From: Scatolibacter rhodanostii
GTDB taxonomy: Bacteria; Bacillota; Clostridia; Oscillospirales; Acutalibacteraceae
Assembly (NCBI RefSeq): GCF_900197595.1
Contig: NZ_FZLO01000001.1
Location: forward strand, 62,001 to 126,000
Length of the DNA: 64,000 bases
Direction of reading: 5' to 3'
In this document: piece after piece, positions 1 through 64,000 of the stretch
Layout: every line of letters starts with the position of its first letter
How positions within the stretch are numbered: position 1 is the stretch's first letter
Translations under genes and position numbers: made by a program
Notes under the pieces: generated by a model
What the model saw: the letters and a program-made list of their open reading frames with translations, nothing else
What the model was told of the DNA's origin: nothing
The model's database searches: none

Positions 1-1020
1 CACTTGATAGATATCAAGATTGTTATAGGTAGCGGTGTTGTATATTTTTTTGACATTGGCACCAAAACGGAAAATATCTTCTTTTGTTTTTTCAATCTCT
101 TCATCAGGCAGCAAATCTTTTACATCGACAACACCAATACCATCATGGGTATCCAAAGTCGTGAATTGTTTTCTAGGGCAGATTTCTAGCCAATGCTTTA
201 AATAGGGAGATTGACCATAATAAAGTGCATTAATCAGAAGCATGGGGAGGGCAAAGTCATATACATAATAATCTTTGTCAGCAATTTTCTGCTGCATCGT
301 GTAGTGTTCATGAATTTCGGGAAGAATCGTAGCGCCATAGGGCTTCACAATTTCAGCCGTTTCATTTAAGAGATCCCAAACCTCGGGCTCAACAAAAAAG
401 CAGGTAGTATCCGCTCTTTTGGTGGCATAAGCAAAGGCGTCAAGACGAATGATGGCAATACCATATTTAGCCAATCCCTCTAAATTCTCACGCAAAAATT
501 TCTTTGCTGTTTCAGAAGGGCAGTTAATATCAATTTGTTCTTCGCCAAAGGTACACCATATTTTTTCGGTAGTGCCATCTGCAAATTGAGCATCAATATA
601 CGGTGCTTTAGGTTTGCGTTTATAAATAATATCAACCTGTTCTTGTGTGGGTTCACCGTTCTCCCAAAAATCCTTATAGCGAATAAAGAGGTCCTTGTAT
701 TCGGAGTTGTCCTTTTTTTGCAAAAAATCTTTGTAGTATTCACTTTGTGCCGAAATATGATTAATCATATAGTCAGCCATAAGATAATAATCTTCAGATA
801 AATTGGTGATGTTTGTCCAGTCACCAAAAGACTTATCAACCTCACGATAAGTCATAGGGGCAAACCCTCTATCCCCTGAAGAAGGGAAAAATGGTAAAAG
901 ATGAACACCGCCAATGGCACTGCCTACATGCTGTTTCAAGATATGATGCAATTCTTCCAAGTTATGGCCCATAGAATCACTGTAGGTAATCAGCATGATT
1001 TGATTCGATAATTTTTTCAT
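1..1020 (-). CDS. gtfA: Sucrose phosphorylase, 3' end cut by window edge
   Basis: Phosphorolyses sucrose to glucose-1-phosphate and fructose in the cytoplasm (GH13 subfamily 18). The first 340 residues of about 490 are present and the frame is open to the window edge. Seen: start MKKLSNQIMLITYSD, the HLLPFF strand near 40, nucleophile Asp194 in RLDAFAY, acid/base Glu235 in PEIHEHY, and Asp293 in LDTHDGIG. These match the catalytic triad of the Bifidobacterium enzyme, and YDFALPMLL is also shared. There is no signal peptide. It is the last visible gene of a binding protein-permease-permease-hydrolase operon, 41 nt after the hydrolase, so it probably acts on sugar brought in by that transporter. 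The family also contains glucosylglycerol and sucrose-6-phosphate phosphorylases; those are less likely but not excluded. Confidence 0.93.
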   Translation of the reverse strand, partial: MKKLSNQIMLITYSDSMGHNLEELHHILKQHVGSAIGGVHLLPFFPSSGDRGFAPMTYREVDKSFGDWTNITNLSEDYYLMADYMINHISAQSEYYKDFLQKKDNSEYKDLFIRYKDFWENGEPTQEQVDIIYKRKPKAPYIDAQFADGTTEKIWCTFGEEQIDINCPSETAKKFLRENLEGLAKYGIAIIRLDAFAYATKRADTTCFFVEPEVWDLLNETAEIVKPYGATILPEIHEHYTMQQKIADKDYYVYDFALPMLLINALYYGQSPYLKHWLEICPRKQFTTLDTHDGIGVVDVKDLLPDEEIEKTKEDIFRFGANVKKIYNTATYNNLDIYQV

Positions 1021-1061
1021 AGATTGGGTTGTCCTTTCTCTGTAGAAGGAGATAAAAGTAT

Positions 1062-1970
1062 TTATATTCTAGAATTAGAATAGACAATCATAGCATTCCC
1101 GATACATTTAATTTGTTTCTGGTCGGGGTCAGGAACATAGTCATAAACTTCATATTCATCAGGATGACTGATAATAGCGTTACAGCAATCTAACATGTCC
1201 TGCAAATAAATAGGGGATAACCCTAATCTACTGTGACTGGGATATAGTTTTTTGACAGATTGCAAGCGAGGCATTACGGTAGATAGAGTATCACGAAAAG
1301 CCGTGACAGTTAGACATTCAGGGTAATAAGGATTAGGGAATCGACCAATAATCAATGTAGGGGTCGATAGAATGGCATCACCGCTGAATAGCATACCGCT
1401 TTGGTGATCAAGCAATATACAGCCACCGGCAGCGTGTCCGGGCATGTGAATGACTTCTACCGCATGATTTTCTCCCAAAACAAACTGATGACCATCTTCT
1501 ATACTGACGATTTCATAAGGCTCTATTGGCACAACATCTTCCGGTTTAAAAAATTCAGCGGGAGGCAACATGCGGTGATCAGCGTGTTTGAAAGTATCTT
1601 GCAGATATGGAACATCATATTTATGGCAGAATATACGCTCAAATTGACTGTTTCCCGCACTGTGATCGCCGTGAAAATGAGTGTTGACTACATCGAATGG
1701 CTTATCGGTTAAGGTTTCGACCAATCCTTTTAAGTTGCCAATGCCAAAGCCGGTGTCAATCAAGAGAGCACGATCTTTGCCCTCAATGAGGTGCATCCAA
1801 ACGGCTGCACCTTTGCTATGGGCATCAAAGTAAAGATGATGAATATGCGAATTTTCTTCATTTTCAAAGACTAGAACATAAGGATTTATGTCATAAACTT
1901 TGTGAGCTTGGGTTTTGATAGAAGAAGCAAACTCATCACTGATTTGCATATGTTTTTTCCAGTTTGACAT
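1062..1970 (-). CDS. MBL-fold metallo-hydrolase
   Basis: A 302-residue metallo-beta-lactamase-fold protein, probably a binuclear zinc hydrolase of the glyoxalase-II-like group. The metal motif THFHGDHS is at residues 97-104 (H98, H100, D102, H103). Further ligands are H179 in MPGHAAG, bridging D198 in SGDAI and H246 in PSHSR, so the whole set is intact. The start is well supported by AAGGAGG 8 nt upstream. There is no signal peptide, so it is cytoplasmic. It lies 12 nt after the second permease gene and before sucrose phosphorylase, inside the sugar operon. The substrate cannot be read from sequence; a lactone or ester of an imported sugar is a guess from context. Confidence 0.85.
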   Translation of the reverse strand: MSNWKKHMQISDEFASSIKTQAHKVYDINPYVLVFENEENSHIHHLYFDAHSKGAAVWMHLIEGKDRALLIDTGFGIGNLKGLVETLTDKPFDVVNTHFHGDHSAGNSQFERIFCHKYDVPYLQDTFKHADHRMLPPAEFFKPEDVVPIEPYEIVSIEDGHQFVLGENHAVEVIHMPGHAAGGCILLDHQSGMLFSGDAILSTPTLIIGRFPNPYYPECLTVTAFRDTLSTVMPRLQSVKKLYPSHSRLGLSPIYLQDMLDCCNAIISHPDEYEVYDYVPDPDQKQIKCIGNAMIVYSNSRI

Positions 1971-1982
1971 AAAGATTCCTCC

Positions 1983-2873
1983 TTATCCTTTAACGCCGCC
2001 AACCACAATGCCTTTAACGAAAGATTTCTGGATAAAAGGATAAACGATAACGACGGGGAGCAGTGCGACCACTGCAATAGCCATACGAATTCCTACGCTG
2101 GGGAGCGTGCCCATTTCAACATTAACGCCTTGCAGCTGTGAAGCAGTCTTTAAGAACTGAGCATTATTCAGCATATTGGTCAGAACATTTTGAATCGTAT
2201 ACAAATCAGTACGTTTGACAAGGTAATAAAGACCGTTGGTCCAGTCGTTCCAGTAAGCTAGACCGGACATTAGACCGATTGTACCAATAATCGGCGTCGA
2301 CATTGGCAGAACAACACGAACGAGAGTGTTGATTTCACTGGCACCGTCTAGCTTAGCAGCTTCAATAATGGCATCGGGAATATTGGTTTTAAAATAGTTT
2401 CGGACGAGAATGACATTGAAAGGACTCATCAAAAAAGACGGAATTAACAGAGCAAAAATGGTATCACGAATGTGGAACATTTGTGAATACATAATATAGG
2501 TGGGAACAAGACCGCCGTTGAACAACATGGTGAAGAAAACAATAAAAGCGATTAGATTTCTTCCTTTTAAGCCCGGACGAGCCAGCGGGTAGGCTAGTAA
2601 AACAGTCATAGCCATATTGCAAATAGTACCGATAATGGTGATAAAAATAGTAATGCTATAGGCACGTAAAATAGCGTTGCCTGCTTTGAAGATATATTGA
2701 TAAGCAGCCATGCTGAATTTTGCAGGGAAGAACGAATAGCCATTTAACAAGAGGGTTTGCTCATCAGTAAAAGAAGCCAAAGCCAAAAGTAACAAAGGCA
2801 AAATACAGGTCAAAGTTAAAATAGCCAAACAAACGTGAGGCACAATTTTTGAAAGCTTAGTATTGGTAATCAT
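1983..2873 (-). CDS. Carbohydrate ABC transporter permease, LplC/MalG type
   Basis: Inner-membrane subunit of a CUT1-family sugar importer, 296 residues with about six predicted membrane helices. The ATPase-contact EAA loop is IIEAAKLDGASEI, followed by LVRVVLP, about 100 residues from the C terminus. The C terminus VKGIVVGGVKG is typical of the MalG/LplC half. It pairs with the permease gene 30 nt upstream and the binding protein beyond. No ATPase gene lies in the operon, which is usual for this transporter group in Firmicutes, where one MsmX-type ATPase serves several importers. Confidence 0.92.
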   Translation of the reverse strand: MITNTKLSKIVPHVCLAILTLTCILPLLLLALASFTDEQTLLLNGYSFFPAKFSMAAYQYIFKAGNAILRAYSITIFITIIGTICNMAMTVLLAYPLARPGLKGRNLIAFIVFFTMLFNGGLVPTYIMYSQMFHIRDTIFALLIPSFLMSPFNVILVRNYFKTNIPDAIIEAAKLDGASEINTLVRVVLPMSTPIIGTIGLMSGLAYWNDWTNGLYYLVKRTDLYTIQNVLTNMLNNAQFLKTASQLQGVNVEMGTLPSVGIRMAIAVVALLPVVIVYPFIQKSFVKGIVVGGVKG

Positions 2874-2903
2874 GCAATTGATTCATTCCTTTCTATGGAC
2901 AAA

Positions 2904-3848
2904 TTAAAACAGAGCACTGTCTTTGTCGACTTTTCTTGTAATGATATTTGCGCCCATTACAAGGATAAAACCTAGAATGGATTGCATAAAACCGGCAGCT
3001 GATGAACGACCGATATCGTTTAGCTGTAAAAGGCCACGATAGACATAGGTGTCGATGGTGTTTGTGGTGTTGTAGAGAAGGCCGTTGTTCATGGGTACCT
3101 GATAGAAGAGACCGAAATCAGAGTAGAACATTCTGCCCAAATGAATCACCACCAAAGTGATAATGGTTGTCTTTAAGCAGGGGAGTGTGATGTGTTTGAT
3201 TTGCTGCCAGGTAGAGGCACCATCAATAACAGCAGCTTCATAATATGAATCGTCTATTCCGACCAAGGTTGCATAATATAAAATGGAAGAATAGCCGAAT
3301 GATTTCCATAGGTAAATGACGGTAAGAATAACAGGCCAATACTGTGGAGAAGAATACCAGCTGATGTCTTTCATACCAAGTGGTTCGAGAATTGAATTAT
3401 TGATAAACCCATTGTCTACACTAAGAAAGGCAAATGCTAAATAGCTGATAACAGCAGATGACAATAAAAACGGCAGCAAAATGCTAGTTTGATAAACTCT
3501 TAAAGATTTGGCACGTACTTGGCTTAATAAGATGGCAACGACAATAGCTAAAACAGTTCCGAGAACGATAAAAGCTAGATTGTAGAGCAAAGTGTTACGG
3601 AAAATAATAAAAGCATCTTTAGTTTGAAACAGGTATTTAAAGTTATCAAAGCCGACCCAAGGGCTCTTAAAAATACCTACCGAATAATTTATTTTTTTAA
3701 AGGCAAAGCTTAGGCCAAACATAGGAAGATAGTTATTCAGAAGCAAATAGAGTAAGCCCGGAATCATCAATGCGTAAAGCGGAAGATCTTTCGTAAAACG
3801 ATTTACTTTTTTTGGTTTTTGAGATTTGGGCTGTATGGTTTTTTCCAT
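2904..3848 (-). CDS. Carbohydrate ABC transporter permease, LplB type
   Basis: First membrane subunit of the same importer, 314 residues. A basic cytoplasmic N-terminus (KPKKVNRFTKDLPLY) precedes about six hydrophobic segments. The EAA loop reads YYEAAVIDGASTWQQIKHITLP. The PGLLYLLLNNYLPMFGL start is characteristic of the LplB family, which pairs with binding proteins of about 500 residues, as found here. The gene follows the binding-protein gene after 120 nt that contain no convincing terminator, so co-transcription is likely. Confidence 0.92.
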   Translation of the reverse strand: MEKTIQPKSQKPKKVNRFTKDLPLYALMIPGLLYLLLNNYLPMFGLSFAFKKINYSVGIFKSPWVGFDNFKYLFQTKDAFIIFRNTLLYNLAFIVLGTVLAIVVAILLSQVRAKSLRVYQTSILLPFLLSSAVISYLAFAFLSVDNGFINNSILEPLGMKDISWYSSPQYWPVILTVIYLWKSFGYSSILYYATLVGIDDSYYEAAVIDGASTWQQIKHITLPCLKTTIITLVVIHLGRMFYSDFGLFYQVPMNNGLLYNTTNTIDTYVYRGLLQLNDIGRSSAAGFMQSILGFILVMGANIITRKVDKDSALF

Positions 3849-3968
3849 GGGGACAACGTCCTCCCTCGCAAAAATTTTTTAGTCAAACACAGACTTACCT
3901 AATATTTGAATGAAGGCAGATAAGATACTTATCTGCCCACATTACAAACAGTCATTTAAATTTTAAGA

Positions 3969-5513
3969 TTATTTACTTGCAAGGAATGCATCGAGCTGTT
4001 GTTGTTTGGCAGCGATAATTGTATCAATACCAGCATCCTTTAGTCCCTGTTGGAACTGAGCAAGGGTTCCTTCAAAATCTGTAACAGAACCAGATGCTAG
4101 TGCATTTTCATACTGATTAACAACGTTTGTACAAGCTGAAACAGCATCAGAAACGCTGGTCAAATCAAATTGGCATCCAAAAGCTTTAGATTGATGAGCA
4201 TTTTTGTTGGCATCTTTTAATTGCTGATAATAATCAGTTGGGTATTCAAAAGGATAAGATAGTGTGGAGTTCAGAGCTGTCCAAGAATAACCCATTGCCC
4301 AACCTGTTGTAGAAACATTTTTGCCTTCTACATAAGTGGCAGTATTATCATCTTTCAAAGTATAGTGCTCATTTTGAATACCGTTAATAATTAGATTAAC
4401 AGCATCAGAATCAGTAGCCATCAAGTTGATATAGGCAGCAGCTTTTTCAGGATTCTTAGAAGCTGGGTTGATACAATCATAACCCCAAGGTGTAACAGCA
4501 ACAGCATCATCATAAATTTGGAGAGAAGCGATTTCTGTACCAAAGTTTTGTGAAGACCAAATGCCGTTCATTTCAGCACTAAAGTGTCCTGCAAAGTTAC
4601 CAAAGGCTTTTCCAGAAGGAATGAAATCAACAGGAGCATCTGCTACGTTGAGCAAGTCAGGCATATAAGCGCCCATTTCAGACCATTGTTTAAAGTAGCC
4701 AACCAATTCTTTATAGCCTTCGCTCTCATAGTAATTGGTTACGGTTGTTGTCTGGCCGTAATCTTCGAGAACGCCTAATTTGTTACCTAATTGATCAATA
4801 CGTGAGTCGCCGATATTGGGTCCGCCGTTCATCGGTCCGATGAGGGGGGTGTCAGGATATTTTGCTTTAATTTTGCTGAATAGTTCAGTTAGTTCAGCAA
4901 GATCAACTTTATCGCCGTTTTTATATCCAAACTCAGTTGCAATGTCAGCACGGAGGTTGTAAGCAGCTGTAGAAGCTTGATCGAGCAAGTGGCCAATGCC
5001 GTAAAGATTGCCATCAACGCGGCCGGCTTCATAGACATTTTCACCAAGAGCAGCTTTCATGTCTGCTTCATAAGGTTTCATCAAATCGTCTAAAGCAAGT
5101 GCTTGACCATTGTTCACAACAGTGCTGTAAGGTACGCTCACACCAGCCATGTAAACATCCAGTGTATCATCACCGCCTGAAAGCAGTAGGTTAAGCTGAG
5201 TTGCTACGTTGGCAACTTCAATCATAACGAACTCGACGTTGACACCAATTTTTTCTCTAGTGATTTTGCTGAGTTCTTCAGCAACTTTGTCTGCGTCAGC
5301 AGGGATAGAACCGCAAATTACCATAGTAGAAATAGTGGGATACTCTTCATCTGTGCCGGCTTCAGAAGAAACTTCTTTTTTAGAAGAGGTTTCTGATGTT
5401 GCAGGAGTACTAGATTCTGTAGAAGAAGTACCTTTGTTATTTGCACAGCCTGCCAAAGATGTGACAACCATCATCAGGGCAAGAAGAGCAGCAAATAGTT
5501 TTTTTGTTGACAT
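3969..5513 (-). CDS. Extracellular sugar-binding lipoprotein, LplA-like
   Basis: Solute-binding subunit of the sugar importer, 514 residues, anchored outside the membrane. A signal peptide runs to lipobox LAGC with the acylated cysteine at 23. A Ser/Thr/Glu-rich linker (about 24-56) follows, then a two-lobed SBP_bac_1-type fold. Size and partner permeases place it with the LplA group, which binds oligosaccharides or complex sugars; the ligand is not readable. AGGAGG-like TTGGAGG precedes the ATG. It is the first gene of the operon, with a SigA promoter and a LacI-type operator upstream, so it is probably repressed when its sugar is absent. Confidence 0.93.
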   Translation of the reverse strand: MSTKKLFAALLALMMVVTSLAGCANNKGTSSTESSTPATSETSSKKEVSSEAGTDEEYPTISTMVICGSIPADADKVAEELSKITREKIGVNVEFVMIEVANVATQLNLLLSGGDDTLDVYMAGVSVPYSTVVNNGQALALDDLMKPYEADMKAALGENVYEAGRVDGNLYGIGHLLDQASTAAYNLRADIATEFGYKNGDKVDLAELTELFSKIKAKYPDTPLIGPMNGGPNIGDSRIDQLGNKLGVLEDYGQTTTVTNYYESEGYKELVGYFKQWSEMGAYMPDLLNVADAPVDFIPSGKAFGNFAGHFSAEMNGIWSSQNFGTEIASLQIYDDAVAVTPWGYDCINPASKNPEKAAAYINLMATDSDAVNLIINGIQNEHYTLKDDNTATYVEGKNVSTTGWAMGYSWTALNSTLSYPFEYPTDYYQQLKDANKNAHQSKAFGCQFDLTSVSDAVSACTNVVNQYENALASGSVTDFEGTLAQFQQGLKDAGIDTIIAAKQQQLDAFLASK

Positions 5514-5551
5514 GATTTTACCTCCAAGAATAAAATATGGTTAGTTTGCTC

Positions 5552-5570
5552 GTTTTGCGCAAACGTTAAC
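5552..5570 (-). promoter_or_regulatory. LacI-type operator of the sugar ABC operon
   Basis: On the minus strand the site reads TTAACGTTTGCGCAAAACG; its core TTTGCGCAAA is a perfect palindrome. It lies just downstream of the deduced transcription start of the binding-protein operon, where a bound repressor would block elongation. The CGTTTGC core recurs twice beside the lacI gene, which is the basis for assigning it to that regulator. Confidence 0.6.
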
Positions 5571-5587
5571 CTAAAGTTGATATTGAG

Positions 5588-5616
5588 ATAATAACCTAAT
5601 TTAAGAACAATGTCAA
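5588..5616 (-). promoter_or_regulatory. SigA promoter of the sugar ABC operon
   Basis: A perfect -35 box TTGACA, a 17-nt spacer and a -10 box TATTAT point toward the binding-protein gene about 75 nt further on. The LacI-type operator begins about 18 nt after the -10 box. Confidence 0.75.
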
Positions 5617-5850
5617 TAAAAATATAAAAATAAAGTGAATATTTTATATTATTTTGTCGATATAAATAAGAATCAAAGAAAAATAGACCAAATATGACGG
5701 AGGGATAAGACAATCGTTTTCCTTAAAAAGCTGATTAAATCTAGCTTTTTTGGTGTTTTCAACGAAAAATTAATAAAAAAATTTGATGTGAATTAAAATT
5801 AGGCAAATTTACTAACCATATTTTAAAATCGTTACTAGTGTTACCTTTTT

Positions 5851-5898
5851 AATAAATAATAAACGGTCGTGAAAAGCCACGACCGTTTATTATTTATT
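5851..5898 (-). terminator. Long perfect hairpin ending the lacI transcript
   Basis: A 21-bp perfect inverted repeat around a 6-nt loop, with core AAACGGTCGTG/CACGACCGTTT and AT-rich outer arms that give U-runs in both directions. It sits 11 nt past the lacI stop codon. The rest of the 5514-5909 gap holds only the divergent promoter and operator. Confidence 0.8.
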
Positions 5899-5909
5899 AA
5901 ATGAAAGAT

Positions 5910-6905
5910 TTATTTTATTTTGTTTGAAGTCTGAGGACAAGAGGTCTTACGTCGAATGAGCGAAACAGGTAAGATATACCGTTCTGCCACAAGAGATTCG
6001 TTAATGCGCTTAATTAGTACGTCTACAGCTAGCTCTCCCATTTGTCGGATTGGTTGTGCGATAGTGCTGATGCCACAATATTCAGAGATATCCAGTCCAT
6101 CAAATCCGACTAATTTATATCGTTTGGGGAATTCTTGAGAATTTCCCAAACTGTTAAATAAGTGAGCGGCCAACACGTCACTTGTAGCAAAAATGCCGTC
6201 AGTAAGAGGGTAGCGTTTGATAATATCTTTTACATTTTTATCCAAGTTTTTGCCAAAGATATCTTCGGAGTCAATATAGTGCTCACTGTATGCTTTCCCT
6301 GTTCGCTGGCATTCATCTCTAAATCCTTTGTAACGCAAATAAGCCGGAAGATGTTCAGAAACAATACGGTTGCCAATCAAAAGAAGGTGTTCACAGCCGC
6401 TTGCGATCAGTTCTTGAGCTGCTAATACACCACCCTTGTAGTTATCACACGAGATAGAAGGAATATCATCGATGGTGCGTTCAATACTAACAAGAGGGAT
6501 GGCACTCTCCTTATAGGCAGAAGATTCTACTACACGGCTACAGACTAATACGCCAGCCACATTATTGGCTTGCAGCATAGAAAATAGTTCTTTTTCGCGG
6601 TCAGAGTGCCCGCCTGATGTGCAGAGAAATAGCTTATAACCAAGCTTGTAGCAGGCTTCTTCAATGGCAGCTGTCAGTACCCCAAAAAAGGTGTGGTCGA
6701 TATAAGGTACAATGAGCCCAATCAAATGGCTGTTTTTATTAGAGAGAGATCTTGCCATCTCATTGGGAAAATAGTTCATTTCTTTCATTACTTTAAAAAC
6801 TTTATCTTTAGTTTCTTGGCTAATTGAACCTCTGTTGTTGAGTACTCTTGAAACAGTGGTAATCGAAACACCAACTTTGGCGGCTACATCCTTTAGGGTT
6901 GCCAT
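5910..6905 (-). CDS. LacI-family repressor of the sucrose/fructoside locus
   Basis: DNA-binding regulator of 331 residues. The N-terminal helix-turn-helix MATLKDVAAKVGVSITTVSR is followed by the hinge region (NEMARSLSNK) and a periplasmic-binding-protein-like effector domain (GLIVPYIDHTFFG onward). I use the ATG preceded by GAAGGAAGG; a TTG 24 nt upstream is in frame but lies within that ribosome site. Its gene sits between the ABC operon and the isomerase gene. Related operators occur at four promoters of the locus, including near its own gene, so autoregulation is plausible. The effector is probably the imported sugar or a breakdown product. Confidence 0.92.
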   Translation of the reverse strand: MATLKDVAAKVGVSITTVSRVLNNRGSISQETKDKVFKVMKEMNYFPNEMARSLSNKNSHLIGLIVPYIDHTFFGVLTAAIEEACYKLGYKLFLCTSGGHSDREKELFSMLQANNVAGVLVCSRVVESSAYKESAIPLVSIERTIDDIPSISCDNYKGGVLAAQELIASGCEHLLLIGNRIVSEHLPAYLRYKGFRDECQRTGKAYSEHYIDSEDIFGKNLDKNVKDIIKRYPLTDGIFATSDVLAAHLFNSLGNSQEFPKRYKLVGFDGLDISEYCGISTIAQPIRQMGELAVDVLIKRINESLVAERYILPVSLIRRKTSCPQTSNKIK

Positions 6906-7013
6906 GAATGACCGTCCTTCCTTCGTCAATATAAAAAGCAGGGAGGTTATCGAGTCTTTTAACTGAATATATTACTTTAGTGCAAACCTCATCCACTGTA
7001 TTTTCATTATCAA

Positions 7014-7042
7014 AACATAACACACTGGAATGTATTTGTCAA
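7014..7042 (-). promoter_or_regulatory. SigA promoter of lacI
   Basis: TTGACA, 17-nt spacer, TATGTT, directed toward the LacI gene about 110 nt downstream. The perfect -35 box lies 18 nt from the nearest CGTTTGC operator. Confidence 0.65.
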
Positions 7043-7059
7043 ATAATTTACAATCTTAG

Positions 7060-7074
7060 GTAAGCGTTTGCACA
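7060..7074 (+). promoter_or_regulatory. LacI-type operator, copy 2
   Basis: GTAAGCGTTTGCACA shares the TAAnCGTTTGC core with the operator of the ABC operon. It lies upstream of the lacI promoter in the divergent control region between lacI and the isomerase gene. Confidence 0.55.
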
Positions 7075-7145
7075 GTTATTATGCTTAAATTGATGATATT
7101 TAAAATTAGTGTAGATATTTCGCAAAATTTTAATAAATAATAAGA

Positions 7146-7160
7146 GAAAACGTTTGCTTA
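7146..7160 (+). promoter_or_regulatory. LacI-type operator, copy 3
   Basis: GAAAACGTTTGCTTA, the third exact CGTTTGC core. It lies about 60 nt before the isomerase start codon and 86 nt from copy 2, a spacing that would allow a loop between tetrameric repressors. No strong SigA promoter for the isomerase gene could be recognised between the two sites. Confidence 0.55.
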
Positions 7161-7219
7161 TTTTAGAATGTTGCGATAAGATAAACGTAGTCGATTTACA
7201 AACAGGAGGAGGAAAAATA

Positions 7220-8068
7220 ATGGAAGAGGTTTATATTCAAACAGCCACTTACTCGTGGCTATTTCGTGAAAAATATTCTACTGCCATTTTTAATGAGTAT
7301 TTAGAACGAACAGCCAAAATGGGATACACAGGTGTTGAATTTTTTGGTAACCTATATGGAGATCAACCCGCACAAGAATTAAAGAAAGTATTAAAAGATT
7401 TTGACCTAAAGGTAATAGGCGCTCATGTGAGCATGGATGAAATGGATGGTCAAATGGAATATTTAGCAGATTTAGGCGCTAAATATATGATTTGTCCGGG
7501 GGTGAGTGTGCACAGCCATGAAGAGGCTTTAGCGATTGCCGAAAAAATGAATAAATATGGAGAAAAAGCAAAAACATTTGGTTTAAAATATGGTTATCAC
7601 AACCACAATAATGATTTTGACAAGTTTGAGGGAGAAACCGTTTTAGAAACTTTTTTGAGTCACACTGACCCAACGCTTGTTGGCTTTGAGTTTGACGTGG
7701 GTTGGATATGGCGTGCCGGATACAATGCCGCTGACCTAGTTCAAAAATATGCCGGACGTGTGCCGTTGATTCACGTAAAAGAAACAAACCGAATGCTGAA
7801 GCCAGATGAATCCGCTCATAAATTCATGGAAAATGCAGAGAAAGACGAAAAAGGAAATCCTATTCTTACTCCCGAAATCAAAGCAAAAATTAATGAATTT
7901 TTGACATTTAACTGCAAATTAGGAGAAGGCCTAATTAATATTCCTCATCTTAAGCCAATAGCAGACGCGCAGGGAACAGAGGCCTATATCGTAGAACGTG
8001 AATACGCCTATACCGGCGATGTATTTACTTCTGTTCAAGAAGATTTAGATTACCTAAGAAATATATAA
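7220..8068 (+). CDS. Sugar phosphate isomerase/epimerase, xylose-isomerase-like TIM barrel
   Basis: A 282-residue protein of the AP_endonuc_2 superfamily, which includes IolE-like dehydratases, IolI and sugar epimerases. Seen: metal-site segments GAHVSM (68-72), GYHNHNNDF (125-133), FEFDVGW (156-162), HVKETN (185-190) and VEREY near the C terminus, the usual order of ligands for this fold. AGGAGGAGG stands 8 nt before the chosen ATG; earlier in-frame codons lack a ribosome site. It is transcribed divergently from lacI and flanked by LacI-type operators, so it probably isomerises a ketose or inositol-like product of the imported sugar. The exact substrate is unknown. Confidence 0.85.
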   Translation: MEEVYIQTATYSWLFREKYSTAIFNEYLERTAKMGYTGVEFFGNLYGDQPAQELKKVLKDFDLKVIGAHVSMDEMDGQMEYLADLGAKYMICPGVSVHSHEEALAIAEKMNKYGEKAKTFGLKYGYHNHNNDFDKFEGETVLETFLSHTDPTLVGFEFDVGWIWRAGYNAADLVQKYAGRVPLIHVKETNRMLKPDESAHKFMENAEKDEKGNPILTPEIKAKINEFLTFNCKLGEGLINIPHLKPIADAQGTEAYIVEREYAYTGDVFTSVQEDLDYLRNI

Positions 8069-8071
8069 GAA

Positions 8072-8110
8072 AAGAAACCTACCGCTGAAAAGCAGTAGGT
8101 TTCTTTTTTA
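8072..8110 (+). terminator. Rho-independent terminator after isomerase gene
   Basis: Stem AGAAACCTAC paired with GTAGGTTTCT around a short GCTGAAAAGC inner stem-loop, followed by TTTTTT. The stop codon is 4 nt upstream. The hairpin can also serve the convergent esterase transcript. Confidence 0.85.
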
Positions 8111-8121
8111 TTAAGAGCGTA

Positions 8122-9318
<1,197 letters not shown>

Positions 9319-9340
9319 TTATATTTTGTAAGGGAAGTAG

Positions 9341-10999
9341 TTATATTTTTTCCCAAGAGCTTTTGAGGGTATGGAGTTCAAAATCAACTGTGACAGCAGG
9401 GTCTAGCAAGACAGGTTGAATACTGACATTGGCCGGATCAAGCACAGTGCCCAATGTCATATTGAATAGCCCGTTGTTTGCATAAATTTCAACTGAGCAT
9501 CGATCAGTTATGATACGAAGTTCAAGGAAATCATGGTCGTTTTCCAGAGTAAAAGCACCATTTGGTAAAATGAGAATTTGTTTTTGAGGATCATATACAA
9601 TGAGGACGCCTCGAACAGAAAAGGCGATTAGTTTATCTTTTTTGGTGCTGAATCGAATGGTCATGTCCATCGCTTCACTCAAATATTTAGTAGGAACACG
9701 TTCTATTTCTTCAAGTCCTCTGTGAACAAAGGAAAAGTTTTTTTCATACATATGCTCAATCTCCTTAGCCGGCAGCACAGAAAGTCTAGGTCCATTTTCA
9801 GTAGAAAGCAAACTTAATTCATGGGGGAGACTGATACAGCTGGTAAATGGTCCATGCAGTACGCGAGTTCTAATCCACGACATTTGAATCACTCTTCCAC
9901 TGGGTGCATCAGAGAAAGTCTGAGCAGCGTAGGCAGATGTGGAAGGATTCGAAAGATTATAGGCAGAGATAGATTGATGGGAAGGACCGCAAATGGTATC
10001 GGTTTCAGCAATAAAATGTTTTCCTTCAAAATGCCCTATGATGTAGTTATCAGTAGAAGCCCAAAGAATCCATTTGATGTTATTGGTGTCACCGTCTAAT
10101 GGCAAACAAAAAAGATCGGGGCATTCTGCACTGTGGTGAATTTGAATAATTTGTCCGGGTTCCCAGTCTAGGAGATTACTAGAATAAAGGAATTGATAGC
10201 GATTGTTGTCCAGAAAAATCACCATAATCCAACGATTTCCGTCTGGGTGACGAACCACCTTGGGGTCTCGATTCATAAATGAAATATGGGGAAGGATGGG
10301 ATTTTTTTCGTATTTATGAAAGCTTATGCCTCCATCGGTGCTAATCGCAACAGCAATTTCAAAGTATCGAGATTGACTCCAACGAGATTTGCTGCCTGCT
10401 GCGGTATAAAATAAAAAAATGGGGGGATGGTCACTTTTTTGCATGCCAGAGGTATTTTCCCAATCGACAACACCGCCGCCCGAATACATTCTTCCGCTTT
10501 CATCAGGAATTAACGCGTGAGGTAGTTGCACCCAGTGCATAAGGTCAGTGCTGACAGCGTGCAACCAATGTGTATTGGCTACGCCAAAACCATAAGGGTT
10601 CAGTTGAGCAAAGAGATGGTACTTTCCTTCATAAAAGAACAATCCATTTGGATCATTCATAAATCCATGTTTAGGTGTAAAGTGTACCAATGGCCGAGTG
10701 ATTTCTTGATAAAGAGTATCTTCGTCTTTCAGTGAATCGGATATTTCGAGTAAGTCAATCAGTGATTCATCACCATGTTCTAAGCGGATTTCCAATTCTT
10801 GATTTTGGTAAGGAGCTAATGAAAGACCGCTCCAACAGCGTGGTGAGCGGCTTAAAATAACTTCATGTTCTTCTAGCAAGACGCCTTCATGATAAATTCC
10901 GAGATATTGTATTTTTTCTGCAGGCATAAACCAATATTCTGCATTAGCAATGGGGATAAGTAGAAATTTTTTTTCTGCTTTGATTATTTTGCTGCTCAT
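9341..10999 (-). CDS. GH32 beta-fructofuranosidase (sucrose/fructan hydrolase)
   Basis: Retaining glycosidase of 552 residues that cleaves terminal beta-fructosides. The catalytic residues are all visible: nucleophile Asp116 in GFMNDPNG, transition-state Asp245 in RDPKVV, and acid/base Glu292 in AECPDLF. About 100 residues precede the catalytic five-bladed propeller and a beta-sandwich follows (about 440-552). The usual FYQYNP motif reads LFAQLNPYG. No signal peptide is present, so the enzyme is cytoplasmic and should act on sucrose or short fructo-oligosaccharides. It heads a two-gene operon with the esterase behind a TTGACA promoter. Phosphorylated or free sucrose as substrate cannot be separated from sequence. 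Confidence 0.93.
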   Translation of the reverse strand: MSSKIIKAEKKFLLIPIANAEYWFMPAEKIQYLGIYHEGVLLEEHEVILSRSPRCWSGLSLAPYQNQELEIRLEHGDESLIDLLEISDSLKDEDTLYQEITRPLVHFTPKHGFMNDPNGLFFYEGKYHLFAQLNPYGFGVANTHWLHAVSTDLMHWVQLPHALIPDESGRMYSGGGVVDWENTSGMQKSDHPPIFLFYTAAGSKSRWSQSRYFEIAVAISTDGGISFHKYEKNPILPHISFMNRDPKVVRHPDGNRWIMVIFLDNNRYQFLYSSNLLDWEPGQIIQIHHSAECPDLFCLPLDGDTNNIKWILWASTDNYIIGHFEGKHFIAETDTICGPSHQSISAYNLSNPSTSAYAAQTFSDAPSGRVIQMSWIRTRVLHGPFTSCISLPHELSLLSTENGPRLSVLPAKEIEHMYEKNFSFVHRGLEEIERVPTKYLSEAMDMTIRFSTKKDKLIAFSVRGVLIVYDPQKQILILPNGAFTLENDHDFLELRIITDRCSVEIYANNGLFNMTLGTVLDPANVSIQPVLLDPAVTVDFELHTLKSSWEKI

Positions 11000-11065
11000 A
11001 GTAATGCTTGTCCTCGCTCTAAAGTATACATTTTATATTCATCTTTTTCAGATAACAATAAAAGT

Positions 11066-11094
11066 AGTATATTCGTTGCTGATTAAAATGTCAA
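11066..11094 (-). promoter_or_regulatory. SigA promoter of the GH32-esterase operon
   Basis: TTGACA, 17-nt spacer, TATACT, about 65 nt before the GH32 start codon. The -35 box overlaps a LacI-type operator. Confidence 0.75.
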
Positions 11095-11106
11095 CCGTTT
11101 TCTTAT
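11090..11106 (-). promoter_or_regulatory. LacI-type operator overlapping the GH32 promoter, copy 4
   Basis: The minus strand reads ATAAGAAAACGGTTGAC. It resembles the copy beside the isomerase gene (AGAAAACGTTTG) but has CGGTTGA in place of CGTTTGC. Its position over the -35 box would block polymerase binding. Confidence 0.4.
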
Positions 11107-11230
11107 GCAAATTCATTAAAAAAATAGATGTTTTGTTAATAGAATACTTTAAAATAACAATAAGATAAGAGTGAGTATATTCAGCGCTATTGCCATTTTC
11201 TTTTATATAGTTCTTTAAATCAAGGGATGT

Positions 11231-11282
11231 AAAAAACCGCCTTAAATATTTTATTCATCTAAAATATTTAAGGCGGTTTTTT
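11231..11282. terminator. Bidirectional hairpin between GH32 and ribosomal genes
   Basis: A stem of about 23 bp (AAAACCGCCTTAAATATTTTA and its complement) around a 6-nt loop, flanked by A- and T-runs. No gene ends directly here; it probably insulates the GH32 promoter from read-through of the rpsF operon. The rest of 11000-11430 holds only the GH32 promoter and the rpsR terminator. Confidence 0.75.
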
Positions 11283-11379
11283 AGTGTATGCCTACTCAGA
11301 TAAGTTCGTTTTGTATGCAAATTGTATGGTATAAAAAGAAAAAAATATTGACAAGTTGGGATTGTCTCATGAAAATCTA

Positions 11380-11412
11380 TAAAAAAAGATACTTGCCGTG
11401 AAGCAAGTATCT
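11380..11412 (-). terminator. Terminator of the rpsF-ssb-rpsR operon
   Basis: On the minus strand, AGATACTTGC pairs with GCAAGTATCT around a 6-nt loop, followed by a seven-T run. It starts 18 nt past the rpsR stop. Confidence 0.85.
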
Positions 11413-11430
11413 CATCTCTATGCAAATGAA

Positions 11431-11691
11431 TCAGTCACTCGTGTACGGAAGCAAAGCAACGTGACGAGCACGTTTGATTGCAATTGTAAGAGCACGCTGA
11501 TGATAAGCGCAGGTACCGGTTACTCTTCTAGGAAGAATCTTTCCTCTTTCAGAGATAAAACGGCGCAGTTTAGCGATATCTTTATAATCGATATAATCTG
11601 CTTTATCTACGCAGAAATTACAAACTTTTCTACGACCTTTGCGAGGACCGCCTCTACGGTATTCTCTATCAGGTCTATCTCTATCTGCCAT
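11431..11691 (-). CDS. rpsR: 30S ribosomal protein S18, zinc-ribbon form
   Basis: Small-subunit protein of 86 residues that binds 16S rRNA together with S6. The conserved core [16 protein letters not shown] and the C terminus [12 protein letters not shown] are intact. It carries CNFC near the N terminus and CAYH further on, the four zinc ligands of the C+ form, which many Firmicutes lack. I use the ATG 10 nt after AAGGAGG rather than the TTG two codons earlier. Third gene of the rpsF-ssb-rpsR operon, 39 nt after ssb. Confidence 0.97.
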
Positions 11692-11730
11692 AGCCAAAAA
11701 GCCTCCTTCTATTACTTTTTTACGAAGAAA

Positions 11731-12180
11731 TTAGAACGGCAAATCATCGTCGCCTTGGATTTCTTCAAAATCTTCATTGCTCCCGCTTGAGTAGGCAGAA
11801 GCTGGCTCACTAAATGCCGGTGTCGTTTTCGGCGCAAAATCACTACCGCCTGCTGAATCACGTTTGGAGTCAGCAAAATTGACATCACTGGCAACGATTT
11901 CAAATGCTTTGCGCTTGTTTCCGTCTTTATCTGTATAGGTACGAGTTTGAATCGAACCATTTACAGCCATCATGCGGCCTTTTTGAAAATACTTGCAGAC
12001 AAACTCTGCTGTATTTCTCCAAGCAACAACATCAATGAAGTCGGCTTGTCTTTCAGTACCCGCTTTGGAAAAAGAACGGTCAACAGCCAAAGTGAAAGTA
12101 GTCACAGCAACATCGTTCGGTGTGTGTCTAAGCTCGGGGTCAGCGACCAATCTACCCATAATAACGGCAACATTCAGCAT
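11731..12180 (-). CDS. ssb: Single-stranded DNA-binding protein
   Basis: Tetrameric SSB of 149 residues used in replication, repair and recombination. The OB fold occupies about 1-105 (MLNVAVIMGRLVADPELRHT onward). A flexible Ser/Ala/Pro-rich tail ends in the acidic tip DDDLPF that recruits partner proteins. The gene sits between rpsF and rpsR, the standard Firmicutes order. Confidence 0.97.
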   Translation of the reverse strand: MLNVAVIMGRLVADPELRHTPNDVAVTTFTLAVDRSFSKAGTERQADFIDVVAWRNTAEFVCKYFQKGRMMAVNGSIQTRTYTDKDGNKRKAFEIVASDVNFADSKRDSAGGSDFAPKTTPAFSEPASAYSSGSNEDFEEIQGDDDLPF

Positions 12181-12205
12181 AAAAGCACCTCTTTCTTCGG
12201 TGAAC

Positions 12206-12616
12206 TTACTCGGCCTGTGCGTCAGCCTTTACAACGTTAGTTGCTTCGACAGCAATGGCTTCAACATCAACGTTTTTGTTGTCTGTTTTGGCTTTGCGGG
12301 CTTTGTTAGCAGTGGCTTTTTTCGGATCTTTTTTGATGATAAGAGTACGAAGAACGCCCTCGGTAATTTGATACCTTCTGTCAAGCTCGGCTGTGAAATC
12401 TGGTGTGCTGGAAAAATTGATTAAAGTATAGAAGCCTTCTGATTCCTTATTAATCGGATAAGCAAGTCTTCTTTTTCCCCAATTGTCAACACTTTCAACA
12501 GTACCGTGCTCGGCAATGCGCTCTTTGAATTTCTCCACCAACGTGTTGTTACCTTCTTCGCCTAATTTTGCGGAAAGAATGATAACGGTTTCATATTGAT
12601 TGATTCCTTCTGGCAT
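12206..12616 (-). CDS. rpsF: 30S ribosomal protein S6, with C-terminal extension
   Basis: S6 partner of S18 on the 30S platform. The ferredoxin-like core covers about 95 residues (INQYETVIILSAKLGEEG; VDNWGKRRLAYPI; EGFYTLINF). It is followed by an unusual tail of about 35 residues rich in Lys, Ala and Val (KKATANKARKAKTDN and onward), making 136 in all. The start is the ATG behind AGAAGGAGG; longer frames are not supported. First gene of the operon. A hairpin upstream may be the S6:S18 autoregulatory leader. Confidence 0.96.
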   Translation of the reverse strand: MPEGINQYETVIILSAKLGEEGNNTLVEKFKERIAEHGTVESVDNWGKRRLAYPINKESEGFYTLINFSSTPDFTAELDRRYQITEGVLRTLIIKKDPKKATANKARKAKTDNKNVDVEAIAVEATNVVKADAQAE

Positions 12617-12644
12617 TGTATTGCACCTCCTTCTGGTCATTTGG

Positions 12645-12664
12645 CCCCGAAAGTCAATTCGGAG
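12645..12664 (-). promoter_or_regulatory. Candidate S6:S18-binding leader hairpin
   Basis: In the rpsF leader, CTCCGAA pairs with TTCGGGG around a 6-nt loop, 29 nt before the start codon and just before the ribosome site. S6:S18 is known to repress its own operon through a leader containing a CCG element that mimics 16S rRNA. A CCG is present here, but the full consensus was not checked. Confidence 0.35.
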
Positions 12665-12703
12665 CAAGGATGATATCGTCATAAACGAAAAATCACAAAT
12701 AAT

Positions 12704-12731
12704 ATTATATCACAAATATAAGCTAAGTCAA
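12704..12731 (-). promoter_or_regulatory. SigA promoter of the rpsF operon
   Basis: TTGACT, 16-nt spacer, perfect TATAAT, about 88 nt before the rpsF start. Confidence 0.7.
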
Positions 12732-12768
12732 GCAATCTAAAGCGAAAACTTGTCCCTAAAAATGAAAA

Positions 12769-13644
12769 TTAAAGCGTTTTTGCAATGTTTTTCAAATATT
12801 CTCTAAAGTCAGCGCCAATCTGTGGATGTTTCAGTGCCGTTTCCACATTGGCTTGCATGATGCCCAGCTTGTTGCCCATGTCATAGCGAATGCCATCAAA
12901 GTCAACTGCTGTCATACCAGTTGTGCGAGCAAGCTCCCTCATAGCATCAGTCAACTGAATTTCTCCACCGGCACCGGGTTTGGTTTCAGCCAAGATAGCG
13001 AAGATTTCAGGAGGTAAAACACAGCGTCCTAAAATAGAAAATAGAGAAAATTCTTCGCCGGGGGCGGGCTTTTCAATCATATCGGTGCAGTGGTAATAAT
13101 TTTGCTCTAACGGCGACAATTTTAAAGAAGAATATTGCCGAATTGCTTCTCTCGAAACTTCTTTTACCCCGACAGCACCTTTGCCAAAGGTTTCATAAGC
13201 ATGAATAAGCTGAGCACATACGGGATTTTCTCCCATAATGACATCATCACCGTATAAAACAGCAAACGGCTCATTGCCAATAAACTCTTTTGCGCAGTGA
13301 ATAGCATGTCCCAACCCTTTTGTTTCTTTTTGCCGAATAAAATAGATGTTGGCGAGCTTGGCAGTCTTTACAGATTCGGCGAGTAGGTCATGTTTAGCGG
13401 TGTTTGCCTGTAAGTTCATTTCCAATTCAGGAGCATAGTCGAAATGGTCTTCAATAATACTTTTCCCGCGGTTGGTAATGATGAGAATTTCTTCAATGCC
13501 CGAGGCAGCAGCCTCTTCTACAATGTATTGAATAGCTGGTTTATCTACAATCGGCAGCATTTCTTTTGGCATAGCTTTGGTAGCAGGGAGAACTCTTGTC
13601 CCAAGACCTGCGGCAGGAATAACTGCCTTTCTAACTTTTTGCAT
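12769..13644 (-). CDS. galU: UTP--glucose-1-phosphate uridylyltransferase
   Basis: Makes UDP-glucose from glucose-1-phosphate for cell-surface polysaccharides and the Leloir pathway. 291 residues with the nucleotide-binding start VRKAVIPAAGLGTRVLPATK, the KEMLPIVDKPAIQYIVEEA segment, and the YGDDV strand. GGAGG stands 6 nt before the chosen ATG; an upstream in-frame start lacks one. Glucose-1-phosphate could come from the sucrose phosphorylase at the window edge. It follows the zinc-ribbon gene by 46 nt and may be co-transcribed with it. Confidence 0.96.
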   Translation of the reverse strand: MQKVRKAVIPAAGLGTRVLPATKAMPKEMLPIVDKPAIQYIVEEAAASGIEEILIITNRGKSIIEDHFDYAPELEMNLQANTAKHDLLAESVKTAKLANIYFIRQKETKGLGHAIHCAKEFIGNEPFAVLYGDDVIMGENPVCAQLIHAYETFGKGAVGVKEVSREAIRQYSSLKLSPLEQNYYHCTDMIEKPAPGEEFSLFSILGRCVLPPEIFAILAETKPGAGGEIQLTDAMRELARTTGMTAVDFDGIRYDMGNKLGIMQANVETALKHPQIGADFREYLKNIAKTL

Positions 13645-13690
13645 AGCATCCTCCAAATTACTTTTATTCCTATACAAATAGGATTTTCTT

Positions 13691-14743
13691 CTAAATAAAG
13701 GTGGGTAAGTTGGTGATAATCATATAACAGAACAGCATACAAATGGCAATTCCTAGATTAACGCCGCCTTTTTCTTCTAGTAAAAGACTGGTATCACCAC
13801 GGCCGGCGTCTTCGCTTTTAATCTGCCGAATCGTCGAAATACAATGTTTCATATAAGCTTTGTTGGCTGTAAAGCCACAATAAAGCAAGGTGATAAATAG
13901 AACGGCCAAAATAATCAGCTGTAAAGAAATCCTAAAATAAATATCGGGGTTTTGCATAAGATAATCTGACACAGCAAGCCACTGAACAGAAGTGAGAGAC
14001 AATCCTCCCGAATAATCAACACCGACATGTTCCAAAGCTTGAGCCAAGGCAGGAGCAGAAATAAACATAGAAACAAAAATGTAAGCCAAGTAAAGACCAA
14101 ATTGCAAAATAGAAAAAAGAGTACCCCTCTTATACATCTTGCGATAAAGCATCCATGAACCACCGAATAGAAAGGCGGATAGGTTAAATTTATTGCGATT
14201 GGTTAATTTTATATAACGAAAGCGGGGCATATAATAAGGGGTATTTTGTTTAACCAATTTAGAAATATCACCAAATGTGATATCGTCTTCAATTGTTTCG
14301 GTAGGGTTGACGCCACCCATCAAATCAAAAGGCAATACGCCGGGCATCCCGACAAACGGGTATCCATTTGGTGAAGAAGCCTCGGGTGATTCAGCGGCAG
14401 ATTCTTCACGAGTGTTTTTTTCTTGCCTATTTTGGTGTAGCTCAGGCTGACCGATTAAAGGGGAACCGCAACGATTGCAAAAGAGCGCACTGGTAGAATT
14501 CAGTGTACCGCAAACTGCGCATTCTTTATCTTTTATTTCGGTATCCGGGTTAGGTGCCTGTGGGGCTTCAGGAGCTTTCCATTCTTTTCCCGAATCATGT
14601 TCATCGGCAAAAATGCAGTTGCCGGCTTTATCATAACAATGCCGATGATAGGGTGCGCCACAATGGGGACAAACCACGATATCATCTTCTTTGCGAAAAG
14701 CAATATCACAGCAAGGACATTTAATTCCAGTATAGTCCAGCAT
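13691..14743 (-). CDS. RING-finger/zinc-ribbon membrane protein with DUF2628-like region
   Basis: A 350-residue protein of unknown function. An N-terminal prokaryotic RING-like zinc module has Cys9, Cys12, Cys25, Cys28, His33 and Cys36 in KCPCC, VCPHC and YHRHC. A second zinc ribbon is CAVC (75-78) with CNRC (89-92). A charged linker (about 100-165) leads to a membrane domain with about three or four helices (190-350) starting FRYIKLTNRNKFNLSAFLFGGSW, which resembles DUF2628. GGAGG precedes the chosen ATG. Such proteins recur in Clostridia; a sensing or assembly role in the membrane is conjecture. Confidence 0.8.
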   Translation of the reverse strand: MLDYTGIKCPCCDIAFRKEDDIVVCPHCGAPYHRHCYDKAGNCIFADEHDSGKEWKAPEAPQAPNPDTEIKDKECAVCGTLNSTSALFCNRCGSPLIGQPELHQNRQEKNTREESAAESPEASSPNGYPFVGMPGVLPFDLMGGVNPTETIEDDITFGDISKLVKQNTPYYMPRFRYIKLTNRNKFNLSAFLFGGSWMLYRKMYKRGTLFSILQFGLYLAYIFVSMFISAPALAQALEHVGVDYSGGLSLTSVQWLAVSDYLMQNPDIYFRISLQLIILAVLFITLLYCGFTANKAYMKHCISTIRQIKSEDAGRGDTSLLLEEKGGVNLGIAICMLFCYMIITNLPTFI

Positions 14744-14915
14744 ATAAACCTCCGTAAAAATTAGTTTGCCAACATGCAAACTCTTTAATTTTCTTTATTT
14801 TACAACATTTTCAGCTTTTTCGCAATCAATCAGAAGTTAATTTTCATACTGTTAACAATTCTGTCAGAATTCAGACTTGAATAGGCGACAAGTCAAAATT
14901 TTGCAAGATTTTCAG

Positions 14916-14944
14916 TTTACATTTTTGCCGATGTCCAGTATAAT
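14916..14944 (+). promoter_or_regulatory. SigA promoter ahead of CRISPR-like repeats and prfB
   Basis: TTTACA, 17-nt spacer, perfect TATAAT. Transcription would start near 14951, run through the three CRISPR-like repeats and reach prfB, giving a leader of about 300 nt. In an active array this position would be the CRISPR leader. No other clear promoter was seen closer to prfB. Confidence 0.7.
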
Positions 14945-15037
14945 AAATGTAGAAAAATTTTAAAGTGGTATAAATTCTGAGTTTTCCGGTGAAATAATGT
15001 TTAGTATGCTGAGTTTTGCAAAGTACTATTCAGGAAA

Positions 15038-15207
15038 AATTCTGCGTTTGCAGCAGTGCGGATTGAAATACCAAAACGGCGGCGCATATGTGCCGATATG
15101 ACATCATGTTGCTCCTCTTGCAGGAGCGTGGATTGAAATCCGGAATTAAACGATACATTATCTCAATTTAAGAGTATCGCTCCCCACACGGGAGTGTGGA
15201 TTGAAAT
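15038..15207 (+). CRISPR. Degenerate CRISPR-like array: three type I-C-like repeats, no cas genes
   Basis: Three 32-nt units end in GGATTGAAAT, at 15038-15069, 15108-15139 and 15176-15207, with spacer-sized gaps of 38 and 36 nt. Units 2 and 3 carry the hairpins GCTCCT/AGGAGC and GCTCCC/GGGAGT, in the layout of type I-C repeats (GTCGCTCC ... GGAGCGTGGATTGAAAT). They match at 24 of 32 positions. Unit 1 is more decayed but keeps a CTGC/GCAG stem. No cas gene is in the window. Divergence between units suggests a fossil array, or repeats now used as leader RNA structure. This and the promoter are all that is seen in the 14744-15257 gap. Confidence 0.65.
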
Positions 15208-15257
15208 CTCCATAGATGTCAACGAACAGAAATTAAGTAAAGTTGACAGGTGAGAAA

Positions 15258-16388
15258 ATGCTTCAATTTGAAGAACTGAAAAGAGAACTGTTAGAAAAGC
15301 AAGATGCAATTGAACAGCTAGGCGATGCTTTGGGACTTGAAAAGCTTCGAGAAGAAGTCGAAATGCTTGAACACAAGGCGGCTGAACCCGGCTTTTGGGA
15401 TAACATGGAAGCAGCACAAAAAATACTGCAAAAAACAGCGGCTTTGAAACAAAAAGATGAAACCTATTTAAAACTTAAATCTAAAGCAGAAGACGCCATG
15501 ACCTTGATTGAAATGGGTGATGAAGCCGAAGATTTATCTTTAATTGACGAGATACGTCCCGAGCTTGATGAAATTCAGAATAAAGTTGAAACCATGCGCC
15601 TTTCTACCCTTTTAACAGGGCAGTATGATGCAAAAAATGCGATTTTAACCTTTCATGCTGGTTCAGGCGGTACAGAAGCGCAGGATTGGGCAGAAATGCT
15701 TTTCCGTATGTATAATCGCTGGGGTGAGCGTCACGGCTATAAAGTCTCAACACTTGATTATCTTGACGGCGATGAAGCGGGACTGAAGAGTGCCTCTATT
15801 TTGGTTGAGGGTGAGAACGCATATGGTTTCTTAAAGTCAGAGGCAGGCGTACACCGCTTGGTGCGCGTGTCACCTTTTGATTCAGCAGGGCGGCGCCACA
15901 CTTCATTTTCTTCTCTCGAGGTTATGCCTGAAATTGAGGAAGATAACAGTGTTGAAATCAGCCCTGATGATATTCGAATGGAAGTTTACCGTGCCAGTGG
16001 TGCCGGCGGTCAGAAGGTTAATAAAACGTCGTCAGCGGTGCGATTAATTCATATTCCTACGGGTATAACGGTTGCTTGTCAGGTAGAGCGCAGCCAATAT
16101 CAAAACCGTGAAGTAGCTATGAAAATGCTGGTTTCTAAATTGGTTGAGATTAAGATTCGAGAGAATTTAGAAAAAATCTCAGATATTAAGGGCGAGCAGA
16201 AAGAGATTACATGGGGCAGCCAAATTCGTTCTTATGTTTTTATGCCGTACACACTTGTAAAAGACCATCGTACCAGCTTTGAAAGCGGAAATGTCAATGG
16301 TGTTATGGACGGTGATCTTGATGGCTTTATCAATGCTTATTTAAAGGCACTTAGCCAAAACGCTTTGGGCGAACCGACTGATTCTTAA
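15258..16388 (+). CDS. prfB: Peptide chain release factor 2, no programmed frameshift
   Basis: Class-I release factor for UGA and UAA codons, 376 residues. The tripeptide anticodon SPF (205-207) in RVSPFDSAGRRHTSF marks it as RF2. The peptidyl-hydrolysis motif GGQ is at 250-252 in GAGGQKVNKTSSA. The N-terminal coiled-coil domain is continuous. Where most bacterial prfB genes have an in-frame UGA and a +1 shift, this gene reads DALGLEKL with no stop, so autoregulation by frameshifting is absent. AGGTGAG precedes the ATG. The gene stands alone behind a long leader with CRISPR-like repeats and ends at a strong terminator. Confidence 0.96.
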   Translation: MLQFEELKRELLEKQDAIEQLGDALGLEKLREEVEMLEHKAAEPGFWDNMEAAQKILQKTAALKQKDETYLKLKSKAEDAMTLIEMGDEAEDLSLIDEIRPELDEIQNKVETMRLSTLLTGQYDAKNAILTFHAGSGGTEAQDWAEMLFRMYNRWGERHGYKVSTLDYLDGDEAGLKSASILVEGENAYGFLKSEAGVHRLVRVSPFDSAGRRHTSFSSLEVMPEIEEDNSVEISPDDIRMEVYRASGAGGQKVNKTSSAVRLIHIPTGITVACQVERSQYQNREVAMKMLVSKLVEIKIRENLEKISDIKGEQKEITWGSQIRSYVFMPYTLVKDHRTSFESGNVNGVMDGDLDGFINAYLKALSQNALGEPTDS

Positions 16389-16420
16389 TTTAATTATGAT
16401 TGAAAACTGAATAGCATATA

Positions 16421-16470
16421 AAAAGGCTTAATCTCTGTATAAGACAGAAATTAAGCCTTTTTGTTTTTTT
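16421..16470. terminator. Bidirectional terminator, prfB / second sugar ABC operon
   Basis: AAAAGGCTTAAT pairs with ATTAAGCCTTTT around an inner CTGT/ACAG stem, followed by TTTTTGTTTTTTT on the plus strand and an A/T-rich arm for the convergent permease transcript. Confidence 0.85.
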
Positions 16471-16513
16471 ATTGATATACATAAGAAGATAAATTTGTTT
16501 TCTTACTTCCGCC

Positions 16514-17371
16514 TTATCCCTTTACACCGGCAAAAGCAATGCCTTCTACAATATATTTCTGTGCTGCTGCATAAACAATAACAATCGGAATAATTGAACA
16601 GACCGTGCCCGCCATAATAGCACCGTAGTCTGCACTGAATTCTTCTTTAAAGAGAGCAAGACCGAGCTGAATGGTTTTGAGCTTATCACTGTCTAAATAA
16701 ATCATGGGTCCCATGTAATCATTCCAAATATTATTGAAAGTGAGAACCATGAGCGTGGCAAGACCAGTCTTTGTTAGGGGAAGAATAATACTCCAGTACG
16801 TTCTAAAATAGCCGCAGCCATCAATTTTGGCAGCTTCATGCAGACTGTCAGGAATACTAAGCATATTTTGTCGAAGCAAAAATACGCCAAAAGCACTGAA
16901 GGCATGAATCAGAATTAAAGAGGTGTGGGTGTTATAGAGATTCAAAGTTTTGACTACAATAAACTGCGGAATCATAATTGCGTGCCACGGGACCATCATG
17001 GTGGCAAGGTAGCCTAAAAATAGCTTGTCGCGTCCCGGAAAACGCAGCTTTGTGAAGGAATAAGCAGCAAGAGAACAGGTAAACAGCTGTGTGACGGTAA
17101 TAATAACAGCCAGTTTTAGAGTGTTAAGAAAATAAGTAGGAAAGTTAATTTTATTCCAAACTTTATCATAGTTGTCAGGTCTGAATACTTCAGGAATCCA
17201 TTTGACGGGATATTCAAATATTTCTGTGTTTAGCTTGAAAGAAGCGCTCACCATCCATACAAATGGAACAATCATAATAAAAGCAACCAGCAAAGACAAG
17301 ATAAAACGAGTTACAGTGAAGGCTTTCTGATTCCTTTTGTAGTGAGCAGAAGTTTTTTGTTTGGTCATCAT
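16514..17371 (-). CDS. Carbohydrate ABC transporter permease, MalG/UgpE type
   Basis: Second membrane subunit of another CUT1 sugar importer, 285 residues with about six membrane helices. The EAA loop is LHEAAKIDGCGYFRTYWSIILP and the C terminus is YIVEGIAFAGVKG, as in the MalG half. It is the last gene of a binding protein-permease-permease operon and follows its partner permease by 33 nt. No ATPase gene is present. With the neighbouring kinase, regulator and GH5 glucanase, a beta-glucan oligosaccharide importer is plausible but unproven. Confidence 0.92.
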   Translation of the reverse strand: MMTKQKTSAHYKRNQKAFTVTRFILSLLVAFIMIVPFVWMVSASFKLNTEIFEYPVKWIPEVFRPDNYDKVWNKINFPTYFLNTLKLAVIITVTQLFTCSLAAYSFTKLRFPGRDKLFLGYLATMMVPWHAIMIPQFIVVKTLNLYNTHTSLILIHAFSAFGVFLLRQNMLSIPDSLHEAAKIDGCGYFRTYWSIILPLTKTGLATLMVLTFNNIWNDYMGPMIYLDSDKLKTIQLGLALFKEEFSADYGAIMAGTVCSIIPIVIVYAAAQKYIVEGIAFAGVKG

Positions 17372-17404
17372 CGTATAATCATCCTTTCTCTTGATAGTGG
17401 CAAA

Positions 17405-18322
17405 TTACTCGTTTACCCAATTTTTTTGCCCGTGCCACTGAATTAAGGTGACAACCAGTATAATCAAAAAAAGGAAATAAGCGATGGCAGAGGCATATCC
17501 CATTTTTGTGTTGGTAAAAGCCTCTTTATAAATGCGGAAGACAAGCACCGTAGTTGCCCTGCCGGGGCCCCCTTCGGTCGTAACGTTGATGATGTCAAAG
17601 ATCTGGAAAGAACCGATAATGCACAAAATGGTACACATAAAAGTGGTGGGAGACAGCATCGGCCAAGTTACGTTTTTAAAAGTTTGCCAAGAGTTGGCAC
17701 CGTCAATTTTAGCAGCTTCATAAAGGTGAGGAGGAATATTTTTCAAGCCACCTATAAAGAGAATCATATAATAACCGGCCTGCTTCCAGACTACAACTAA
17801 AACGACCGTCAATAGGGCTGTTTTAGTTGAAAAGAACCACTTTGGTAAGTGATCGGCAGACATTCCTAAAAACTGAAGTAAATTATTAATAGGTCCTTGT
17901 GTTGGTTCAAATAAAAGCATAGAAACACAACCAATGGCAACCATAGAAGTCAAATTTGGGAAAAAATAAACTGTTTTGAAAAAACTTTGTCCAGGTAATT
18001 TTTTATTCAGTAGAAGAGCCAATAATAGGCCTGCCAAAATCGTGAGCGGTACACTTGTTAAAGAGTAAACGAGGTTATTCACCAAAGCGGCTTTAAACTG
18101 TGAATCGTTAAACATTTTTGCATAATTGCTGAAGCCAACAAAGCTTGGAGCTTTGAATCCAGTATAATTTGTAAAACTAATAAAAAAACCGGCAACGATA
18201 GGAAGTGCGATGAAGATAAGAAACCCGATGAAATTAGGCAGCAAGTAAAGATAACCGGTTAAAGCTTCTTTTTTTGCGGCAGAACCCATTTTCTTTTTTT
18301 TCTTTTCTATTGCAGTTGTCAT
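17405..18322 (-). CDS. Carbohydrate ABC transporter permease, MalF/UgpA type
   Basis: First membrane subunit of the second importer, 305 residues. A lysine-rich N terminus (IEKKKKKMGSAAKKEA) precedes about six hydrophobic helices. The EAA loop reads LYEAAKIDGANSWQTFKNVTWPMLSP, and NVTTEGGPGRATTVLVFRIY is typical of the UgpA half. The stretch between it and the binding-protein gene holds a large stem-loop that may set the ratio of binding protein to permease. Confidence 0.93.
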   Translation of the reverse strand: MTTAIEKKKKKMGSAAKKEALTGYLYLLPNFIGFLIFIALPIVAGFFISFTNYTGFKAPSFVGFSNYAKMFNDSQFKAALVNNLVYSLTSVPLTILAGLLLALLLNKKLPGQSFFKTVYFFPNLTSMVAIGCVSMLLFEPTQGPINNLLQFLGMSADHLPKWFFSTKTALLTVVLVVVWKQAGYYMILFIGGLKNIPPHLYEAAKIDGANSWQTFKNVTWPMLSPTTFMCTILCIIGSFQIFDIINVTTEGGPGRATTVLVFRIYKEAFTNTKMGYASAIAYFLFLIILVVTLIQWHGQKNWVNE

Positions 18323-18356
18323 AATGAATCTCCTTCAATGAGTTTTGCTAAAAACA

Positions 18357-18416
18357 GCCGACGCCGAAGAGGAATCTCTGGAGATGAATCTCGGAGAGGG
18401 ACTCTTTAGCGCCGGC
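18357..18416 (-). promoter_or_regulatory. Stem-loop between binding-protein and permease genes
   Basis: On the minus strand GCCGGCGCTAAAGAG pairs imperfectly (two G-U pairs and one mismatch) with CTCTTCGGCGTCGGC, enclosing CTC/GAG-rich smaller stems; TGTTTTT follows. GC-rich stem-loops after the first gene of sugar ABC operons are known to stabilise or attenuate transcripts so that binding protein exceeds permease. Partial termination is the likely effect here. Confidence 0.6.
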
Positions 18417-18450
18417 GCGTTTTATCAGCTATTCGGCTGCTGAAATCAAC

Positions 18451-19782
18451 TTATTCAGCAGAGTTGGCTATGGATTCATCTCGCAATGAGAAATAGTTCT
18501 CAAAAGCTTCGTCAACAGATTGCTCATCTAGCAGATAGAGTTCCATTTCTTGTTTAAAAGCTTCGTTCAAGTCATGATAATTGGCTTCTGTGCCTTGCTC
18601 ATCATTAATTTTAGCAGAGAAGCGATAATCAACACCGTCTACCTTGACAAGATCTTTGTAAACACTTAGAGCGGCATCTGTGCTGTAACTGGGCACGTTC
18701 TTAGTTTTTGCATAGATAGAAGTACCGGCATCAGATGTGGTAGCAAATTCAATGAAATCATAAGCTTCTTGTGGGTGTTTTGAATTGGCAGAAACACACA
18801 GGTAAGAAGATTGACCAACGGTAGATCCTTTTTCAGCACCTTCAAACACTGGCAGAGGAGCGGCACCGTATTCGAAAGGTACGTCTAACAAGTTGAATTC
18901 CCAGTCGCCGTTGACCATCATATAAATGTTGCCTGCGCCAAAATAGGAGTTAATGTCGAATGTACCAGCACTCATCTCAGCAATTCCGGGGTTACTCTTA
19001 TCTTCTACATAGAGTTTATGTAAGACTTCCATGTATTTTCTGGTATTCTCCATCGGTGCTTCAGCAGTTAAATATTCTCCAACTGAAGTTGCGCCTAAGT
19101 TAAGTGTCCAGTTAGGGATGATACCGCCCCAATATTTTGTTCCATTTTCTTCGGCAGTTAATTGTTTAGAGAGTGTGGCATATTCATCCCAGGTCAAATC
19201 GATTGGGTACTCTAAACCCTTGGCATCAAAAAGATCTTTGTTGTAAAATAACATCCAGCAAGATCCTGTGGTGGGCATACCAAAGAAATTGCCATCAGCA
19301 TTTTTGGCTCCAACCAAAGTAGTGTTCTCAATGGGAGAAAGATCAAGGCCACTTTGTTTTGCATAATCTGTGAGATCAAGCAGTGCATCGTTTGCCATAT
19401 ACTGTTTTACCTGGCTAGGTGAACGAACCCAAAACACATCAAGTTCGCCAGACGCACCAGCTGTTAAAACCTTTAGTTTGTCATCATAATCATCATTAGG
19501 AATGATATGTTTAACAATGGTGACGCCGTTATCCATGGCATTATACTCGTCAATCAAATTGTCGACAAGACCTTCACTGTCAGAATGCTCATGGAAATTA
19601 ATAATAATATCATCGGAGTTAGTTTTGCTGCCTTCTTCTTTGGATTCTTCTTTGCTACTGACACTTTCAGCGGCAGAAGATTCTTTGCTAGGTTCAGCAG
19701 AAGATGTTCCCTGATCAGACCCACAAGAGGCGAGTGAGAAAATCATAGTTGCTGACAATAATAGAGTTAACAATCTTTTCAT
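18451..19782 (-). CDS. Sugar-binding lipoprotein of the second ABC importer
   Basis: Solute-binding subunit of 443 residues. A signal peptide leads to lipobox LASC with acylated Cys20, then a Ser/Glu/Lys-rich linker (21-55) and an SBP_bac_1/MalE-type fold. Motifs such as YNKDLFDAKGLEYP, LTWDEYATLSKQL and YMMVNGDWEFN are typical of oligosaccharide-binding members. It heads the operon with the two permeases. The neighbouring upstream gene encodes a clear paralogue with the same motifs. The ligand cannot be read. Confidence 0.93.
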   Translation of the reverse strand: MKRLLTLLLSATMIFSLASCGSDQGTSSAEPSKESSAAESVSSKEESKEEGSKTNSDDIIINFHEHSDSEGLVDNLIDEYNAMDNGVTIVKHIIPNDDYDDKLKVLTAGASGELDVFWVRSPSQVKQYMANDALLDLTDYAKQSGLDLSPIENTTLVGAKNADGNFFGMPTTGSCWMLFYNKDLFDAKGLEYPIDLTWDEYATLSKQLTAEENGTKYWGGIIPNWTLNLGATSVGEYLTAEAPMENTRKYMEVLHKLYVEDKSNPGIAEMSAGTFDINSYFGAGNIYMMVNGDWEFNLLDVPFEYGAAPLPVFEGAEKGSTVGQSSYLCVSANSKHPQEAYDFIEFATTSDAGTSIYAKTKNVPSYSTDAALSVYKDLVKVDGVDYRFSAKINDEQGTEANYHDLNEAFKQEMELYLLDEQSVDEAFENYFSLRDESIANSAE

Positions 19783-20054
19783 AGCTTTACCACCTTTATT
19801 ATTTTATTGCTGTGGATTACTCTCATTTGAAAACAGACAGGACGTTTTTAAACAAGAAATATAGTTGTGTATATTGTTGTAATCCACGAATTCAATATAA
19901 TTATTGTATATTTAATAGTAAATATCAACAAGAGGGAAATTCTGTGAACGCTCAATCATGAAACAGGCGATAAAAGTTACAATAATGTTTTTAAACAGAT
20001 AGGATCGACCCGTTTAAAGGCTAAAATCATCTTTTTTGGCAAATTTAGTCCGAC

Positions 20055-20101
20055 TGCAATAGAATTAGGGTGGATATTTTATCCACCCTAATTCTATTGC
20101 A
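20055..20101. repeat. Perfect 22-bp inverted repeat between paralogous binding-protein genes
   Basis: TGCAATAGAATTAGGGTGGA continues two bases and returns as an exact complement after a 3-nt TTT loop. The structure is far longer than needed for termination and has no U-run on either side. It could still stop or stabilise the upstream binding-protein transcript. The remainder of 19783-20175 is AT-rich with a weak promoter-like TTGTTG-17-TACAAT on the minus strand and nothing else recognised. Confidence 0.7.
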
Positions 20102-20175
20102 AACATAAATAGGTTGCTATTGAGGATTGGTTAGAAAGACAAAGAAGCTCTCAAAAAACAGCAGCATATCTTTTG

Positions 20176-21471
20176 CTACTCCTGGTTCAAAATATCGCTT
20201 CTCTTTTGAAAATAGGAGTCAAAGGCAGTATCAAAGTCAACTTCTCCATTCAAATAAAACCTAATTTCGTCCTTGAAGAGCTGGTTCAATTCTCGGTAGT
20301 AGATGTGAGCCCCCTCTTCATTTGAGATGGAGGATTGGAAGAAGTATTTTGCACCAGGCACATTTGCATTTTGAAGGTAAATTTTTGCAGAATTATCAGT
20401 GAAATAGGCAGGGCAGGCAGCATATTGGGCGATGATGTCTGCTCCACCTTCACCGCAGTAGAACGAAGCAAATTTAAACGCTTCGCTGGGGTGATTAGAG
20501 TAATAAGAAATGCCAAGATAAGAACAGCCGCCGGCAGTTGAACCCGCAGGAACATCTTCAAAAACAGGAAGCGGTGCAATATCCCAATCCAAAGAGAAAT
20601 CACGAGCTTTTTCATCGTTATGGATTTGCATGGTAGCCCAATCGCCGTTAATCATCATAGCAACTTTGTTGTCTTCAAAAAAAGTAATGATGTCGTCAGA
20701 ATAAAAGCTAGTGGGGTCTGCCATAGTCAGAGAATCTGGATTAGAGTGGTCAATGTTATAAACCCGATTCAAGAAGCGGATATATTTCTGCGTAATAGGT
20801 AATTCGTCGTCTGTCAAATATTCTCCGGCAGTGGCAGCTCCCAAGTTCACTGTCCAAAAGGGAATAAAACCGCCCCAAACAGATTTTTTACCGGAAGCAT
20901 TTACTTTTGTAAGCTGTAGAGATAAATCTGCGTATTCATCCCATGTCATTTGAGTGGGATAAGGTAAGCCGGCGTCGTCAAAAATTGCTTTATTATAGAA
21001 AAGCAGCCATGCTGATTTAATACGAGGCAGTCCATATACACGGTTATCCATGGTGACGATTTCAGCAGTAGAGCCAAAATTAGAAATATCTAAATCAGAA
21101 TGAGAAATATATTCCTTCAAATCCAAAGTCAAACGACGTGTACCAAGTTGATTGGTTTGGCAAGGCTGACGAATGTAAAGACAATCAATAGAATCATCGC
21201 CGCTTTGCAGACGCTCAAGAATCTCATTGTCATAAAGGTTGTTGTTGATATAATAGACTGACACATAACTAGTGGTAGAAGTCTCATTAAAAGCATGAAC
21301 AATCTTATCCGTCAAACCAACATTGTCGCTGGAATCAAAAAGAGTAATTTTCACTTTTTGATTATCTGCTAAAGGGGACTCTGAATTTACGCTTTCTGAT
21401 ACCGCACAAGAAGGCATAGACAAAAGAAGAATGGTAACAAGCAATAGACAAAGCAGTTTAGATTTTTTCAT
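20176..21471 (-). CDS. Sugar-binding lipoprotein, paralogue beside the two-component system
   Basis: Binding lipoprotein of 431 residues with lipobox MPSC (Cys22). It is a paralogue of the next gene: both share LLFYNKAIFDDAGLPYP/MLFYNKDLFDAKGLEYP-type segments, MTWDEYADLSLQLT, a WGGxIPxWTxNLGA block, and MMxNGDW. It has no permease of its own and is divergent from a histidine kinase gene. It may present ligand to that kinase, or be an alternative binding protein for the same permeases. Which of these holds is not decidable from sequence. Confidence 0.9.
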   Translation of the reverse strand: MKKSKLLCLLLVTILLLSMPSCAVSESVNSESPLADNQKVKITLFDSSDNVGLTDKIVHAFNETSTTSYVSVYYINNNLYDNEILERLQSGDDSIDCLYIRQPCQTNQLGTRRLTLDLKEYISHSDLDISNFGSTAEIVTMDNRVYGLPRIKSAWLLFYNKAIFDDAGLPYPTQMTWDEYADLSLQLTKVNASGKKSVWGGFIPFWTVNLGAATAGEYLTDDELPITQKYIRFLNRVYNIDHSNPDSLTMADPTSFYSDDIITFFEDNKVAMMINGDWATMQIHNDEKARDFSLDWDIAPLPVFEDVPAGSTAGGCSYLGISYYSNHPSEAFKFASFYCGEGGADIIAQYAACPAYFTDNSAKIYLQNANVPGAKYFFQSSISNEEGAHIYYRELNQLFKDEIRFYLNGEVDFDTAFDSYFQKRSDILNQE

Positions 21472-21524
21472 CTTTCTTTATCTCCATAAAAAAGCTACTA
21501 TTAAATAGGTACCTATATAATATC

Positions 21525-21554
21525 AGGATAGCATAAAAAAATGAAATTCGTCAA
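21525..21554 (-). promoter_or_regulatory. Candidate SigA promoter of the paralogous binding-protein gene
   Basis: TTGACG, 18-nt spacer, TATCCT, about 55 nt before the start codon, in the divergent region shared with the kinase gene. Confidence 0.5.
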
Positions 21555-21581
21555 GAGAGATAAATAAAAAGAGAAATTTGT

Positions 21582-21610
21582 TTGTTTTTGTTGACTTTAT
21601 ACGATATGAT
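21582..21610 (+). promoter_or_regulatory. Candidate SigA promoter of the kinase-regulator operon
   Basis: TTGTTT, 17-nt spacer, TATGAT, about 95 nt before the kinase start codon. Confidence 0.5.
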
Positions 21611-21705
21611 AGGAGAGTAAGATTTATTTTGTTTCTATTTTGAGAGTGAAAGATGTTTTTTGCAAGCCTATCAAGATGACTTTGTAAGAAGAAAGGGGAG
21701 AGCAA

Positions 21706-23298
21706 ATGGTCTACATAGTATTAATTATTTTTGCGGCATTGCTTGTTTTTTTAAGTCTGTTCCAAAAAAACAAAACCAAACTGACTGTTTTGTTTTCTCT
21801 TGTGACAATCAGTTATATTTTATCGATGTGTTTCTATTTGCTGTATGTTTGCAAAGATTCCTTACATCTTGGCGTATTTCTAGATTATTTTCCGTTTCCC
21901 AGAAAAATTGTACTTTGGCTTTATTCGCTTAAAATATCAAAAATGGCTTTGCTTAGAATTTTAAACCTATGCTCATTGTTCTTTTTAATGTGTAACGTCT
22001 TATTTGCTTCTTCTTTTTATGAGAAAACAAGCAAGAAAGCCGAAAAAATTATTTTAACAGGCTGTGGCGTTTTTTGCATTCTGTTAGCAATTGTGTTTGA
22101 TCCGCAATTTTATATTGCTGTCTATCGATGGTTATATCCCCGATTTTTTCATGCAAAGACCATAGAAAATATATTTTTGGCGATTGGTGATTTTTCAAAT
22201 GTGATTTATCTGGTGATACAGCTAATTTGTATTGTGTTGGTAGGCGTAGAACTGATAGCCTATTTAAAAATCAAATTGCTCAGAATGAATTTATTGTTGG
22301 TTACACTGGTATATGCGTTGTTGCTCTTTACTTATATGTTGTTTTTTTATCGTATCCCCGGCACCATTATTAAATATTCCAAGGTGGCTGATTTAATTAC
22401 ATTTAGGCCGATTATGAATACCACTAGCATGAATTATTTTCGCTATTTTCCTTATATTGTCTTGTCGCTTTTACTGCTATTTGCTGTTGCTTATTTTTCT
22501 CTTTCTGTAACAAAAAGAAACATGGATATTACCCATATGGAGGTCAGTCGAAGTATACAGGCCGCCAATGTTTCTTCCAGGCTTTTTTGCCACTACATCA
22601 AAAATGAGATTCTGGCAATTTCAGCAGAGGTCGAAACGATTCCGGTCAATGAAGAAAACCGTGAATCTGTTGAAGGGCTTCTCAGCAGATGCGAAACAAT
22701 TTATCAGAAGCTAGACGGCATTCATAAGAGCATAAGAGAAAATTCGATGCATATTAAACGGGTATCGGCAGATGAAGTGATTCAATCTGCACTTGCCTAT
22801 GTAGAAAAATCAAAACCGTTAAAGGGAATTACAGTAGAGGTCAACTGTCAAAAACCATCGCCTTACCTGTTTGTAGATCCGATTTACTTTGAACAGGCAC
22901 TCATCGAAATGATTTATAACGCTTCTGACGCGATGGATACCTGTGAAAAAAAAGAGTTGCATATTTCGGTGCATTACAGTCTTCGCTGGGTTACTGTTCG
23001 CATAGCAGATACCGGCAAAGGGATTGAAAAAAAAGATTTAGCCAATATCTTCACACCTCTTTTTTCTACCAAACCGATGACACAAAATTGGGGTGTAGGG
23101 TTAACTTTAACCCACAGTGTGATTTCAGCTTTTAATGGAAGAATTGATGTAAGCAGTGAAGTGGGCAAAGGCACTACTTTTGACTTGCTTTTACCAGCCA
23201 ATGCGCAAAAGGCATATCTAAGTATGGATCAATTTTTCTCTAGAAGACGAACTAAAAAAGCAAAAATAAAACAGCCTAAATTTAATGGAGAGGGATAA
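21706..23298 (+). CDS. Membrane sensor histidine kinase
   Basis: A 530-residue kinase. The first 270 residues hold about seven hydrophobic segments and no obvious extracytoplasmic sensor domain. The cytoplasmic part has a likely phospho-acceptor His296 in FCHYIKNEIL, an N box IEMIYNASDA (400-409), G1 box DTGKGI (435-440), F box FTPLFSTK (449-456) and G2 box GVGLTLT (463-469). All nucleotide-binding boxes are intact. GGGGAGAG precedes the ATG. It is followed directly by its response regulator. The short outer loops suggest that it senses through a partner, for which the divergent binding lipoprotein is the obvious candidate. Confidence 0.93.
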   Translation: MVYIVLIIFAALLVFLSLFQKNKTKLTVLFSLVTISYILSMCFYLLYVCKDSLHLGVFLDYFPFPRKIVLWLYSLKISKMALLRILNLCSLFFLMCNVLFASSFYEKTSKKAEKIILTGCGVFCILLAIVFDPQFYIAVYRWLYPRFFHAKTIENIFLAIGDFSNVIYLVIQLICIVLVGVELIAYLKIKLLRMNLLLVTLVYALLLFTYMLFFYRIPGTIIKYSKVADLITFRPIMNTTSMNYFRYFPYIVLSLLLLFAVAYFSLSVTKRNMDITHMEVSRSIQAANVSSRLFCHYIKNEILAISAEVETIPVNEENRESVEGLLSRCETIYQKLDGIHKSIRENSMHIKRVSADEVIQSALAYVEKSKPLKGITVEVNCQKPSPYLFVDPIYFEQALIEMIYNASDAMDTCEKKELHISVHYSLRWVTVRIADTGKGIEKKDLANIFTPLFSTKPMTQNWGVGLTLTHSVISAFNGRIDVSSEVGKGTTFDLLLPANAQKAYLSMDQFFSRRRTKKAKIKQPKFNGEG

Positions 23299-23299
23299 A

Positions 23300-24010
23300 T
23301 TGGAAAACAATAAAATTAAAGTATTGGTGGCAGAAGACATTTTGCCGATTATGAAGCGGTATACAAAAATATTAGAAAAAGCAGCAGATATTGAAGTAGT
23401 GGCAGCTGTACAAAGTGGTTATGAGGCTGTGCTACTGGTGGGTATACATCGGCCGGATGTCATTTTGATGGATATTGAAATGGAAACCCGAACATCAGGG
23501 CTTGATGCTACCAGAGAAATCTTGCATCATTTCCCTGATACTAAAATTGTGATTTTAACGGTATATGAGGATGATGAAACCATTTTTAATGCGTTTCAAA
23601 TGGGCGTGTGTGATTATATCCTGAAAAATTCGAATCCCGAAGAAATTATAACTTGTATCAAAGATGCTTATTATAACCGTTCGCCGATTCGACCTGTGAT
23701 TGCAGAGAAAATTCGCTCGGAGTTTCAGCGGATTTATAAAGCTGAAAAAAGCTTATTGTATTGTCTGCACCTGATTACCCAGCTAACACAAACAGAGGTC
23801 GATATTTTAGATTTGCTGAATAAAGGCTATACGCGCAAGCAGATTTGTGAGGTTCGCTATGTAGAGATGTCAACGGTCAAAACACAAATTCATAATATTC
23901 TGAAAAAATTTGAGATGTCCAATATTGTTGAAGTGCTTGAACTACTCAACAGCATGAATGTTTTTGAATATTTGCATAACATGAAGCACCTAGGGGACGA
24001 AAAAGCGTGA
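23300..24010 (+). CDS. NarL/FixJ-type response regulator
   Basis: Transcription regulator of about 236 residues. The receiver domain (to about residue 125) has the acidic pair in VLVAEDI, phospho-acceptor Asp in VILMDIEM, Thr in ILTVYED and Lys in YILKNS. The C-terminal LuxR-type helix-turn-helix includes LTQTEVDILDLLNKGYTRKQICE and STVKTQIHNILKKF. I favour the TTG start behind GGAGAGGG, just after the kinase stop. An ATG at 23285 would overlap the kinase gene but has no ribosome site. Likely targets are the divergent binding-protein gene, the ABC operon and the GH5 gene. Confidence 0.92.
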   Translation: MENNKIKVLVAEDILPIMKRYTKILEKAADIEVVAAVQSGYEAVLLVGIHRPDVILMDIEMETRTSGLDATREILHHFPDTKIVILTVYEDDETIFNAFQMGVCDYILKNSNPEEIITCIKDAYYNRSPIRPVIAEKIRSEFQRIYKAEKSLLYCLHLITQLTQTEVDILDLLNKGYTRKQICEVRYVEMSTVKTQIHNILKKFEMSNIVEVLELLNSMNVFEYLHNMKHLGDEKA

Positions 24011-24136
24011 CAGAATAACGCTTGATTAGAAAAAATAACCCTTTACCTAGGAGTAGTTTTATAGTATCTTGTAAAATGGATAAAGTTCAGTTAGCATTGC
24101 GGTTTTAAAATCGTAGGGTATGAATAGGAGAAATGT

Positions 24137-25465
24137 ATGAAACAGTTCGTTAAGGCAAAAGATACTCGACTCTATTTTGGAGAAAAGCCCTTGTTTTTGA
24201 GAGGGTTAGGGGTCGGCAGTTGGCTAAATATGGAGCATTTTATGTTGGGAATTCCTACACCTGACAGTATGATTCGTCAATCATTTACAGAAGTTTATGG
24301 GGAAGAGAATGCAGAAAATTTCTTTGATGATTTTTTCAAAAGCTTTTTGCAAGCGGAAGATTTTCAAGTTTTAAAAGATACCGGCATTAATTTCATTAGA
24401 GTACCGTTTAATCATCGAATCTTTTTAAATGAGCAGACAGGTGAATATTTAGAATATGGCTTTGCTATGATGAAAAGATTATTGGATTTTTGCGAGGAAT
24501 ATAAAATCTTTGTCATGCCTGATTTACATACGACACCAGGGGGGCAAAATCCAGATTGGCATAGTGATAACCGTTCGGGTATACCGCAGTTTTGGGAGTT
24601 TGCGGCTTTGCGCCATCAGATGACAAAGCTATGGGGCGAAATTGCCAAGCGTTTTTCGTCCTATGAATATTTGCTGGGATATGACTTGCTCAATGAGCCC
24701 AGTATGGCTTCTTGGGAAGCCATGAATAGCTTTTATGAGGAGACAATTACTGAAATTCGCCGCTACGATACCAATCATGCGATTGTGCTCGAGGGCGATA
24801 TGTTTGCCATGGATTTTAGCGGCTTGAACCATTTTGATGACTCCAATATTGTTTTGAGCTTTCACTATTATCCAACCGTGTGGAACGACAAACTGCTGGA
24901 CAAGGATATGCCCCGAGAAAAGCGATGGGAAGAATTTGAAAGCGGACTGCTGCGATTAGCTTCGATTCGGGAACAGTTCAAGCGTCCTGTTATCTGTGGA
25001 GAAGCCGGTTATGATTTGCACCCTGATGACATGGATTTCTGCATGGATTTGCTCGAAGATACCATCGCAATTTTTGAAAAACATGAAATCAACTGGGCAA
25101 TTTGGACCTATAAAGATGCTGCCTTTATGGGCATGGTTTATCCAAAGTCGGATACGCCTTGGATGCAGCTGGCACAAAAATTGCGCGAGAAATGGACACA
25201 TTACAAAGAGATGGAACAAGGCAAGCGCATGATTCATTCTGCGGCAGAAGAATTTGGTGGAATCAGCGAAAATCTTGCTTACAAACTGCAATTTCGTATG
25301 AGAGCCATTCTGTATGAAATGCAGAAAGAGGAAATCCTCATTCCAACTTTGCGAGATATTCCTTGGGAAGAAATTAAAACAGCACCATCATCTTTCCTGT
25401 TGGAAAATTGTGAGATTTGGGACTGCTACCAAAAGCTATTGCAAAAATTCACGCAAAAGAATTGA
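24137..25465 (+). CDS. Cytoplasmic GH5 glycoside hydrolase (glucanase/glucosidase)
   Basis: Retaining beta-glycosidase of 442 residues. The TIM barrel shows N-terminal LRGLGVGSWLNMEHFMLG, the INFIRVPFNHR strand, acid/base Glu187 in YDLLNEPS, HYYP (243-246) and nucleophile Glu289 in VICGEAGYD. A helical C-terminal extension of about 90 residues follows the barrel. There is no signal peptide, so it acts on imported oligosaccharides, as exo-glucosidase members do. AATAGGAG precedes the ATG. It sits 126 nt after the response regulator gene and ends at a terminator. Beta-1,3/1,4/1,6-gluco-oligosaccharides are possible substrates; the specificity is not readable. Confidence 0.88.
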   Translation: MKQFVKAKDTRLYFGEKPLFLRGLGVGSWLNMEHFMLGIPTPDSMIRQSFTEVYGEENAENFFDDFFKSFLQAEDFQVLKDTGINFIRVPFNHRIFLNEQTGEYLEYGFAMMKRLLDFCEEYKIFVMPDLHTTPGGQNPDWHSDNRSGIPQFWEFAALRHQMTKLWGEIAKRFSSYEYLLGYDLLNEPSMASWEAMNSFYEETITEIRRYDTNHAIVLEGDMFAMDFSGLNHFDDSNIVLSFHYYPTVWNDKLLDKDMPREKRWEEFESGLLRLASIREQFKRPVICGEAGYDLHPDDMDFCMDLLEDTIAIFEKHEINWAIWTYKDAAFMGMVYPKSDTPWMQLAQKLREKWTHYKEMEQGKRMIHSAAEEFGGISENLAYKLQFRMRAILYEMQKEEILIPTLRDIPWEEIKTAPSSFLLENCEIWDCYQKLLQKFTQKN

Positions 25466-25572
25466 AAAATTGAGATATATGATTTTGGTAAGATGATTAA
25501 CATATAAATGCAGAAAACGGCACATAGCTTTGGAACTGAAACAGATGAGTGTGCAAAGCGAATGGAAAAGTA

Positions 25573-25605
25573 AAAAAACCTCCGACTGTTATATCGGAGG
25601 TTTTA
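25573..25605. terminator. Bidirectional terminator, GH5 / gapN
   Basis: AAACCTCCGA pairs with TCGGAGGTTT around an 8-nt loop, with an A-run on one side and TTTT on the other. It serves two convergent genes. Confidence 0.85.
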
Positions 25606-25645
25606 ACATTTTATATGCTTTATGTCTATAAAAGGGATGTGACTT

Positions 25646-27100
25646 TTACTTTTCTAAGTTTACGACAATGACTTTTGGGCGGCTCATTGCCTCAATACTG
25701 TAGCGAATGCCTTGTGTTCCCATACCGGAAGATTTAACTCCCAAGAAGGGGAAGTGATCAGGGCCACGTTCGGTTTTGTTATTGAGGTGAACAGTACCTA
25801 CATCTAACTGATTGGCAATGTTGAAAGCGGAATCGATGTTCTTGGTAAAGACGGAGGATTGCAGTCCATATTCAGAACGGTTGGCAATGTCAATACCCTC
25901 TTCCGCATTTTTAATGCGAATCACTGGCAAAACAGGGCCGAAAGGTTCTTCCCATGCAAGGCGCATATCTGTTGTCACCTTATCAAAAAGAGTGGGGTAA
26001 ATTAGGTTGCCTTCTCGCTTGTTGCCGCAAAGCAGCTCAGCGCCTTTTGTGAGGGCATCGTCAATGAGTTCTTGCACAAAGTCAGCGGCTTTTGTATTGA
26101 TAAGGGGAGTTACCTGTACATCTTCATGCGGCATGCCCACTTTTAAAGCTTCTACTTTTTCTTTCAATTTAGCAATCAGTTCATCAGCTACGCTGTCAAT
26201 AACAAGAACACGCTTGACAGCGGTACAGCGTTGACCGGAATAGCTATAAGCTCCTGAAACAATATCTCTGGCTGTTTCGTCTAAGTCAGCATCTTCTAAC
26301 ACGATGGCAGCATCTTTTCCGCCGAGTTCCATCAGTAGGGGAATCATACCGACCTGTTTGGCAATGTGTTTGCCGACAGAAGTGCTGCCGGTAAAGCTCA
26401 CAAAATCAACAAGAGGGTGTTTGACGAGATAATCGCCAATTTCAGAACCTAAGCCCGTAACAGTATTTAGCACGCCGTCAGGAATACCGCCAGCACGGAA
26501 GATTTCAGACATATAAAGGGCGCTGATTGAACCTGAAGTCGGCGGCTTCAAGACAACGCTGTTGCCGGCCATGAGCGCCGGAGCAACTTTGGAAGCCGAC
26601 AGGTTGACTGGATAGTTGAAGGGAGAGATGGCCAGCACAACGCCAAGGGGCACACGGGTGACAATAGAAAAACGTCTTTTGTTAAAACCGGGGAAGTGAT
26701 CCGCTCCAACCATTTCGCCTTCAATGTGTTTGCCTTCATCTGCTGTAAAGTGAATAAAATCAGCGGTACGGTGTACTTCAGATTTCGCAGAAGCAATGTC
26801 TTTTGAAATTTCAACGGACAAAATAGCGGCGATTTCATCTTCATATTCTTCCATTAAATCAGCGCAACGGTGAAGAATTTGCGCTCTAACACTAATGGGT
26901 GTTTCAGCCCATTTCTTTTGTGCAGCTTTAGCAGCTTGAAAGGCTTCGTCTACATCGTCTTTTGAAAAAGACTGAATGAAACCGACTTGGGTGTGATCGG
27001 CCGGACCGAATATTTCTATAGGAGAGTGGGCAGAGGTTTCTTTCCATTGACCATTGACCAAACACCGATAAACATGATTAGCATGAATTTGTTCAAACAT
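25646..27100 (-). CDS. gapN: Non-phosphorylating NADP-dependent glyceraldehyde-3-phosphate dehydrogenase
   Basis: Oxidises glyceraldehyde-3-phosphate directly to 3-phosphoglycerate with NADP, giving NADPH instead of ATP. The aldehyde dehydrogenase fold has 484 residues. Catalytic Cys292 lies in YSGQRCTAVKRV, general base Glu258 in LLMELGGKDA and oxyanion Asn162 in SPFNYPVN. The block GNLIYPTLFDKVTTDMRLAWEEPFGPVLP and the HLNNKTERGPDHFPF segment match the streptococcal GapN subgroup closely. I use the ATG behind AAGGAGA, nine codons inside the longest frame. It is a single gene with its own terminator. Confidence 0.94.
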   Translation of the reverse strand: MFEQIHANHVYRCLVNGQWKETSAHSPIEIFGPADHTQVGFIQSFSKDDVDEAFQAAKAAQKKWAETPISVRAQILHRCADLMEEYEDEIAAILSVEISKDIASAKSEVHRTADFIHFTADEGKHIEGEMVGADHFPGFNKRRFSIVTRVPLGVVLAISPFNYPVNLSASKVAPALMAGNSVVLKPPTSGSISALYMSEIFRAGGIPDGVLNTVTGLGSEIGDYLVKHPLVDFVSFTGSTSVGKHIAKQVGMIPLLMELGGKDAAIVLEDADLDETARDIVSGAYSYSGQRCTAVKRVLVIDSVADELIAKLKEKVEALKVGMPHEDVQVTPLINTKAADFVQELIDDALTKGAELLCGNKREGNLIYPTLFDKVTTDMRLAWEEPFGPVLPVIRIKNAEEGIDIANRSEYGLQSSVFTKNIDSAFNIANQLDVGTVHLNNKTERGPDHFPFLGVKSSGMGTQGIRYSIEAMSRPKVIVVNLEK

Positions 27101-27250
27101 AATTGATGTCTCCTTTTCATGTGGCATCTAAAAATGCGAATCTCTCGCAATTTTGTTATTAATAGAAATACCATAGAAAGCATGTAGATATATGAATAAA
27201 CTATGAATAAATTAAATTTTTGGAGAATGGCACAAAGCTAACTGTTTGAT

Positions 27251-27275
27251 GTGAAGTGAATCATATGATTTTCAC
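27251..27275. promoter_or_regulatory. Palindrome upstream of gapN
   Basis: AATCATATGATT is a perfect 12-bp palindrome inside the looser frame GTGAA ... TTCAC. It lies 150 nt before the gapN start and 108 nt after the convergently oriented lactonase end. It looks like a repressor site; no regulator can be named. Confidence 0.35.
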
Positions 27276-27383
27276 GAAGTGTAGGCAAGCAAAACAAGAT
27301 TAACTGGTAAGAAAATGTACCTATAAAATATATAGTATGCCCCAATTAAAATTTGTGATTATAAAAGCAAGATTCCAAAATAA

Positions 27384-28361
27384 TTATTTTTCTTCAAATG
27401 CCAAGATAGACAGAGGAGAGGGTACAGAAATCTCAAGGTTTAGTTTAGAAAGTGTTGCACGGTCTCTTTCAAAAATAGTTACTTGATGAGAATACTCATT
27501 AGTACAGAAAAGTAAATTATCGTGGAGAATAAAATCCCTGGGCCAGTTGCCACCGCAATCAGTGAAGCTAACGGCGGTTAAAGATTCCCCGTTGACCTTA
27601 AAACAGCCAATCGAATTATGACCTCGATTGGAAACAAACAGATATTGCCCGTCTTCTGAAAGTCGTATAGCTGCTGCAAAGCTCTCGCCGGTGTAATCTT
27701 CAGGCAGACACGAAATCGTATGAAGTAGATGAAGCTTCCCTTTTTCATAAGAAAAAACAGAAATGGTCGATTTCAGCTCATTAGCGCAAAACATGGTTTT
27801 ACCATCTTTTGAAAAAACAACGTGACGAGGGCCGTGGCCGATAGGCGCACTTACCTCTGAAACAAACTGTAAGTTTTTATCATATAGTATAATTTTATCA
27901 AGTCCTAAATCGACAACACAAAGGTAAAGTTTGTCTGGGGTCTCACCGACAAAATGAGTATGTGCTGAACTTTGCCGCTCGGGGTCAACGCTATGACCGC
28001 TATGTTGAATCAAATGGTCAGGTAAGCAAATCAAACTGCCAGAATCATAGTTGGCACAGTATACAGTTCCTTGGTCAACGAGTAAGTGGCAGACTTCCTT
28101 TCCTTTTGTCGGGATAAAATCAGTCTGATTAGAAAGTGTGCCGTCTTTTTCGATTAAAAAAGAAGTCAGGCCGCCATCGTTTTCTTTTGAAATAGCAGCG
28201 AGGGCATAGAGGCAGTTATTTTCTTCAGCAAGATACATCGTTTTTCCGATTGGATAAAAATTCTCTAAATGGCTTTCGCCACTTTCGTTAAAACGATAAT
28301 GATAGATGCCGCCGTTATCTGCGCCTGATGCAATATAAAGTTGGTAATTTTTGTGTGTCAT
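27384..28361 (-). CDS. Lactonase-family seven-bladed propeller protein (6-phosphogluconolactonase-like)
   Basis: A 325-residue beta-propeller of the PF10282 lactonase family (E. coli Pgl type), predicted to hydrolyse a sugar lactone such as 6-phosphogluconolactone. Repeated blade motifs are seen: FCANELKSTISVFSYEKGKLHLLHTI and YLFVSNRGHNSIGCFKVNG, and the conserved stretch IGHGPRHVVFSKDGK near the middle. There is no signal peptide. It stands alone between gapN and the divergent glucokinase gene. Some family members are regulatory or inactive, so the exact substrate is unsure. Confidence 0.85.
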   Translation of the reverse strand: MTHKNYQLYIASGADNGGIYHYRFNESGESHLENFYPIGKTMYLAEENNCLYALAAISKENDGGLTSFLIEKDGTLSNQTDFIPTKGKEVCHLLVDQGTVYCANYDSGSLICLPDHLIQHSGHSVDPERQSSAHTHFVGETPDKLYLCVVDLGLDKIILYDKNLQFVSEVSAPIGHGPRHVVFSKDGKTMFCANELKSTISVFSYEKGKLHLLHTISCLPEDYTGESFAAAIRLSEDGQYLFVSNRGHNSIGCFKVNGESLTAVSFTDCGGNWPRDFILHDNLLFCTNEYSHQVTIFERDRATLSKLNLEISVPSPLSILAFEEK

Positions 28362-28574
28362 CGACTTAGCCTCCTTGAAATTTTAAAATATAAGAGAAAG
28401 AAAGGTTGAAAATGGCAGAGCATTTCTACTTTGGTAGATGATTAGAAATGCAAATTAAAAGAATAAAAATAGACGCAAAAAATTTGTAAATCGAATGGCA
28501 GAAAAGGAAATGTTTATTTAATTTTAATGGATGAAAATCGAATAAGCAATAGATAAAAATTTTTTCAATAGCCG

Positions 28575-28603
28575 TTTACAATAGATAGTTAATTTAGTAT
28601 ACT
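28575..28603 (+). promoter_or_regulatory. SigA promoter of glucokinase/galM
   Basis: TTTACA, 17-nt spacer, TATACT, 43 nt before the glucokinase start. The -10 region runs into the AT-rich TATAATTTAAC. Confidence 0.75.
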
Positions 28604-28646
28604 ATAATTTAACAATAATCTGTATTTACAATTTGGAGGAGTATGT

Positions 28647-29606
28647 ATGCACTATCTTGGAATTGACATTGGCGGCACAAATTTGGTGGCTGGCATTGTA
28701 GATGAAAACTACAAAATTATCGCAAAATTCAGAGCAAAAACGAAAGTCCCCAGTGAACCAGAAGAGTTTGCTGATGATTTGGTCAAAACGGTAAATGGTG
28801 TGCTGAAAGAAGCGAACCTGACACTGAATGATGTACCGTGGGTGGGACTTGGCTGTCCTGGAACCATCAATCCTGTAACAGGTGTTATTGAATTTGCTAA
28901 CAATCTTTACTTCAAAAATGTAGAGCTGCGCAAATTAATGCAAGAAAGATTAGGCGGCAAAGAGATTCTTTTAGAAAACGATGCCAATGCGGCAGCATAT
29001 GGCGAATATATTGCCGGTGCACTAAAAGGTTCTGACAATGCGATGGCAATCACATTGGGAACAGGTCTTGGCGGCGGCATTATTATCAACCATGAGCTCT
29101 ATTCAGGCAGCAACTTTGCCGGCGCAGAATTGGGACATACTGTCATCGTGGCAGGCGGAAAACCTTGCACCTGTGGACGTGACGGCTGTTGGGAGAGTTA
29201 TTCCTCTGCAACAGGATTGATTAAAATCACCAAAGAACATATGAAAGATGCACCTAAGGACTCTGCCCTTTGGACACTCATCGACGGCGATATTAACAAA
29301 GTGAACGGCAGAACTGCTTTTGATGCTATGCGTGCCGGCGATGCCATTGGTCAAGCCGTAGTAGATGAATATATTTATTTCCTTGGTGTCGGTCTGACTA
29401 ACATGATTAATATATTCCAGCCTGATGTTGTTTGCATTGGCGGCGGTATTTGCAACGAAGGTGAAACTTTGCTGGCTCCTTTGCGTGAGTTTGTTGCCAA
29501 AGAGCAATATGCAATGAATTCAGCTAAAAAGACAGTGATTTGTAAAGCTGAGCTAGGCAATGATGCTGGTGTGATTGGTGCGGCTATGTTAGGTGTGAAA
29601 GTGTGA
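28647..29606 (+). CDS. glcK: ROK-family glucokinase
   Basis: Phosphorylates glucose with ATP; 319 residues. The phosphate-binding loop IDIGGTN (6-12) is near the start. Catalytic Asp112 is in LENDANAAAYGE, with LGTGLGGGI (137-144) following. The structural zinc site is His164 in ELGH plus Cys174, Cys176 and Cys181 in PCTCGRDGC. It has no DNA-binding domain, so it is an enzyme and not a ROK repressor. Behind its own promoter and a GGAGGAG site; galM follows after 65 nt, probably in the same transcript. Confidence 0.95.
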   Translation: MHYLGIDIGGTNLVAGIVDENYKIIAKFRAKTKVPSEPEEFADDLVKTVNGVLKEANLTLNDVPWVGLGCPGTINPVTGVIEFANNLYFKNVELRKLMQERLGGKEILLENDANAAAYGEYIAGALKGSDNAMAITLGTGLGGGIIINHELYSGSNFAGAELGHTVIVAGGKPCTCGRDGCWESYSSATGLIKITKEHMKDAPKDSALWTLIDGDINKVNGRTAFDAMRAGDAIGQAVVDEYIYFLGVGLTNMINIFQPDVVCIGGGICNEGETLLAPLREFVAKEQYAMNSAKKTVICKAELGNDAGVIGAAMLGVKV

Positions 29607-29671
29607 GTTGAATCATTACGCGTGTGCGTAGACTAAATTTAATGTAAACAAATTCAGTTTGGGGGTATTTT

Positions 29672-30709
29672 ATGTCCATTCAGAAAAAAACATTTGGCAG
29701 TGCTCTTTCTACTAATGGCGAGATAGACAGTTATGTTTTGACCAATGCTTCAGGTATGACTTTAGAGGTAATTCCTTATGGATGCCGTGTAACCAAGTTG
29801 ATGGTTCCAGATAAAACTGGAAAGCTTGCTGACGTCATTTTAGGGCATGCTACTTTAGAAGAATACAAAAAAGATTTTCAGGGTACCTTTGTAGGGCGTT
29901 ATGCCAACCGTATCGGTGGGGCAGCCTTTGCAATTAATGGAAAGACCTATGCTCTTGAGAAAAATGACGGTGAAAATTCATTGCATGGTGGTCCAACAGG
30001 TTTTGCTCATCAGTTTTTTGATATGATTAGAATGGATGATTCTGAAACACCCTCAATTACATTTGGCCTTGTCAGTGAAGATGGTCATGAAGGTTTTCCT
30101 GGAAAACTGACAGTAAAGGTTACGTATCAGCTGACAGCCGATAATGAGTGGAAGATTCGCTATGAGGCTGAAACGGATAAAGAAACAATATTTAACCCCA
30201 CACAGCATGCTTATTTTAATCTTTCGGGCAATCATGAGCAAGATGTTTTGGATACAGAAATGCAAATTCATGCCGAGAAGACAACGCCTGTATCAGCAGG
30301 TTTGATTCCAACTGGTGAATTGGTACTGGTTGAGAGTACAGCGCTTGATTTTAGAGAAGCAAAGTTAATTGGGCAAGATATTGCTGCAGAAGAACTGAAG
30401 ATGTGCGGCGGATTTGATCATAACTTGTGTGTAGAGGGAAGCGGATTGCGTGAAGCGGCAGTGGCCTATCATCCGGCGAGCGGAAGAGTGTTGCAGGTTT
30501 TTTCGGATATGCCGGGCATTCAGCTTTACACCGCCAATACAGCAGATGGCAAGAACAAAGATGGCAGCCCGATGAAGCCTCATTGTGCATTCTGCTTGGA
30601 AACACAATATTATCCCGATTCGCCTAATCAGAAAGATTTTCCATTTAGTACCCTTAAACCTGGAGAAAAATTTGTTTCTGAAACAGTCTACCAATTCTCA
30701 GTTCGATAA
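29672..30709 (+). CDS. galM: Aldose 1-epimerase (mutarotase)
   Basis: Interconverts alpha and beta anomers of glucose, galactose and related sugars in the cytoplasm. 345 residues with the conserved GRYANRIGGA (75-84), catalytic acid region His105 in SLHGGPTGF, His179 in NPTQHAYFNLSG, and the catalytic base Glu near the C terminus in CLETQYYPDSPNQ. Pairing with glucokinase suggests preparation of free hexoses from the locus's glycosidases for phosphorylation. A terminator follows. Confidence 0.95.
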   Translation: MSIQKKTFGSALSTNGEIDSYVLTNASGMTLEVIPYGCRVTKLMVPDKTGKLADVILGHATLEEYKKDFQGTFVGRYANRIGGAAFAINGKTYALEKNDGENSLHGGPTGFAHQFFDMIRMDDSETPSITFGLVSEDGHEGFPGKLTVKVTYQLTADNEWKIRYEAETDKETIFNPTQHAYFNLSGNHEQDVLDTEMQIHAEKTTPVSAGLIPTGELVLVESTALDFREAKLIGQDIAAEELKMCGGFDHNLCVEGSGLREAAVAYHPASGRVLQVFSDMPGIQLYTANTADGKNKDGSPMKPHCAFCLETQYYPDSPNQKDFPFSTLKPGEKFVSETVYQFSVR

Positions 30710-30713
30710 AGAC

Positions 30714-30744
30714 AAAAGGCGGAGAGAAAATCTCTGCCTTTTTC
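30714..30744 (+). terminator. Terminator after galM
   Basis: AAAGGCGGAGA pairs with TCTCTGCCTTT (one G-U pair) around a short loop, followed by TTTTT. Confidence 0.85.
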
Positions 30745-30845
30745 ATCTATACAGAGACGGAAAAAAGTTTATTGTAAGGGTATTCTGATTTTATCACCTA
30801 ATCACTATTTTGGCTTTGTAGAAAGGGTGGATTCTTAAGGAAGGT

Positions 30846-31262
30846 ATGATCATAAAAATGAAAAAAGAAAAGTCATGCGGCGCTATTATTTACCGCAAAA
30901 AACAAGAAATTGTTGAAATATTGCTAATCTGCCATAAAAAAGGAGGACACTGGAGCTTTCCTAAAGGTCATGTTGAAGCCGATGAAACGGAAATTGAAAC
31001 AGCAAAACGTGAAGTTTTGGAAGAAACAGGACTGCATATCGCGGTTGAAGATCAATTTCGCACGACAATAGGATATACACTGCCGGGAGATGTTTGGAAA
31101 GATGTTGTCTATTTTGCAGCGCAGGTAGTTTCGGGTAAAGAAAAAATTCAAGAAGAAGAAGTGACGGCACTAGGCTGGTTTCCGTTAGAAGAGGCTCTTT
31201 CGAGAATTACCCACGAGAATAGCAGAAAAATTCTAAGAAAATTTATGGACTATCTAGGTTGA
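30846..31262 (+). CDS. Nudix hydrolase
   Basis: A 138-residue Nudix enzyme that hydrolyses a nucleoside diphosphate linked to another moiety. The Nudix box is complete: Gly41, Glu47, Arg55, Glu56, Glu59, Glu60 and Gly62 in GHVEADE ... REVLEETGL. The first part SCGAIIYRK and the GGHWSFPKGH segment resemble diadenosine-polyphosphate hydrolases of the MutT/Ap4A group. The ATG four codons inside (30858) is an equally good start. Monocistronic in appearance; the substrate is unknown. Confidence 0.9.
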   Translation: MIIKMKKEKSCGAIIYRKKQEIVEILLICHKKGGHWSFPKGHVEADETEIETAKREVLEETGLHIAVEDQFRTTIGYTLPGDVWKDVVYFAAQVVSGKEKIQEEEVTALGWFPLEEALSRITHENSRKILRKFMDYLG

Positions 31263-31403
31263 AATTTTCCCTTCAGATAGGTAGGTGCCAAACCGATTTT
31301 CATTCTAATATTAGCAAGAAAAAAATAGAGGATAGTTTGATAATTTTATGATATCTTCTAAAGAAATAGAATTTTACTAGAACAGCATGTTACTTGTTCT
31401 ATA

Positions 31404-31438
31404 AAAAGGCAGCCAAACTTTTGGGTTTGGCTGCCTTT
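31404..31438 (-). terminator. Terminator after aquaporin gene
   Basis: On the minus strand GGCAGCCAAAC pairs with GTTTGGCTGCC around a 5-nt loop, then TTTTTATAG. It is 33 nt past the stop codon. Confidence 0.85.
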
Positions 31439-31470
31439 AGTGTAGTTGGCAAAAATAGTTGATTCTTGTT

Positions 31471-32139
31471 TTAAGCCTTTTTGGTACTGCTGATAAAGCG
31501 ATAGACCAGCGCTGCTAACACACCGCCGACCAAAGGAGCTACAATAAAGACCCAAACAGAGGAGAGCGCATCGCCGCCTACCAATAGTGCCGGGCCAAAG
31601 CTACGAGCAGGGTTAACGGAAGTGCCGGTGAACGAAATGCCTAAGATATGAACAAGAGTGAGAGAAAGTCCAATCACCAAACCGGCAACGGAGCTGTTGC
31701 TCTCTTTTGCTGTCACGCCTAATACGGCAAGCACAAATACAAAAGTCAAAATAATTTCAATGATGAGAGAAGACAAGATATTGCCTTGGTAAAGTCCGTT
31801 GGCGCCAAGACCACTTTCTTTTCCCACAAGAGCCATTAGGGTAGCTGCGCCACCGATGGCTCCCAAAAATTGAGCAATCACATACCCAATAAAGTCTTGC
31901 ACGCTCATGCGGCCGCTTACAAGCATACCGATTGAAACAGCGGGATTAATGTGACAACCGGATACGTTACCGATAGAATAGGCCATAGCGACAATAACCA
32001 AACCAAAGGCCAGCGCTGTCAGCAAATAGCCAGTTCCTTTGTCAGCAGATACACCGACCACCGCCGCTGTTCCACAGGCAAACAGAACAAGAACAAAAGT
32101 GCCAATAAATTCTGATAAATACTTCTTTAGTGCGTTCAT
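31471..32139 (-). CDS. Aquaporin, MIP family
   Basis: Membrane channel of 222 residues with six helices and the two pore motifs SGCHINPAVSIG (near 65) and TSVNPARSFGPAL (near 180). The overall form is closer to water-selective AqpZ than to glycerol facilitator GlpF, since NPARS is followed by SFGPA and GlpF-type insertions are lacking. AAGGAGG stands before the chosen ATG; six codons upstream belong to the leader. A TATAAT box overlaps a palindrome upstream, suggesting repressor control. Confidence 0.9.
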   Translation of the reverse strand: MNALKKYLSEFIGTFVLVLFACGTAAVVGVSADKGTGYLLTALAFGLVIVAMAYSIGNVSGCHINPAVSIGMLVSGRMSVQDFIGYVIAQFLGAIGGAATLMALVGKESGLGANGLYQGNILSSLIIEIILTFVFVLAVLGVTAKESNSSVAGLVIGLSLTLVHILGISFTGTSVNPARSFGPALLVGGDALSSVWVFIVAPLVGGVLAALVYRFISSTKKA

Positions 32140-32249
32140 AAAAATACCTCCTTGCATTATGCAAAAATATGATTAGGGAATGGGGAGTTAAACCCAATCT
32201 GCCAGCAACCATAAATTGTTGTTGTAACTCTGCAAAACCCCTCTTATTA

Positions 32250-32284
32250 AAACTAAACCTACTGGGTTTAGTTTGTAAATTATA
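32250..32284 (-). promoter_or_regulatory. Palindromic operator and -10 box upstream of aquaporin gene
   Basis: AAACTAAACC and GGTTTAGTTT form a 10-bp inverted repeat with a 5-nt spacer. On the minus strand a TATAAT lies at 32284-32279 directly before it, so the repeat would cover the transcription start. No good -35 box was seen. The rest of the 32140-32536 gap holds only the garK terminator. Confidence 0.45.
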
Positions 32285-32488
32285 GCAGAGAAGAAGATAA
32301 AGAAAAGGGGATTATGGAAAATAAAGCACAGAATAGTAAATTATGGATATTTGGCCATGTTTAATAATTTTTTTGCATTAAATTTTATCAATTATTTTAA
32401 GTGTGAAAAAGCTAGGATTCACCGAAAATGTTAGAGTAAAAAATAAAATGAAAGGCTGGTTTGGATAGAGAAAATAGACTATAAACAA

Positions 32489-32518
32489 CAAAAACCCCAG
32501 ATAAAATCTGAGGTTTTT
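32489..32518 (-). terminator. Terminator of the glucarate operon (after garK)
   Basis: On the minus strand AAAAACCTCAGAT pairs with ATCTGGGGTTTTT with one mismatch around a 3-nt loop, 18 nt past the garK stop. The T-rich arm ends the transcript. Confidence 0.75.
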
Positions 32519-32536
32519 GCAATACTTCATTTAATT

Positions 32537-33667
32537 TTAAAATATAGACGAAAAGCGCATAATATTTTTCATTGTAGTAGCAAGGTACTCTTTAGAATAG
32601 GGTTTGATTTTGGGGAAATCCATTGCGACAGCGTTAATGCTGAAAATGGCAGTGACTCCTTTTTCATAAGCTCTTTCACTGCCGGGGGCAATATCACCGA
32701 CAATGGCAATAACAGGTACATTCTGCTTTACGGCTTGTTGTGCCACCCCAATTACTACTTTGCCGCGCAGACTTTGACCATCTATTTTTCCTTCGCCTGT
32801 GAATATCAAATCTGTGTCAGCCAATTGTTCATCAAATTTAACACAGTCCAAAACGGTTTGAATACCCATTTGCAGTTTTGCACCCAAAAAGGCGTAAACC
32901 CCTGCGCCCATTGCACCAGCAGCACCGCCTCCAGATAAAGTAGAAAGGTCTTTGCCTAAATCTTTTTGACAAATTTCGTTTAAATGGCGGAGACCATCGT
33001 CTAATTCTTTAACCATGACTTCATCAGCACCCTTTTGAGGGGCAAAAATATAAGCCGCCCCATTTTCGCCGAACATGGGGTTGTCAATATCGCACATGGC
33101 GGTAATCTTCACATCATGCAGACTAGGCTCAATACCCGAAACATCAATATGATCAATGTCTTTTAGAGTGCCGCCGGTAGGAATAAAATCTTTGCCGTTT
33201 TTGTCGGTAAAACGGACCCCGCAAGCAGCTGCCATGCCGCAGGCTCCGTCATTGGTAGCGCTGCCTCCTAACCCTAAAATAATATGCTTAGCGCCGTTTT
33301 TCACAGCCGCTAATAATAGCTGACCTACTCCATAAGTGGTGGCTGTCAGCGGATTGAGTCTGCCTTCTGCCAGCGGTAAACCGGCACAGCAAGCCATCTC
33401 GATGACAGCAGTTTCACTGTCTGCGAGTAAACCATAGAAGGCTTGCATTTCTTCGCCAAACACACCTTTGACAGAAACGGTTTTCTTTGTGCCGCCTACT
33501 GCAGATAGGAAACAATCAACACTACCTTCACCGCCGTCAGCGACAGGGATACTCACAATTTGAGCATTTGGATAGACGGCTTTGATTTCTTGTTCCATAA
33601 TATGGCAGACTGTGTCAGAAGACATTGTGCCTTTAAAAGAGTCGGGTATCAAAATTACTTTTTTCAT
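32537..33667 (-). CDS. garK: Glycerate kinase (2-kinase type)
   Basis: Phosphorylates D-glycerate, the last step of aldarate breakdown; GarK-type enzymes give 2-phosphoglycerate, which enters glycolysis. 376 residues of the GarK/GlxK family (PF02595). Seen: start KKVILIPDSFKGTMSSD, VADGGEGSVD near 45, LGLGGSATNDGACGMAAACG (about 131-150) and the FTGEGKIDGQSLRGK segment near 290. AAAAGGGAG precedes the ATG. It closes the minus-strand operon garR-aldolase-gudD-gudX, 15 nt after the upstream gene. Confidence 0.95.
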   Translation of the reverse strand: MKKVILIPDSFKGTMSSDTVCHIMEQEIKAVYPNAQIVSIPVADGGEGSVDCFLSAVGGTKKTVSVKGVFGEEMQAFYGLLADSETAVIEMACCAGLPLAEGRLNPLTATTYGVGQLLLAAVKNGAKHIILGLGGSATNDGACGMAAACGVRFTDKNGKDFIPTGGTLKDIDHIDVSGIEPSLHDVKITAMCDIDNPMFGENGAAYIFAPQKGADEVMVKELDDGLRHLNEICQKDLGKDLSTLSGGGAAGAMGAGVYAFLGAKLQMGIQTVLDCVKFDEQLADTDLIFTGEGKIDGQSLRGKVVIGVAQQAVKQNVPVIAIVGDIAPGSERAYEKGVTAIFSINAVAMDFPKIKPYSKEYLATTMKNIMRFSSIF

Positions 33668-33682
33668 TTCAGTATCTCCCTT

Positions 33683-35035
33683 TTATCGCACTAAACAGGG
33701 TTTTTTGTGGTCGAATATCCAGCCGGGCATTAAATACTGCATAGCCATAGCATCATTTCTGTCATGAGTAGGTAAACGTTCGTATAATTTGTTGGCTTCT
33801 TCCACTCGTGCCATGTTTAGGTGAACACCCAATCCTGCGCCTTGCGGAACTTGAATCTTACCGCCAACAATTTGAGGAGTATCTTCTAAAAGATTTTGCC
33901 CATCCTGCCAAATCCAGTGGGTGTCAAGCGGAGCTGGATTTCCAAGAGCAGCAGCACCTGTATGAGCATAAGCGGCCAGCGTAATATCAAAATGATTATT
34001 GGAATGGATACCCCAAGTCAAATTCCATTCTTTTAGGATATGAGACAAAGAAATACTGCCGTCAAATCCCCAAAAGTGAGGGTCGGCTAGAATAATATCA
34101 CAGGCACTTTGGCTGGCGGTGTGATAAAATTGTCGCCAATCTGTGGCAATCATATTGGTTGCCACAGGAAATTGTGTGGCTGATTTAAATTCACGCATAA
34201 TCTCGCGGCTAGAATATCCGGATTCAGGGCCGCAAGGATCTTCTACATAGGTAATGACGTCGTGCATATCTTTACAAAGCCTGATTGCTTCGTTAAGGCT
34301 CCAGGCTCCGTTAGGGTCAATGTTAATTCGTGCGTTAGGAAACTGCTTCTTGATTTGAATCAAGGTTTCCATTTCCACTTCTCCATCTAGAACACCAGCT
34401 TTTAGCTTGAAATTCTCAAAACCGTATTTTTGATGTAAGGCAGAGGCTTCTTCTGTAATACGTTCTGGGGTTAAAATTTCTTCTCGACGAAGGCGGAACC
34501 ATGGGTCACTGCTATTGCTTTCGTCCAAATAAGGGAATTCTCCCGCTGGACACTTGTTTTTATCAGAAACATAAAACAAATAGCCAAGCATTTCAACTTC
34601 GTCACGTTGCTTGCCTTCTCCCAACAATTGGCACATAGGTACATTTAGATATTGTCCCAGTAAATCTAACAAAGCACATTCAACGGCCCATTCACTTTTA
34701 ACAACAAATTGTAGCTTAGCAATGTCGAGAGTTTGAATGCCCTCGCCGTCATCTTGGGCGGCAGGCCGCATCTGTCGGTGAATATTTTGAAGAATTTGTT
34801 TGTAGCAGGCAATGGGTTGTCCTTCTACCAGTGTCCTCATACTATTTAAACTATTGTTGGTATGCTCGCCTCCATGAATTTCACCGATACCGGTATGGCC
34901 GGCATTGTCATGAAGAATAACAAGATTTCTCGTAAAATAAGGTGCATGCGCACCACTCAAAGTCATAAGCATGCTGTCATAGCCTGCGACAGGGACAACT
35001 TGCATTTTTGTAATAATGGGGGAATCAAAAGCCAT
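33683..35035 (-). CDS. gudX: Glucarate dehydratase-related protein (second copy)
   Basis: Enolase-superfamily protein of 450 residues that should dehydrate glucarate or a close aldarate to 5-keto-4-deoxyglucarate. The metal and catalytic residues appear intact: FKLKAG (catalytic Lys), NIDPNGAW (Asp), YVEDPCG (Glu), TNMIATDW (Asn) and WGIHSNNHFD (catalytic His). It is more diverged from E. coli GudD than the neighbouring copy. E. coli also has a GudX next to GudD, so the symbol is given by analogy of arrangement. I use the ATG behind AGGAGTG, ten codons inside the longest frame. The activity of this copy is uncertain. Confidence 0.85.
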   Translation of the reverse strand: MAFDSPIITKMQVVPVAGYDSMLMTLSGAHAPYFTRNLVILHDNAGHTGIGEIHGGEHTNNSLNSMRTLVEGQPIACYKQILQNIHRQMRPAAQDDGEGIQTLDIAKLQFVVKSEWAVECALLDLLGQYLNVPMCQLLGEGKQRDEVEMLGYLFYVSDKNKCPAGEFPYLDESNSSDPWFRLRREEILTPERITEEASALHQKYGFENFKLKAGVLDGEVEMETLIQIKKQFPNARINIDPNGAWSLNEAIRLCKDMHDVITYVEDPCGPESGYSSREIMREFKSATQFPVATNMIATDWRQFYHTASQSACDIILADPHFWGFDGSISLSHILKEWNLTWGIHSNNHFDITLAAYAHTGAAALGNPAPLDTHWIWQDGQNLLEDTPQIVGGKIQVPQGAGLGVHLNMARVEEANKLYERLPTHDRNDAMAMQYLMPGWIFDHKKPCLVR

Positions 35036-35183
35036 ATAGACACTCCTATCTCTATTGTAAATCATAGCAAATTATGAGCTTTTTATCAAATAGTAGGTTG
35101 ATAAAGGCAGTCTAATAGAATGAGAGGCTGGCAAACAATATGTTTTGTCCGCCAACCTTCTTTTAGACTGTTAAAATCAATTA

Positions 35184-36515
35184 TTATCGTACCATACAAG
35201 GCGATTTGGGGTCAAATTTCCAATCAGGAATTAGATATTGCATACCAATTGAATCGTCACGTGCACCCAAACATTTTTCAAGGTATAGTTTGTGAGCTTT
35301 TTCAAGCTGTACACGATCCAAGGCTACGCCCAAACCAAATTTATCACGAGGAACGGCGATACAGCCGTCAACAATTTGAGGACTTTCTATGCAAAGACGC
35401 TCACGTCCCTCTTGCCAAATCCAGTGGGTATCAATGGCATTCAGTTTGCCAGGCACAGCGGCTGCTGTATGAGCAACCATAGCCAGTGAAATATCAAAAT
35501 GGTTGTTGGAGTGGCAGCCCCATGTCAAACCGAAGTCGTTGCATAACTGGCCAACACGAACACTGCCTGTCATCGTCCAAAAATGAGGGTCTGCCAGTGG
35601 AATGTCAACGCTGTTCAGCGCAAAACTATGTGTCATCTGGCGCCAATCAGTGGCAATCATATTGGTGGCCGTAGGCAAACCGGTGGCACGGCGGAATTCA
35701 GCCATGATTTCACGACCGGAAAAACCATCTTCAGCACCACAGGGATCTTCGCAGTAAGTGAGAATACCATGCATATCTTTACACAGTTCAATGGCTTCAC
35801 TTAACAGCCAACCACCGTTAGGGTCTAATGTAATTCTAGCTTCAGGAAAAGCTGTTTTAAGCGCTTTGATACATTCTATCTCGGTTTTGCCTTCCAAAAC
35901 GCCGCCTTTTAACTTGAAATCCTGAAAGCCGTATTTCTCTTGTGTGGCTTTGGCAAGAGCTACAATTTCATCAGCAGTCAGAGCTTCTTCGTTGCGCAGA
36001 CGATACCAATCACAAGAATCTGATTCGGCTAAGTCATAAGGGAGATCAGTCTTTTTCCTGTCTCCGACAAAGAATAAGTAACTCAGCATACGAACGGTTT
36101 CACGTTGCTGTCCGTCACCAAGCAAAGAGGCAACAGGGAGTTCCAAATATTGGCCTAAAAGGTCTAACAAAGGAGATTCAATAGCGGTTAATACGTGAAC
36201 GCCAGTACGAAGATCAAATGTCTGTGCGCCTCTTACATCTTTCTCGCCGTTAGCTTCTAAGTGTTCTTTGATGACAAGCAAAGTACCTCGATAATCAGCT
36301 ACAGACGTACCGACAACAAAGTCAGAAACTTTTTCTAAAGTGTCAGTGATTTTTTGGCCGCCCGGTACTTCACCCAAACCGGTGCGCCCGTCAGAGTCCG
36401 TCAGAACAACCACATTGCGTGTGAAATAGGGAGCATGTGCACCAGAAAGATTCAGTTCCATGCTATCAAGCCCGGCTACCGGGAAAACTTCCATAGATAC
36501 AATAGTTGGTTTCAT
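35184..36515 (-). CDS. gudD: Glucarate dehydratase
   Basis: Dehydrates D-glucarate and L-idarate to 5-keto-4-deoxyglucarate using Mg2+. 443 residues. Conserved residues: KLKGG (Lys), LDPNGGW (Asp), YCEDPCG (Glu), TNMIATDW (Asn), LADPHFW and [10 protein letters not shown] (His). Long blocks such as [19 protein letters not shown] and [11 protein letters not shown] are nearly those of E. coli GudD, so this is taken as the true orthologue. It lies 18 nt after the aldolase gene and 148 nt before its paralogue. Confidence 0.95.
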
Positions 36516-36533
36516 AAGAGTATAACCTTTCCC

Positions 36534-37451
36534 TTAAATCAAATTCATTTGAGCCAGAATGTCACGCAGCTTTTCTTTCTGTTCTGGATTAAGTTCAGAA
36601 ATAGGCTCTAAACATTTGCCAACTGGAATGCCTTGCATGGCAAGCCCCTCTTTAATGACCTCAGGAAAAGTGCCCATGGCGGTTGCTATTCTCAAAGGAG
36701 CTAGTTGATATTGTGCTTCTAAAGCACCTTTCATGTCGCCATCCATAAATTTGTCATAAATGTCGGCTGCCAAGCGAGGAGCAACATTTGCACAGCTTGC
36801 CACAGCACCAGAACAACCATAGTGCAGGCCAGCGTAAATCATGGTGTCACGTCCCATCATGACGTTGAATTTATCTCGTAAGTCCATGGTCAGACGAAGA
36901 TATTCTTCGCAGTTGGTCATATCACCAGTAGAATCTTTAATGCCAATAATATTTTCACAATCACGGGCTAAACGCAATGCTGTGCTAGGTGCAATTGTTA
37001 CATTGGTTTTTGGTGGATTGTTATACATAATGATAGGCAAAGAAGTGCTGTCGGCAATCGTTTTAAAGAAATTGTATAATTCCTCTTGTGAAGGAGAAAT
37101 AAACATAGGAGTGAGCACGCTGATTGCGTCGTAGCCACCTACTTGTTCTACCAAGCGGATAAGCCGAATGACACCACGTGTGGTGATGTGGTTACATCCT
37201 GCAATCAATTGAATAGGGTTGCCATATCGATCTTTGCGGTCAACAACAGCAAGCTGAACGGCAATCAGGGTCTGAATAAATTCATCATCACTTACGCCGT
37301 AGAATTCTCCGGTTGTTCCGAAAGGGAACAGTCCATGTGCTCCGTTATCAACTAGATGCTTAGAGATGGAAACCATAGCTTGCTTATCAATGGTACCGTC
37401 TTCATTAAACGGAGTAACGATTGGCGGAATGACGCCATATGGTTTATACAT
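36534..37451 (-). CDS. DapA-family aldolase/dehydratase, probable keto-deoxyglucarate aldolase
   Basis: Class-I TIM-barrel lyase of 305 residues. Schiff-base Lys172 lies in IGIKDSTGD, catalytic Tyr143 in IIMYNNPP and the GTTGE loop at 45-49. Relatives include dihydrodipicolinate synthase, KDG aldolase (YagE-like) and 5-keto-4-deoxyglucarate dehydratase (KdgD). Between gudD and garR, with garK in the operon, it most likely splits 5-keto-4-deoxyglucarate to pyruvate and tartronate semialdehyde, replacing the unrelated GarL. The alternative, a decarboxylating dehydratase, would leave GarR and GarK without a substrate. The assignment is by context. Confidence 0.85.
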   Translation of the reverse strand: MYKPYGVIPPIVTPFNEDGTIDKQAMVSISKHLVDNGAHGLFPFGTTGEFYGVSDDEFIQTLIAVQLAVVDRKDRYGNPIQLIAGCNHITTRGVIRLIRLVEQVGGYDAISVLTPMFISPSQEELYNFFKTIADSTSLPIIMYNNPPKTNVTIAPSTALRLARDCENIIGIKDSTGDMTNCEEYLRLTMDLRDKFNVMMGRDTMIYAGLHYGCSGAVASCANVAPRLAADIYDKFMDGDMKGALEAQYQLAPLRIATAMGTFPEVIKEGLAMQGIPVGKCLEPISELNPEQKEKLRDILAQMNLI

Positions 37452-37474
37452 GTTTGTAAGTTTCCTCTCTTAAC

Positions 37475-38359
37475 TTATCTGCCAATCTCAATGCCAGAAA
37501 GTTTCTCGTAGTATTTTGCAATTGCACTATGGTCATTTTGACCGCAGTCGTTATTGTGCAACCATTGCAGAATTTCTTGGACAGAAGATGTCATAGGAAC
37601 CGGAGCACCTACTGTGTGAGCACAATCCAAAGCGTTATTCAAATCTTTGATGTGCAAGTCGATCTTAAAGCCAGGCTGTGCATTTCCAGCAATCATCATA
37701 GGACCTTTTGCATCCATAACGGTGCTACCTGCTAATCCGCCTCGAATGGCTTCAAATACAAGTTGAGGGTCGACGCCTGCTTTTTGAGCCAGTGTGAAAG
37801 CTTCTGCAACGGCTCTAATGTTACAAGCAACAATAATTTGGTTAGCTAGTTTTGTTGTGTTTCCGGCTCCAACTTCACCGCAGCGTACCACAGATGCACC
37901 CATGGTTTCTAATAAAGCTTTATAGGTGTTGAATACATCTTGCTTGCCGCCAACCATAAAACTTAGAGTGCCGTCAATGGCTTTTGGTTCGCCGCCTGAA
38001 ACAGGAGCATCCAGCATTTCAATGTTCTTTTCAGCCAAGATAGCCGCAATCTCTTTGCTGGCAACAGGGTTGATAGAACTCATGTCGATAAATACAGAAC
38101 CAGATTTCATATAAGAAGCAACACCCGTTTCGCCGAGCATAACTTCTTTAACCTGAGGGCTATTGGGCAGCATGGTCATAACCACGTCACAGTTTTCGCC
38201 AATTTCTTTATTTGTAGCAGATGTTGCGCCTGCAGCCACAAGTTCATCTACATTACTTTTGTTTAAGTCACTGACAAATAAAGAAGAATAGCCTGCCTTC
38301 AATATGTTTTTTGCCATGGGCTTACCCATAATTCCAAGACCGATTAAGCCAATTTTCAT
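37475..38359 (-). CDS. garR: Tartronate semialdehyde reductase (2-hydroxy-3-oxopropionate reductase)
   Basis: Reduces tartronate semialdehyde to D-glycerate with NAD(P)H. 294 residues of the beta-hydroxyacid dehydrogenase family: Rossmann motif IGLIGLGIMGKPMAKN (about 3-18), substrate loop DAPVSGGEP near 120, and catalytic Lys in AGNTTKLANQI near 170. I use the ATG behind GGAAGGAA; the longer frame upstream reads through promoter-like sequence. It is first in the minus-strand operon and divergent from the transporter gene. Confidence 0.93.
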   Translation of the reverse strand: MKIGLIGLGIMGKPMAKNILKAGYSSLFVSDLNKSNVDELVAAGATSATNKEIGENCDVVMTMLPNSPQVKEVMLGETGVASYMKSGSVFIDMSSINPVASKEIAAILAEKNIEMLDAPVSGGEPKAIDGTLSFMVGGKQDVFNTYKALLETMGASVVRCGEVGAGNTTKLANQIIVACNIRAVAEAFTLAQKAGVDPQLVFEAIRGGLAGSTVMDAKGPMMIAGNAQPGFKIDLHIKDLNNALDCAHTVGAPVPMTSSVQEILQWLHNNDCGQNDHSAIAKYYEKLSGIEIGR

Positions 38360-38928
38360 AGTAATTCCTTCCTTTCCATAAAAAAGCGGACAAATCATGC
38401 ATAAAACGATACGATTCTTAAAAAGTTCTTTTATATTGTAGCAGAAAAAATTTATATGATACAATAGTCATATTGATGAATTCTACTTTATGAAATCAGT
38501 AGAAATGCAAAGTTTCTAAAATATTAAACATTCATTTCAAAAACGTTTAGAAAATATTTCAAATGTTTCATGAATCAATTCACCTACAAACGAAGCAAAA
38601 ATTAAGAATAAAAGATAATGAAACAATTGAAACAATAATTTAAATTATTTCATTATAAAGTTTCAAATAGTAAAAAAAGGTGATAGATTATAAAATTTGC
38701 AAACATTTTTGATTTATTTTGCCGATTGAAACACCGCATTGCAATTGATAAACTTTAAACTATCATAAAAAGGTCTGAAGAATGCCTTTTTCCTTGTAAT
38801 TGCAGCCTACAAGAAAACGAATCATTTTTCGGCAGGTTCTTAAAAAGTTCATAAAATATTGCTTGTTAGGTAATTACTTAACGAATCGAGTAATTGTAGA
38901 AATCAATTACTCCATTGGAGGAAACGTA
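38360..38928. promoter_or_regulatory. Divergent control region of the aldarate module
   Basis: A 569-nt AT-rich gap. It contains five exact TGAAAC/GTTTCA hexamers, at 38565 (GTTTCA), 38619 and 38628 (TGAAAC, in direct repeat with 9-nt period), 38660 (GTTTCA) and 38727 (TGAAAC). Clusters of this kind are typical operator arrays for a dimeric activator. No -24/-12 sigma-54 promoter (TGGCAC-N5-TTGC) was found, which agrees with the defective sigma-54 contact loop of the nearby regulator. No clear SigA promoter could be fixed for either operon. Confidence 0.45.
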
Positions 38929-40212
38929 ATGGAATTGTACATTGTTCTTGGGATCACGCTATTTATGATTATTATGTTCGTGTGGCACAAAGTTCCGTTT
39001 GGTGTTACAACCATGACTTGTTGTGTTCTGCTGGTTCTCACTGGTATTATGGATATCCCGACTGCTTTTAGCGGGTTTGGCAACAAGATTGTTGTTCTTT
39101 TGGCGCCGTTTATGGCGCTTAGTACGGTGCTGTCAAAAACAAGTGTTGTGACTAAAATCAGCAGACTTATGAATGTCGCTAAAGGCAAACATGGTATGGT
39201 TCTTGTCATTTCTATTTTCTTGGTTGCAGCTATTTTTGGACAATTTATTCCTGCAACGGCCAGTATCGCTATTATGGTGGTCTTTATGTCTACACTGGGC
39301 GCCAGTGGCGAAATCACCCCAAATCGTTTGATTCTTCCTTTGTTGGGAATATCATCAGCGTTCAAATTCAGAATACCGATTGGCAATGGTGCTACAAACT
39401 TTGCTACTATCAACGCCATGTATGAAGGAATTATGCCGGATGGCAAGTATGCGTTAACAATGATAGACCCCTTCCTTTTCTCAATTATCCCAATGGTAGT
39501 GTTGGCAGCCTATTGTCTTTTTGCTTGGCGTTTAATGCCTAAAGATGGTGTTGTCAATACACAGGCAATAGAAGAAAGAAAAGATGCGGTAGCAGTTTAT
39601 TCACGTAAACAAGAAATCATTATTTATGTTGTTTTCATTGCGGTTACACTTTGCATGATTCTGAATAAGTTCACTGGCGACCTTATGTATTTAGCTCCTG
39701 CTGTTGGTGTTTTGGTTCTTATTTTTACCGGCGTGTTAAAAACGCAAGAAGCTGTTAAGAGCATGACCATAGATATGATTTGGATGATTGCCGGTGTTTT
39801 GATTGTTGCAGATGCTTTGGGTAAATCAGGAGCAGGCGAATTGATTGGTAACTTCTTGCTTTCTGCTATTGGCGAGAATCCCAGTTCTTTTACAGTTATG
39901 CTTATTTTTGCTGCTGTTACTGTTATTACAACAAATTTCTTGTCGAACATGGCAACACAGGCTGTTTTTGTGCCAATTGCGGCCTCTATCGCATTAGCAG
40001 CTGGATGGGATCCGCGCGGAATTATCTTGATTTGCGGTATTGCAAATATGTTTGATATTGCGTTCCCGTCTGGTTCAGGTGAAGCTGCAGTTGCTTATGC
40101 AGCTGGTGGTTATAACCCATTTAAGGTGTTGAAATTTACAGTACCGTATATGTTGTTAGCGATTTTATCCAGTGCCATCTCAGCTAACTTGTTATATCCC
40201 ATTTACGGATAA
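38929..40212 (+). CDS. SLC13/DASS-type anion transporter, probable aldarate permease
   Basis: Integral membrane carrier of 427 residues with about eleven hydrophobic segments. The pattern resembles the divalent anion:Na+ symporter/ArsB-NhaD superfamily: repeated Thr/Asn-rich helix breaks such as QFIPATASIAIM (near 105), NGATNFATINA (near 155) and NFLSNMATQAVFVP (near 345). TTGGAGG precedes the chosen ATG. As first gene of the plus-strand aldarate operon it should import glucarate or galactarate, in place of the GudP/GarP major-facilitator carriers of enterobacteria. The substrate is inferred from context. Confidence 0.85.
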   Translation: MELYIVLGITLFMIIMFVWHKVPFGVTTMTCCVLLVLTGIMDIPTAFSGFGNKIVVLLAPFMALSTVLSKTSVVTKISRLMNVAKGKHGMVLVISIFLVAAIFGQFIPATASIAIMVVFMSTLGASGEITPNRLILPLLGISSAFKFRIPIGNGATNFATINAMYEGIMPDGKYALTMIDPFLFSIIPMVVLAAYCLFAWRLMPKDGVVNTQAIEERKDAVAVYSRKQEIIIYVVFIAVTLCMILNKFTGDLMYLAPAVGVLVLIFTGVLKTQEAVKSMTIDMIWMIAGVLIVADALGKSGAGELIGNFLLSAIGENPSSFTVMLIFAAVTVITTNFLSNMATQAVFVPIAASIALAAGWDPRGIILICGIANMFDIAFPSGSGEAAVAYAAGGYNPFKVLKFTVPYMLLAILSSAISANLLYPIYG

Positions 40213-40274
40213 ATGATTGCTATTTAATAAGACTCAAGTACATAATTTATTGCAAATGAAAGAAGGGTTTCAGA

Positions 40275-41123
40275 ATGGAAAAAAAGATTTTTTTTGCTGC
40301 TGTTCCTAAAATGAGATATGGATTTGATATGGACCATCCGTGGAAATATACGGTGCCGTTCTATCGTGCCGCTCCGCATGTATGGCAGGTTGGCGGTCAA
40401 GATGACGTTTGTGTATATCTCTTAGATACAGGTGAGGGTATCATTTTGCTGGATACCGGTTATCAAGGCTCTTTCTACCTTCTTATGGACAATATTTGGC
40501 GTGCTGGCTTCGACCCCAAAGACATTAAACATATCCTGCTGAGCCATTGGCATTGGGACCATGTGAATGGTGCACGTTATTTAAAAGAAATGTCAGGCGC
40601 AAAAATTTGGATTTCAAAAGAAGATGAAAAAGAGCATCAAGCCTTTAAGGATGCTACCGAACCGATGAGCACAGTGGAATATGAAGTAGATTGTTTCTAT
40701 GATAACAGTAAGACGATTGATTTAGGTCGCTTCAAAATTCATACAAAGCTTTGTGCTGGTCATACACCGGGTTCAACTTCTTTCTTCTTTGAAGATACAG
40801 ATGATGAAACTGGCGTAGTTTATAAATGTGCTATGCATGGCGGTTTGGGAGCTCCTCTAATGCGCCCTGATTTGCTGGCAGAATACAATCAGCCACAAGA
40901 ATTGGCTCACCGATTCATCCGTGAATCTTTTGAAAATGCTAATATCCCAGTGGATATCATGCTGCCAAGTCACTTGAACCAGGGTAATGTAATGCCTAAT
41001 ATCCCAGAAGACCGCACAGATTACACTCCTTTTATTGCTGATTATGCATGGGGAGACATCTTAAGAAATCGTGCTGAAGCAGTTATGTCCTATTACCCAG
41101 AGGTATATCCTCCAAAGAATTAA
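40275..41123 (+). CDS. MBL-fold metallo-hydrolase, B3/AHL-lactonase-like, in aldarate operon
   Basis: A 282-residue metallo-beta-lactamase-fold protein. The metal motif is SHWHWDHVNG with His91, His93, Asp95, His96, then His163 in CAGHTPGST and a late His in LPSHLNQ. The bridging Asp usual in glyoxalases and AHL lactonases is missing; the equivalent stretch reads CAMHGG, so the ligand set looks like subclass B3. It has no signal peptide, unlike B3 lactamases. Between an aldarate transporter and galactarate dehydratase, a lactonase for glucarolactone or galactarolactone is the most economical idea, but it is inference. Confidence 0.83.
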   Translation: MEKKIFFAAVPKMRYGFDMDHPWKYTVPFYRAAPHVWQVGGQDDVCVYLLDTGEGIILLDTGYQGSFYLLMDNIWRAGFDPKDIKHILLSHWHWDHVNGARYLKEMSGAKIWISKEDEKEHQAFKDATEPMSTVEYEVDCFYDNSKTIDLGRFKIHTKLCAGHTPGSTSFFFEDTDDETGVVYKCAMHGGLGAPLMRPDLLAEYNQPQELAHRFIRESFENANIPVDIMLPSHLNQGNVMPNIPEDRTDYTPFIADYAWGDILRNRAEAVMSYYPEVYPPKN

Positions 41124-41267
41124 GAGCAGTAGAGACATAGAAAAATAAAGTTACATGAATAGCAAAGTGAAAGAGGTGCAGCAAAAGAAATCTTGCCGTA
41201 CTCTCTTTTACTTTTTTCATTATTTCAAGCAATAAAATCGAGGGATACAACTACAGGAGACAACAAT

Positions 41268-42794
41268 ATGAAAGAATTATCCAGAATGGTTATTAAGCTG
41301 AGAGAAGCCGATAATGTGGCTGTTGCGGTATCAGATTTGTCCGTTGGAACAGAGATTTTATCAGGACTTTTGACACGTGATTTTATCCCGCAGGCGCATA
41401 AAGTAGCTTTGGTAGATATAGAAGCGGCAGGAGAAATTATCCGATATGGTGTTGTAATTGGATATGCCAAAGAAAAGATTTTAGCGGGCGATTGGATTAA
41501 CGAGCATATGCTGAATTTACCGGAAAGTCCTTCGCTTAGTGACATGCCTTATGCCACCAATATTATTAAAAAAGAAGATTTGCCTATTCCGCCACGGATA
41601 ACATGGCAGGGATATCGAAATGCAGATGGCCCTGCTGGCACACGTAATATGTTAGGCATTGTCACCACGGTACAATGTGCTGCAGGTGTGCTGAAAGTGG
41701 CTGTGGAAAAAATCAAGAGAGAATTACTCCCTAAATATCCTCATGTAGACGGCGTTGTGGCAGTGACACATCCCTACGGTTGTGGTGTGGCAATCAACGC
41801 TCCCATGGCAAATATTCCGATTCGTGCTATCACTAATATTGTTAATCACCCAAATTTTGGGGGAGAAATTATGGTGGTGGGATTAGGCTGTGAAAAGCTA
41901 ACCTATGACCGCATACTCTCTGCAGCAGATATTATTCCTGCGAATGTTTTAACGCTCCAAGATTATGCAGGACAAGATATTATGATGCAGGCCATTCTTG
42001 ACATGGCAGAGAAAAAATTGCTAAAATTGAATCAGCGTCGCCGCGAAGAATTACCTTTGAGTGAGCTTTTGATTGGCATGCAGTGCGGCGGAAGTGATGC
42101 TTTTAGTGGGATTACGGCCAATCCTAGTGCCGGATATGCTTCAGATATGTTGGTGTCCGGTGGTGCAACTGTGATGTTCAGTGAAGTTACCGAGGTGCGT
42201 GATGGCGTGCAAATGTTGGCAGCTCGATGCATTGACAAAGAAACCCGTGACCGCCTTGCCGAAGAAATGCAGTGGTATGATGACTATCTAGAAGCAGGGG
42301 GAGTGGACCGTGATGCGAATCCAACCCCGGGAAATAAAAAGGGCGGTTTGGCCAATATCGTAGAAAAAGCGATGGGCTCTATTGCGAAATCAGGCACAAG
42401 CCCCATTATCGAAGTGCTAAGTCCGGCGCAAAAGCCAACAAAAAAAGGGCTGATTTATGCAGCCACTCCAGCGAGTGATATTGTGTGCGGCCCCAGTCAG
42501 GTGGCGAGCGGCATTGGCTTGCAGGTGTTTATGACAGGAAGAGGTACTCCTTATGGTTTAGAAGTTTCGCCTGTTATTAAAGTTTGCAGTAATAATTCCA
42601 TGAAAGAGCATTGGTTTGATATGATTGATATCTCTGCGGGTGACATTGCTACAGGTGAGAAAACTGTTGCTGAAGTGGGAACAGAAATCTTTCATATGAT
42701 TTTGGATGTTGCAAGCGGCATAAAGAAACCTTACAGTGACCAGTACGGTTTCTACAATGATATGTGTTTCTTCAATCCGGCTCCAATCACCTAA
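41268..42794 (+). CDS. garD: Galactarate dehydratase
   Basis: Dehydrates galactarate (mucate) to 5-keto-4-deoxyglucarate; iron-dependent UxaA/GarD family. 508 residues, near the 523 of E. coli GarD. An N-terminal SAF domain (about 8-90, ending IRYGVVIGYA) precedes the catalytic domain. Hallmarks: WQGYRNADGPAGTRN, HPYGCGVAINAP, GLGCEKL, IGMQCGGSDAFSG, and the C terminus MCFFNPAPIT. ACAGGAGA precedes the ATG. Its product is the same as that of gudD on the other strand, so the two operons feed one pathway. Confidence 0.96.
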   Translation: MKELSRMVIKLREADNVAVAVSDLSVGTEILSGLLTRDFIPQAHKVALVDIEAAGEIIRYGVVIGYAKEKILAGDWINEHMLNLPESPSLSDMPYATNIIKKEDLPIPPRITWQGYRNADGPAGTRNMLGIVTTVQCAAGVLKVAVEKIKRELLPKYPHVDGVVAVTHPYGCGVAINAPMANIPIRAITNIVNHPNFGGEIMVVGLGCEKLTYDRILSAADIIPANVLTLQDYAGQDIMMQAILDMAEKKLLKLNQRRREELPLSELLIGMQCGGSDAFSGITANPSAGYASDMLVSGGATVMFSEVTEVRDGVQMLAARCIDKETRDRLAEEMQWYDDYLEAGGVDRDANPTPGNKKGGLANIVEKAMGSIAKSGTSPIIEVLSPAQKPTKKGLIYAATPASDIVCGPSQVASGIGLQVFMTGRGTPYGLEVSPVIKVCSNNSMKEHWFDMIDISAGDIATGEKTVAEVGTEIFHMILDVASGIKKPYSDQYGFYNDMCFFNPAPIT

Positions 42795-42837
42795 AGAAAT
42801 CAATAAATGTCTTGGATTTTCTTGGAAGGAGAAAATA

Positions 42838-43821
42838 ATGTCTATTAAAATTCAATTGCCGATGGGAACAAAGCACACCGATGAAGAGTTGGCGTTCATC
42901 CGTGAGATGGGTGTTTCTTTTTCTAATTTAAATGTGATGCCTGATGAAGCGACTTATGAGAACGTAATGGCGGTCATGGAACGATATGCCAAGTATGATA
43001 TTGCTGTTTCAGATTTAGCGTGTCCGCCGCTTCAAAAAAATGCTTCTATTATTTTAGGGAAACCAAACCGTGATGTTGAAATTGATAAGTTTATTGATTT
43101 CATCGAGTTGGCAGCAAAAGTGAAAGTTCCGATTGTTTCGGTCGCTTGGCAGCCAAACGGAATTTTTCGTACTGGTGTTGCCGCCAGACCGCATACCCGC
43201 GGCGGCAGGTCTGCCTATGCCGATTTAAAAGAAATTGAGGCACGTCCTGTCAGCAATGACAGGGAATATGGCATGGAAGAAATTTGGGGAAATTTTCACT
43301 ATTTTTTAGAAAAAGTAATTCCTGTCTGTGAAGAAAATGGAGTGCGCTTGGCATTGCACCCGAATGACCCTCCCGTAAAATCTCTCGGCGGTGTGGCCAG
43401 CTTGATTTATAACACAGAAACCTATCGCAAAGCATTTGCTCTGGCAAAAGAAAGTCCTGCACTAGGCATGAAGCTTTGTGTAGGCTGCTGGCTAGAGGGC
43501 GGTAATCAATTCGGAAATCTGATGCAAGATATTCGAACATTTTGTGAGCAGGATAAAGTTCTAGTGGTGCATTTTCGCAATGTTTCATCAACCTTGCCAT
43601 ATTTTGAAGAAACACTTAGCGAAGATGGGTACGCCAATATGTATGAAATTATGAAACAATTTGTGGCTTGCGGTTATCAGGGATATATGTCCATCGATCA
43701 CGCTTTCAAAGGATATCCTGAAATGGGTGGAATGCTTGGTGCTTGTGCCTATCCTACCGGTCATATGAAAGGGTTGCTCCACGCCGCCGAAATAGAAACC
43801 AGATGGCAGAATAAAGTCTGA
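42838..43821 (+). CDS. Mannonate dehydratase-like protein (short UxuA family)
   Basis: A TIM-barrel protein of 327 residues, shorter than typical UxuA (about 350-390). Seen: N-terminal MGVSFSNLN, ALHPNDPPVKSLGGVASLI, KLCVGCWLEGGN, VHFRNVSSTLP and YMSIDHAFKG, which are the positions of the Mn/Fe ligands in UxuA. The Cys in LCVGCW may replace the usual FCxGS ligand site. AAGGAG stands before the chosen ATG. As last gene of the galactarate operon it may handle mannonate or another acid sugar that arrives with aldarates. Not required for the core pathway. Confidence 0.8.
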   Translation: MSIKIQLPMGTKHTDEELAFIREMGVSFSNLNVMPDEATYENVMAVMERYAKYDIAVSDLACPPLQKNASIILGKPNRDVEIDKFIDFIELAAKVKVPIVSVAWQPNGIFRTGVAARPHTRGGRSAYADLKEIEARPVSNDREYGMEEIWGNFHYFLEKVIPVCEENGVRLALHPNDPPVKSLGGVASLIYNTETYRKAFALAKESPALGMKLCVGCWLEGGNQFGNLMQDIRTFCEQDKVLVVHFRNVSSTLPYFEETLSEDGYANMYEIMKQFVACGYQGYMSIDHAFKGYPEMGGMLGACAYPTGHMKGLLHAAEIETRWQNKV

Positions 43822-43836
43822 CAAAAATAATAAAAA

Positions 43837-43879
43837 TAAAAACCACTTTGAGAATTTTAAAACCTCAAGGTGGTTTTTT
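43837..43879. terminator. Bidirectional terminator between garD operon and regulator gene
   Basis: AAAACCAC and TTGAG pair with CTCAA and GTGGTTTT, with one interruption, around an AATTTTAAAACC loop. Both flanks are A/T runs. Confidence 0.8.
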
Positions 43880-43893
43880 GTGTGCACGATTTG

Positions 43894-45798
43894 TTAGTAA
43901 GAATAGTCCGACAAAATGTCATATTTTTTAATATAACGCCAAAGTGTGGTTTTGCTGACACCAAGCTCTTCGGCAACCTTTGCGCGGTTGCCACCGTGTT
44001 TTCGAAGCAGTTCGGTAATTTGCACCGCTTTTTTATCTTGGAAAAGAACCACTTTTTCTGTTCCTTGCAATACTTTTGGCGTAACTTGTTCTAAATGTTT
44101 GCGCACAAACACTTCATCAACATTACGTTTCTCCGCCAGTAAAACAATACGCTCACAGAGGCTGTTTATCTGGCTCAAATTTCCGGGCCAATCGTAAGAT
44201 TCCATAAAATGGCGCGCGCCTTGTGTCAAGTGCACATAACGATTGTACTGCTGCTGCCACTGATTGAGATAAAAATCGGTCCACCCCAAAATGTCTTCTC
44301 TTCTGCGGCGCAAGGGTAATAGTTCTAAATTGAGCACGCTGAGGGCATAGTATAAATCACTGCGAAATTCACCTTTTTCAACTTTTACAACCAAATTAAA
44401 GTTGGTAGAAACGATGATACGCACATTAGCAAGACTGGGTCGGTTTGAAGCGTTGTGCATGAATTTGCCTTGAATCAAGCAAAAGAGCTTGTATTGCATT
44501 TCTAGAGAAAGAGCTTCTACATGGCTAAGATAAAGTGTGCCGTCTTGGGCAAGTTCAGCCATGCTGGGGGGCATATCTTTTTTAGTAGAATAATAGTTTC
44601 CGAATAGCATGGTGTCTAGTGTTTCGGTCGTCCAAGCACTGCAATCTAAGGCAATAAAAGCATTGTTCTTGACCATGCTTTCGTTGTGAATACATTGTGC
44701 CATAATATCTTTGCCGCAGCCCATCTCACCCAAAAGCAAAACAGGCGCTGAATATTTAGAGATTCTTTTCGCTAAATTGACCGAGGCTAATGTCTCTTTG
44801 GATTCACAAATGATGGTGTCAAAAAAGCTTTTCGCCACGAATCCTCGCTGATATAATTCGCGCCGCAGCTCACTGTCCATTTCAATAATACGTTTGCCTT
44901 CTTGAAAGGTTAAAATAGCACCTTCAGCAGCCTCGTTCACCTCAATGGGAGCAATATTGACAATGACTGTTTTGTGATGAATGTCCAATAAAAAGGCATA
45001 GGCCTCTTTGCTTTCATATAAAGCGGCATCCAATAATTTGCGGTCAAGTTTCGGAATGATTTCCATAATATCTTTGCCCAAGATTTCTGAGGGCGGATGC
45101 TCCAATAAATTAAACATAGCACGGTTAACACGCAAAATAGTACCGGTTCTATTGACCTGCATAATGCCGCTGAAGGTATATTTCAACATCGCATCCATCT
45201 CGGCACTGTTGCGCTTGACAAGGTCAATGGCATAGCAGGCTCGCTCAGCGGCACCTAAAGCATTGCGTAAGCTTTCTTCTCCCGAAGATAAGAATTTGGA
45301 TTTAATACCCATAACACTTGCTTTTTCACAGACAATGCGGCCTCCAATAACAGCGTTCATACCATCTTGAGCGGCCTGCTCCACAGCGGACAACATTTCT
45401 TCATTGTTGTTTACCAGATAAAGAGATAAGTCGATATGGAAAAGCTCGTTAAATTGAGAAGTATCACTGAACAGATTTGTAAAACCGATCAAAGCAATTT
45501 TGGGGACTTCTTGTGGAATTTCTTTTCTAAGCTCAAGAATTAAACAGCCCAGTTCTTGAGCTGTTATGCGAATTTCTTCTAAGGGTAAGTCAACACAGCG
45601 TTTGACAATCATCGCTTGAAAGCCACGTGCCACAATCAGCTCACAGCCTTGCTGTTTTAATTGATACGCTCTCTCGCCAATATCTTCTGTTTTTACATAT
45701 TCCACACACATGACAGAAATATGCTGATATTGTGTGATAAGCGGGTGAATCATATCCCGCATATCAGGGTAGGGAACTAAAATCGCCACTTTTGCCAT
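43894..45798 (-). CDS. PrpR-type regulator with degenerate sigma-54 AAA+ domain
   Basis: Transcription regulator of 634 residues. Domains in order: PrpR N-terminal sensor (1-195), PAS (about 200-310), AAA+ (about 325-560), and a Fis-type helix-turn-helix (590-627, NRAKVAEELGVSKTTLWRYI). Walker A is kept (GEMGCGKD, 357-364). The GAFTGA loop that contacts sigma-54 is absent: the stretch after MLFG reads NYYSTKKDMPPSMAEL. Walker B is lost, LYLSHVE (422-428) replacing the usual LFLDEI. It therefore probably acts without sigma-54, as TyrR does. Convergent with the garD operon, it is the likely regulator of the aldarate module; the effector could be an aldarate or its keto product. Confidence 0.9.
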   Translation of the reverse strand: MAKVAILVPYPDMRDMIHPLITQYQHISVMCVEYVKTEDIGERAYQLKQQGCELIVARGFQAMIVKRCVDLPLEEIRITAQELGCLILELRKEIPQEVPKIALIGFTNLFSDTSQFNELFHIDLSLYLVNNNEEMLSAVEQAAQDGMNAVIGGRIVCEKASVMGIKSKFLSSGEESLRNALGAAERACYAIDLVKRNSAEMDAMLKYTFSGIMQVNRTGTILRVNRAMFNLLEHPPSEILGKDIMEIIPKLDRKLLDAALYESKEAYAFLLDIHHKTVIVNIAPIEVNEAAEGAILTFQEGKRIIEMDSELRRELYQRGFVAKSFFDTIICESKETLASVNLAKRISKYSAPVLLLGEMGCGKDIMAQCIHNESMVKNNAFIALDCSAWTTETLDTMLFGNYYSTKKDMPPSMAELAQDGTLYLSHVEALSLEMQYKLFCLIQGKFMHNASNRPSLANVRIIVSTNFNLVVKVEKGEFRSDLYYALSVLNLELLPLRRRREDILGWTDFYLNQWQQQYNRYVHLTQGARHFMESYDWPGNLSQINSLCERIVLLAEKRNVDEVFVRKHLEQVTPKVLQGTEKVVLFQDKKAVQITELLRKHGGNRAKVAEELGVSKTTLWRYIKKYDILSDYSY

Positions 45799-45937
45799 TT
45801 TATTTTTTCCTTTCGCAATCTTACAAGTTTCTAAATCTTATATTCAGATCGCACGGCTTTATTTTTCGAATGTTTCTGCGAAGTAAGGGCAGAAGCGAAT
45901 AAATTTCGTGTTTACTAGTGTTCTATATTTATCATTA

Positions 45938-45966
45938 AGTATAGCAAAATTAGGTGTGAAAGTAAA
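45938..45966 (-). promoter_or_regulatory. SigA promoter of the PrpR-type regulator
   Basis: TTTACT, 17-nt spacer, TATACT, about 140 nt before the start codon. The long leader contains two GTTTCT hexamers related to the GTTTCA boxes of the aldarate control region, a hint of autoregulation. Confidence 0.6.
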
Positions 45967-46071
45967 TAAAACGAATGGGATTGCCTGTAAATATAAGAAT
46001 TCTAAAGTAAAAACATTCCACAAAAAAATTTTATGGCAATCGATATAATTGACAAGCCGAGTGAATAAACA

Positions 46072-46096
46072 TTACTTACCCACTATGGGTAAGTAA
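46072..46096. repeat. 25-bp palindrome upstream of spoIIIAA
   Basis: TTACTTACCCA and TGGGTAAGTAA are exact complements around a CTA loop. It has no U-run, so it is more like an operator or an RNA-stability hairpin than a terminator. It lies between the PrpR-type regulator promoter and the spoIIIA operon; apart from these and a weak SigE-like site, nothing is seen in the 45799-46224 gap. Confidence 0.55.
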
Positions 46097-46148
46097 GCGT
46101 ATGTCGTGTTAGTTTCAGGCAGACAAGCTCATTTTTGTTACTGTTTTT

Positions 46149-46177
46149 GTTCTAAAATAGATGTCCAAGCATAGATA
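46149..46177 (+). promoter_or_regulatory. Weak candidate SigE promoter of the spoIIIA operon
   Basis: GTTCTAA, 14-nt spacer, CATAGATA, 48 nt before the spoIIIAA start. The spoIIIA operon is known to be transcribed by mother-cell SigE (consensus near KMATATT-N14-CATACAHT). The -10 fits partly and the -35 poorly. Confidence 0.3.
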
Positions 46178-46224
46178 TAAATATATCGCAGTAGAAAAGC
46201 AGTAAGAAGAAAGGTTTGGTAGGA

Positions 46225-47208
46225 ATGGAAAATGAAGAATTTGACAAAGTGGCAAGATTAATCAAGAGCTTTGAGCGAACTTTATATTTTGTGCCGGACG
46301 CGATAAAATCAGAAACCTATGACATTCGTTTGAAAAGCGGACAACCGCTGATGCTGACAGGCAAAAGAGGTACTCTTTTTGTCAATGATAAAGGCGGTGT
46401 ATCTCATAAAATTGGACAAGATACGCTGATTTGCAGGCAAGAAGATATAAAGGAAGTGTTTTTTCAGGTTTGCTCTCATTCTGTGTTCAGCCATGAAAAT
46501 GAGATTAAAGAGGGATTTGTTACTGCCGGCAATGGCTATCGTGTGGGCTTGTGTGGGACAGCTGTACTGGAAAAAGGGAGTATTAAAAATATCAAAGATG
46601 TCTCGTCGTTAGTGTTCCGAATTCCCAGAGAAAAGAAAGGCTGCGCCGACAAATTATTTCAATCTGGCATTGATTTTTCAGCCGGTATTCTTATTGTAGG
46701 CGAACCCTCTAGCGGAAAAACAACATTTTTGCGTGATGCCTGTGTTTCTCTTTCTTATGGATTACATACTCGTTCGAAGAGAATAGCCGTTTTGGACGAA
46801 CGCTCTGAAATTAGCGGGCGTTTTGATTTGGGACCATGTGCCGATATTTTAAAAGGCTATCCTAAAGCAGACGGATTGATTATGGCGCTGCGTGCTCTTT
46901 CTCCTGAAATGATTATCTGCGATGAAATATCAGATAAAGAAGTAGAATCTGTTCATCAAGCGCTATTTTCGGGGGTGCCTGTAATAGCCACGCTTCATGG
47001 CAGCGAAAAAGATTTATACGGGCGAAAAGCACTAAAAGAGATTTTGAGAAGCGGCGGTTTTGAAACATTAGTATTTTTAAGAGGAAGAGAGCAGCCTACC
47101 GAAATTTTGAAGATAGAAAGTGTGCGTGAATGGTTTGAAAATTCTGGGCGTGATGATGATTCTACTCAGCGGTTTGATTATTGGAATTATGAAAGCGGCA
47201 AAGCTTAG
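46225..47208 (+). CDS. spoIIIAA: Stage III sporulation protein AA, secretion-type ATPase
   Basis: Cytoplasmic ATPase of the SpoIIIA-SpoIIQ channel that links mother cell and forespore; 327 residues. Walker A GEPSSGKTTFLRD is near 160, Walker B-like GLIMALRALSPEMIICDE near 220. Relatives are type II/IV secretion ATPases. I use the ATG; a TTG three codons upstream is in frame. The C-terminal tail (about 25 residues rich in Asp, Tyr and Trp) overlaps the start of spoIIIAB by roughly 70 nt. First of eight operon genes. Confidence 0.96.
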   Translation: MENEEFDKVARLIKSFERTLYFVPDAIKSETYDIRLKSGQPLMLTGKRGTLFVNDKGGVSHKIGQDTLICRQEDIKEVFFQVCSHSVFSHENEIKEGFVTAGNGYRVGLCGTAVLEKGSIKNIKDVSSLVFRIPREKKGCADKLFQSGIDFSAGILIVGEPSSGKTTFLRDACVSLSYGLHTRSKRIAVLDERSEISGRFDLGPCADILKGYPKADGLIMALRALSPEMIICDEISDKEVESVHQALFSGVPVIATLHGSEKDLYGRKALKEILRSGGFETLVFLRGREQPTEILKIESVREWFENSGRDDDSTQRFDYWNYESGKA

Positions 47209-47614
47209 AGAAAGAGAAGCTGCTTTGCTTGAATGGCAAAAAATGCTGCTGAGATTTAAAACCGAAATCAACTTTTCAGCAAGAAATATGAGCGAACTCA
47301 TTGGTGCTTGTCAGGAATACTCTTTCTGCCGATTGGCAGCTTTAAAGCCAGAGTTTTTGATGAATCCAACCTTGGCTATGAAAAAAGCCGGAGAAGAAAT
47401 TTTAACTTCGTCAAAAGATCAAAGTTTATATCGTGACTTTACAGCAGAGCTCGGTGTTTCTCACACAGAGGGACAATTAGAGCATATTGAATTATATACC
47501 GGACTGGTAAATGCCAACTTGCAAGAAGCTAAAACAGAAGTACTGCAAAAATCTCGGCTATATATGGCGCTGGGCGGGTTTAGTGCGGTGACAATCTGTA
47601 TGTTGGTGATTTAG
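47135..47614 (+). CDS. spoIIIAB: Stage III sporulation protein AB
   Basis: Membrane protein of the feeding-tube channel, resembling GspF-type secretion components; about 159 residues. A helix at each end (KILGVMMILLSGLIIGI and YMALGGFSAVTICMLVI) flanks a helical cytoplasmic part. The start is uncertain: TTG here gives the family-typical MKILG beginning, GTG at 47126 or 47120 would add a few residues, and none has a good ribosome site. Translational coupling to spoIIIAA is likely. Confidence 0.92.
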   Translation: MKILGVMMILLSGLIIGIMKAAKLREREAALLEWQKMLLRFKTEINFSARNMSELIGACQEYSFCRLAALKPEFLMNPTLAMKKAGEEILTSSKDQSLYRDFTAELGVSHTEGQLEHIELYTGLVNANLQEAKTEVLQKSRLYMALGGFSAVTICMLVI

Positions 47615-47710
47615 CGGATTACATAGACGGTAGAGCCATAGAAATGAATCTCATAACGGAGTAAGAGAACACCGGAGGAAAGCACTTCTTCGGAAAAGGA
47701 TGGTATAAAA

Positions 47711-47905
47711 ATGGAAATTGATTTAATTTTTAAAATAGCGGCCATCGGTATTATTGTGGCGGTACTCAATCAGTTGCTGATTCGTTCAGGCCGCGAAGAG
47801 CAAGGGCTGATGACAACGCTGGCCGGATTAATTGTGGTGCTGATGATGATTATCAATGAGATAGACGCTTTATTCAAAGCCATTAAGTCTATCTTTAATC
47901 TATAA
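47711..47905 (+). CDS. spoIIIAC: Stage III sporulation protein AC
   Basis: Small membrane protein of 64 residues with two hydrophobic helices (LIFKIAAIGIIVAVLNQLL and LMTTLAGLIVVLMMIINEI). The length and the central RSGREEQG loop match the SpoIIIAC family. A 96-nt gap separates it from spoIIIAB; AAAGGATGG precedes the ATG. Confidence 0.95.
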   Translation: MEIDLIFKIAAIGIIVAVLNQLLIRSGREEQGLMTTLAGLIVVLMMIINEIDALFKAIKSIFNL

Positions 47906-47910
47906 GCCCT

Positions 47911-48300
47911 ATGGACATTTTTGCCGTGGCGGCTGTTACCATTTGTGCAGTGGTGATGGCAGCACTTTTAAAAAAAAATAGCACGGAGTATGCCACCTTA
48001 CTTTCCCTTATAACCGTTATTATGATTTTAATGCTTGTTTTAGAAAAAACCATGCCATTAATAGAAGAAATTCAAAGGCTGGCCGATGCTGATCTATTTG
48101 GAGTAGAGTATATACCTGTTTTGCTGAAGAGTGTGGGAATCACTATTTTGACACAGGTGACATCCAATATCTGCAAAGACAGCGGGCAAAAAGCTTTATC
48201 GTATTCAGTTGAATTGGCAGGGCGTATATCCATTTTGATTCTTTGCCTGCCAATTATAACGGCTATTTTGTCCTATATTCATCAGATTCTGTCCGTGTAA
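47911..48300 (+). CDS. spoIIIAD: Stage III sporulation protein AD
   Basis: Membrane protein of 129 residues with four hydrophobic segments; the second half (LLKSVGITILTQVTSNICKDSGQKAL) is the family signature. It starts 5 nt after spoIIIAC without a ribosome site, so it is translationally coupled. AC and AD are related and probably form part of the same membrane ring. Confidence 0.95.
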   Translation: MDIFAVAAVTICAVVMAALLKKNSTEYATLLSLITVIMILMLVLEKTMPLIEEIQRLADADLFGVEYIPVLLKSVGITILTQVTSNICKDSGQKALSYSVELAGRISILILCLPIITAILSYIHQILSV

Positions 48301-48327
48301 CACACAAGATTTAAAAGGATTGCTAAA

Positions 48328-49491
48328 ATGCAAAATTGTTGCGGCAAAAGGATGGTCATCAACATGAAGAAAAAAGTGGCTGGGATTTTCGTAATACTGA
48401 TTCTGTTTTTTTGTTCTTGTCAAACTGTATATGCTGAAGAAATAAAGGGGGAAGAGGTACAGGAGAATCTAATTGAAAAAAGCGGTGCTGCTGAGATGTA
48501 TGACAGTTTGGAAGAAGATGTAAAAGAAAACTTAGGAGCAGCGGGTATTCATTCTTCTAGTGTAGGAGAAGACATGAGCTTTGAGAGGCTGCTGCAAGCA
48601 GTTTCAAAAATGCTGCAAGAAAATATGTCTGCGCCCATAAAAGCAATTTTAGCCATTTTAGTGGTAGTGATGATTTGTCGTTTAGCAGAAAGCTTTGAAA
48701 ATGATGGTGTTAGTCAGACTGTTTCAATGCTTAGCGCTGTCACAGCAGCAGGAATCATTATTGTGCCGATTATTCGCTTGATTTCTTCACTTAAAACTGT
48801 GGTGGATACAGCTTCAGTATTTTTGTTGACCAGTGTACCGGTGTATGCAGGGTTGCTGATGGCTTCGGGCAATGTAAAAACAGGAGCGTCATATACAGCG
48901 GTAACATTAGCGGCAGGCAACGCAATTCCGGTTCTATCATCAGCAGTTATTATTCCTCTGCTCAATATATTTTTGGCATTGGCCATTGTTTCGTCTGTGT
49001 CAGAAATAAAGTTTCATAAAATGGGAGAGAGTTTATATAAATTTACTAAATGGGCTTTGGTGGTGGCCGTTACACTTTTTACAGGGGCACTTTCTTTGCA
49101 GACAGTGATTGGTTCTCATTTAGATGGTATGTCAGGCAAGGCAGCAAAGTTGTTGGTTTCATCGGCTATTCCGGTGGTGGGAGGAGCTATTGGTGATTCG
49201 GTCTCGGTGCTTTTGTCCAGTGTCAGTATGGTGAAGTCAGGCGTGGGTGCATTCGGTATTTTAACATCCCTCATGATTTTTTTACCGCTGCTAATAGAAA
49301 TTATACTGTGGTCTTTTGTAGCCGGTATTGGAGAAATTACAGCCGATTTATTTGAAGCCAAAGAAATCAGTCGGTTTTTGGCTTCTTGCGGTTCAGTGAT
49401 TAAAATGATGATAGCCGTTCTCGTCAGCGTGTGCGCCGTGTGCATCGTCAGTGCTTCAATTGTGATTTCAGTGAAAGCGGTGGGCACATGA
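48328..49491 (+). CDS. spoIIIAE: Stage III sporulation protein AE
   Basis: Largest membrane subunit of the SpoIIIA channel, 387 residues. A signal-like N terminus (KKKVAGIFVILILFF, cleavage near VYAEE) precedes a charged region and about seven or eight hydrophobic segments. The start used has AAAGGA 8 nt upstream; an ATG at 48364 would begin the signal peptide directly as MKKKV. Its stop overlaps the spoIIIAF start by 4 nt (ATGA). Confidence 0.94.
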   Translation: MQNCCGKRMVINMKKKVAGIFVILILFFCSCQTVYAEEIKGEEVQENLIEKSGAAEMYDSLEEDVKENLGAAGIHSSSVGEDMSFERLLQAVSKMLQENMSAPIKAILAILVVVMICRLAESFENDGVSQTVSMLSAVTAAGIIIVPIIRLISSLKTVVDTASVFLLTSVPVYAGLLMASGNVKTGASYTAVTLAAGNAIPVLSSAVIIPLLNIFLALAIVSSVSEIKFHKMGESLYKFTKWALVVAVTLFTGALSLQTVIGSHLDGMSGKAAKLLVSSAIPVVGGAIGDSVSVLLSSVSMVKSGVGAFGILTSLMIFLPLLIEIILWSFVAGIGEITADLFEAKEISRFLASCGSVIKMMIAVLVSVCAVCIVSASIVISVKAVGT

Positions 49492-49955
49492 ATGAGATAA
49501 AGGGAACGATTCTAACGGTTTGTGTAATGTTGGTAGCTACAGAATTAATCAGCAAGATTGTGCCGCAAAATAAGATGATGGGTTTTGTGCGCTCATTGAT
49601 GGTCACCGTAATTTTAATTTCAGTGGTTAGCACATGGGCAGGAAAAGATTTTGAACTAGCGACATTGGCAGAAGACTATTCTCAAAATGAAGAGCTGGAA
49701 GAATACGTCAATGGGCAATATGAATCTGCTGCACAGCAAGAAATTTCACAGTATATAACAGGTCTTTTGCAAACAATTCAAATTGAATCAGAAAAAATTG
49801 AGATTTTTACAGATATAACGGCAGACGGCAGCATATTAATAGAAAAGGTAAGTGTGACAACCCGTTATGCAAGTGACAAAGAACGTGCACGAGCCTTGCT
49901 GCAAAACACCGTCGGAAACGAATTTGAGGTGGAGGTAACAGCGAATGGAAGTTAA
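49488..49955 (+). CDS. spoIIIAF: Stage III sporulation protein AF
   Basis: Bitopic membrane protein of 155 residues: two N-terminal helices (ILTVCVMLVATELISKIV and LMVTVILISVVSTW) and a soluble ring-building-like domain with repeated Glu/Gln segments, related to type III secretion ring proteins. Start by ATGA overlap with spoIIIAE; its end overlaps spoIIIAG by 11 nt. Confidence 0.93.
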   Translation: MNEIKGTILTVCVMLVATELISKIVPQNKMMGFVRSLMVTVILISVVSTWAGKDFELATLAEDYSQNEELEEYVNGQYESAAQQEISQYITGLLQTIQIESEKIEIFTDITADGSILIEKVSVTTRYASDKERARALLQNTVGNEFEVEVTANGS

Positions 49956-50523
49956 AAAGCAAATGGGCAAGTTGACAGAGCTGCTGAAAAAAGATAAGCT
50001 TCGGGGCGCTATCATTGTCATGGGACTTTTGGGGATTGTTCTCATTTACCTATCCACTCTGCTTTCATCGGACAAAAAGGTGGATAAGGAAAAGAAAACA
50101 GATACAGAAGTCGTATTTACAGCCGAGGAATATGAACAAAAGCTAGAAGCGAAACTACTTCGTATTGTTTCTGCCATTACCGGAGAAGAAAATCCCACAG
50201 TTATGATAACCCTAGAAACAATGGGAGAGGCAGTCTATGCGGTGGATGAAAAGCATAAACTGGATGAAACAGAGCAATATGATGGAGGGCAAAGAACGCA
50301 AACAGAATCAAAAGAAGAGAAAGAAAGCGTCTATGTGATTACAAAAGATGCACAAGGCAATCAGCAAGCCATTAAAGTCAGTGAAATTCAACCCAAAATA
50401 AAGGGAGTGGTGATTGTAAGCAAATATGCAAATGATGTTTTTATGCAAGAAAAAATTATAGGGGCAGCAAAAACAGCGATGAATGTTTCTTCATCCAAAA
50501 TCTGCGTGGTAAACGCAAAATAA
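49945..50523 (+). CDS. spoIIIAG: Stage III sporulation protein AG
   Basis: Ring-forming channel protein of 192 residues. One membrane helix (GAIIVMGLLGIVLIYLSTLL, about 21-40) precedes an extracytoplasmic ring-building domain with TAEEYEQKLEAKLLRIVSAITG and KIKGVVIVSKYANDV. A charged insertion of about 50 residues (KHKLDETEQ through ESVYVI) divides the ring domain, as in the B. subtilis protein. Confidence 0.95.
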   Translation: MEVKKQMGKLTELLKKDKLRGAIIVMGLLGIVLIYLSTLLSSDKKVDKEKKTDTEVVFTAEEYEQKLEAKLLRIVSAITGEENPTVMITLETMGEAVYAVDEKHKLDETEQYDGGQRTQTESKEEKESVYVITKDAQGNQQAIKVSEIQPKIKGVVIVSKYANDVFMQEKIIGAAKTAMNVSSSKICVVNAK

Positions 50524-50541
50524 ACTACGGAGGGATTTTTC

Positions 50542-51102
50542 ATGAAATTCAAAAGAAAACAGCTCGTATTGGCATCTATGGTGTTGGCACTCGGCGCCGC
50601 GGTCTATCTGACATGGCAGCTTGGGGGCGATAACATTTTGCCGGTAGACGGCAAAGCAGACGACACAACTAGCAGACTGGGCGCAGCACAGCTTGTGAAC
50701 AATGTCTATCAAGAAACAGTGAGCGACGATTTAACACAGCCGCAAACAGCAACTGCCAGCACAACCATTGCACAGGCAAGGGTCTCCAGAGAGAATTCAC
50801 GTGATTCAGCTATGGAAATCATCGACAAGGTGCTAGTGGATGCTGACGCTGACGGAGAGGCCAAAGAAACAGCTACTGTGCAGGCTTCTGCAATTGCACA
50901 AAACATAATGGAAGAAACCAATGTTGAAAGCTTACTGATTGCCAAAGGGTATACAGATTGTATCGCTTACATAAACAATGGTGAGTGCAATGTTGTGGTC
51001 AGTACAGAGATTACAGAAACCGACACAATCGTCATTCAAGAAGTTGTAATGACACAAACAGGACTTTCTGCAGATAAAATCAATATTATTGGCACAAAGT
51101 AG
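50542..51102 (+). CDS. spoIIIAH: Stage III sporulation protein AH
   Basis: Mother-cell half of the intercellular channel; pairs with forespore SpoIIQ across the double membrane. 186 residues: one N-terminal helix (KQLVLASMVLALGAAVYLTW), a linker, and a YscJ/FliF-type ring domain (IAQNIMEETNVESLLIAKGYTDCIAYIN). CGGAGGG precedes the ATG. Last gene of the operon. The window does not include a SpoIIQ gene. Confidence 0.95.
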   Translation: MKFKRKQLVLASMVLALGAAVYLTWQLGGDNILPVDGKADDTTSRLGAAQLVNNVYQETVSDDLTQPQTATASTTIAQARVSRENSRDSAMEIIDKVLVDADADGEAKETATVQASAIAQNIMEETNVESLLIAKGYTDCIAYINNGECNVVVSTEITETDTIVIQEVVMTQTGLSADKINIIGTK

Positions 51103-51131
51103 TTGTTTAAACCGAAAAACATTGGTATAAT
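51103..51131 (+). promoter_or_regulatory. SigA promoter of nusB and downstream genes
   Basis: TTGTTT, 17-nt spacer, perfect TATAAT. The -35 box begins at the last base pairs of spoIIIAH's stop region, so vegetative expression of nusB is independent of the sporulation operon. Confidence 0.7.
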
Positions 51132-51137
51132 AACCGT

Positions 51138-51207
51138 GGTGAAGCTTGAAAAATGCGGATATTGTACCAATGGATTTTTTTAGCTCGCCGTGTGGCGGGC
51201 TTTTTTA
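51138..51207 (+). promoter_or_regulatory. Candidate transcription attenuator in the nusB leader
   Basis: An intrinsic terminator lies at 51182-51207: AGCTCGCC, GTGT loop, GGCGGGCT, then TTTTTT. It stands between the promoter and the nusB start, so it would stop most nusB transcripts unless opened. GGTGAAGCT at 51138-51146, at the deduced transcript start, can pair with the terminator's first arm (8 bp, one bulged A, one G-U) and would serve as an antiterminator. It could instead simply end the spoIIIA transcript. Confidence 0.5.
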
Positions 51208-51255
51208 TATTTACAAAGCATTTTTGTCCACCGATATTTTGAAAGAGGTGATATT

Positions 51256-51801
51256 TTGACAAGGAAAGAAGCTAGAGAACAAGCATTTTTTATTCTGTTT
51301 GAGCAGGTTATTCAAAATAAAAGCACACAAGAAATTTTAGAAGATGCTGCTGATGCCAGAGATTTGCAGATTAACACGTTTACCAAGAAACTCGCTTTTG
51401 GTGCTGAAGCGCATTTAGAAGAATTAGACCGTTTAATTGAAGAAAACCTAAAAGGCTGGAATATGAGAAGAATCTCTAAAGTTACTTTGGCGGTTTTGCG
51501 CTTATCAGCCTATGAAATTTATTTTGAAAGTGATACTCCTTTGAGTGTTGCTATCAATGAAGCTGTTGAATTGGCTAAAGTTTATGCGGGAGAAAAAGAT
51601 GCTGCCTATGTAAACGGCGTGCTTTCAAGTATTGCCAAAAACAAAGAAAGCCAAAAAGAAACAGCAGCGATAGAAGACGCTGAAGAGGCAAAAGAAACAG
51701 CAGAAACAGAACAAATAGAAGGAACAGAAAAAGAAGAAATACAAGAAGCATCAGAAACAGCCGAAAAAAGTGAAGATGGGCAAGATGAAGAACACGAATA
51801 A
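51256..51801 (+). CDS. nusB: Transcription antitermination factor NusB, with acidic tail
   Basis: Binds boxA RNA with S10 and promotes antitermination of rRNA operons. The helical NusB domain spans about 1-132 (TRKEAREQAFFILFEQ; LAVLRLSAYEIYF; INEAVELAKVYAGEKDAAYVNGVLSSI). A tail of about 50 residues, almost all Glu, Ala, Thr, Lys and Gln, follows; family members normally end at about 130-145. The start is TTG behind AAAGAGGTGA. It leads a chain of overlapping genes through ispA, behind its own promoter. Confidence 0.94.
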   Translation: MTRKEAREQAFFILFEQVIQNKSTQEILEDAADARDLQINTFTKKLAFGAEAHLEELDRLIEENLKGWNMRRISKVTLAVLRLSAYEIYFESDTPLSVAINEAVELAKVYAGEKDAAYVNGVLSSIAKNKESQKETAAIEDAEEAKETAETEQIEGTEKEEIQEASETAEKSEDGQDEEHE

Positions 51802-52723
51802 TTTTTTGGGAATTGATACCAGCAACTATACAACATCAGCGGCTATGTATGATGGTGAAGTTATTCAGCAAAGTAAAAGGCTGCTGCCTGTTGCCAAAGG
51901 TGAAAAAGGTTTGCGGCAAAGTGATGCGGTTTTCTCTCATGTAAAGCAGATAGAAGAGGTCATGGCACCATTGTGGGAGCAAAATATAATTGTTGAAGCC
52001 ATTGGTGTTTCTGACAGACCGAGAAGTCTTGCCGATTCTTATATGCCTTGCTTTATGGTGGGTGTTAGTATAGCTGAAGTGTTAGGACAAGCTTTACACG
52101 TCCCAGTATATCGCTTTTCTCATCAGCAAGGGCATATTGCGGCGGCGCTCTTTTCGGCCGAGCGATTGGATTTGCTTAGTCAAACTTTTCTGGCTTTTCA
52201 TGTGTCAGGTGGCACAACAGAGGCTGTTTTGGTAAATCCTGATGAAAATAACTTACCTCAGGCAAAAATCGTGGCGCAGTCGTTAGATTTAAAAGCCGGT
52301 CAGCTTATTGATAGAATCGGTGTCATGTTGGGCCTTGATTTCCCGTGCGGTCCAAAGCTTGAACAACTTGCCTTGCTTTGGGAAGATAAGCTTTCGTTTC
52401 GCCCCTCCATGAAAGGGGCTGATTCTTCGTTGTCAGGCGTGCAAAATCAATGTGAAGCTATGTTTGCTAGACAAGAGCCAAAAGAGAAGATTGCGGCTTA
52501 TGTGTTAGAAGCAGTGCGGGCAACGCTTGAAAAAATGGCACTTGCCCTCCAAAAAGAATATCAAAGTCTGCCGATTCTTTTTTCAGGCGGAGTATGTTCC
52601 AATTCTATCATTCGCAAGAGTTTGACAGAAAAATTTGGTGCATTATTTGCAGAACCCGTTTTTTCGGCAGATAACGCTGCCGGCATTGCTGTTTTAGCCC
52701 ATTATCAAGGGAGGAAGAGATGA
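51785..52723 (+). CDS. TsaD/Kae1 paralogue of Clostridia (OSGEP-like)
   Basis: ASKHA-fold protein of 312 residues related to the tRNA threonylcarbamoyl transferase TsaD. Seen: FLGIDTSNYTTSAAM at the N terminus, metal motif SHQQGHIAAAL (HxxxH) near 115, VSGGTTEAVLV, and ILFSGGVCSN near the C terminus. It is shorter than TsaD (about 340) and its nucleotide-binding segments diverge, so it is probably not the true TsaD. Overlaps nusB by 17 nt; ATGA overlap with xseA. The start is uncertain (ATG at 51776 also fits). A role in tRNA modification or translation control is possible. Confidence 0.82.
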   Translation: MKNTNNFLGIDTSNYTTSAAMYDGEVIQQSKRLLPVAKGEKGLRQSDAVFSHVKQIEEVMAPLWEQNIIVEAIGVSDRPRSLADSYMPCFMVGVSIAEVLGQALHVPVYRFSHQQGHIAAALFSAERLDLLSQTFLAFHVSGGTTEAVLVNPDENNLPQAKIVAQSLDLKAGQLIDRIGVMLGLDFPCGPKLEQLALLWEDKLSFRPSMKGADSSLSGVQNQCEAMFARQEPKEKIAAYVLEAVRATLEKMALALQKEYQSLPILFSGGVCSNSIIRKSLTEKFGALFAEPVFSADNAAGIAVLAHYQGRKR

Positions 52724-53934
52724 TTTCATCAGTATTGACGGTTTCGCAGGCGAATACATTTATTAAGTCGCTGATTGAAGGTGATGGACGGCTGAATGAT
52801 TTCTTTCTAACGGGAGAAATCTCAAACTTTACGGATCATTACCGTTCAGGTCACCTGTATTTTTCCTTGAAGGATGAAAAGTCTGTAATAAAAGTGGTCA
52901 TGTTTTCTTCGGCGGCCTCTCGCTTGAAATTTCACCCCACCAGTGGCATGAAAGTAATTGTCAGAGGCAGGATTTCCGTTTATGAGCCGAGTGGTCAATA
53001 TCAAATGGTGGTGCAGAGTATGCAGCCAGAGGGAATCGGCGCACTGGCCATGGCCTTTGAACAGCTAAAAGAAAAGCTAGGAGCAGAGGGCATTTTTGCG
53101 GAAGAAAACAAGAAACCGTTGCCGCCTTACCCTAAAAAAATCGGAGTGATTACTTCTCCGACAGGGGCAGCTGTGCAGGATATATTGCAGATTTTAGGTC
53201 GCCGTTGGCCGTTGGGTGAAGTGGTTTTTCATCCCGTTCAAGTGCAAGGTGAAACAGCTCCTGCCCAATTGACACAGGCTTTGCGTGACATGGATACGGT
53301 AAACTGTGATGTGATAATCATCGGCAGAGGCGGCGGTTCTTATGAGGATTTGCAGGCATTTAATGACGAACAGCTCGCTCGAACTATTTTCGCCTGTCAC
53401 ACTCCTGTTATTTCGGCAGTCGGCCACGAAACTGATTTTACCATTGCCGATTTTGCCTCCGATTTGAGAGCGCCTACGCCCAGTGCCGCCGCCGAGCTTT
53501 GCACACCGGATGGACAAAAAATTCTAGCAGAAATAGCCTCTTATCATAACTATTTCTGTGTGCAAGCACAACGCAGGGTAGAATATGGCAAACAGAGCCT
53601 AGATTTTTTATTGGAAAAATCAGTGCTGAAAGAAGCAGATAGAGTTTTAATGCCATCTAAGCAAAAGCTTGCTGAGATGACGGATAAGTTACAAAATTTG
53701 GTAAAGAATAAAATAACAGAAAATGCCAGACAAGTGGAATATCAAATAGCAAAATTAGATTCACTAAGTCCGCTTAAGGTGTTGCTAAGAGGATATGCTG
53801 TGGCGCAAAAGAAACCGGGAGAAATTGTTAGAAGTGTCAATCAAGTTGTTGTGGGAGACACACTAGCTGTTCGATTATCAGATGGAATGATTCGAACTAA
53901 AGTAGAAGAAATGCAATTGGGAAAGGAGAACTAA
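52720..53934 (+). CDS. xseA: Exodeoxyribonuclease VII large subunit
   Basis: Catalytic subunit of the ATP-independent single-strand DNA exonuclease VII. 404 residues: N-terminal OB fold (about 5-100, LTGEISNF and GHLYFSLKDE), catalytic core with GVITSPTGAAVQDI, IIGRGGGSYEDLQAFNDE and PVISAVGHETDFTIADFASDLRAPTPSAAAE, then the coiled-coil arm that binds XseB. GGGAGGAAGAG precedes the ATG; xseB follows with no gap. Confidence 0.97.
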   Translation: MISSVLTVSQANTFIKSLIEGDGRLNDFFLTGEISNFTDHYRSGHLYFSLKDEKSVIKVVMFSSAASRLKFHPTSGMKVIVRGRISVYEPSGQYQMVVQSMQPEGIGALAMAFEQLKEKLGAEGIFAEENKKPLPPYPKKIGVITSPTGAAVQDILQILGRRWPLGEVVFHPVQVQGETAPAQLTQALRDMDTVNCDVIIIGRGGGSYEDLQAFNDEQLARTIFACHTPVISAVGHETDFTIADFASDLRAPTPSAAAELCTPDGQKILAEIASYHNYFCVQAQRRVEYGKQSLDFLLEKSVLKEADRVLMPSKQKLAEMTDKLQNLVKNKITENARQVEYQIAKLDSLSPLKVLLRGYAVAQKKPGEIVRSVNQVVVGDTLAVRLSDGMIRTKVEEMQLGKEN

Positions 53935-54153
53935 ATGGCTGCCAAAAAACAAGTAAGCTTTGAAGAGAACATAAAGCGTTTGGAAGAGATTATCCAAAAA
54001 CTGGAAAGCGGAGAAGAAACGCTTGACAGCTCGCTTTCATTATATGAAGAGGGTGCCAAACTGTCTGCAGCGTGCTATGAAAAGCTGAATCAAGCACAGC
54101 AGAAGGTAACTGAGTTTTCAAAGGAGTTTCTCAATGGAGAAGAGAATGAATAA
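53935..54153 (+). CDS. xseB: Exodeoxyribonuclease VII small subunit
   Basis: Small subunit of 72 residues, two helices forming a hairpin: SFEENIKRLEEIIQKLESGEETLDSSLSLYEEG, the family signature. It binds the coiled-coil arm of XseA and keeps the nuclease in check. AAAGGAG precedes the ATG. Its end overlaps ispA by 20 nt. Confidence 0.96.
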   Translation: MAAKKQVSFEENIKRLEEIIQKLESGEETLDSSLSLYEEGAKLSAACYEKLNQAQQKVTEFSKEFLNGEENE

Positions 54154-55021
54154 GACAGAAGAATTCATGATGTATATCGAAGAGGCTATTGCCAAGCATT
54201 TGCCTCGCGCACAGGAAACCGACCCTCGTCAGGCTTTGATAACTTCTATGCGATATAGCCTTTTAAACAGCGGTAAACGGATTCGCCCTATTCTTACACT
54301 TGCGTTTTGCGAACTGTGTGATGGAGATGCACAAAGTGCTGTTGATTTTGCTTGTGCAATCGAAATGGTGCATACCTATTCGTTAATTCATGATGACCTA
54401 CCTTGTATGGACAATGATGTGCTTCGCCGTGGCAAGGCGTGCAATCATATTGTATATGGTGAAGCAATTGCGCTTCTCGCTGGAGATGCTTTACTGACAA
54501 AAGCATTTGAGCTAGTGATGTCGGCCAATCTTTCTGCAGAAAAGAGAGTGGCTGCTGCCGAGATTTTGGCCAGATTTTCGGGAGCTGCCGGTATGATTGG
54601 CGGTCAGTGTATTGACTTGCAGTCTTCTCAGCAAGAATTAACCATGGAGACACTGAAGCAAATGGATATGGGCAAAACAGTTGCCTTGATTTCAGCGGCT
54701 TGTCAAATGGGCTGCGTTGCTGCGGGCGCTGATGAAACCGTTCAGAAAGCGGCCTTGGCGTATGCAGAGGGTATTGGAATGGCTTTTCAAATTCAAGACG
54801 ATATTTTGGATGTAATTGGCAGCAAAGAAGAGCTAGGAAAGTCTGTGGGAGCAGACCAAGCCAATCAGAAGAAAAATTATGTTTCGTTGTTGGGATTAGA
54901 GCAAGCCAAAGCGTTGGTAAAAAGCTACACGGAGCAAGCTATTCATGCACTGAATTTTGCCGGTGAAAAAGCAAATTACCTCAAAGAGTTGGCGGAGAAT
55001 CTTAGCAAGCGTCGCCATTAA
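54134..55021 (+). CDS. ispA: Farnesyl diphosphate synthase (short-chain polyprenyl synthase)
   Basis: Condenses isopentenyl diphosphate with allylic diphosphates to make farnesyl diphosphate for undecaprenyl-phosphate and quinones. 295 residues: GKRIRP (47-52), first aspartate-rich motif DDLPCMD (87-93) in IHDDLPCMDND, and second motif QDDILD (221-226). The residues before the first motif (MVHTYS) allow a medium product. AAAGGAG supports this start; ATG at 54146 is an alternative. The usual next gene, dxs, is absent and a terminator follows. Confidence 0.95.
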   Translation: MEKRMNKTEEFMMYIEEAIAKHLPRAQETDPRQALITSMRYSLLNSGKRIRPILTLAFCELCDGDAQSAVDFACAIEMVHTYSLIHDDLPCMDNDVLRRGKACNHIVYGEAIALLAGDALLTKAFELVMSANLSAEKRVAAAEILARFSGAAGMIGGQCIDLQSSQQELTMETLKQMDMGKTVALISAACQMGCVAAGADETVQKAALAYAEGIGMAFQIQDDILDVIGSKEELGKSVGADQANQKKNYVSLLGLEQAKALVKSYTEQAIHALNFAGEKANYLKELAENLSKRRH

Positions 55022-55032
55022 TTAAAGGTAAA

Positions 55033-55073
55033 AAAACAGCTGTCTGTAAGGAATCTCTTGCAGACAGCTGTTT
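55033..55073. terminator. Bidirectional terminator, ispA / LacI-type regulator
   Basis: AAACAGCTGTCTG pairs perfectly with CAGACAGCTGTTT around a 15-nt loop. An A-run lies on one side and TTTCTATTTTATTTT on the other. Confidence 0.88.
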
Positions 55074-55083
55074 CTATTTTATT

Positions 55084-56142
55084 TTACGCTTTTATTTTTT
55101 TTACGCTCTCACGAGTAATAAGCTCAGTTGGCATTTCAAGTTTAATGGGGGCATCCAGAATATTAAGCTTTTGAGCAAGCTCTAGTTTGTTTTGAATCAT
55201 CGTCACGGCTTGTCGCCCCATTAAGTGTCTGAAATTTCGGATAGAAGTCAGTTTAGGCTCTGTCATCGTGCAAATGGCACGGTCGTCAAAACCGATAATA
55301 GAGACATCATCAGGCACTCGATATCCACATTTGGTGAGGGCTGTCATTGCACGCCAAGCAACCATATCATTCTCTGTAATAAAGGCAGAGGGTAGGTGAC
55401 TTTTCGACTTCCATTGCCGTCTGAGATTTTCAACAGCACCGGAATGTTCGCCATCAGCAAAATAGTAGTTAGAGCGATTGTCATCCAATCCATATTCACG
55501 CAGCGCCTGGTGAAAGCTTCTGCGTCGTTCGATAGAGCTGTCACTTTCTTTCCCGCTAGATATGTAGCCTAAGTTATGGTGCCCCATATCTTTTAGGTAA
55601 CGAACAGCACAATAAATACCTTGTTCGTTATTAATGCAAACACTGCTGACTCTTTCATCTGGGCGATAAGCATCAATAAAAACATAGGGAAGCTGAAACA
55701 TGGATAAATCTTGCAAGACAGCTTCAGAAATATGATCTGCTTGAATAATAACACCGATAGCACCGGCATCTTTCAGCAGAGTGGATAAATGGGGGTTGCC
55801 GTCACAGCTGACATGCAACACCAAAAGATTACAGCCAATATCTCGGGCTTCCATTTCAGCACCTTCTAAAACAGCCGGATAAAAAGCGAAACGGTCGCTG
55901 TTTTCTTCGCTGGCTGTATAGATAAGATAGGCAATGCCAGGGCGGCGACTGCTGGAAGGTATCGTGGCCGGTTTAATCGTAGGAATATCTGAAGAAACGA
56001 GCATGTCCTCACAGCCTAAATCTTTGATTTTTTCAATTAAAGAACTGCGCAGGGTGTCACTGATTCCAGGTTTGTTGTTGAGTACAAGCGAAATCGTGGC
56101 AGGAGATACATTGAGTTTGTGGGCAAGATCTTTCGCTTTCAC
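55084..56142 (-). CDS. LacI-family transcriptional regulator
   Basis: Regulator of 352 residues. Helix-turn-helix MKAKDLAHKLNVSPATISLVLNNKPGIS (1-28), hinge, then a sugar-binding-protein-like effector domain with SIIGFDDRAICTMTEPKLTSI near the C terminus. It is transcribed in the same direction as the O-antigen-ligase-like gene upstream (104 nt gap) and may control it. The linker between the domains is unusually long (residues about 45-75, SSDIPTIKPATIPSSSRRP). No carbohydrate genes lie beside it, so its target is unclear. Confidence 0.9.
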   Translation of the reverse strand: MKAKDLAHKLNVSPATISLVLNNKPGISDTLRSSLIEKIKDLGCEDMLVSSDIPTIKPATIPSSSRRPGIAYLIYTASEENSDRFAFYPAVLEGAEMEARDIGCNLLVLHVSCDGNPHLSTLLKDAGAIGVIIQADHISEAVLQDLSMFQLPYVFIDAYRPDERVSSVCINNEQGIYCAVRYLKDMGHHNLGYISSGKESDSSIERRRSFHQALREYGLDDNRSNYYFADGEHSGAVENLRRQWKSKSHLPSAFITENDMVAWRAMTALTKCGYRVPDDVSIIGFDDRAICTMTEPKLTSIRNFRHLMGRQAVTMIQNKLELAQKLNILDAPIKLEMPTELITRESVKKIKA

Positions 56143-56162
56143 GATTCATTTTCCTCCTAAGG

Positions 56163-56185
56163 ATAAACATCCAAGTGATGTTTAT
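56163..56185. promoter_or_regulatory. Palindrome before LacI-type gene, possible autoregulatory operator
   Basis: ATAAACATC and GATGTTTAT form a 9-bp perfect inverted repeat with a CAAGT spacer, just upstream of the ribosome site. A TATACT box lies about 25 nt further up on the minus strand. A bound repressor would block elongation of its own gene. Confidence 0.45.
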
Positions 56186-56246
56186 AAATTTATAAATACC
56201 ATAGTATACCCTAGAAGATAAAAAAGCAAGAAAACTTTAAGAATCT

Positions 56247-57728
56247 TTATAATCTTTTGATGGTAACGACTGATTTTTTGGTGTATTTAAAATTTCGGCT
56301 TGTTTGTGACGATTGAAAGAAGCAATGACAATAAATTGTTGCACAGGCGAAAGAGAGATAAACACTAGCGTTCATTCTGTTGAATACGCCCCCTGAAAAT
56401 AGAGACAACAGCAATAAAAGGGCAAATATCCCAAAGGCCGCAAGAAAGGCAGCACTTGGTGATTTAGGGAAAAGTTCAGCCACTTGCCTTATCGACAGCC
56501 ATACAAAATAGAGGAGGAAGGCCGTGTAAGCAATGCCTCCGAGATAGCCGTAATGGTAAAACAGAGAAGAAAAATCATTCTTAGCGGGAATAGTTTGTAA
56601 GGTCACCTCATTCTCTTCATAGCCAGTTCCGAGAAGCTTAGAAAAGAAATCATATTCACGACGTGCCAGTTGAATCGATATGGATTTTTTGAGGCTTTCA
56701 TCTAATAGTTTCTTTGCGTCTGTGGTGTACTGATAGGCTTCTGCCACTTTTTCTGCGCCATATTTTTGAATAAGGCTGCCTAAAAGAGTGTTGTCAGCAT
56801 AATAATTGTTATAAACAGTTATGATTTTTGATTTGGTTTCTTCGGTCATTTTCTTTGGCTTCTTTAGTTCAGAAGAATTGACATCGCTTAAAGCAGCAGC
56901 TGTCTTTTCCTGATAGGCTGAAAAGACCTCTTCTTTTTGAACTTGAATCTTTTGCAGCGGCGAAACAGCTCGCAGAGCAAAAAGTAAAATGATTGCCAAT
57001 AGGAGGGGAGCGATATAAACATAGTGCAAATGCTGCCAAGCGATGAGGCCGGCAAAGAAGAGAGCAATCAAAATAGCTGCATAAAAAGCTGCTCGAGTGC
57101 CTGTTAAATAGAGCATACCAAAAGTGAGAAAGACAGAAAGAAAAAATAAGGGCAGATGGTCTAATTTCAAAACCCAAAGCAAAACAGCCATACTCAGAAC
57201 AGACAAAATAATACTTTGCATATGACCCGAAGCCGACCAACCAATTGTTCCCAAAGAGAGGTCAGTATGCGTATAGCCCGATGTTCTTGTAATGCTGGCC
57301 AAGACTGTGCTCACAAGCGTAATAACAAAGTTAGCAGTTAACACGCCATATAAAGCAGAAGAAAGTCCTTTTGTTTGCTGGAAAAAAGTAATGAAAGAAA
57401 AAGTCAAAAGTGGAAATTGAAGAAGTTTTAGATATTCTGCAAAATCTGTCATTTGGTACTGATATCCTAAACGAAAAGAGTTTAAACTATGTAGAAACCA
57501 AAAGACAGTAACAACAGAATAAAGCAAGAAATAAGGCTTTTTATTATCGGCAATCAAAAAGCCAAAAGCACTGATGAGCACAAGCAAAATGACTCTAAAA
57601 GGAAATAAGTCATTATTGCTGCAAAAAGAAATAATCTCCAAAATAGGTTGCAAAATAAAAAAGGCCGCCATAACTTCTGGGATTAGAACAGAAAGTTTGT
57701 GCTTGGATAATGAAGTGTCCAGTTGCAT
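56247..57728 (-). CDS. O-antigen ligase-like polytopic membrane protein
   Basis: A 493-residue membrane protein with about eleven or twelve hydrophobic segments and one long hydrophilic region (about 270-385) holding Lys/Glu-rich sequence. The layout and FLTFGMLYLTGTRAAFYAAILIAL near the middle, then SKLLGTGYEENEV before the last helices, resemble the Wzy_C/O-antigen ligase family, which joins or polymerises lipid-linked glycans. Such genes in Firmicutes usually serve teichuronic acid, exopolysaccharide or sporulation-related glycans. I use the ATG behind ACAGGTGA. No glycosyltransferase genes are adjacent, so the glycan is unknown. Confidence 0.75.
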   Translation of the reverse strand: MQLDTSLSKHKLSVLIPEVMAAFFILQPILEIISFCSNNDLFPFRVILLVLISAFGFLIADNKKPYFLLYSVVTVFWFLHSLNSFRLGYQYQMTDFAEYLKLLQFPLLTFSFITFFQQTKGLSSALYGVLTANFVITLVSTVLASITRTSGYTHTDLSLGTIGWSASGHMQSIILSVLSMAVLLWVLKLDHLPLFFLSVFLTFGMLYLTGTRAAFYAAILIALFFAGLIAWQHLHYVYIAPLLLAIILLFALRAVSPLQKIQVQKEEVFSAYQEKTAAALSDVNSSELKKPKKMTEETKSKIITVYNNYYADNTLLGSLIQKYGAEKVAEAYQYTTDAKKLLDESLKKSISIQLARREYDFFSKLLGTGYEENEVTLQTIPAKNDFSSLFYHYGYLGGIAYTAFLLYFVWLSIRQVAELFPKSPSAAFLAAFGIFALLLLLSLFSGGVFNRMNASVYLSFACATIYCHCFFQSSQTSRNFKYTKKSVVTIKRL

Positions 57729-58092
57729 AAATTCACCTGTCATTTTTTATTTGATTGCTGGATAGTAGCCAGCATACTTTTATATATGATATCATAAATT
57801 GCGCTGACAATAGAATCCAGCTGATTAGTTTCTATTGTACCATACTATTAGCGGATAAACAACCGAATGCTTATATGGTGTCGAATTCGGATGAAATAAG
57901 AAAAGCTGGTTAAAATTATTGAGGTTCTATCTTGATTTAAAATTTTTCTTTTTTCTTTCTTACATTTCATGAATTCGATTTGAAAAAAACATCGATTCAT
58001 GATACTATTAAAAAAACATAGACGAGAAAATTCGATAAAGAATGATAGATATTAATAGGAAAAAGATTTTTATCTAAAGGAGGGGGAACCTG
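57729..58092 (+). promoter_or_regulatory. AT-rich gap with promoter and flanking inverted repeat for HD gene
   Basis: A SigA promoter TTGAAA (57980), 17-nt spacer, TACTAT (58003) points to the HD-domain gene. CATGAATTCGAT (57968) and ATCGATTCATG (57991) form an inverted repeat with one bulged base that encloses the -35 box, which suggests a repressor site. The rest of the gap is AT-rich; no further gene or RNA was recognised. Confidence 0.55.
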
Positions 58093-58680
58093 ATGGCAGA
58101 TGTCTCAGCAAAACAAGAATTTTGTCAGATTTTTGAAACTTGCGTGAAGCGCGAAGGTGCCGAAAAATTTTTGGCCTGGTTGCAGAATACAGATTTTTTC
58201 ACGGCTCCTGCCAGCACAAAATTTCATTGTGCCTGTGAGCATGGTTTAGTCATGCACAGTTTAAATGTTTATAAAGTTTTGCGTGAAAAATATTTTGAAG
58301 AGAACGACAGCGAAGAAAGTTTTGCGCTGTGTGGATTGTTACATGACGTATGCAAGGCTCAATTTTATAAAATATCAACCAGAAATGTGAAAAATGAAGA
58401 AACAGGCCAATGGGAAAAGAAGCCTTTTTATACGGTAGATGATGCTTTCCCTTATGGGCACGGAGAAAAATCGGTGTTCTTGATTGAGAGATTTATCCGT
58501 CTAAAACCGGCTGAAGCCATGGCAATTCGATGGCATATGGGCGGCTTTGATGATTCAGTGCGGGGTGGAAGTTTTGCTATGGGAAATGCCTTCTATCAAT
58601 ATCCTTTGGCAGCGAAAATGCATTTAGCAGATTTAGAAGCTACCTATTTAGTGGAAAAAGGAACTTCACAAGCAAGATAA
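58093..58680 (+). CDS. HD-domain phosphohydrolase
   Basis: A 195-residue metal-dependent hydrolase of the HD superfamily. Likely ligands: His50 or His55 in CEHGLVMHSLNVY, the HD pair His84-Asp85 in GLLHDVCK, His123 in YGHGEKS, His148 in IRWHMGG and Asp180 in KMHLADLEATY. The AAAGGAGGGGG site is strong. It precedes an ABC-exporter pair by 45 nt. Substrates in this superfamily range from nucleotides to RNA ends; none can be chosen here. Confidence 0.88.
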   Translation: MADVSAKQEFCQIFETCVKREGAEKFLAWLQNTDFFTAPASTKFHCACEHGLVMHSLNVYKVLREKYFEENDSEESFALCGLLHDVCKAQFYKISTRNVKNEETGQWEKKPFYTVDDAFPYGHGEKSVFLIERFIRLKPAEAMAIRWHMGGFDDSVRGGSFAMGNAFYQYPLAAKMHLADLEATYLVEKGTSQAR

Positions 58681-58725
58681 AAACTTTTCTGTTTGGCTTG
58701 CAGCAGAGATGAAAGGAATATCAAT

Positions 58726-59760
58726 ATGGCAGTGATTTCTGCATATCAACTATCAAAAGTTTATGGCGATAAAAAAATACTTTCTGATTTTACCATCCAA
58801 ATCCCAGAGGGTGAAACCTTTGGACTTTTAGGACCAGCCAATAGTGGCAAAACGGCGTTTCTGCGCATTTTAGCCGGACTTAGTATGCAAACAGAAGGGG
58901 AGTGTTCCATTTTAGGGTTGTCGCCCAAAATGGATATTGCAAAATTACACAAAATGACGGGCGTTGTAACAGAAACAGCCAAACTTTACAACCATATGAC
59001 AGTGGACGAAAATTTGCGTTTTTTCGCCAACTTAAATGAAATTGACGCGGATGATGCGATTGACCGAATTTCTTTTTTGCTGCATAATTTGGATATCTGG
59101 CAATATCGAGACACAAAGGTGGAGCTCATCCCAACCAATGCTATGCAAAGAGCGCATATAGCAAGAGCGTTGGTGCATAGCCCAAAAGTTTTGCTATTGG
59201 ATGAACCAACCATGGAGATGGACAGAGAGACGACAGAATCTGTACAATATATGATGGAGCATATGAGAACGCAAGAAGGTGTGACCTCACTTATTTGTAC
59301 GAGATATCCTGAACACGCTGAAATGATTTGTACGCAGCTCGGTATTATGAAAGAGGCAAGATTAATTGCAAAGGGAGATTTTGAAGAACTGCGCTTCTCC
59401 AGCGGGCTTCAATATGAAGCTGAAATGCGCATTACCATGGATTCTCTTTTGCCGATAGGATTTGAACACCATGACGGTATTTGGCGAAAAGCGATTGAAA
59501 AAGAGGACGATATGCCTCAAATTATTGCGGATGCGATTGCACATGGGTGTAAAATATATGAAGCAAAAGTAAAAAGGCCTTCGCTGAAGCAAATCAGCGA
59601 ATCATTTATTTCAGGAAAATACTTGGAAGCAAAGGTAGGTGAGTTACATGAAGAATTCAGCGAATTTGACGAGGCAGAGCAGTGGGAAGAATCTTTCTCA
59701 GAAGCAGAAACCAACCCGCAGCAAGAGCTTGAGCAAGCAGGAGACGACAGTATTGAGTGA
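58726..59760 (+). CDS. ABC exporter ATP-binding protein with degenerate signature and switch
   Basis: ATPase subunit of an ABC-2-type exporter, 344 residues. Walker A GPANSGKTAF (36-45) and Walker B VLLLDEP (155-161) are intact. The signature LSGGQ is replaced by LIPTNAMQ (134-141). The D-loop reads MEMD instead of SGLD. The switch His is lost: ICTRYPEHAE stands where TH-x-EAE is expected. Hydrolysis may therefore be slow or absent. The C-terminal extension (about 215-344) is acidic at its end and overlaps the permease gene. I use the ATG behind AAAGGA. Confidence 0.88.
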   Translation: MAVISAYQLSKVYGDKKILSDFTIQIPEGETFGLLGPANSGKTAFLRILAGLSMQTEGECSILGLSPKMDIAKLHKMTGVVTETAKLYNHMTVDENLRFFANLNEIDADDAIDRISFLLHNLDIWQYRDTKVELIPTNAMQRAHIARALVHSPKVLLLDEPTMEMDRETTESVQYMMEHMRTQEGVTSLICTRYPEHAEMICTQLGIMKEARLIAKGDFEELRFSSGLQYEAEMRITMDSLLPIGFEHHDGIWRKAIEKEDDMPQIIADAIAHGCKIYEAKVKRPSLKQISESFISGKYLEAKVGELHEEFSEFDEAEQWEESFSEAETNPQQELEQAGDDSIE

Positions 59761-60622
59761 GAAATCAGAAAAAAAAGCCACGTTTGCCTCTAAACTTAAT
59801 GTTTTGTCATCAGCAGAAAGCAAGGTTATGCGTAATGATTTCGCGCACATTTGGAATAGTAAAGGTATGCGTTTTATGCTAATATTTTTGCCGATTGTCA
59901 TGGCTGCGTTGATTCCGGTAGCTTTTTTTCTTATTATTATGCTGTCAGATGTCAATACACAGGCAACTGTGCCAAGTACGCTGAAAGCTTTGCTTTCTAG
60001 CTCGGTAGATTTAGATTATCGTCAGACAATGTCACATGCTTTTGTGACACTCATTTGTCCGATATTCTATCTTTCTATTCCTATCATAGCGTCTATTGCA
60101 GCAGCTTCAAGCACATTTGTGACAGATGCAGAAAATGGAACATTGGAGACTTTGATGTTGTCTTCTGCCTCACCTAGAGAAATTTTTAATGCCAAGGTTT
60201 CAGGCAGTGTGCTGATTTCGATAGTGATTTCATTAATATCTTTTGTGATTTTTTCTGTGACGGCTTCTATTGGTAACGTTTTGTTGTGGACTCCCTTTTT
60301 CTTTACGCCGAACTGGTTGCTTCTTGTGTTGGGCATTATGCCTGCTTTGTCAGTTTTATGTGTGATTTTTGTCACGCTAAAACTCACAAAAATTCATTCC
60401 GTAAAAGAATCTCTCAAGACTATGGGCTATTTTATTCTCATAATCGCCATCTTCTATATATTGCAAATGGCAGGGGTATATGTTATTTCACTACAACTTC
60501 TTTTAGCAATTACATTGCTGCTGTTTGTGGCAGACATAGTTTTGTTTAATCTTGCTTGGCGGCGTTTTACACCAGAAGAACAGCTTTTGAAAGAATTTGA
60601 ACTTTCCAATACAAAAAAGTGA
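59753..60622 (+). CDS. ABC-2-type exporter permease
   Basis: Membrane partner of the preceding ATPase, about 289 residues with six hydrophobic segments: FMLIFLPIVMAALIPVAFF, LICPIFYLSIPIIASIAAA, SVLISIVISLISFVIF and others. TFVTDAENGTLETLMLSSASPREI is the typical cytoplasmic loop of ABC-2 permeases. The start is a choice: TTG here has AGGAG 8 nt upstream and overlaps the ATPase by 8 nt. An ATG at 59648 would overlap by 113 nt through low-complexity sequence. The cargo is unknown. Confidence 0.85.
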   Translation: MSEKSEKKATFASKLNVLSSAESKVMRNDFAHIWNSKGMRFMLIFLPIVMAALIPVAFFLIIMLSDVNTQATVPSTLKALLSSSVDLDYRQTMSHAFVTLICPIFYLSIPIIASIAAASSTFVTDAENGTLETLMLSSASPREIFNAKVSGSVLISIVISLISFVIFSVTASIGNVLLWTPFFFTPNWLLLVLGIMPALSVLCVIFVTLKLTKIHSVKESLKTMGYFILIIAIFYILQMAGVYVISLQLLLAITLLLFVADIVLFNLAWRRFTPEEQLLKEFELSNTKK

Positions 60623-60630
60623 GAAGTAAG

Positions 60631-61479
60631 ATGAAAATTGATTTGCATTGTCACAGCACATTGTCAGATGGCTCTGTTAACGTATCTGAGATACTTGATA
60701 TGGCGGTTTGCAGAGGACTTGACGTTTTAGCGGTCACAGATCATGACACTTTTTCAGGAGCAAAGCAAGCGCAAAGATTAGCAGCGGCAAAAGGAATCAC
60801 GATTGTGCCAGGCACAGAAATTTCGACCCTTGACTATACAAGAAAACGCAAAGTGCATATTCTTTGCTATTATCCCCAAAAGCCCTTAGTATTGGAAGAA
60901 ATTCTCAGAAAAACGACGCAGAACAGAATGAAAGCTATGCTCGCGGTTTTACCGCAAATTGGCAAGGCTTATCGCATTCCAGAAGAAATGATTTGGGCAC
61001 GCAGAGGCGAATCTGAAACAATTTATAAACAGCATGTTATGCATGCGCTGATGGATGCTGGCTATGCAGATAGCATGTTTGGTGATGTTTTTCGATATCT
61101 TTTTGGTTCAGATGGCATAGCCCGAACGAAAGTGGAATATCCAGATGTCTTGACCGTGCTCGAGAAGATTCAAGAAGCAGGCGGTTTGGCAGTTATGGCA
61201 CATCCGGGAGAATACAAGAGCTTGGAATTACTGGAAGAATTGCTGGAAAAAAATTTGTTGGTAGGAGCAGAGTGCTATCACCCTAAAAACACAGAAGAAG
61301 ATAAAGCCATAATACAAAATCTTTGTAGGCATTATGATAAAATCATGACCGGCGGAACTGATTTTCATGGCAGCTATGGAGGCAGAAAGCATGCGATAGG
61401 CAGTTTTCTGACACCTGAAAATGAATATGTTCGCTTAGCAAATAGAAAGTTGGGAAAAGAAAATGAAAACAGTATATAA
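60631..61479 (+). CDS. PHP-domain phosphoesterase (TrpH/RNase AM-like)
   Basis: Trinuclear metal phosphoesterase of 282 residues. The PHP motifs are in order: DLHCHSTLSDGS (3-14), VTDHDTFSG (about 40), PGTEIST, then VMAHPGEYK and GGTDFHGSYGG (about 240). Relatives cleave 3',5'-bisphosphonucleotides or trim RNA 5' ends. The ATG is used instead of a GTG four codons earlier. Starts 9 nt after the permease gene and overlaps the TSCPD gene by 17 nt. Confidence 0.9.
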   Translation: MKIDLHCHSTLSDGSVNVSEILDMAVCRGLDVLAVTDHDTFSGAKQAQRLAAAKGITIVPGTEISTLDYTRKRKVHILCYYPQKPLVLEEILRKTTQNRMKAMLAVLPQIGKAYRIPEEMIWARRGESETIYKQHVMHALMDAGYADSMFGDVFRYLFGSDGIARTKVEYPDVLTVLEKIQEAGGLAVMAHPGEYKSLELLEELLEKNLLVGAECYHPKNTEEDKAIIQNLCRHYDKIMTGGTDFHGSYGGRKHAIGSFLTPENEYVRLANRKLGKENENSI

Positions 61480-61726
61480 ACCATCTGGTGTTTGTGCCAG
61501 AACAATTGAAATAGAAGTGGAAGATGGGATTATCAAAGCAGTGAAGTTTAACGGCGGATGTAATGGGAATAGTCAGGGGATTTCTGCTTTGGCAATAGGC
61601 ATGAAAGCATCTGATTATATTGAGCGCTGCAAAGATATTACTTGCGGCCCCCGAAACACGTCTTGTCCCGCACAACTTGCCAAAGCCTTAGAAAAAGTTT
61701 TGGAGGAAGAACAGACAGAACAGTAA
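61463..61726 (+). CDS. TSCPD-domain protein (TIGR03905-like)
   Basis: An 87-residue protein of the TSCPD domain family, related to the C-terminal zinc-binding part of vitamin B12-dependent ribonucleotide reductases. Conserved cysteines: FNGGCNGNSQG, DITCGPRNTSCPAQLA. Its function is unknown; stand-alone copies are common in Clostridia. Its ribosome site GGGAAAAG lies inside the PHP gene, so the two are coupled. A terminator follows. Confidence 0.9.
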   Translation: MKTVYKPSGVCARTIEIEVEDGIIKAVKFNGGCNGNSQGISALAIGMKASDYIERCKDITCGPRNTSCPAQLAKALEKVLEEEQTEQ

Positions 61727-61759
61727 ATTTCAAGATTTGAAATAGTGTGTTTAACGAGG

Positions 61760-61789
61760 AGAAGTGAGCCGTTGTCTTACTTCTTTTTT
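61760..61789 (+). terminator. Terminator after the TSCPD gene
   Basis: AGAAGTGAG pairs with CTTACTTCT (one G-U pair) around a 7-nt loop, followed by TTTTT. Confidence 0.8.
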
Positions 61790-61812
61790 ATTTTATTCGC
61801 TGATTTATTCTG

Positions 61813-61837
61813 CAATATGGAAGCATATTCCATATTG
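61813..61837. promoter_or_regulatory. 25-bp palindrome upstream of the AraC-type gene
   Basis: CAATATGGAA and TTCCATATTG are exact complements around GCATA. Its centre lies about 67 nt before the deduced transcription start of the AraC gene, a place suited to an activator site. Confidence 0.5.
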
Positions 61838-61856
61838 GATTGATTAGAGAATGACT

Positions 61857-61885
61857 TTGAGTTTTAACAGAGTTTATGATATAAT
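61857..61885 (+). promoter_or_regulatory. SigA promoter of the AraC-type gene
   Basis: TTGAGT, 17-nt spacer, perfect TATAAT, about 80 nt before the start codon. Confidence 0.7.
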
Positions 61886-61917
61886 GAAAACGATAACGAC
61901 GAAGATTTACTACGAGA

Positions 61918-61934
61918 TTAGTTAATGCTAACTA
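61918..61934. promoter_or_regulatory. DtxR/IdeR-like iron box, copy 1
   Basis: TTAGTTAATGCTAACTA, with TAGTTA and TAACTA in perfect inverted repeat. It lies in the AraC leader about 26 nt after the deduced start of transcription. With the second copy it shares TTAGyTAAwrCTAAy, close to the TTAGG-TWAG-CTAA pattern of iron-dependent DtxR-family repressors. Confidence 0.5.
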
Positions 61935-61966
61935 GCGGCGGCTTTTATATAGAGGAAGGATATCAA

Positions 61967-62779
61967 ATGGAGATTGCACTTGATCGATTAATAAAGCATT
62001 TTGCAGAAATTCCTTTTAAACTAGAGGGAGTATATCACTATACCATAAAACCTGAAATGTCTGGAAGAGAAAACACAGCGCCTTTTCCGGGATTTATTTT
62101 TCCCGTTAGAGGCAAGGCTCGCTATCATTTTAATGCCACACCATATGTAGCCAAACCGGGTAGTGTGATTATGGGGGGAGCTGATATGCAGCTGGACAAG
62201 CAGGTTTTGGACGGTAAAGAGTGGGAATATGTTTGTGTATTATATCGTGTTTTTGGGCAAGAAAACAGCGACATTTCGCTCTCTCATCTACATACTGAGT
62301 TAAAAATAGGGCAAAGTGTTCAGCTTTCAGAACTATTGCACCGATTAATACAGGTTTCAGCAAAGCCGGGGGTAGTTTCTGCTTTTCAGCAAGAGACCCT
62401 TTTTCACTGCATTTTAGAAGAAGCTTTTCGTTGTGCGAAAAGTCAAAATGAAAGCAGCGGTAAAGGTCTATTCGAAAGAATAAGTGAGCACATTCAATCA
62501 AATCATGCAAATGAAATTTCCGTTAAAGAGCTTGCTAGGCAGTACGGCATAAGTGAAAATCAGCTTTATTATGTATTTCAAAAGCAGGTGGGTATGAGTG
62601 TGGGGCAATATCTCTCGGGTTATCGCCTTGACCGAGCCAAACAGTTGTTGAAAACAACTGAAATGCCTGTTAGAGAGGTTGCGGCTGCGGTTGGGTATGT
62701 AGATGCGCTTTATTTTAGTCGTGTGTTCCGTCAAAAATTTGGGGTTTCACCTAGTGAAATGCGAAGAATTCAGGAATAA
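61967..62779 (+). CDS. AraC-family regulator of siderophore uptake
   Basis: Transcription activator of 270 residues. An N-terminal cupin-like sensing domain (about 20-120, FPGFIFPVRGKARYHFN) precedes two C-terminal helix-turn-helix motifs: VKELARQYGISENQLYYVFQKQVG and VREVAAAVGYVDALYFSRVFRQKFG. GAGGAAGG supports the chosen ATG. It is followed in the same direction by a siderophore-binding lipoprotein gene, the same pairing as Bacillus Btr and its bacillibactin uptake genes. It probably activates that gene when siderophore is present. Confidence 0.92.
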   Translation: MEIALDRLIKHFAEIPFKLEGVYHYTIKPEMSGRENTAPFPGFIFPVRGKARYHFNATPYVAKPGSVIMGGADMQLDKQVLDGKEWEYVCVLYRVFGQENSDISLSHLHTELKIGQSVQLSELLHRLIQVSAKPGVVSAFQQETLFHCILEEAFRCAKSQNESSGKGLFERISEHIQSNHANEISVKELARQYGISENQLYYVFQKQVGMSVGQYLSGYRLDRAKQLLKTTEMPVREVAAAVGYVDALYFSRVFRQKFGVSPSEMRRIQE

Positions 62780-62804
62780 TCCATATCTTTTCCGATTTAT
62801 TCTA

Positions 62805-62833
62805 TTCACTGGAAAAGAAACTTATGGTATACT
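62805..62833 (+). promoter_or_regulatory. SigA promoter of the siderophore-binding protein gene
   Basis: TTCACT, 17-nt spacer, TATACT, 54 nt before the start codon. The weak -35 box suits an activator-dependent promoter. Confidence 0.65.
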
Positions 62834-62849
62834 AACTCCCAGTTTGTGG

Positions 62850-62868
62850 TTAGCTAAAACTAATCTAA
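62850..62868. promoter_or_regulatory. DtxR/IdeR-like iron box, copy 2
   Basis: TTAGCTAAAACTAATCTAA matches 14 of 19 positions of the corynebacterial DtxR consensus as I recall it. It lies about 10 nt past the deduced transcription start, where an iron-loaded repressor would block the gene. Confidence 0.5.
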
Positions 62869-62886
62869 TACCTTGGGAGGTAAATT

Positions 62887-63900
62887 ATGAAAAAATGGAT
62901 AGCAACAGTTCTTTCAATGATTATGCTGACAGGTGCACTGTCAGCTTGCACAAATGCGGGAGAGGCTTCTAGCAGCTTATCTTCTACGGTCTCACAACAG
63001 GAATCAGTAGCATCAGAAGAATCTAAAACTTCTTCAGTAGAATCAGTTTCAACGGAGGAAGAAAGCGTATGGCCTCGCACTATTTTGGATGCCGCTGGCA
63101 ATGAAGTGGTCTTAGAGAAAAAGCCTGAAAGAGTAAGCTTGGTACATATTGTTTATTTAGAACATCTTCTTGCATTAGGAGCACCCCCAACCGCAGCAGC
63201 GCTTGGCAACGCACAGGGCGACGTTGAGGCTCTTGAGCAATCCGAGCTTTTGTCACCTTATTTAAAGGACACCGAAATTGCTATGCTGGGTAATTCCAAA
63301 AATCTAAGTGTAGAAGCTGTTTTAGAATCCCAGCCAGATGTCATTGTCACGTTCTATAATCCAGCAGGTTTTGACCAATATGAACAATTGGCAGAGATTG
63401 CACCCGTGATTCAAATTAGCTATACAGACACATGGCAAGACCAACTAAGAGTCTGCGCACAGGTTCTGGGTCTTGAGGAAAAAGCAGAAACTCTTATTGC
63501 CGATACCGAAAAGAAGATAGAAGAGACCAAAACAACCTTAGCTCCTTATGCAGACAAGACTTTTGCATTGTTCCGCACAGACGGAAAGAGCTTTATTGCC
63601 CAGGGAATGTCACAATTCTATACGGCTTTTGGAATTACAAAGCCGGAGGGCTTTACAGACAAAGCTGATAGTTTGTCACTCGAAACTGTTGCAGAAATGA
63701 ATCCTGATTATATTGTCTTCCAGCACAATTATGAAGTTGCTAAAGCTTTTGTAGACAGCATGGAATCAAACTCAGTTTGGCAGGCGCTGGATGCTGTGAA
63801 AAACGGACAAGTTTACTATTTTGATGAAAACATGAATAGTTATGGTCCGCTTTCCATGAACTTGGGTGCTGATAAAATTGTGGAGATATACACGAAATAA
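62887..63900 (+). CDS. Iron-siderophore-binding lipoprotein, FecB/FhuD type
   Basis: Binding subunit of an iron-siderophore ABC importer, 337 residues. A signal peptide ends at lipobox LSAC (Cys21). A Ser/Glu-rich linker (22-58) follows, then the PF01497 helical-backbone fold: KPERVSLVHIVYLEHLLALGAPP, VIVTFYNPAGFDQYEQLAEIAPVIQI, and NLGADKIVEIY at the end. GGGAGG precedes the ATG. A terminator-like hairpin follows, so permease and ATPase genes are either in a separate transcript beyond the window or elsewhere. Confidence 0.93.
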   Translation: MKKWIATVLSMIMLTGALSACTNAGEASSSLSSTVSQQESVASEESKTSSVESVSTEEESVWPRTILDAAGNEVVLEKKPERVSLVHIVYLEHLLALGAPPTAAALGNAQGDVEALEQSELLSPYLKDTEIAMLGNSKNLSVEAVLESQPDVIVTFYNPAGFDQYEQLAEIAPVIQISYTDTWQDQLRVCAQVLGLEEKAETLIADTEKKIEETKTTLAPYADKTFALFRTDGKSFIAQGMSQFYTAFGITKPEGFTDKADSLSLETVAEMNPDYIVFQHNYEVAKAFVDSMESNSVWQALDAVKNGQVYYFDENMNSYGPLSMNLGADKIVEIYTK

Positions 63901-63923
63901 ACTGGTGAAAGCCATATAAAATC

Positions 63924-63960
63924 AAGCAGGTGCAGAAGTGGTAACCGCTGCACCTGTTTG
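63924..63960 (+). terminator. Terminator-like hairpin after the siderophore-binding gene
   Basis: CAGGTGCAG pairs with CTGCACCTG around a 12-nt loop; TTTGATTTTG follows, a broken T-run. Termination may be partial. Confidence 0.6.
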
Positions 63961-64000
63961 ATTTTGCCTATATAAATTTCGGTTTAGAAAGGTTGCAGTT

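Follow-up and report, generated by a model that had tools for sequence, protein, structure and literature searches.

A 64,000-nt stretch of contig NZ_FZLO01000001.1 of Scatolibacter rhodanostii (the window, whose positions serve as coordinates throughout) carries a sugar ABC importer, two sugar-binding lipoproteins (SBP1 and SBP2) and a two-component system (Table 1). Permeases are located downstream of SBP1 only, and SBP2 is divergent from the histidine kinase gene across a gap of 234 bp. A second SBP gene is linked to kinase and response regulator genes besides the importer's own SBP.

Table 1. Genes and other features of the SBP1/SBP2/kinase locus, in window positions
Feature	Position	Strand	Basis
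permG, BPD_transp_1 permease of sugar ABC importer	16514-17371	-	Pfam PF00528
permF, BPD_transp_1 permease	17405-18322	-	Pfam PF00528
SBP1, transport sugar-binding lipoprotein	18451-19782	-	SBP_bac_1; permease-linked
47-bp palindrome; proposed operator of the SBP1 operon for the response regulator in its core, 20068-20088	20055-20101	.	motif comparison
SBP2, orphan sugar-binding lipoprotein, proposed ligand presenter to the kinase	20176-21471	-	SBP_bac_1
Divergent SBP2/kinase promoter region, without operator motif	21472-21705	.	matrix scan
Kinase, whole gene	21706-23298	+	
Seven-helix sensor part of kinase, residues 1-270	21706-22515	+	AF2, hydropathy, no Pfam match, loop conservation
Kinase linker and core: DHp with His296 in FCHYIKNE, HATPase_c	22516-23298	+	PF02518
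NarL-type response regulator: receiver and GerE/LuxR-type HTH	23285-24010	+	PF00072, PF00196
GH5 glycosidase	24137-25465	+	PF00150; PDB matches

SBP1 and SBP2 aligned over 411 columns with 36% identity (E 5e-82), and membership in the family-1 sugar-binding proteins was supported by an SBP_bac_1 match of 66.2 bits against a cut-off of 26. An earlier sequence-only reading of this DNA had described tandem paralogous lipoproteins, only one of them linked to permeases and the other divergent from a seven-helix kinase; all of this was borne out. The AF2 model of SBP2 (mean pLDDT 88.8) gave sugar-binding proteins as structural matches in Foldseek. Within the 2.7-Mb genome SBP1 was the sole match to SBP2 other than SBP2 itself (E<=0.001), and a plasmid search with SBP2 returned 486 records of general SBPs, the five listed being 24-25% identical. 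Judged by eye, the lipobox of SBP2 (MPSC) appears less typical than that of SBP1 (LASC).

Both the AF2 model of the kinase (mean pLDDT 77.6, pTM 0.56) and its hydropathy profile gave seven helices ahead of the kinase core. Pfam matches to the kinase at E<=0.001 were confined to HATPase families, and residues 1-345 matched no Pfam family at E<=1, including the 5TMR-LYT membrane domain of LytS/BtsS type; a profile of the sensor part had no PDB sequence match at E<=10. The 50 VIA structure matches listed align within residues 279-508, and the top Foldseek matches, given without ranges, were kinases. The earlier claim that the kinase has no outer sensor domain was upheld by the helix predictions and the Pfam search. 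The outer loops, also described as short, are so in length (predicted at about 20-30 residues each); they are not featureless, since the model places a pair of short helices, a single helix and two paired strands in them. Among 14 close kinases the mean pairwise identity was 0.39, 0.37 and 0.35 for outer loops 1 to 3, compared with 0.21-0.25 for inner loops and 0.22-0.35 for helices, and seven of the nine invariant sensor residues sit in outer loops. His296 was invariant in 18/18 aligned kinases.

At 6/15 loci of the close kinase family, an additional SBP that lacks a permease of its own was found near the kinase (the window, L039, L133, L042, L014 and L040), and tallies from the genome search are lower bounds because only the first few candidates were scored in many genomes. 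The window and loci L039, L042 and L133 have the SBP2 and SBP1 genes in tandem; at L039 and L133 there is a 4-bp overlap between the orphan and regulator genes, and at L042 two genes separate the orphan from the kinase. At L014 and L040 the orphan lies on the strand opposite the importer and is divergent from the kinase. The more distant L044 has the order SBP-RR-HK, and no relatives of permF or permG were found in this 16-kb locus. NMT1-type SBPs adjoin or lie near the kinase at L045, L048 and L049; at L013 the contig ends near the kinase. Homologous kinases lacking a dedicated lipoprotein, which the sequence-only reading had held to speak against its proposal, do occur in part of the family: five loci (L007, L008, L009, L010 and L011) have only a transport SBP nearby. 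A dedicated SBP is therefore optional rather than required by the kinase.

Sixteen of the 27 positions conserved in transport SBPs, including the lipobox Cys, W206 and N160, are kept in all six orphans. One lysine was present in 16/16 close transport SBPs and absent from 6/6 orphans. It is also absent from 2/2 CuaD-like SBPs, and in another 32 SBP rows, which represent 22 distinct proteins with the two CuaD-like ones excluded, the position was K in 16, V in 15 and S in one; its candidacy as a general permease-docking mark is weakened by the 16/32 rows with V or S.

Phylogenetic trees were used to compare the histories of kinase, importer and orphan, the groupings tested having been chosen after the trees had been viewed. 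SBP2 and the L039, L042 and L133 orphans form one clade, and the nearest relatives of SBP1 are the SBP1 proteins of L042, L039, L133, L007 and L040. The orphans form two groups; a single clade of the five tested was rejected (AU p=2e-38), and with it one common origin, so that kinase-linked orphans arose at least twice. L040 combines a window-type importer with a kinase and orphan SBP of another type. In the importer tree L040 and L007 group with the window (100/100), whereas the L040 kinase groups with those of L014 and L041 (100/99), and forcing the kinases into the importer grouping was rejected (p 2e-5; sensor part alone p 1e-4). The L040 orphan pairs with that of L014 (98/98) and therefore follows the kinase lineage. 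Clear decoupling of orphan and importer is seen at this single locus, and the linkage of orphan and kinase clades can in part reflect shared ancestry; the separation of the L007 kinase from the SBP2-type kinases was not significant (p 0.084; 0.055). The proposal that a dedicated lipoprotein lies behind the duplication gained support insofar as the orphan tracks the kinase more than the importer (6/15 loci, at least two origins, L040).

The palindrome has fully complementary 22-bp arms around a 3-bp centre. Because it lies downstream of SBP2, a terminator was considered first; no T run follows the stem, however, and the palindrome was not among the sites listed by the terminator scan. The palindrome core recurs upstream of related importers, and for this reason an operator is preferred, although both roles may be served. 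An inverted repeat carried by the palindrome precedes the SBP1-like importer in 11/11 operons of kinase-bearing genomes compared with 0/11 control sugar operons, the motif having first been spotted by eye in nine of the importer upstream regions and L085 having first been scored after the consensus was fixed. Further matches outside the training set were obtained at L049, L013, L133 and L134 (the last ahead of a truncated SBP1 remnant), and at L039 the matrix selected a different site from the one spotted by eye. The palindrome scored 27.0 and the best site in the SBP2/kinase gap, whose repeats comprise two short inverted pairs only, scored 1.3; other window matches, at 4465-4485 (score 13.6) and, within permF, at 17729-17749 (score 15.8), were well below 27.0. 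The distance from motif to SBP1 start is 285 bp in the window and 29-174 bp elsewhere. A direct repeat, GTTTTTAAACA, is also located upstream of SBP1.

Based on this motif comparison, the palindrome core is probably the response-regulator operator of the SBP1 importer, which is likely the target of the regulator, and the regulator recognition helix is alike in most loci bearing the operator-like motif. SBP2 would escape this control because the window operator is located between SBP2 and SBP1. At L007, L008, L009 and L010 the motif sits between SBP1 and the divergent kinase, and could control the kinase there as well. A whole-genome pattern search allowing up to two mismatches gave 60+64 matches, the reversed control giving 52+57, which provides no basis for proposing a wider regulon.

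The locus is interpreted, with a probability of about 0.68, as a three-component oligosaccharide-sensing system in which SBP2 signals through kinase and regulator to the SBP1-permF-permG importer. Held by its lipid anchor on the outside of the membrane and expressed separately from the importer, SBP2 would capture an oligosaccharide. The loaded protein would then contact the kinase at its short conserved outer loops and shift the kinase helices, upon which the kinase would phosphorylate the NarL-type regulator; this would bind the palindrome and presumably activate the importer operon. Whether the whole kinase family acts in this way, as a receptor without an outer sensor domain that accepts loaded SBPs of unrelated families (SBP_bac_1 and NMT1 type), be they transport SBPs or repeatedly arisen duplicates, on short structured loops, is put tentatively at slightly under even odds; if true, this would be a minimal, membrane-buried mode by which a binding protein is read.

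Some importers are known to work with several SBPs, and SBP2 might be a second SBP for the same permeases with another ligand range, the kinase sensing something else. Its retained fold, the transport-conserved positions kept in the orphans and the tandem arrangement at four loci are compatible with this. We nevertheless regard it as quite improbable, given the orphans placed opposite the importer strand at L014 and L040, the L044 locus with no relative of the permeases found nearby, the L040 orphan that follows the kinase and not the importer, and a window operator that would leave SBP2 outside its control. Very improbable, in our view, is that the kinase takes its signal from the transport SBP throughout the family and the window orphan is a decaying or neutral duplicate. 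The five relatives with only a transport SBP by the kinase would fit, as would the longer end branches of the window-clade orphans (0.63-0.96 compared with 0.29-0.45 in four window-type SBP1s, L040_SBP1 having 0.73); yet the orphans of the window, L039, L042 and L133 are open frames with conserved core residues kept in four genomes, and two orphan groups are not explained by neutral relics.

Direct sensing is unlikely but deserves more weight: the kinase would bind the ligand within its membrane domain or sense the working importer, leaving SBP2 at most an accessory. The seven-helix kinase BtsS binds pyruvate between its helices according to the available text of PMC10653868, and kinases without a second SBP share the same conserved outer loops. 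Against this, SBPs of different families are linked to these kinases (SBP_bac_1 here, NMT1-type at three loci), most invariant sensor residues lie in the outer loops, and kinase-linked orphans originated repeatedly. The three-component system is preferred here, and within it the compact seven-helix kinase appears to read the SBP through three short loops.

ChvE-VirA, LuxP-LuxQ and TorT-TorS are SBP-activated kinase systems, and as far as is known their kinases all have extracytoplasmic sensor domains, unlike the window kinase. The closest parallel is CuaDSR/CuaABC of Ruminiclostridium cellulolyticum, a cellobiose-sensing system that switches on an importer; in the available text of PMC10384115 its sensor operon is described as constitutive, the sensor outer part was bound by CuaD and not by CuaA in two-hybrid assays, and the kinase pair also perceived cellobiose when the SBP was absent, a finding that speaks against the reading favoured here. 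Both systems place a second lipoprotein SBP beside a two-component system and apart from an SBP-permease-permease importer, and both use family-1 SBPs. CuaS, as described there, has two TM helices, a HAMP domain and an outer part (a 267-residue construct), whereas the seven-helix window kinase has no outer domain and no extracytoplasmic domain with HAMP of CuaS type was found in it. CuaR is of AraC/YesN type; the window regulator is of NarL type, its HTH being of GerE/LuxR and not of C-terminal AraC type. CuaDSR-like loci were also seen at L087 and L088, where the kinases carry dCache_1 (under the Pfam cut-off) and HAMP, with AraC regulators.

In XylFII-LytS of Clostridium beijerinckii, as cited in the available text of PMC9769921 and PMC13068155, a histidine kinase likewise relies on a sugar SBP as its partner for ligand sensing, but XylFII docks on a periplasmic helical LytS domain, and none was found in the window kinase. 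BtsS-BtsR of Escherichia coli resembles the window system in its seven-helix kinase (the BtsS N-terminus being outside) and in controlling an importer gene; it differs in direct pyruvate binding, LytS-family membership and a LytTR-type regulator, the window regulator being of NarL type, and the term "solute-binding" is absent from the available text (PMC10653868). No polytopic kinase using an SBP was among the literature matches listed, which mostly fall outside the subscription literature. In the structurally detailed pairs (CuaS, LytS), as far as these sources describe them, the SBP docks on an extracytoplasmic domain. If confirmed, the window locus would offer a small system for studying binding-protein signalling through a helix bundle, and the operator candidate, together with the rule of a spare SBP beside a seven-helix kinase, could help predict sugar-sensing circuits in gut Clostridia.

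The neighbouring GH5 glycosidase has no evident signal peptide, judged by eye, and may act on the imported oligosaccharide. From this neighbour one might guess at a beta-gluco- or xylo-oligosaccharide as the ligand of SBP2. GH5 relatives are present also at L014, L015, L040 and L085.

The ABC sugar importer of the window consists of the binding lipoprotein SBP1 and the permeases permF and permG, all encoded on the minus strand, with no ATPase gene beside them. A second sugar-binding lipoprotein, SBP2, is encoded on the same strand and is divergent from a histidine kinase gene across a gap of 234 bp; the gene for a NarL-type response regulator overlaps the kinase gene, and a GH5 glycosidase gene follows. 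SBP1 and SBP2 share 36% identity across 411 columns, and a search of the 2.7-Mb genome with SBP2 returned SBP1 as the sole non-self match at E<=0.001. The sequence-only reading, which described a paralogous pair with permeases at SBP1 only and SBP2 divergent from the kinase, was thus correct. The solved proteins to which the GH5 product is similar bear the names putative beta-xylosidase GE32, CelC and glucan 1,3-beta-glucosidase A; on that basis the sugar may, as a guess, be a beta-linked oligosaccharide.

Features of the window and of relatives' loci (L-numbers)
Feature	Sequence	Position	Strand
Three ORFs	window	1062-3848	-
DUF3502 protein	window	3969-5513	-
permG	window	16514-17371	-
permF	window	17405-18322	-
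SBP1	window	18451-19782	-
Palindrome	window	20055-20101	
Palindrome core	window	20068-20088	
SBP2	window	20176-21471	-
Kinase	window	21706-23298	+
Regulator	window	23285-24010	+
GH5 gene	window	24137-25465	+
Likely acid-pathway genes	window	33683-45798	
Motif, sulfatase-like gene	L013	55-1787	
Kinase ORF	L015	6109-6900	
NMT1-type importer operon	L049	3078-9451	
Classical plan	L087	5126-12971	
Classical plan	L088	3866-12025	
Motif, SBP1 remnant	L134	12359-12872	

The system probably works as follows: SBP2 would capture the sugar outside the cell and, once loaded, present it to the kinase loops, and the regulator would activate the importer via the palindrome, a putative operator. This logic is that of the CuaDSR/CuaABC cellobiose system of Ruminiclostridium cellulolyticum, as set out in PMC10384115. 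According to that paper, the binding protein CuaD, not CuaA of the importer, bound the outer part of the sensor in a two-hybrid test, the CuaDSR operon is constitutive, and CuaSR alone can also perceive cellobiose. The window kinase and regulator belong to families other than those of CuaS and CuaR, and the window sensor has no outer domain. The classical CuaDSR plan (extra SBP, HAMP/dCache-like kinase, AraC-type regulator and importer) was found in L087 and L088, which form a useful comparison set among relatives.

An AF2 model of the kinase, for which 18 relatives were aligned (mean pLDDT 77.6, pTM 0.56), places helices ahead of the kinase core at residues 2-18, 25-51, 79-102, 110-130, 150-186, 190-214 and 242-275; outer loops 1 and 2 hold short helices and loop 3 a strand pair. 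Simple hydropathy gave seven segments for the window kinase. Seven is the best-supported predicted count, not unanimous across the family, because seven other kinases gave 7, 7, 6, 7, 5, 6 and 8 segments at one threshold. No Pfam family matched residues 1-345 of the window kinase at E<=1, and in a scan of eight relatives five families each matched a single one of these kinases (best E 0.0034). Among 14 close kinases, mean pairwise identity was 0.39, 0.37 and 0.35 for outer loops 1 to 3, 0.21-0.25 for inner loops and 0.22-0.35 for helices, helix 3 equalling loop 3. The sensor has nine invariant residues, and the outer loops contain seven of them. The four SBP2-clade kinases carry an LGIFL-like motif in loop 1. 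Of the other close kinases, eight have YYYN there, L013 has YYYH and L007 a further motif.

Few genomes carry this kinase family. Within the window's own family it was found in 2 of 300 genomes (own genome counted). The count is at least 2 of 391 for the class (the own genome and one weak match with internal stops) and, for the family to which genome G301 belongs, at least 11 of 397, several being distant; the last two are lower bounds from the first few candidates scored per genome. One collection scan gave 11 loci, three matching in the kinase core alone. Fifteen close loci, a small sample, were compared: the window, L007-L011, L013, L014, L015, L039-L042, L133 and L134 (L007 is the same place as L004/L012). 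The proposal of a dedicated SBP beside the kinase fits six of them (window, L039, L133, L042, L014 and L040), where an SBP without its own permease ("orphan") lies near the kinase, two genes away in L042. It does not fit five, L007 to L011, where a transport SBP alone is nearby, separated by two genes in L011. The L013 and L041 sequences stop at a contig edge. In L134 the importer seems to have been lost and the sensor kept, since the sole SBP near the kinase is a truncated SBP1 remnant (141 aa) about 4 kb off, no permease relative occurs in the 16-kb region and the kinase pair is still open. L015 has no SBP relative within the locus, and its kinase ORF, adjoining sulfatase-like and GH5 genes, lacks the seven-helix part.

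Distant kinases are also importer-linked: the order is SBP-RR-HK in L044, SBP-permF-permG-HK-RR in L046 and L047 and HK-RR-SBP-permF-permG in L135, with NMT1-type SBPs in L045, L048 and L049 and a permease and glycosidase-like gene in L043; in L136 the search showed neither an SBP relative nor a permease relative. In L049 a seven-helix-type kinase ends an operon for an NMT1-type importer, which also holds genes that by eye are nagA-like and nagB-like.

SBP2 and the orphans of L039, L042 and L133 form one clade (100/100), and those of L014 and L040 a second (98/98), nearer to Hungatella/Eisenbergiella transport SBPs; constraining the five orphans tested to a single clade cost 71 log units (p 2e-38). 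In the importer tree the window group includes L040 and L007 (100/100). The kinase tree groups L040 with L014 and L041 (100/99), and L007 with kinases labelled no-orphan (93/94), a label including L013, where the contig stops close to the kinase. Constraining the kinases to the importer grouping was rejected (p 2e-5; sensor part alone, p 1e-4), and placing L007 alone among SBP2-type kinases was not (p 0.084 and 0.055), all groupings having been named only once the trees had been seen. L040 pairs with L014 in the orphan and kinase trees and joins the window group in the importer tree, so its orphan SBP follows the kinase and its importer has a different history. Of all the evidence for a spare SBP that would serve the kinase, this decoupling, at one locus only, is the strongest. 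Kinases with a transport SBP alone may use that SBP, or none, in which case the dedicated copy would be a refinement evolved more than once. Close transport SBPs typically carry a lysine that 6/6 orphans lack; this is only a hint, because it is also missing in many more distant SBPs.

The SBP2-clade profile was run on the 397 and 300 genomes, with at most 4-5 candidates scored per genome. Scores of at least 255 bits occurred at no fewer than eight places in the former (G1001, G952, G301, G302, G964) and three in the latter (G000, G077); the kinase is present in each of these seven genomes, and several of these places are transport SBPs. Where a genome gave no kinase match, the best score was 217 bits among candidates scored. 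At 12 of 12 places examined, two of them (L084, L085) from the >=255-bit set, the SBP adjoins permF and permG; L087 and L088, with the classical CuaDSR plan, are also among the 12.

An inverted repeat, AGGT(T/G)GA-N7-TC(A/C)ACCT, was seen by eye upstream of nine transport SBPs, out of 16 regions inspected. With each locus left out in turn, matrix scoring found it upstream of 11/11 importers in kinase-bearing genomes (scores 19.5-28.3; the L009 and L010 upstreams are near copies), and 0/200 shuffled controls reached the score at each. Ten of these upstreams lie within kinase loci; L085, on another contig of kinase-bearing G964, was first scored after the consensus had been written. The motif occurred at 0/11 other sugar importers (best score 6.2), including L084 and L087, both away from the kinase in kinase-carrying genomes. 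In L039 the matrix picks a site different from that first noticed by eye. All matches of at least 18 in 746 kb of partly redundant DNA lie at such importers, in L013 (at the locus edge, before a gene, sulfatase-like by eye, that precedes the kinase) or in L049 (60 bp before the permease of the NMT1-type operon). Further copies precede SBP1 in L133 and the SBP1 remnant in L134.

The window motif makes up the core of the 47-bp palindrome, which lies between the SBP2 and SBP1 genes. No copy was found in the SBP2-kinase gap or between orphan and kinase in L014 and L040, and none precedes the L039 and L042 kinases or the window GH5 gene. In L007, L008, L009 and L010 the kinase could be under the same control as SBP1, because the motif sits between SBP1 and the divergent kinase. 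Most motif loci have a similar recognition helix in the regulator (VExSTVK), with variants in L039 (VEMTTLK), L042 (TEMSTVK) and L013 (IELSTVK). The helix differs in L044, L043, L046 and L047, where no site scores at least 18; the helices of L048 and L045 are fairly similar, yet no such site was found.

Elsewhere in the window, a DUF3502 protein resembles a sugar-binding lipoprotein by size and place and, with three downstream ORFs of about 300 aa each, possibly represents another importer. A single stretch encodes two proteins of mandelate-racemase/enolase type together with a DHDPS-like protein, a transporter of citrate type and a sigma-54 activator with PrpR_N, and likely represents a sugar-acid or organic-acid pathway.
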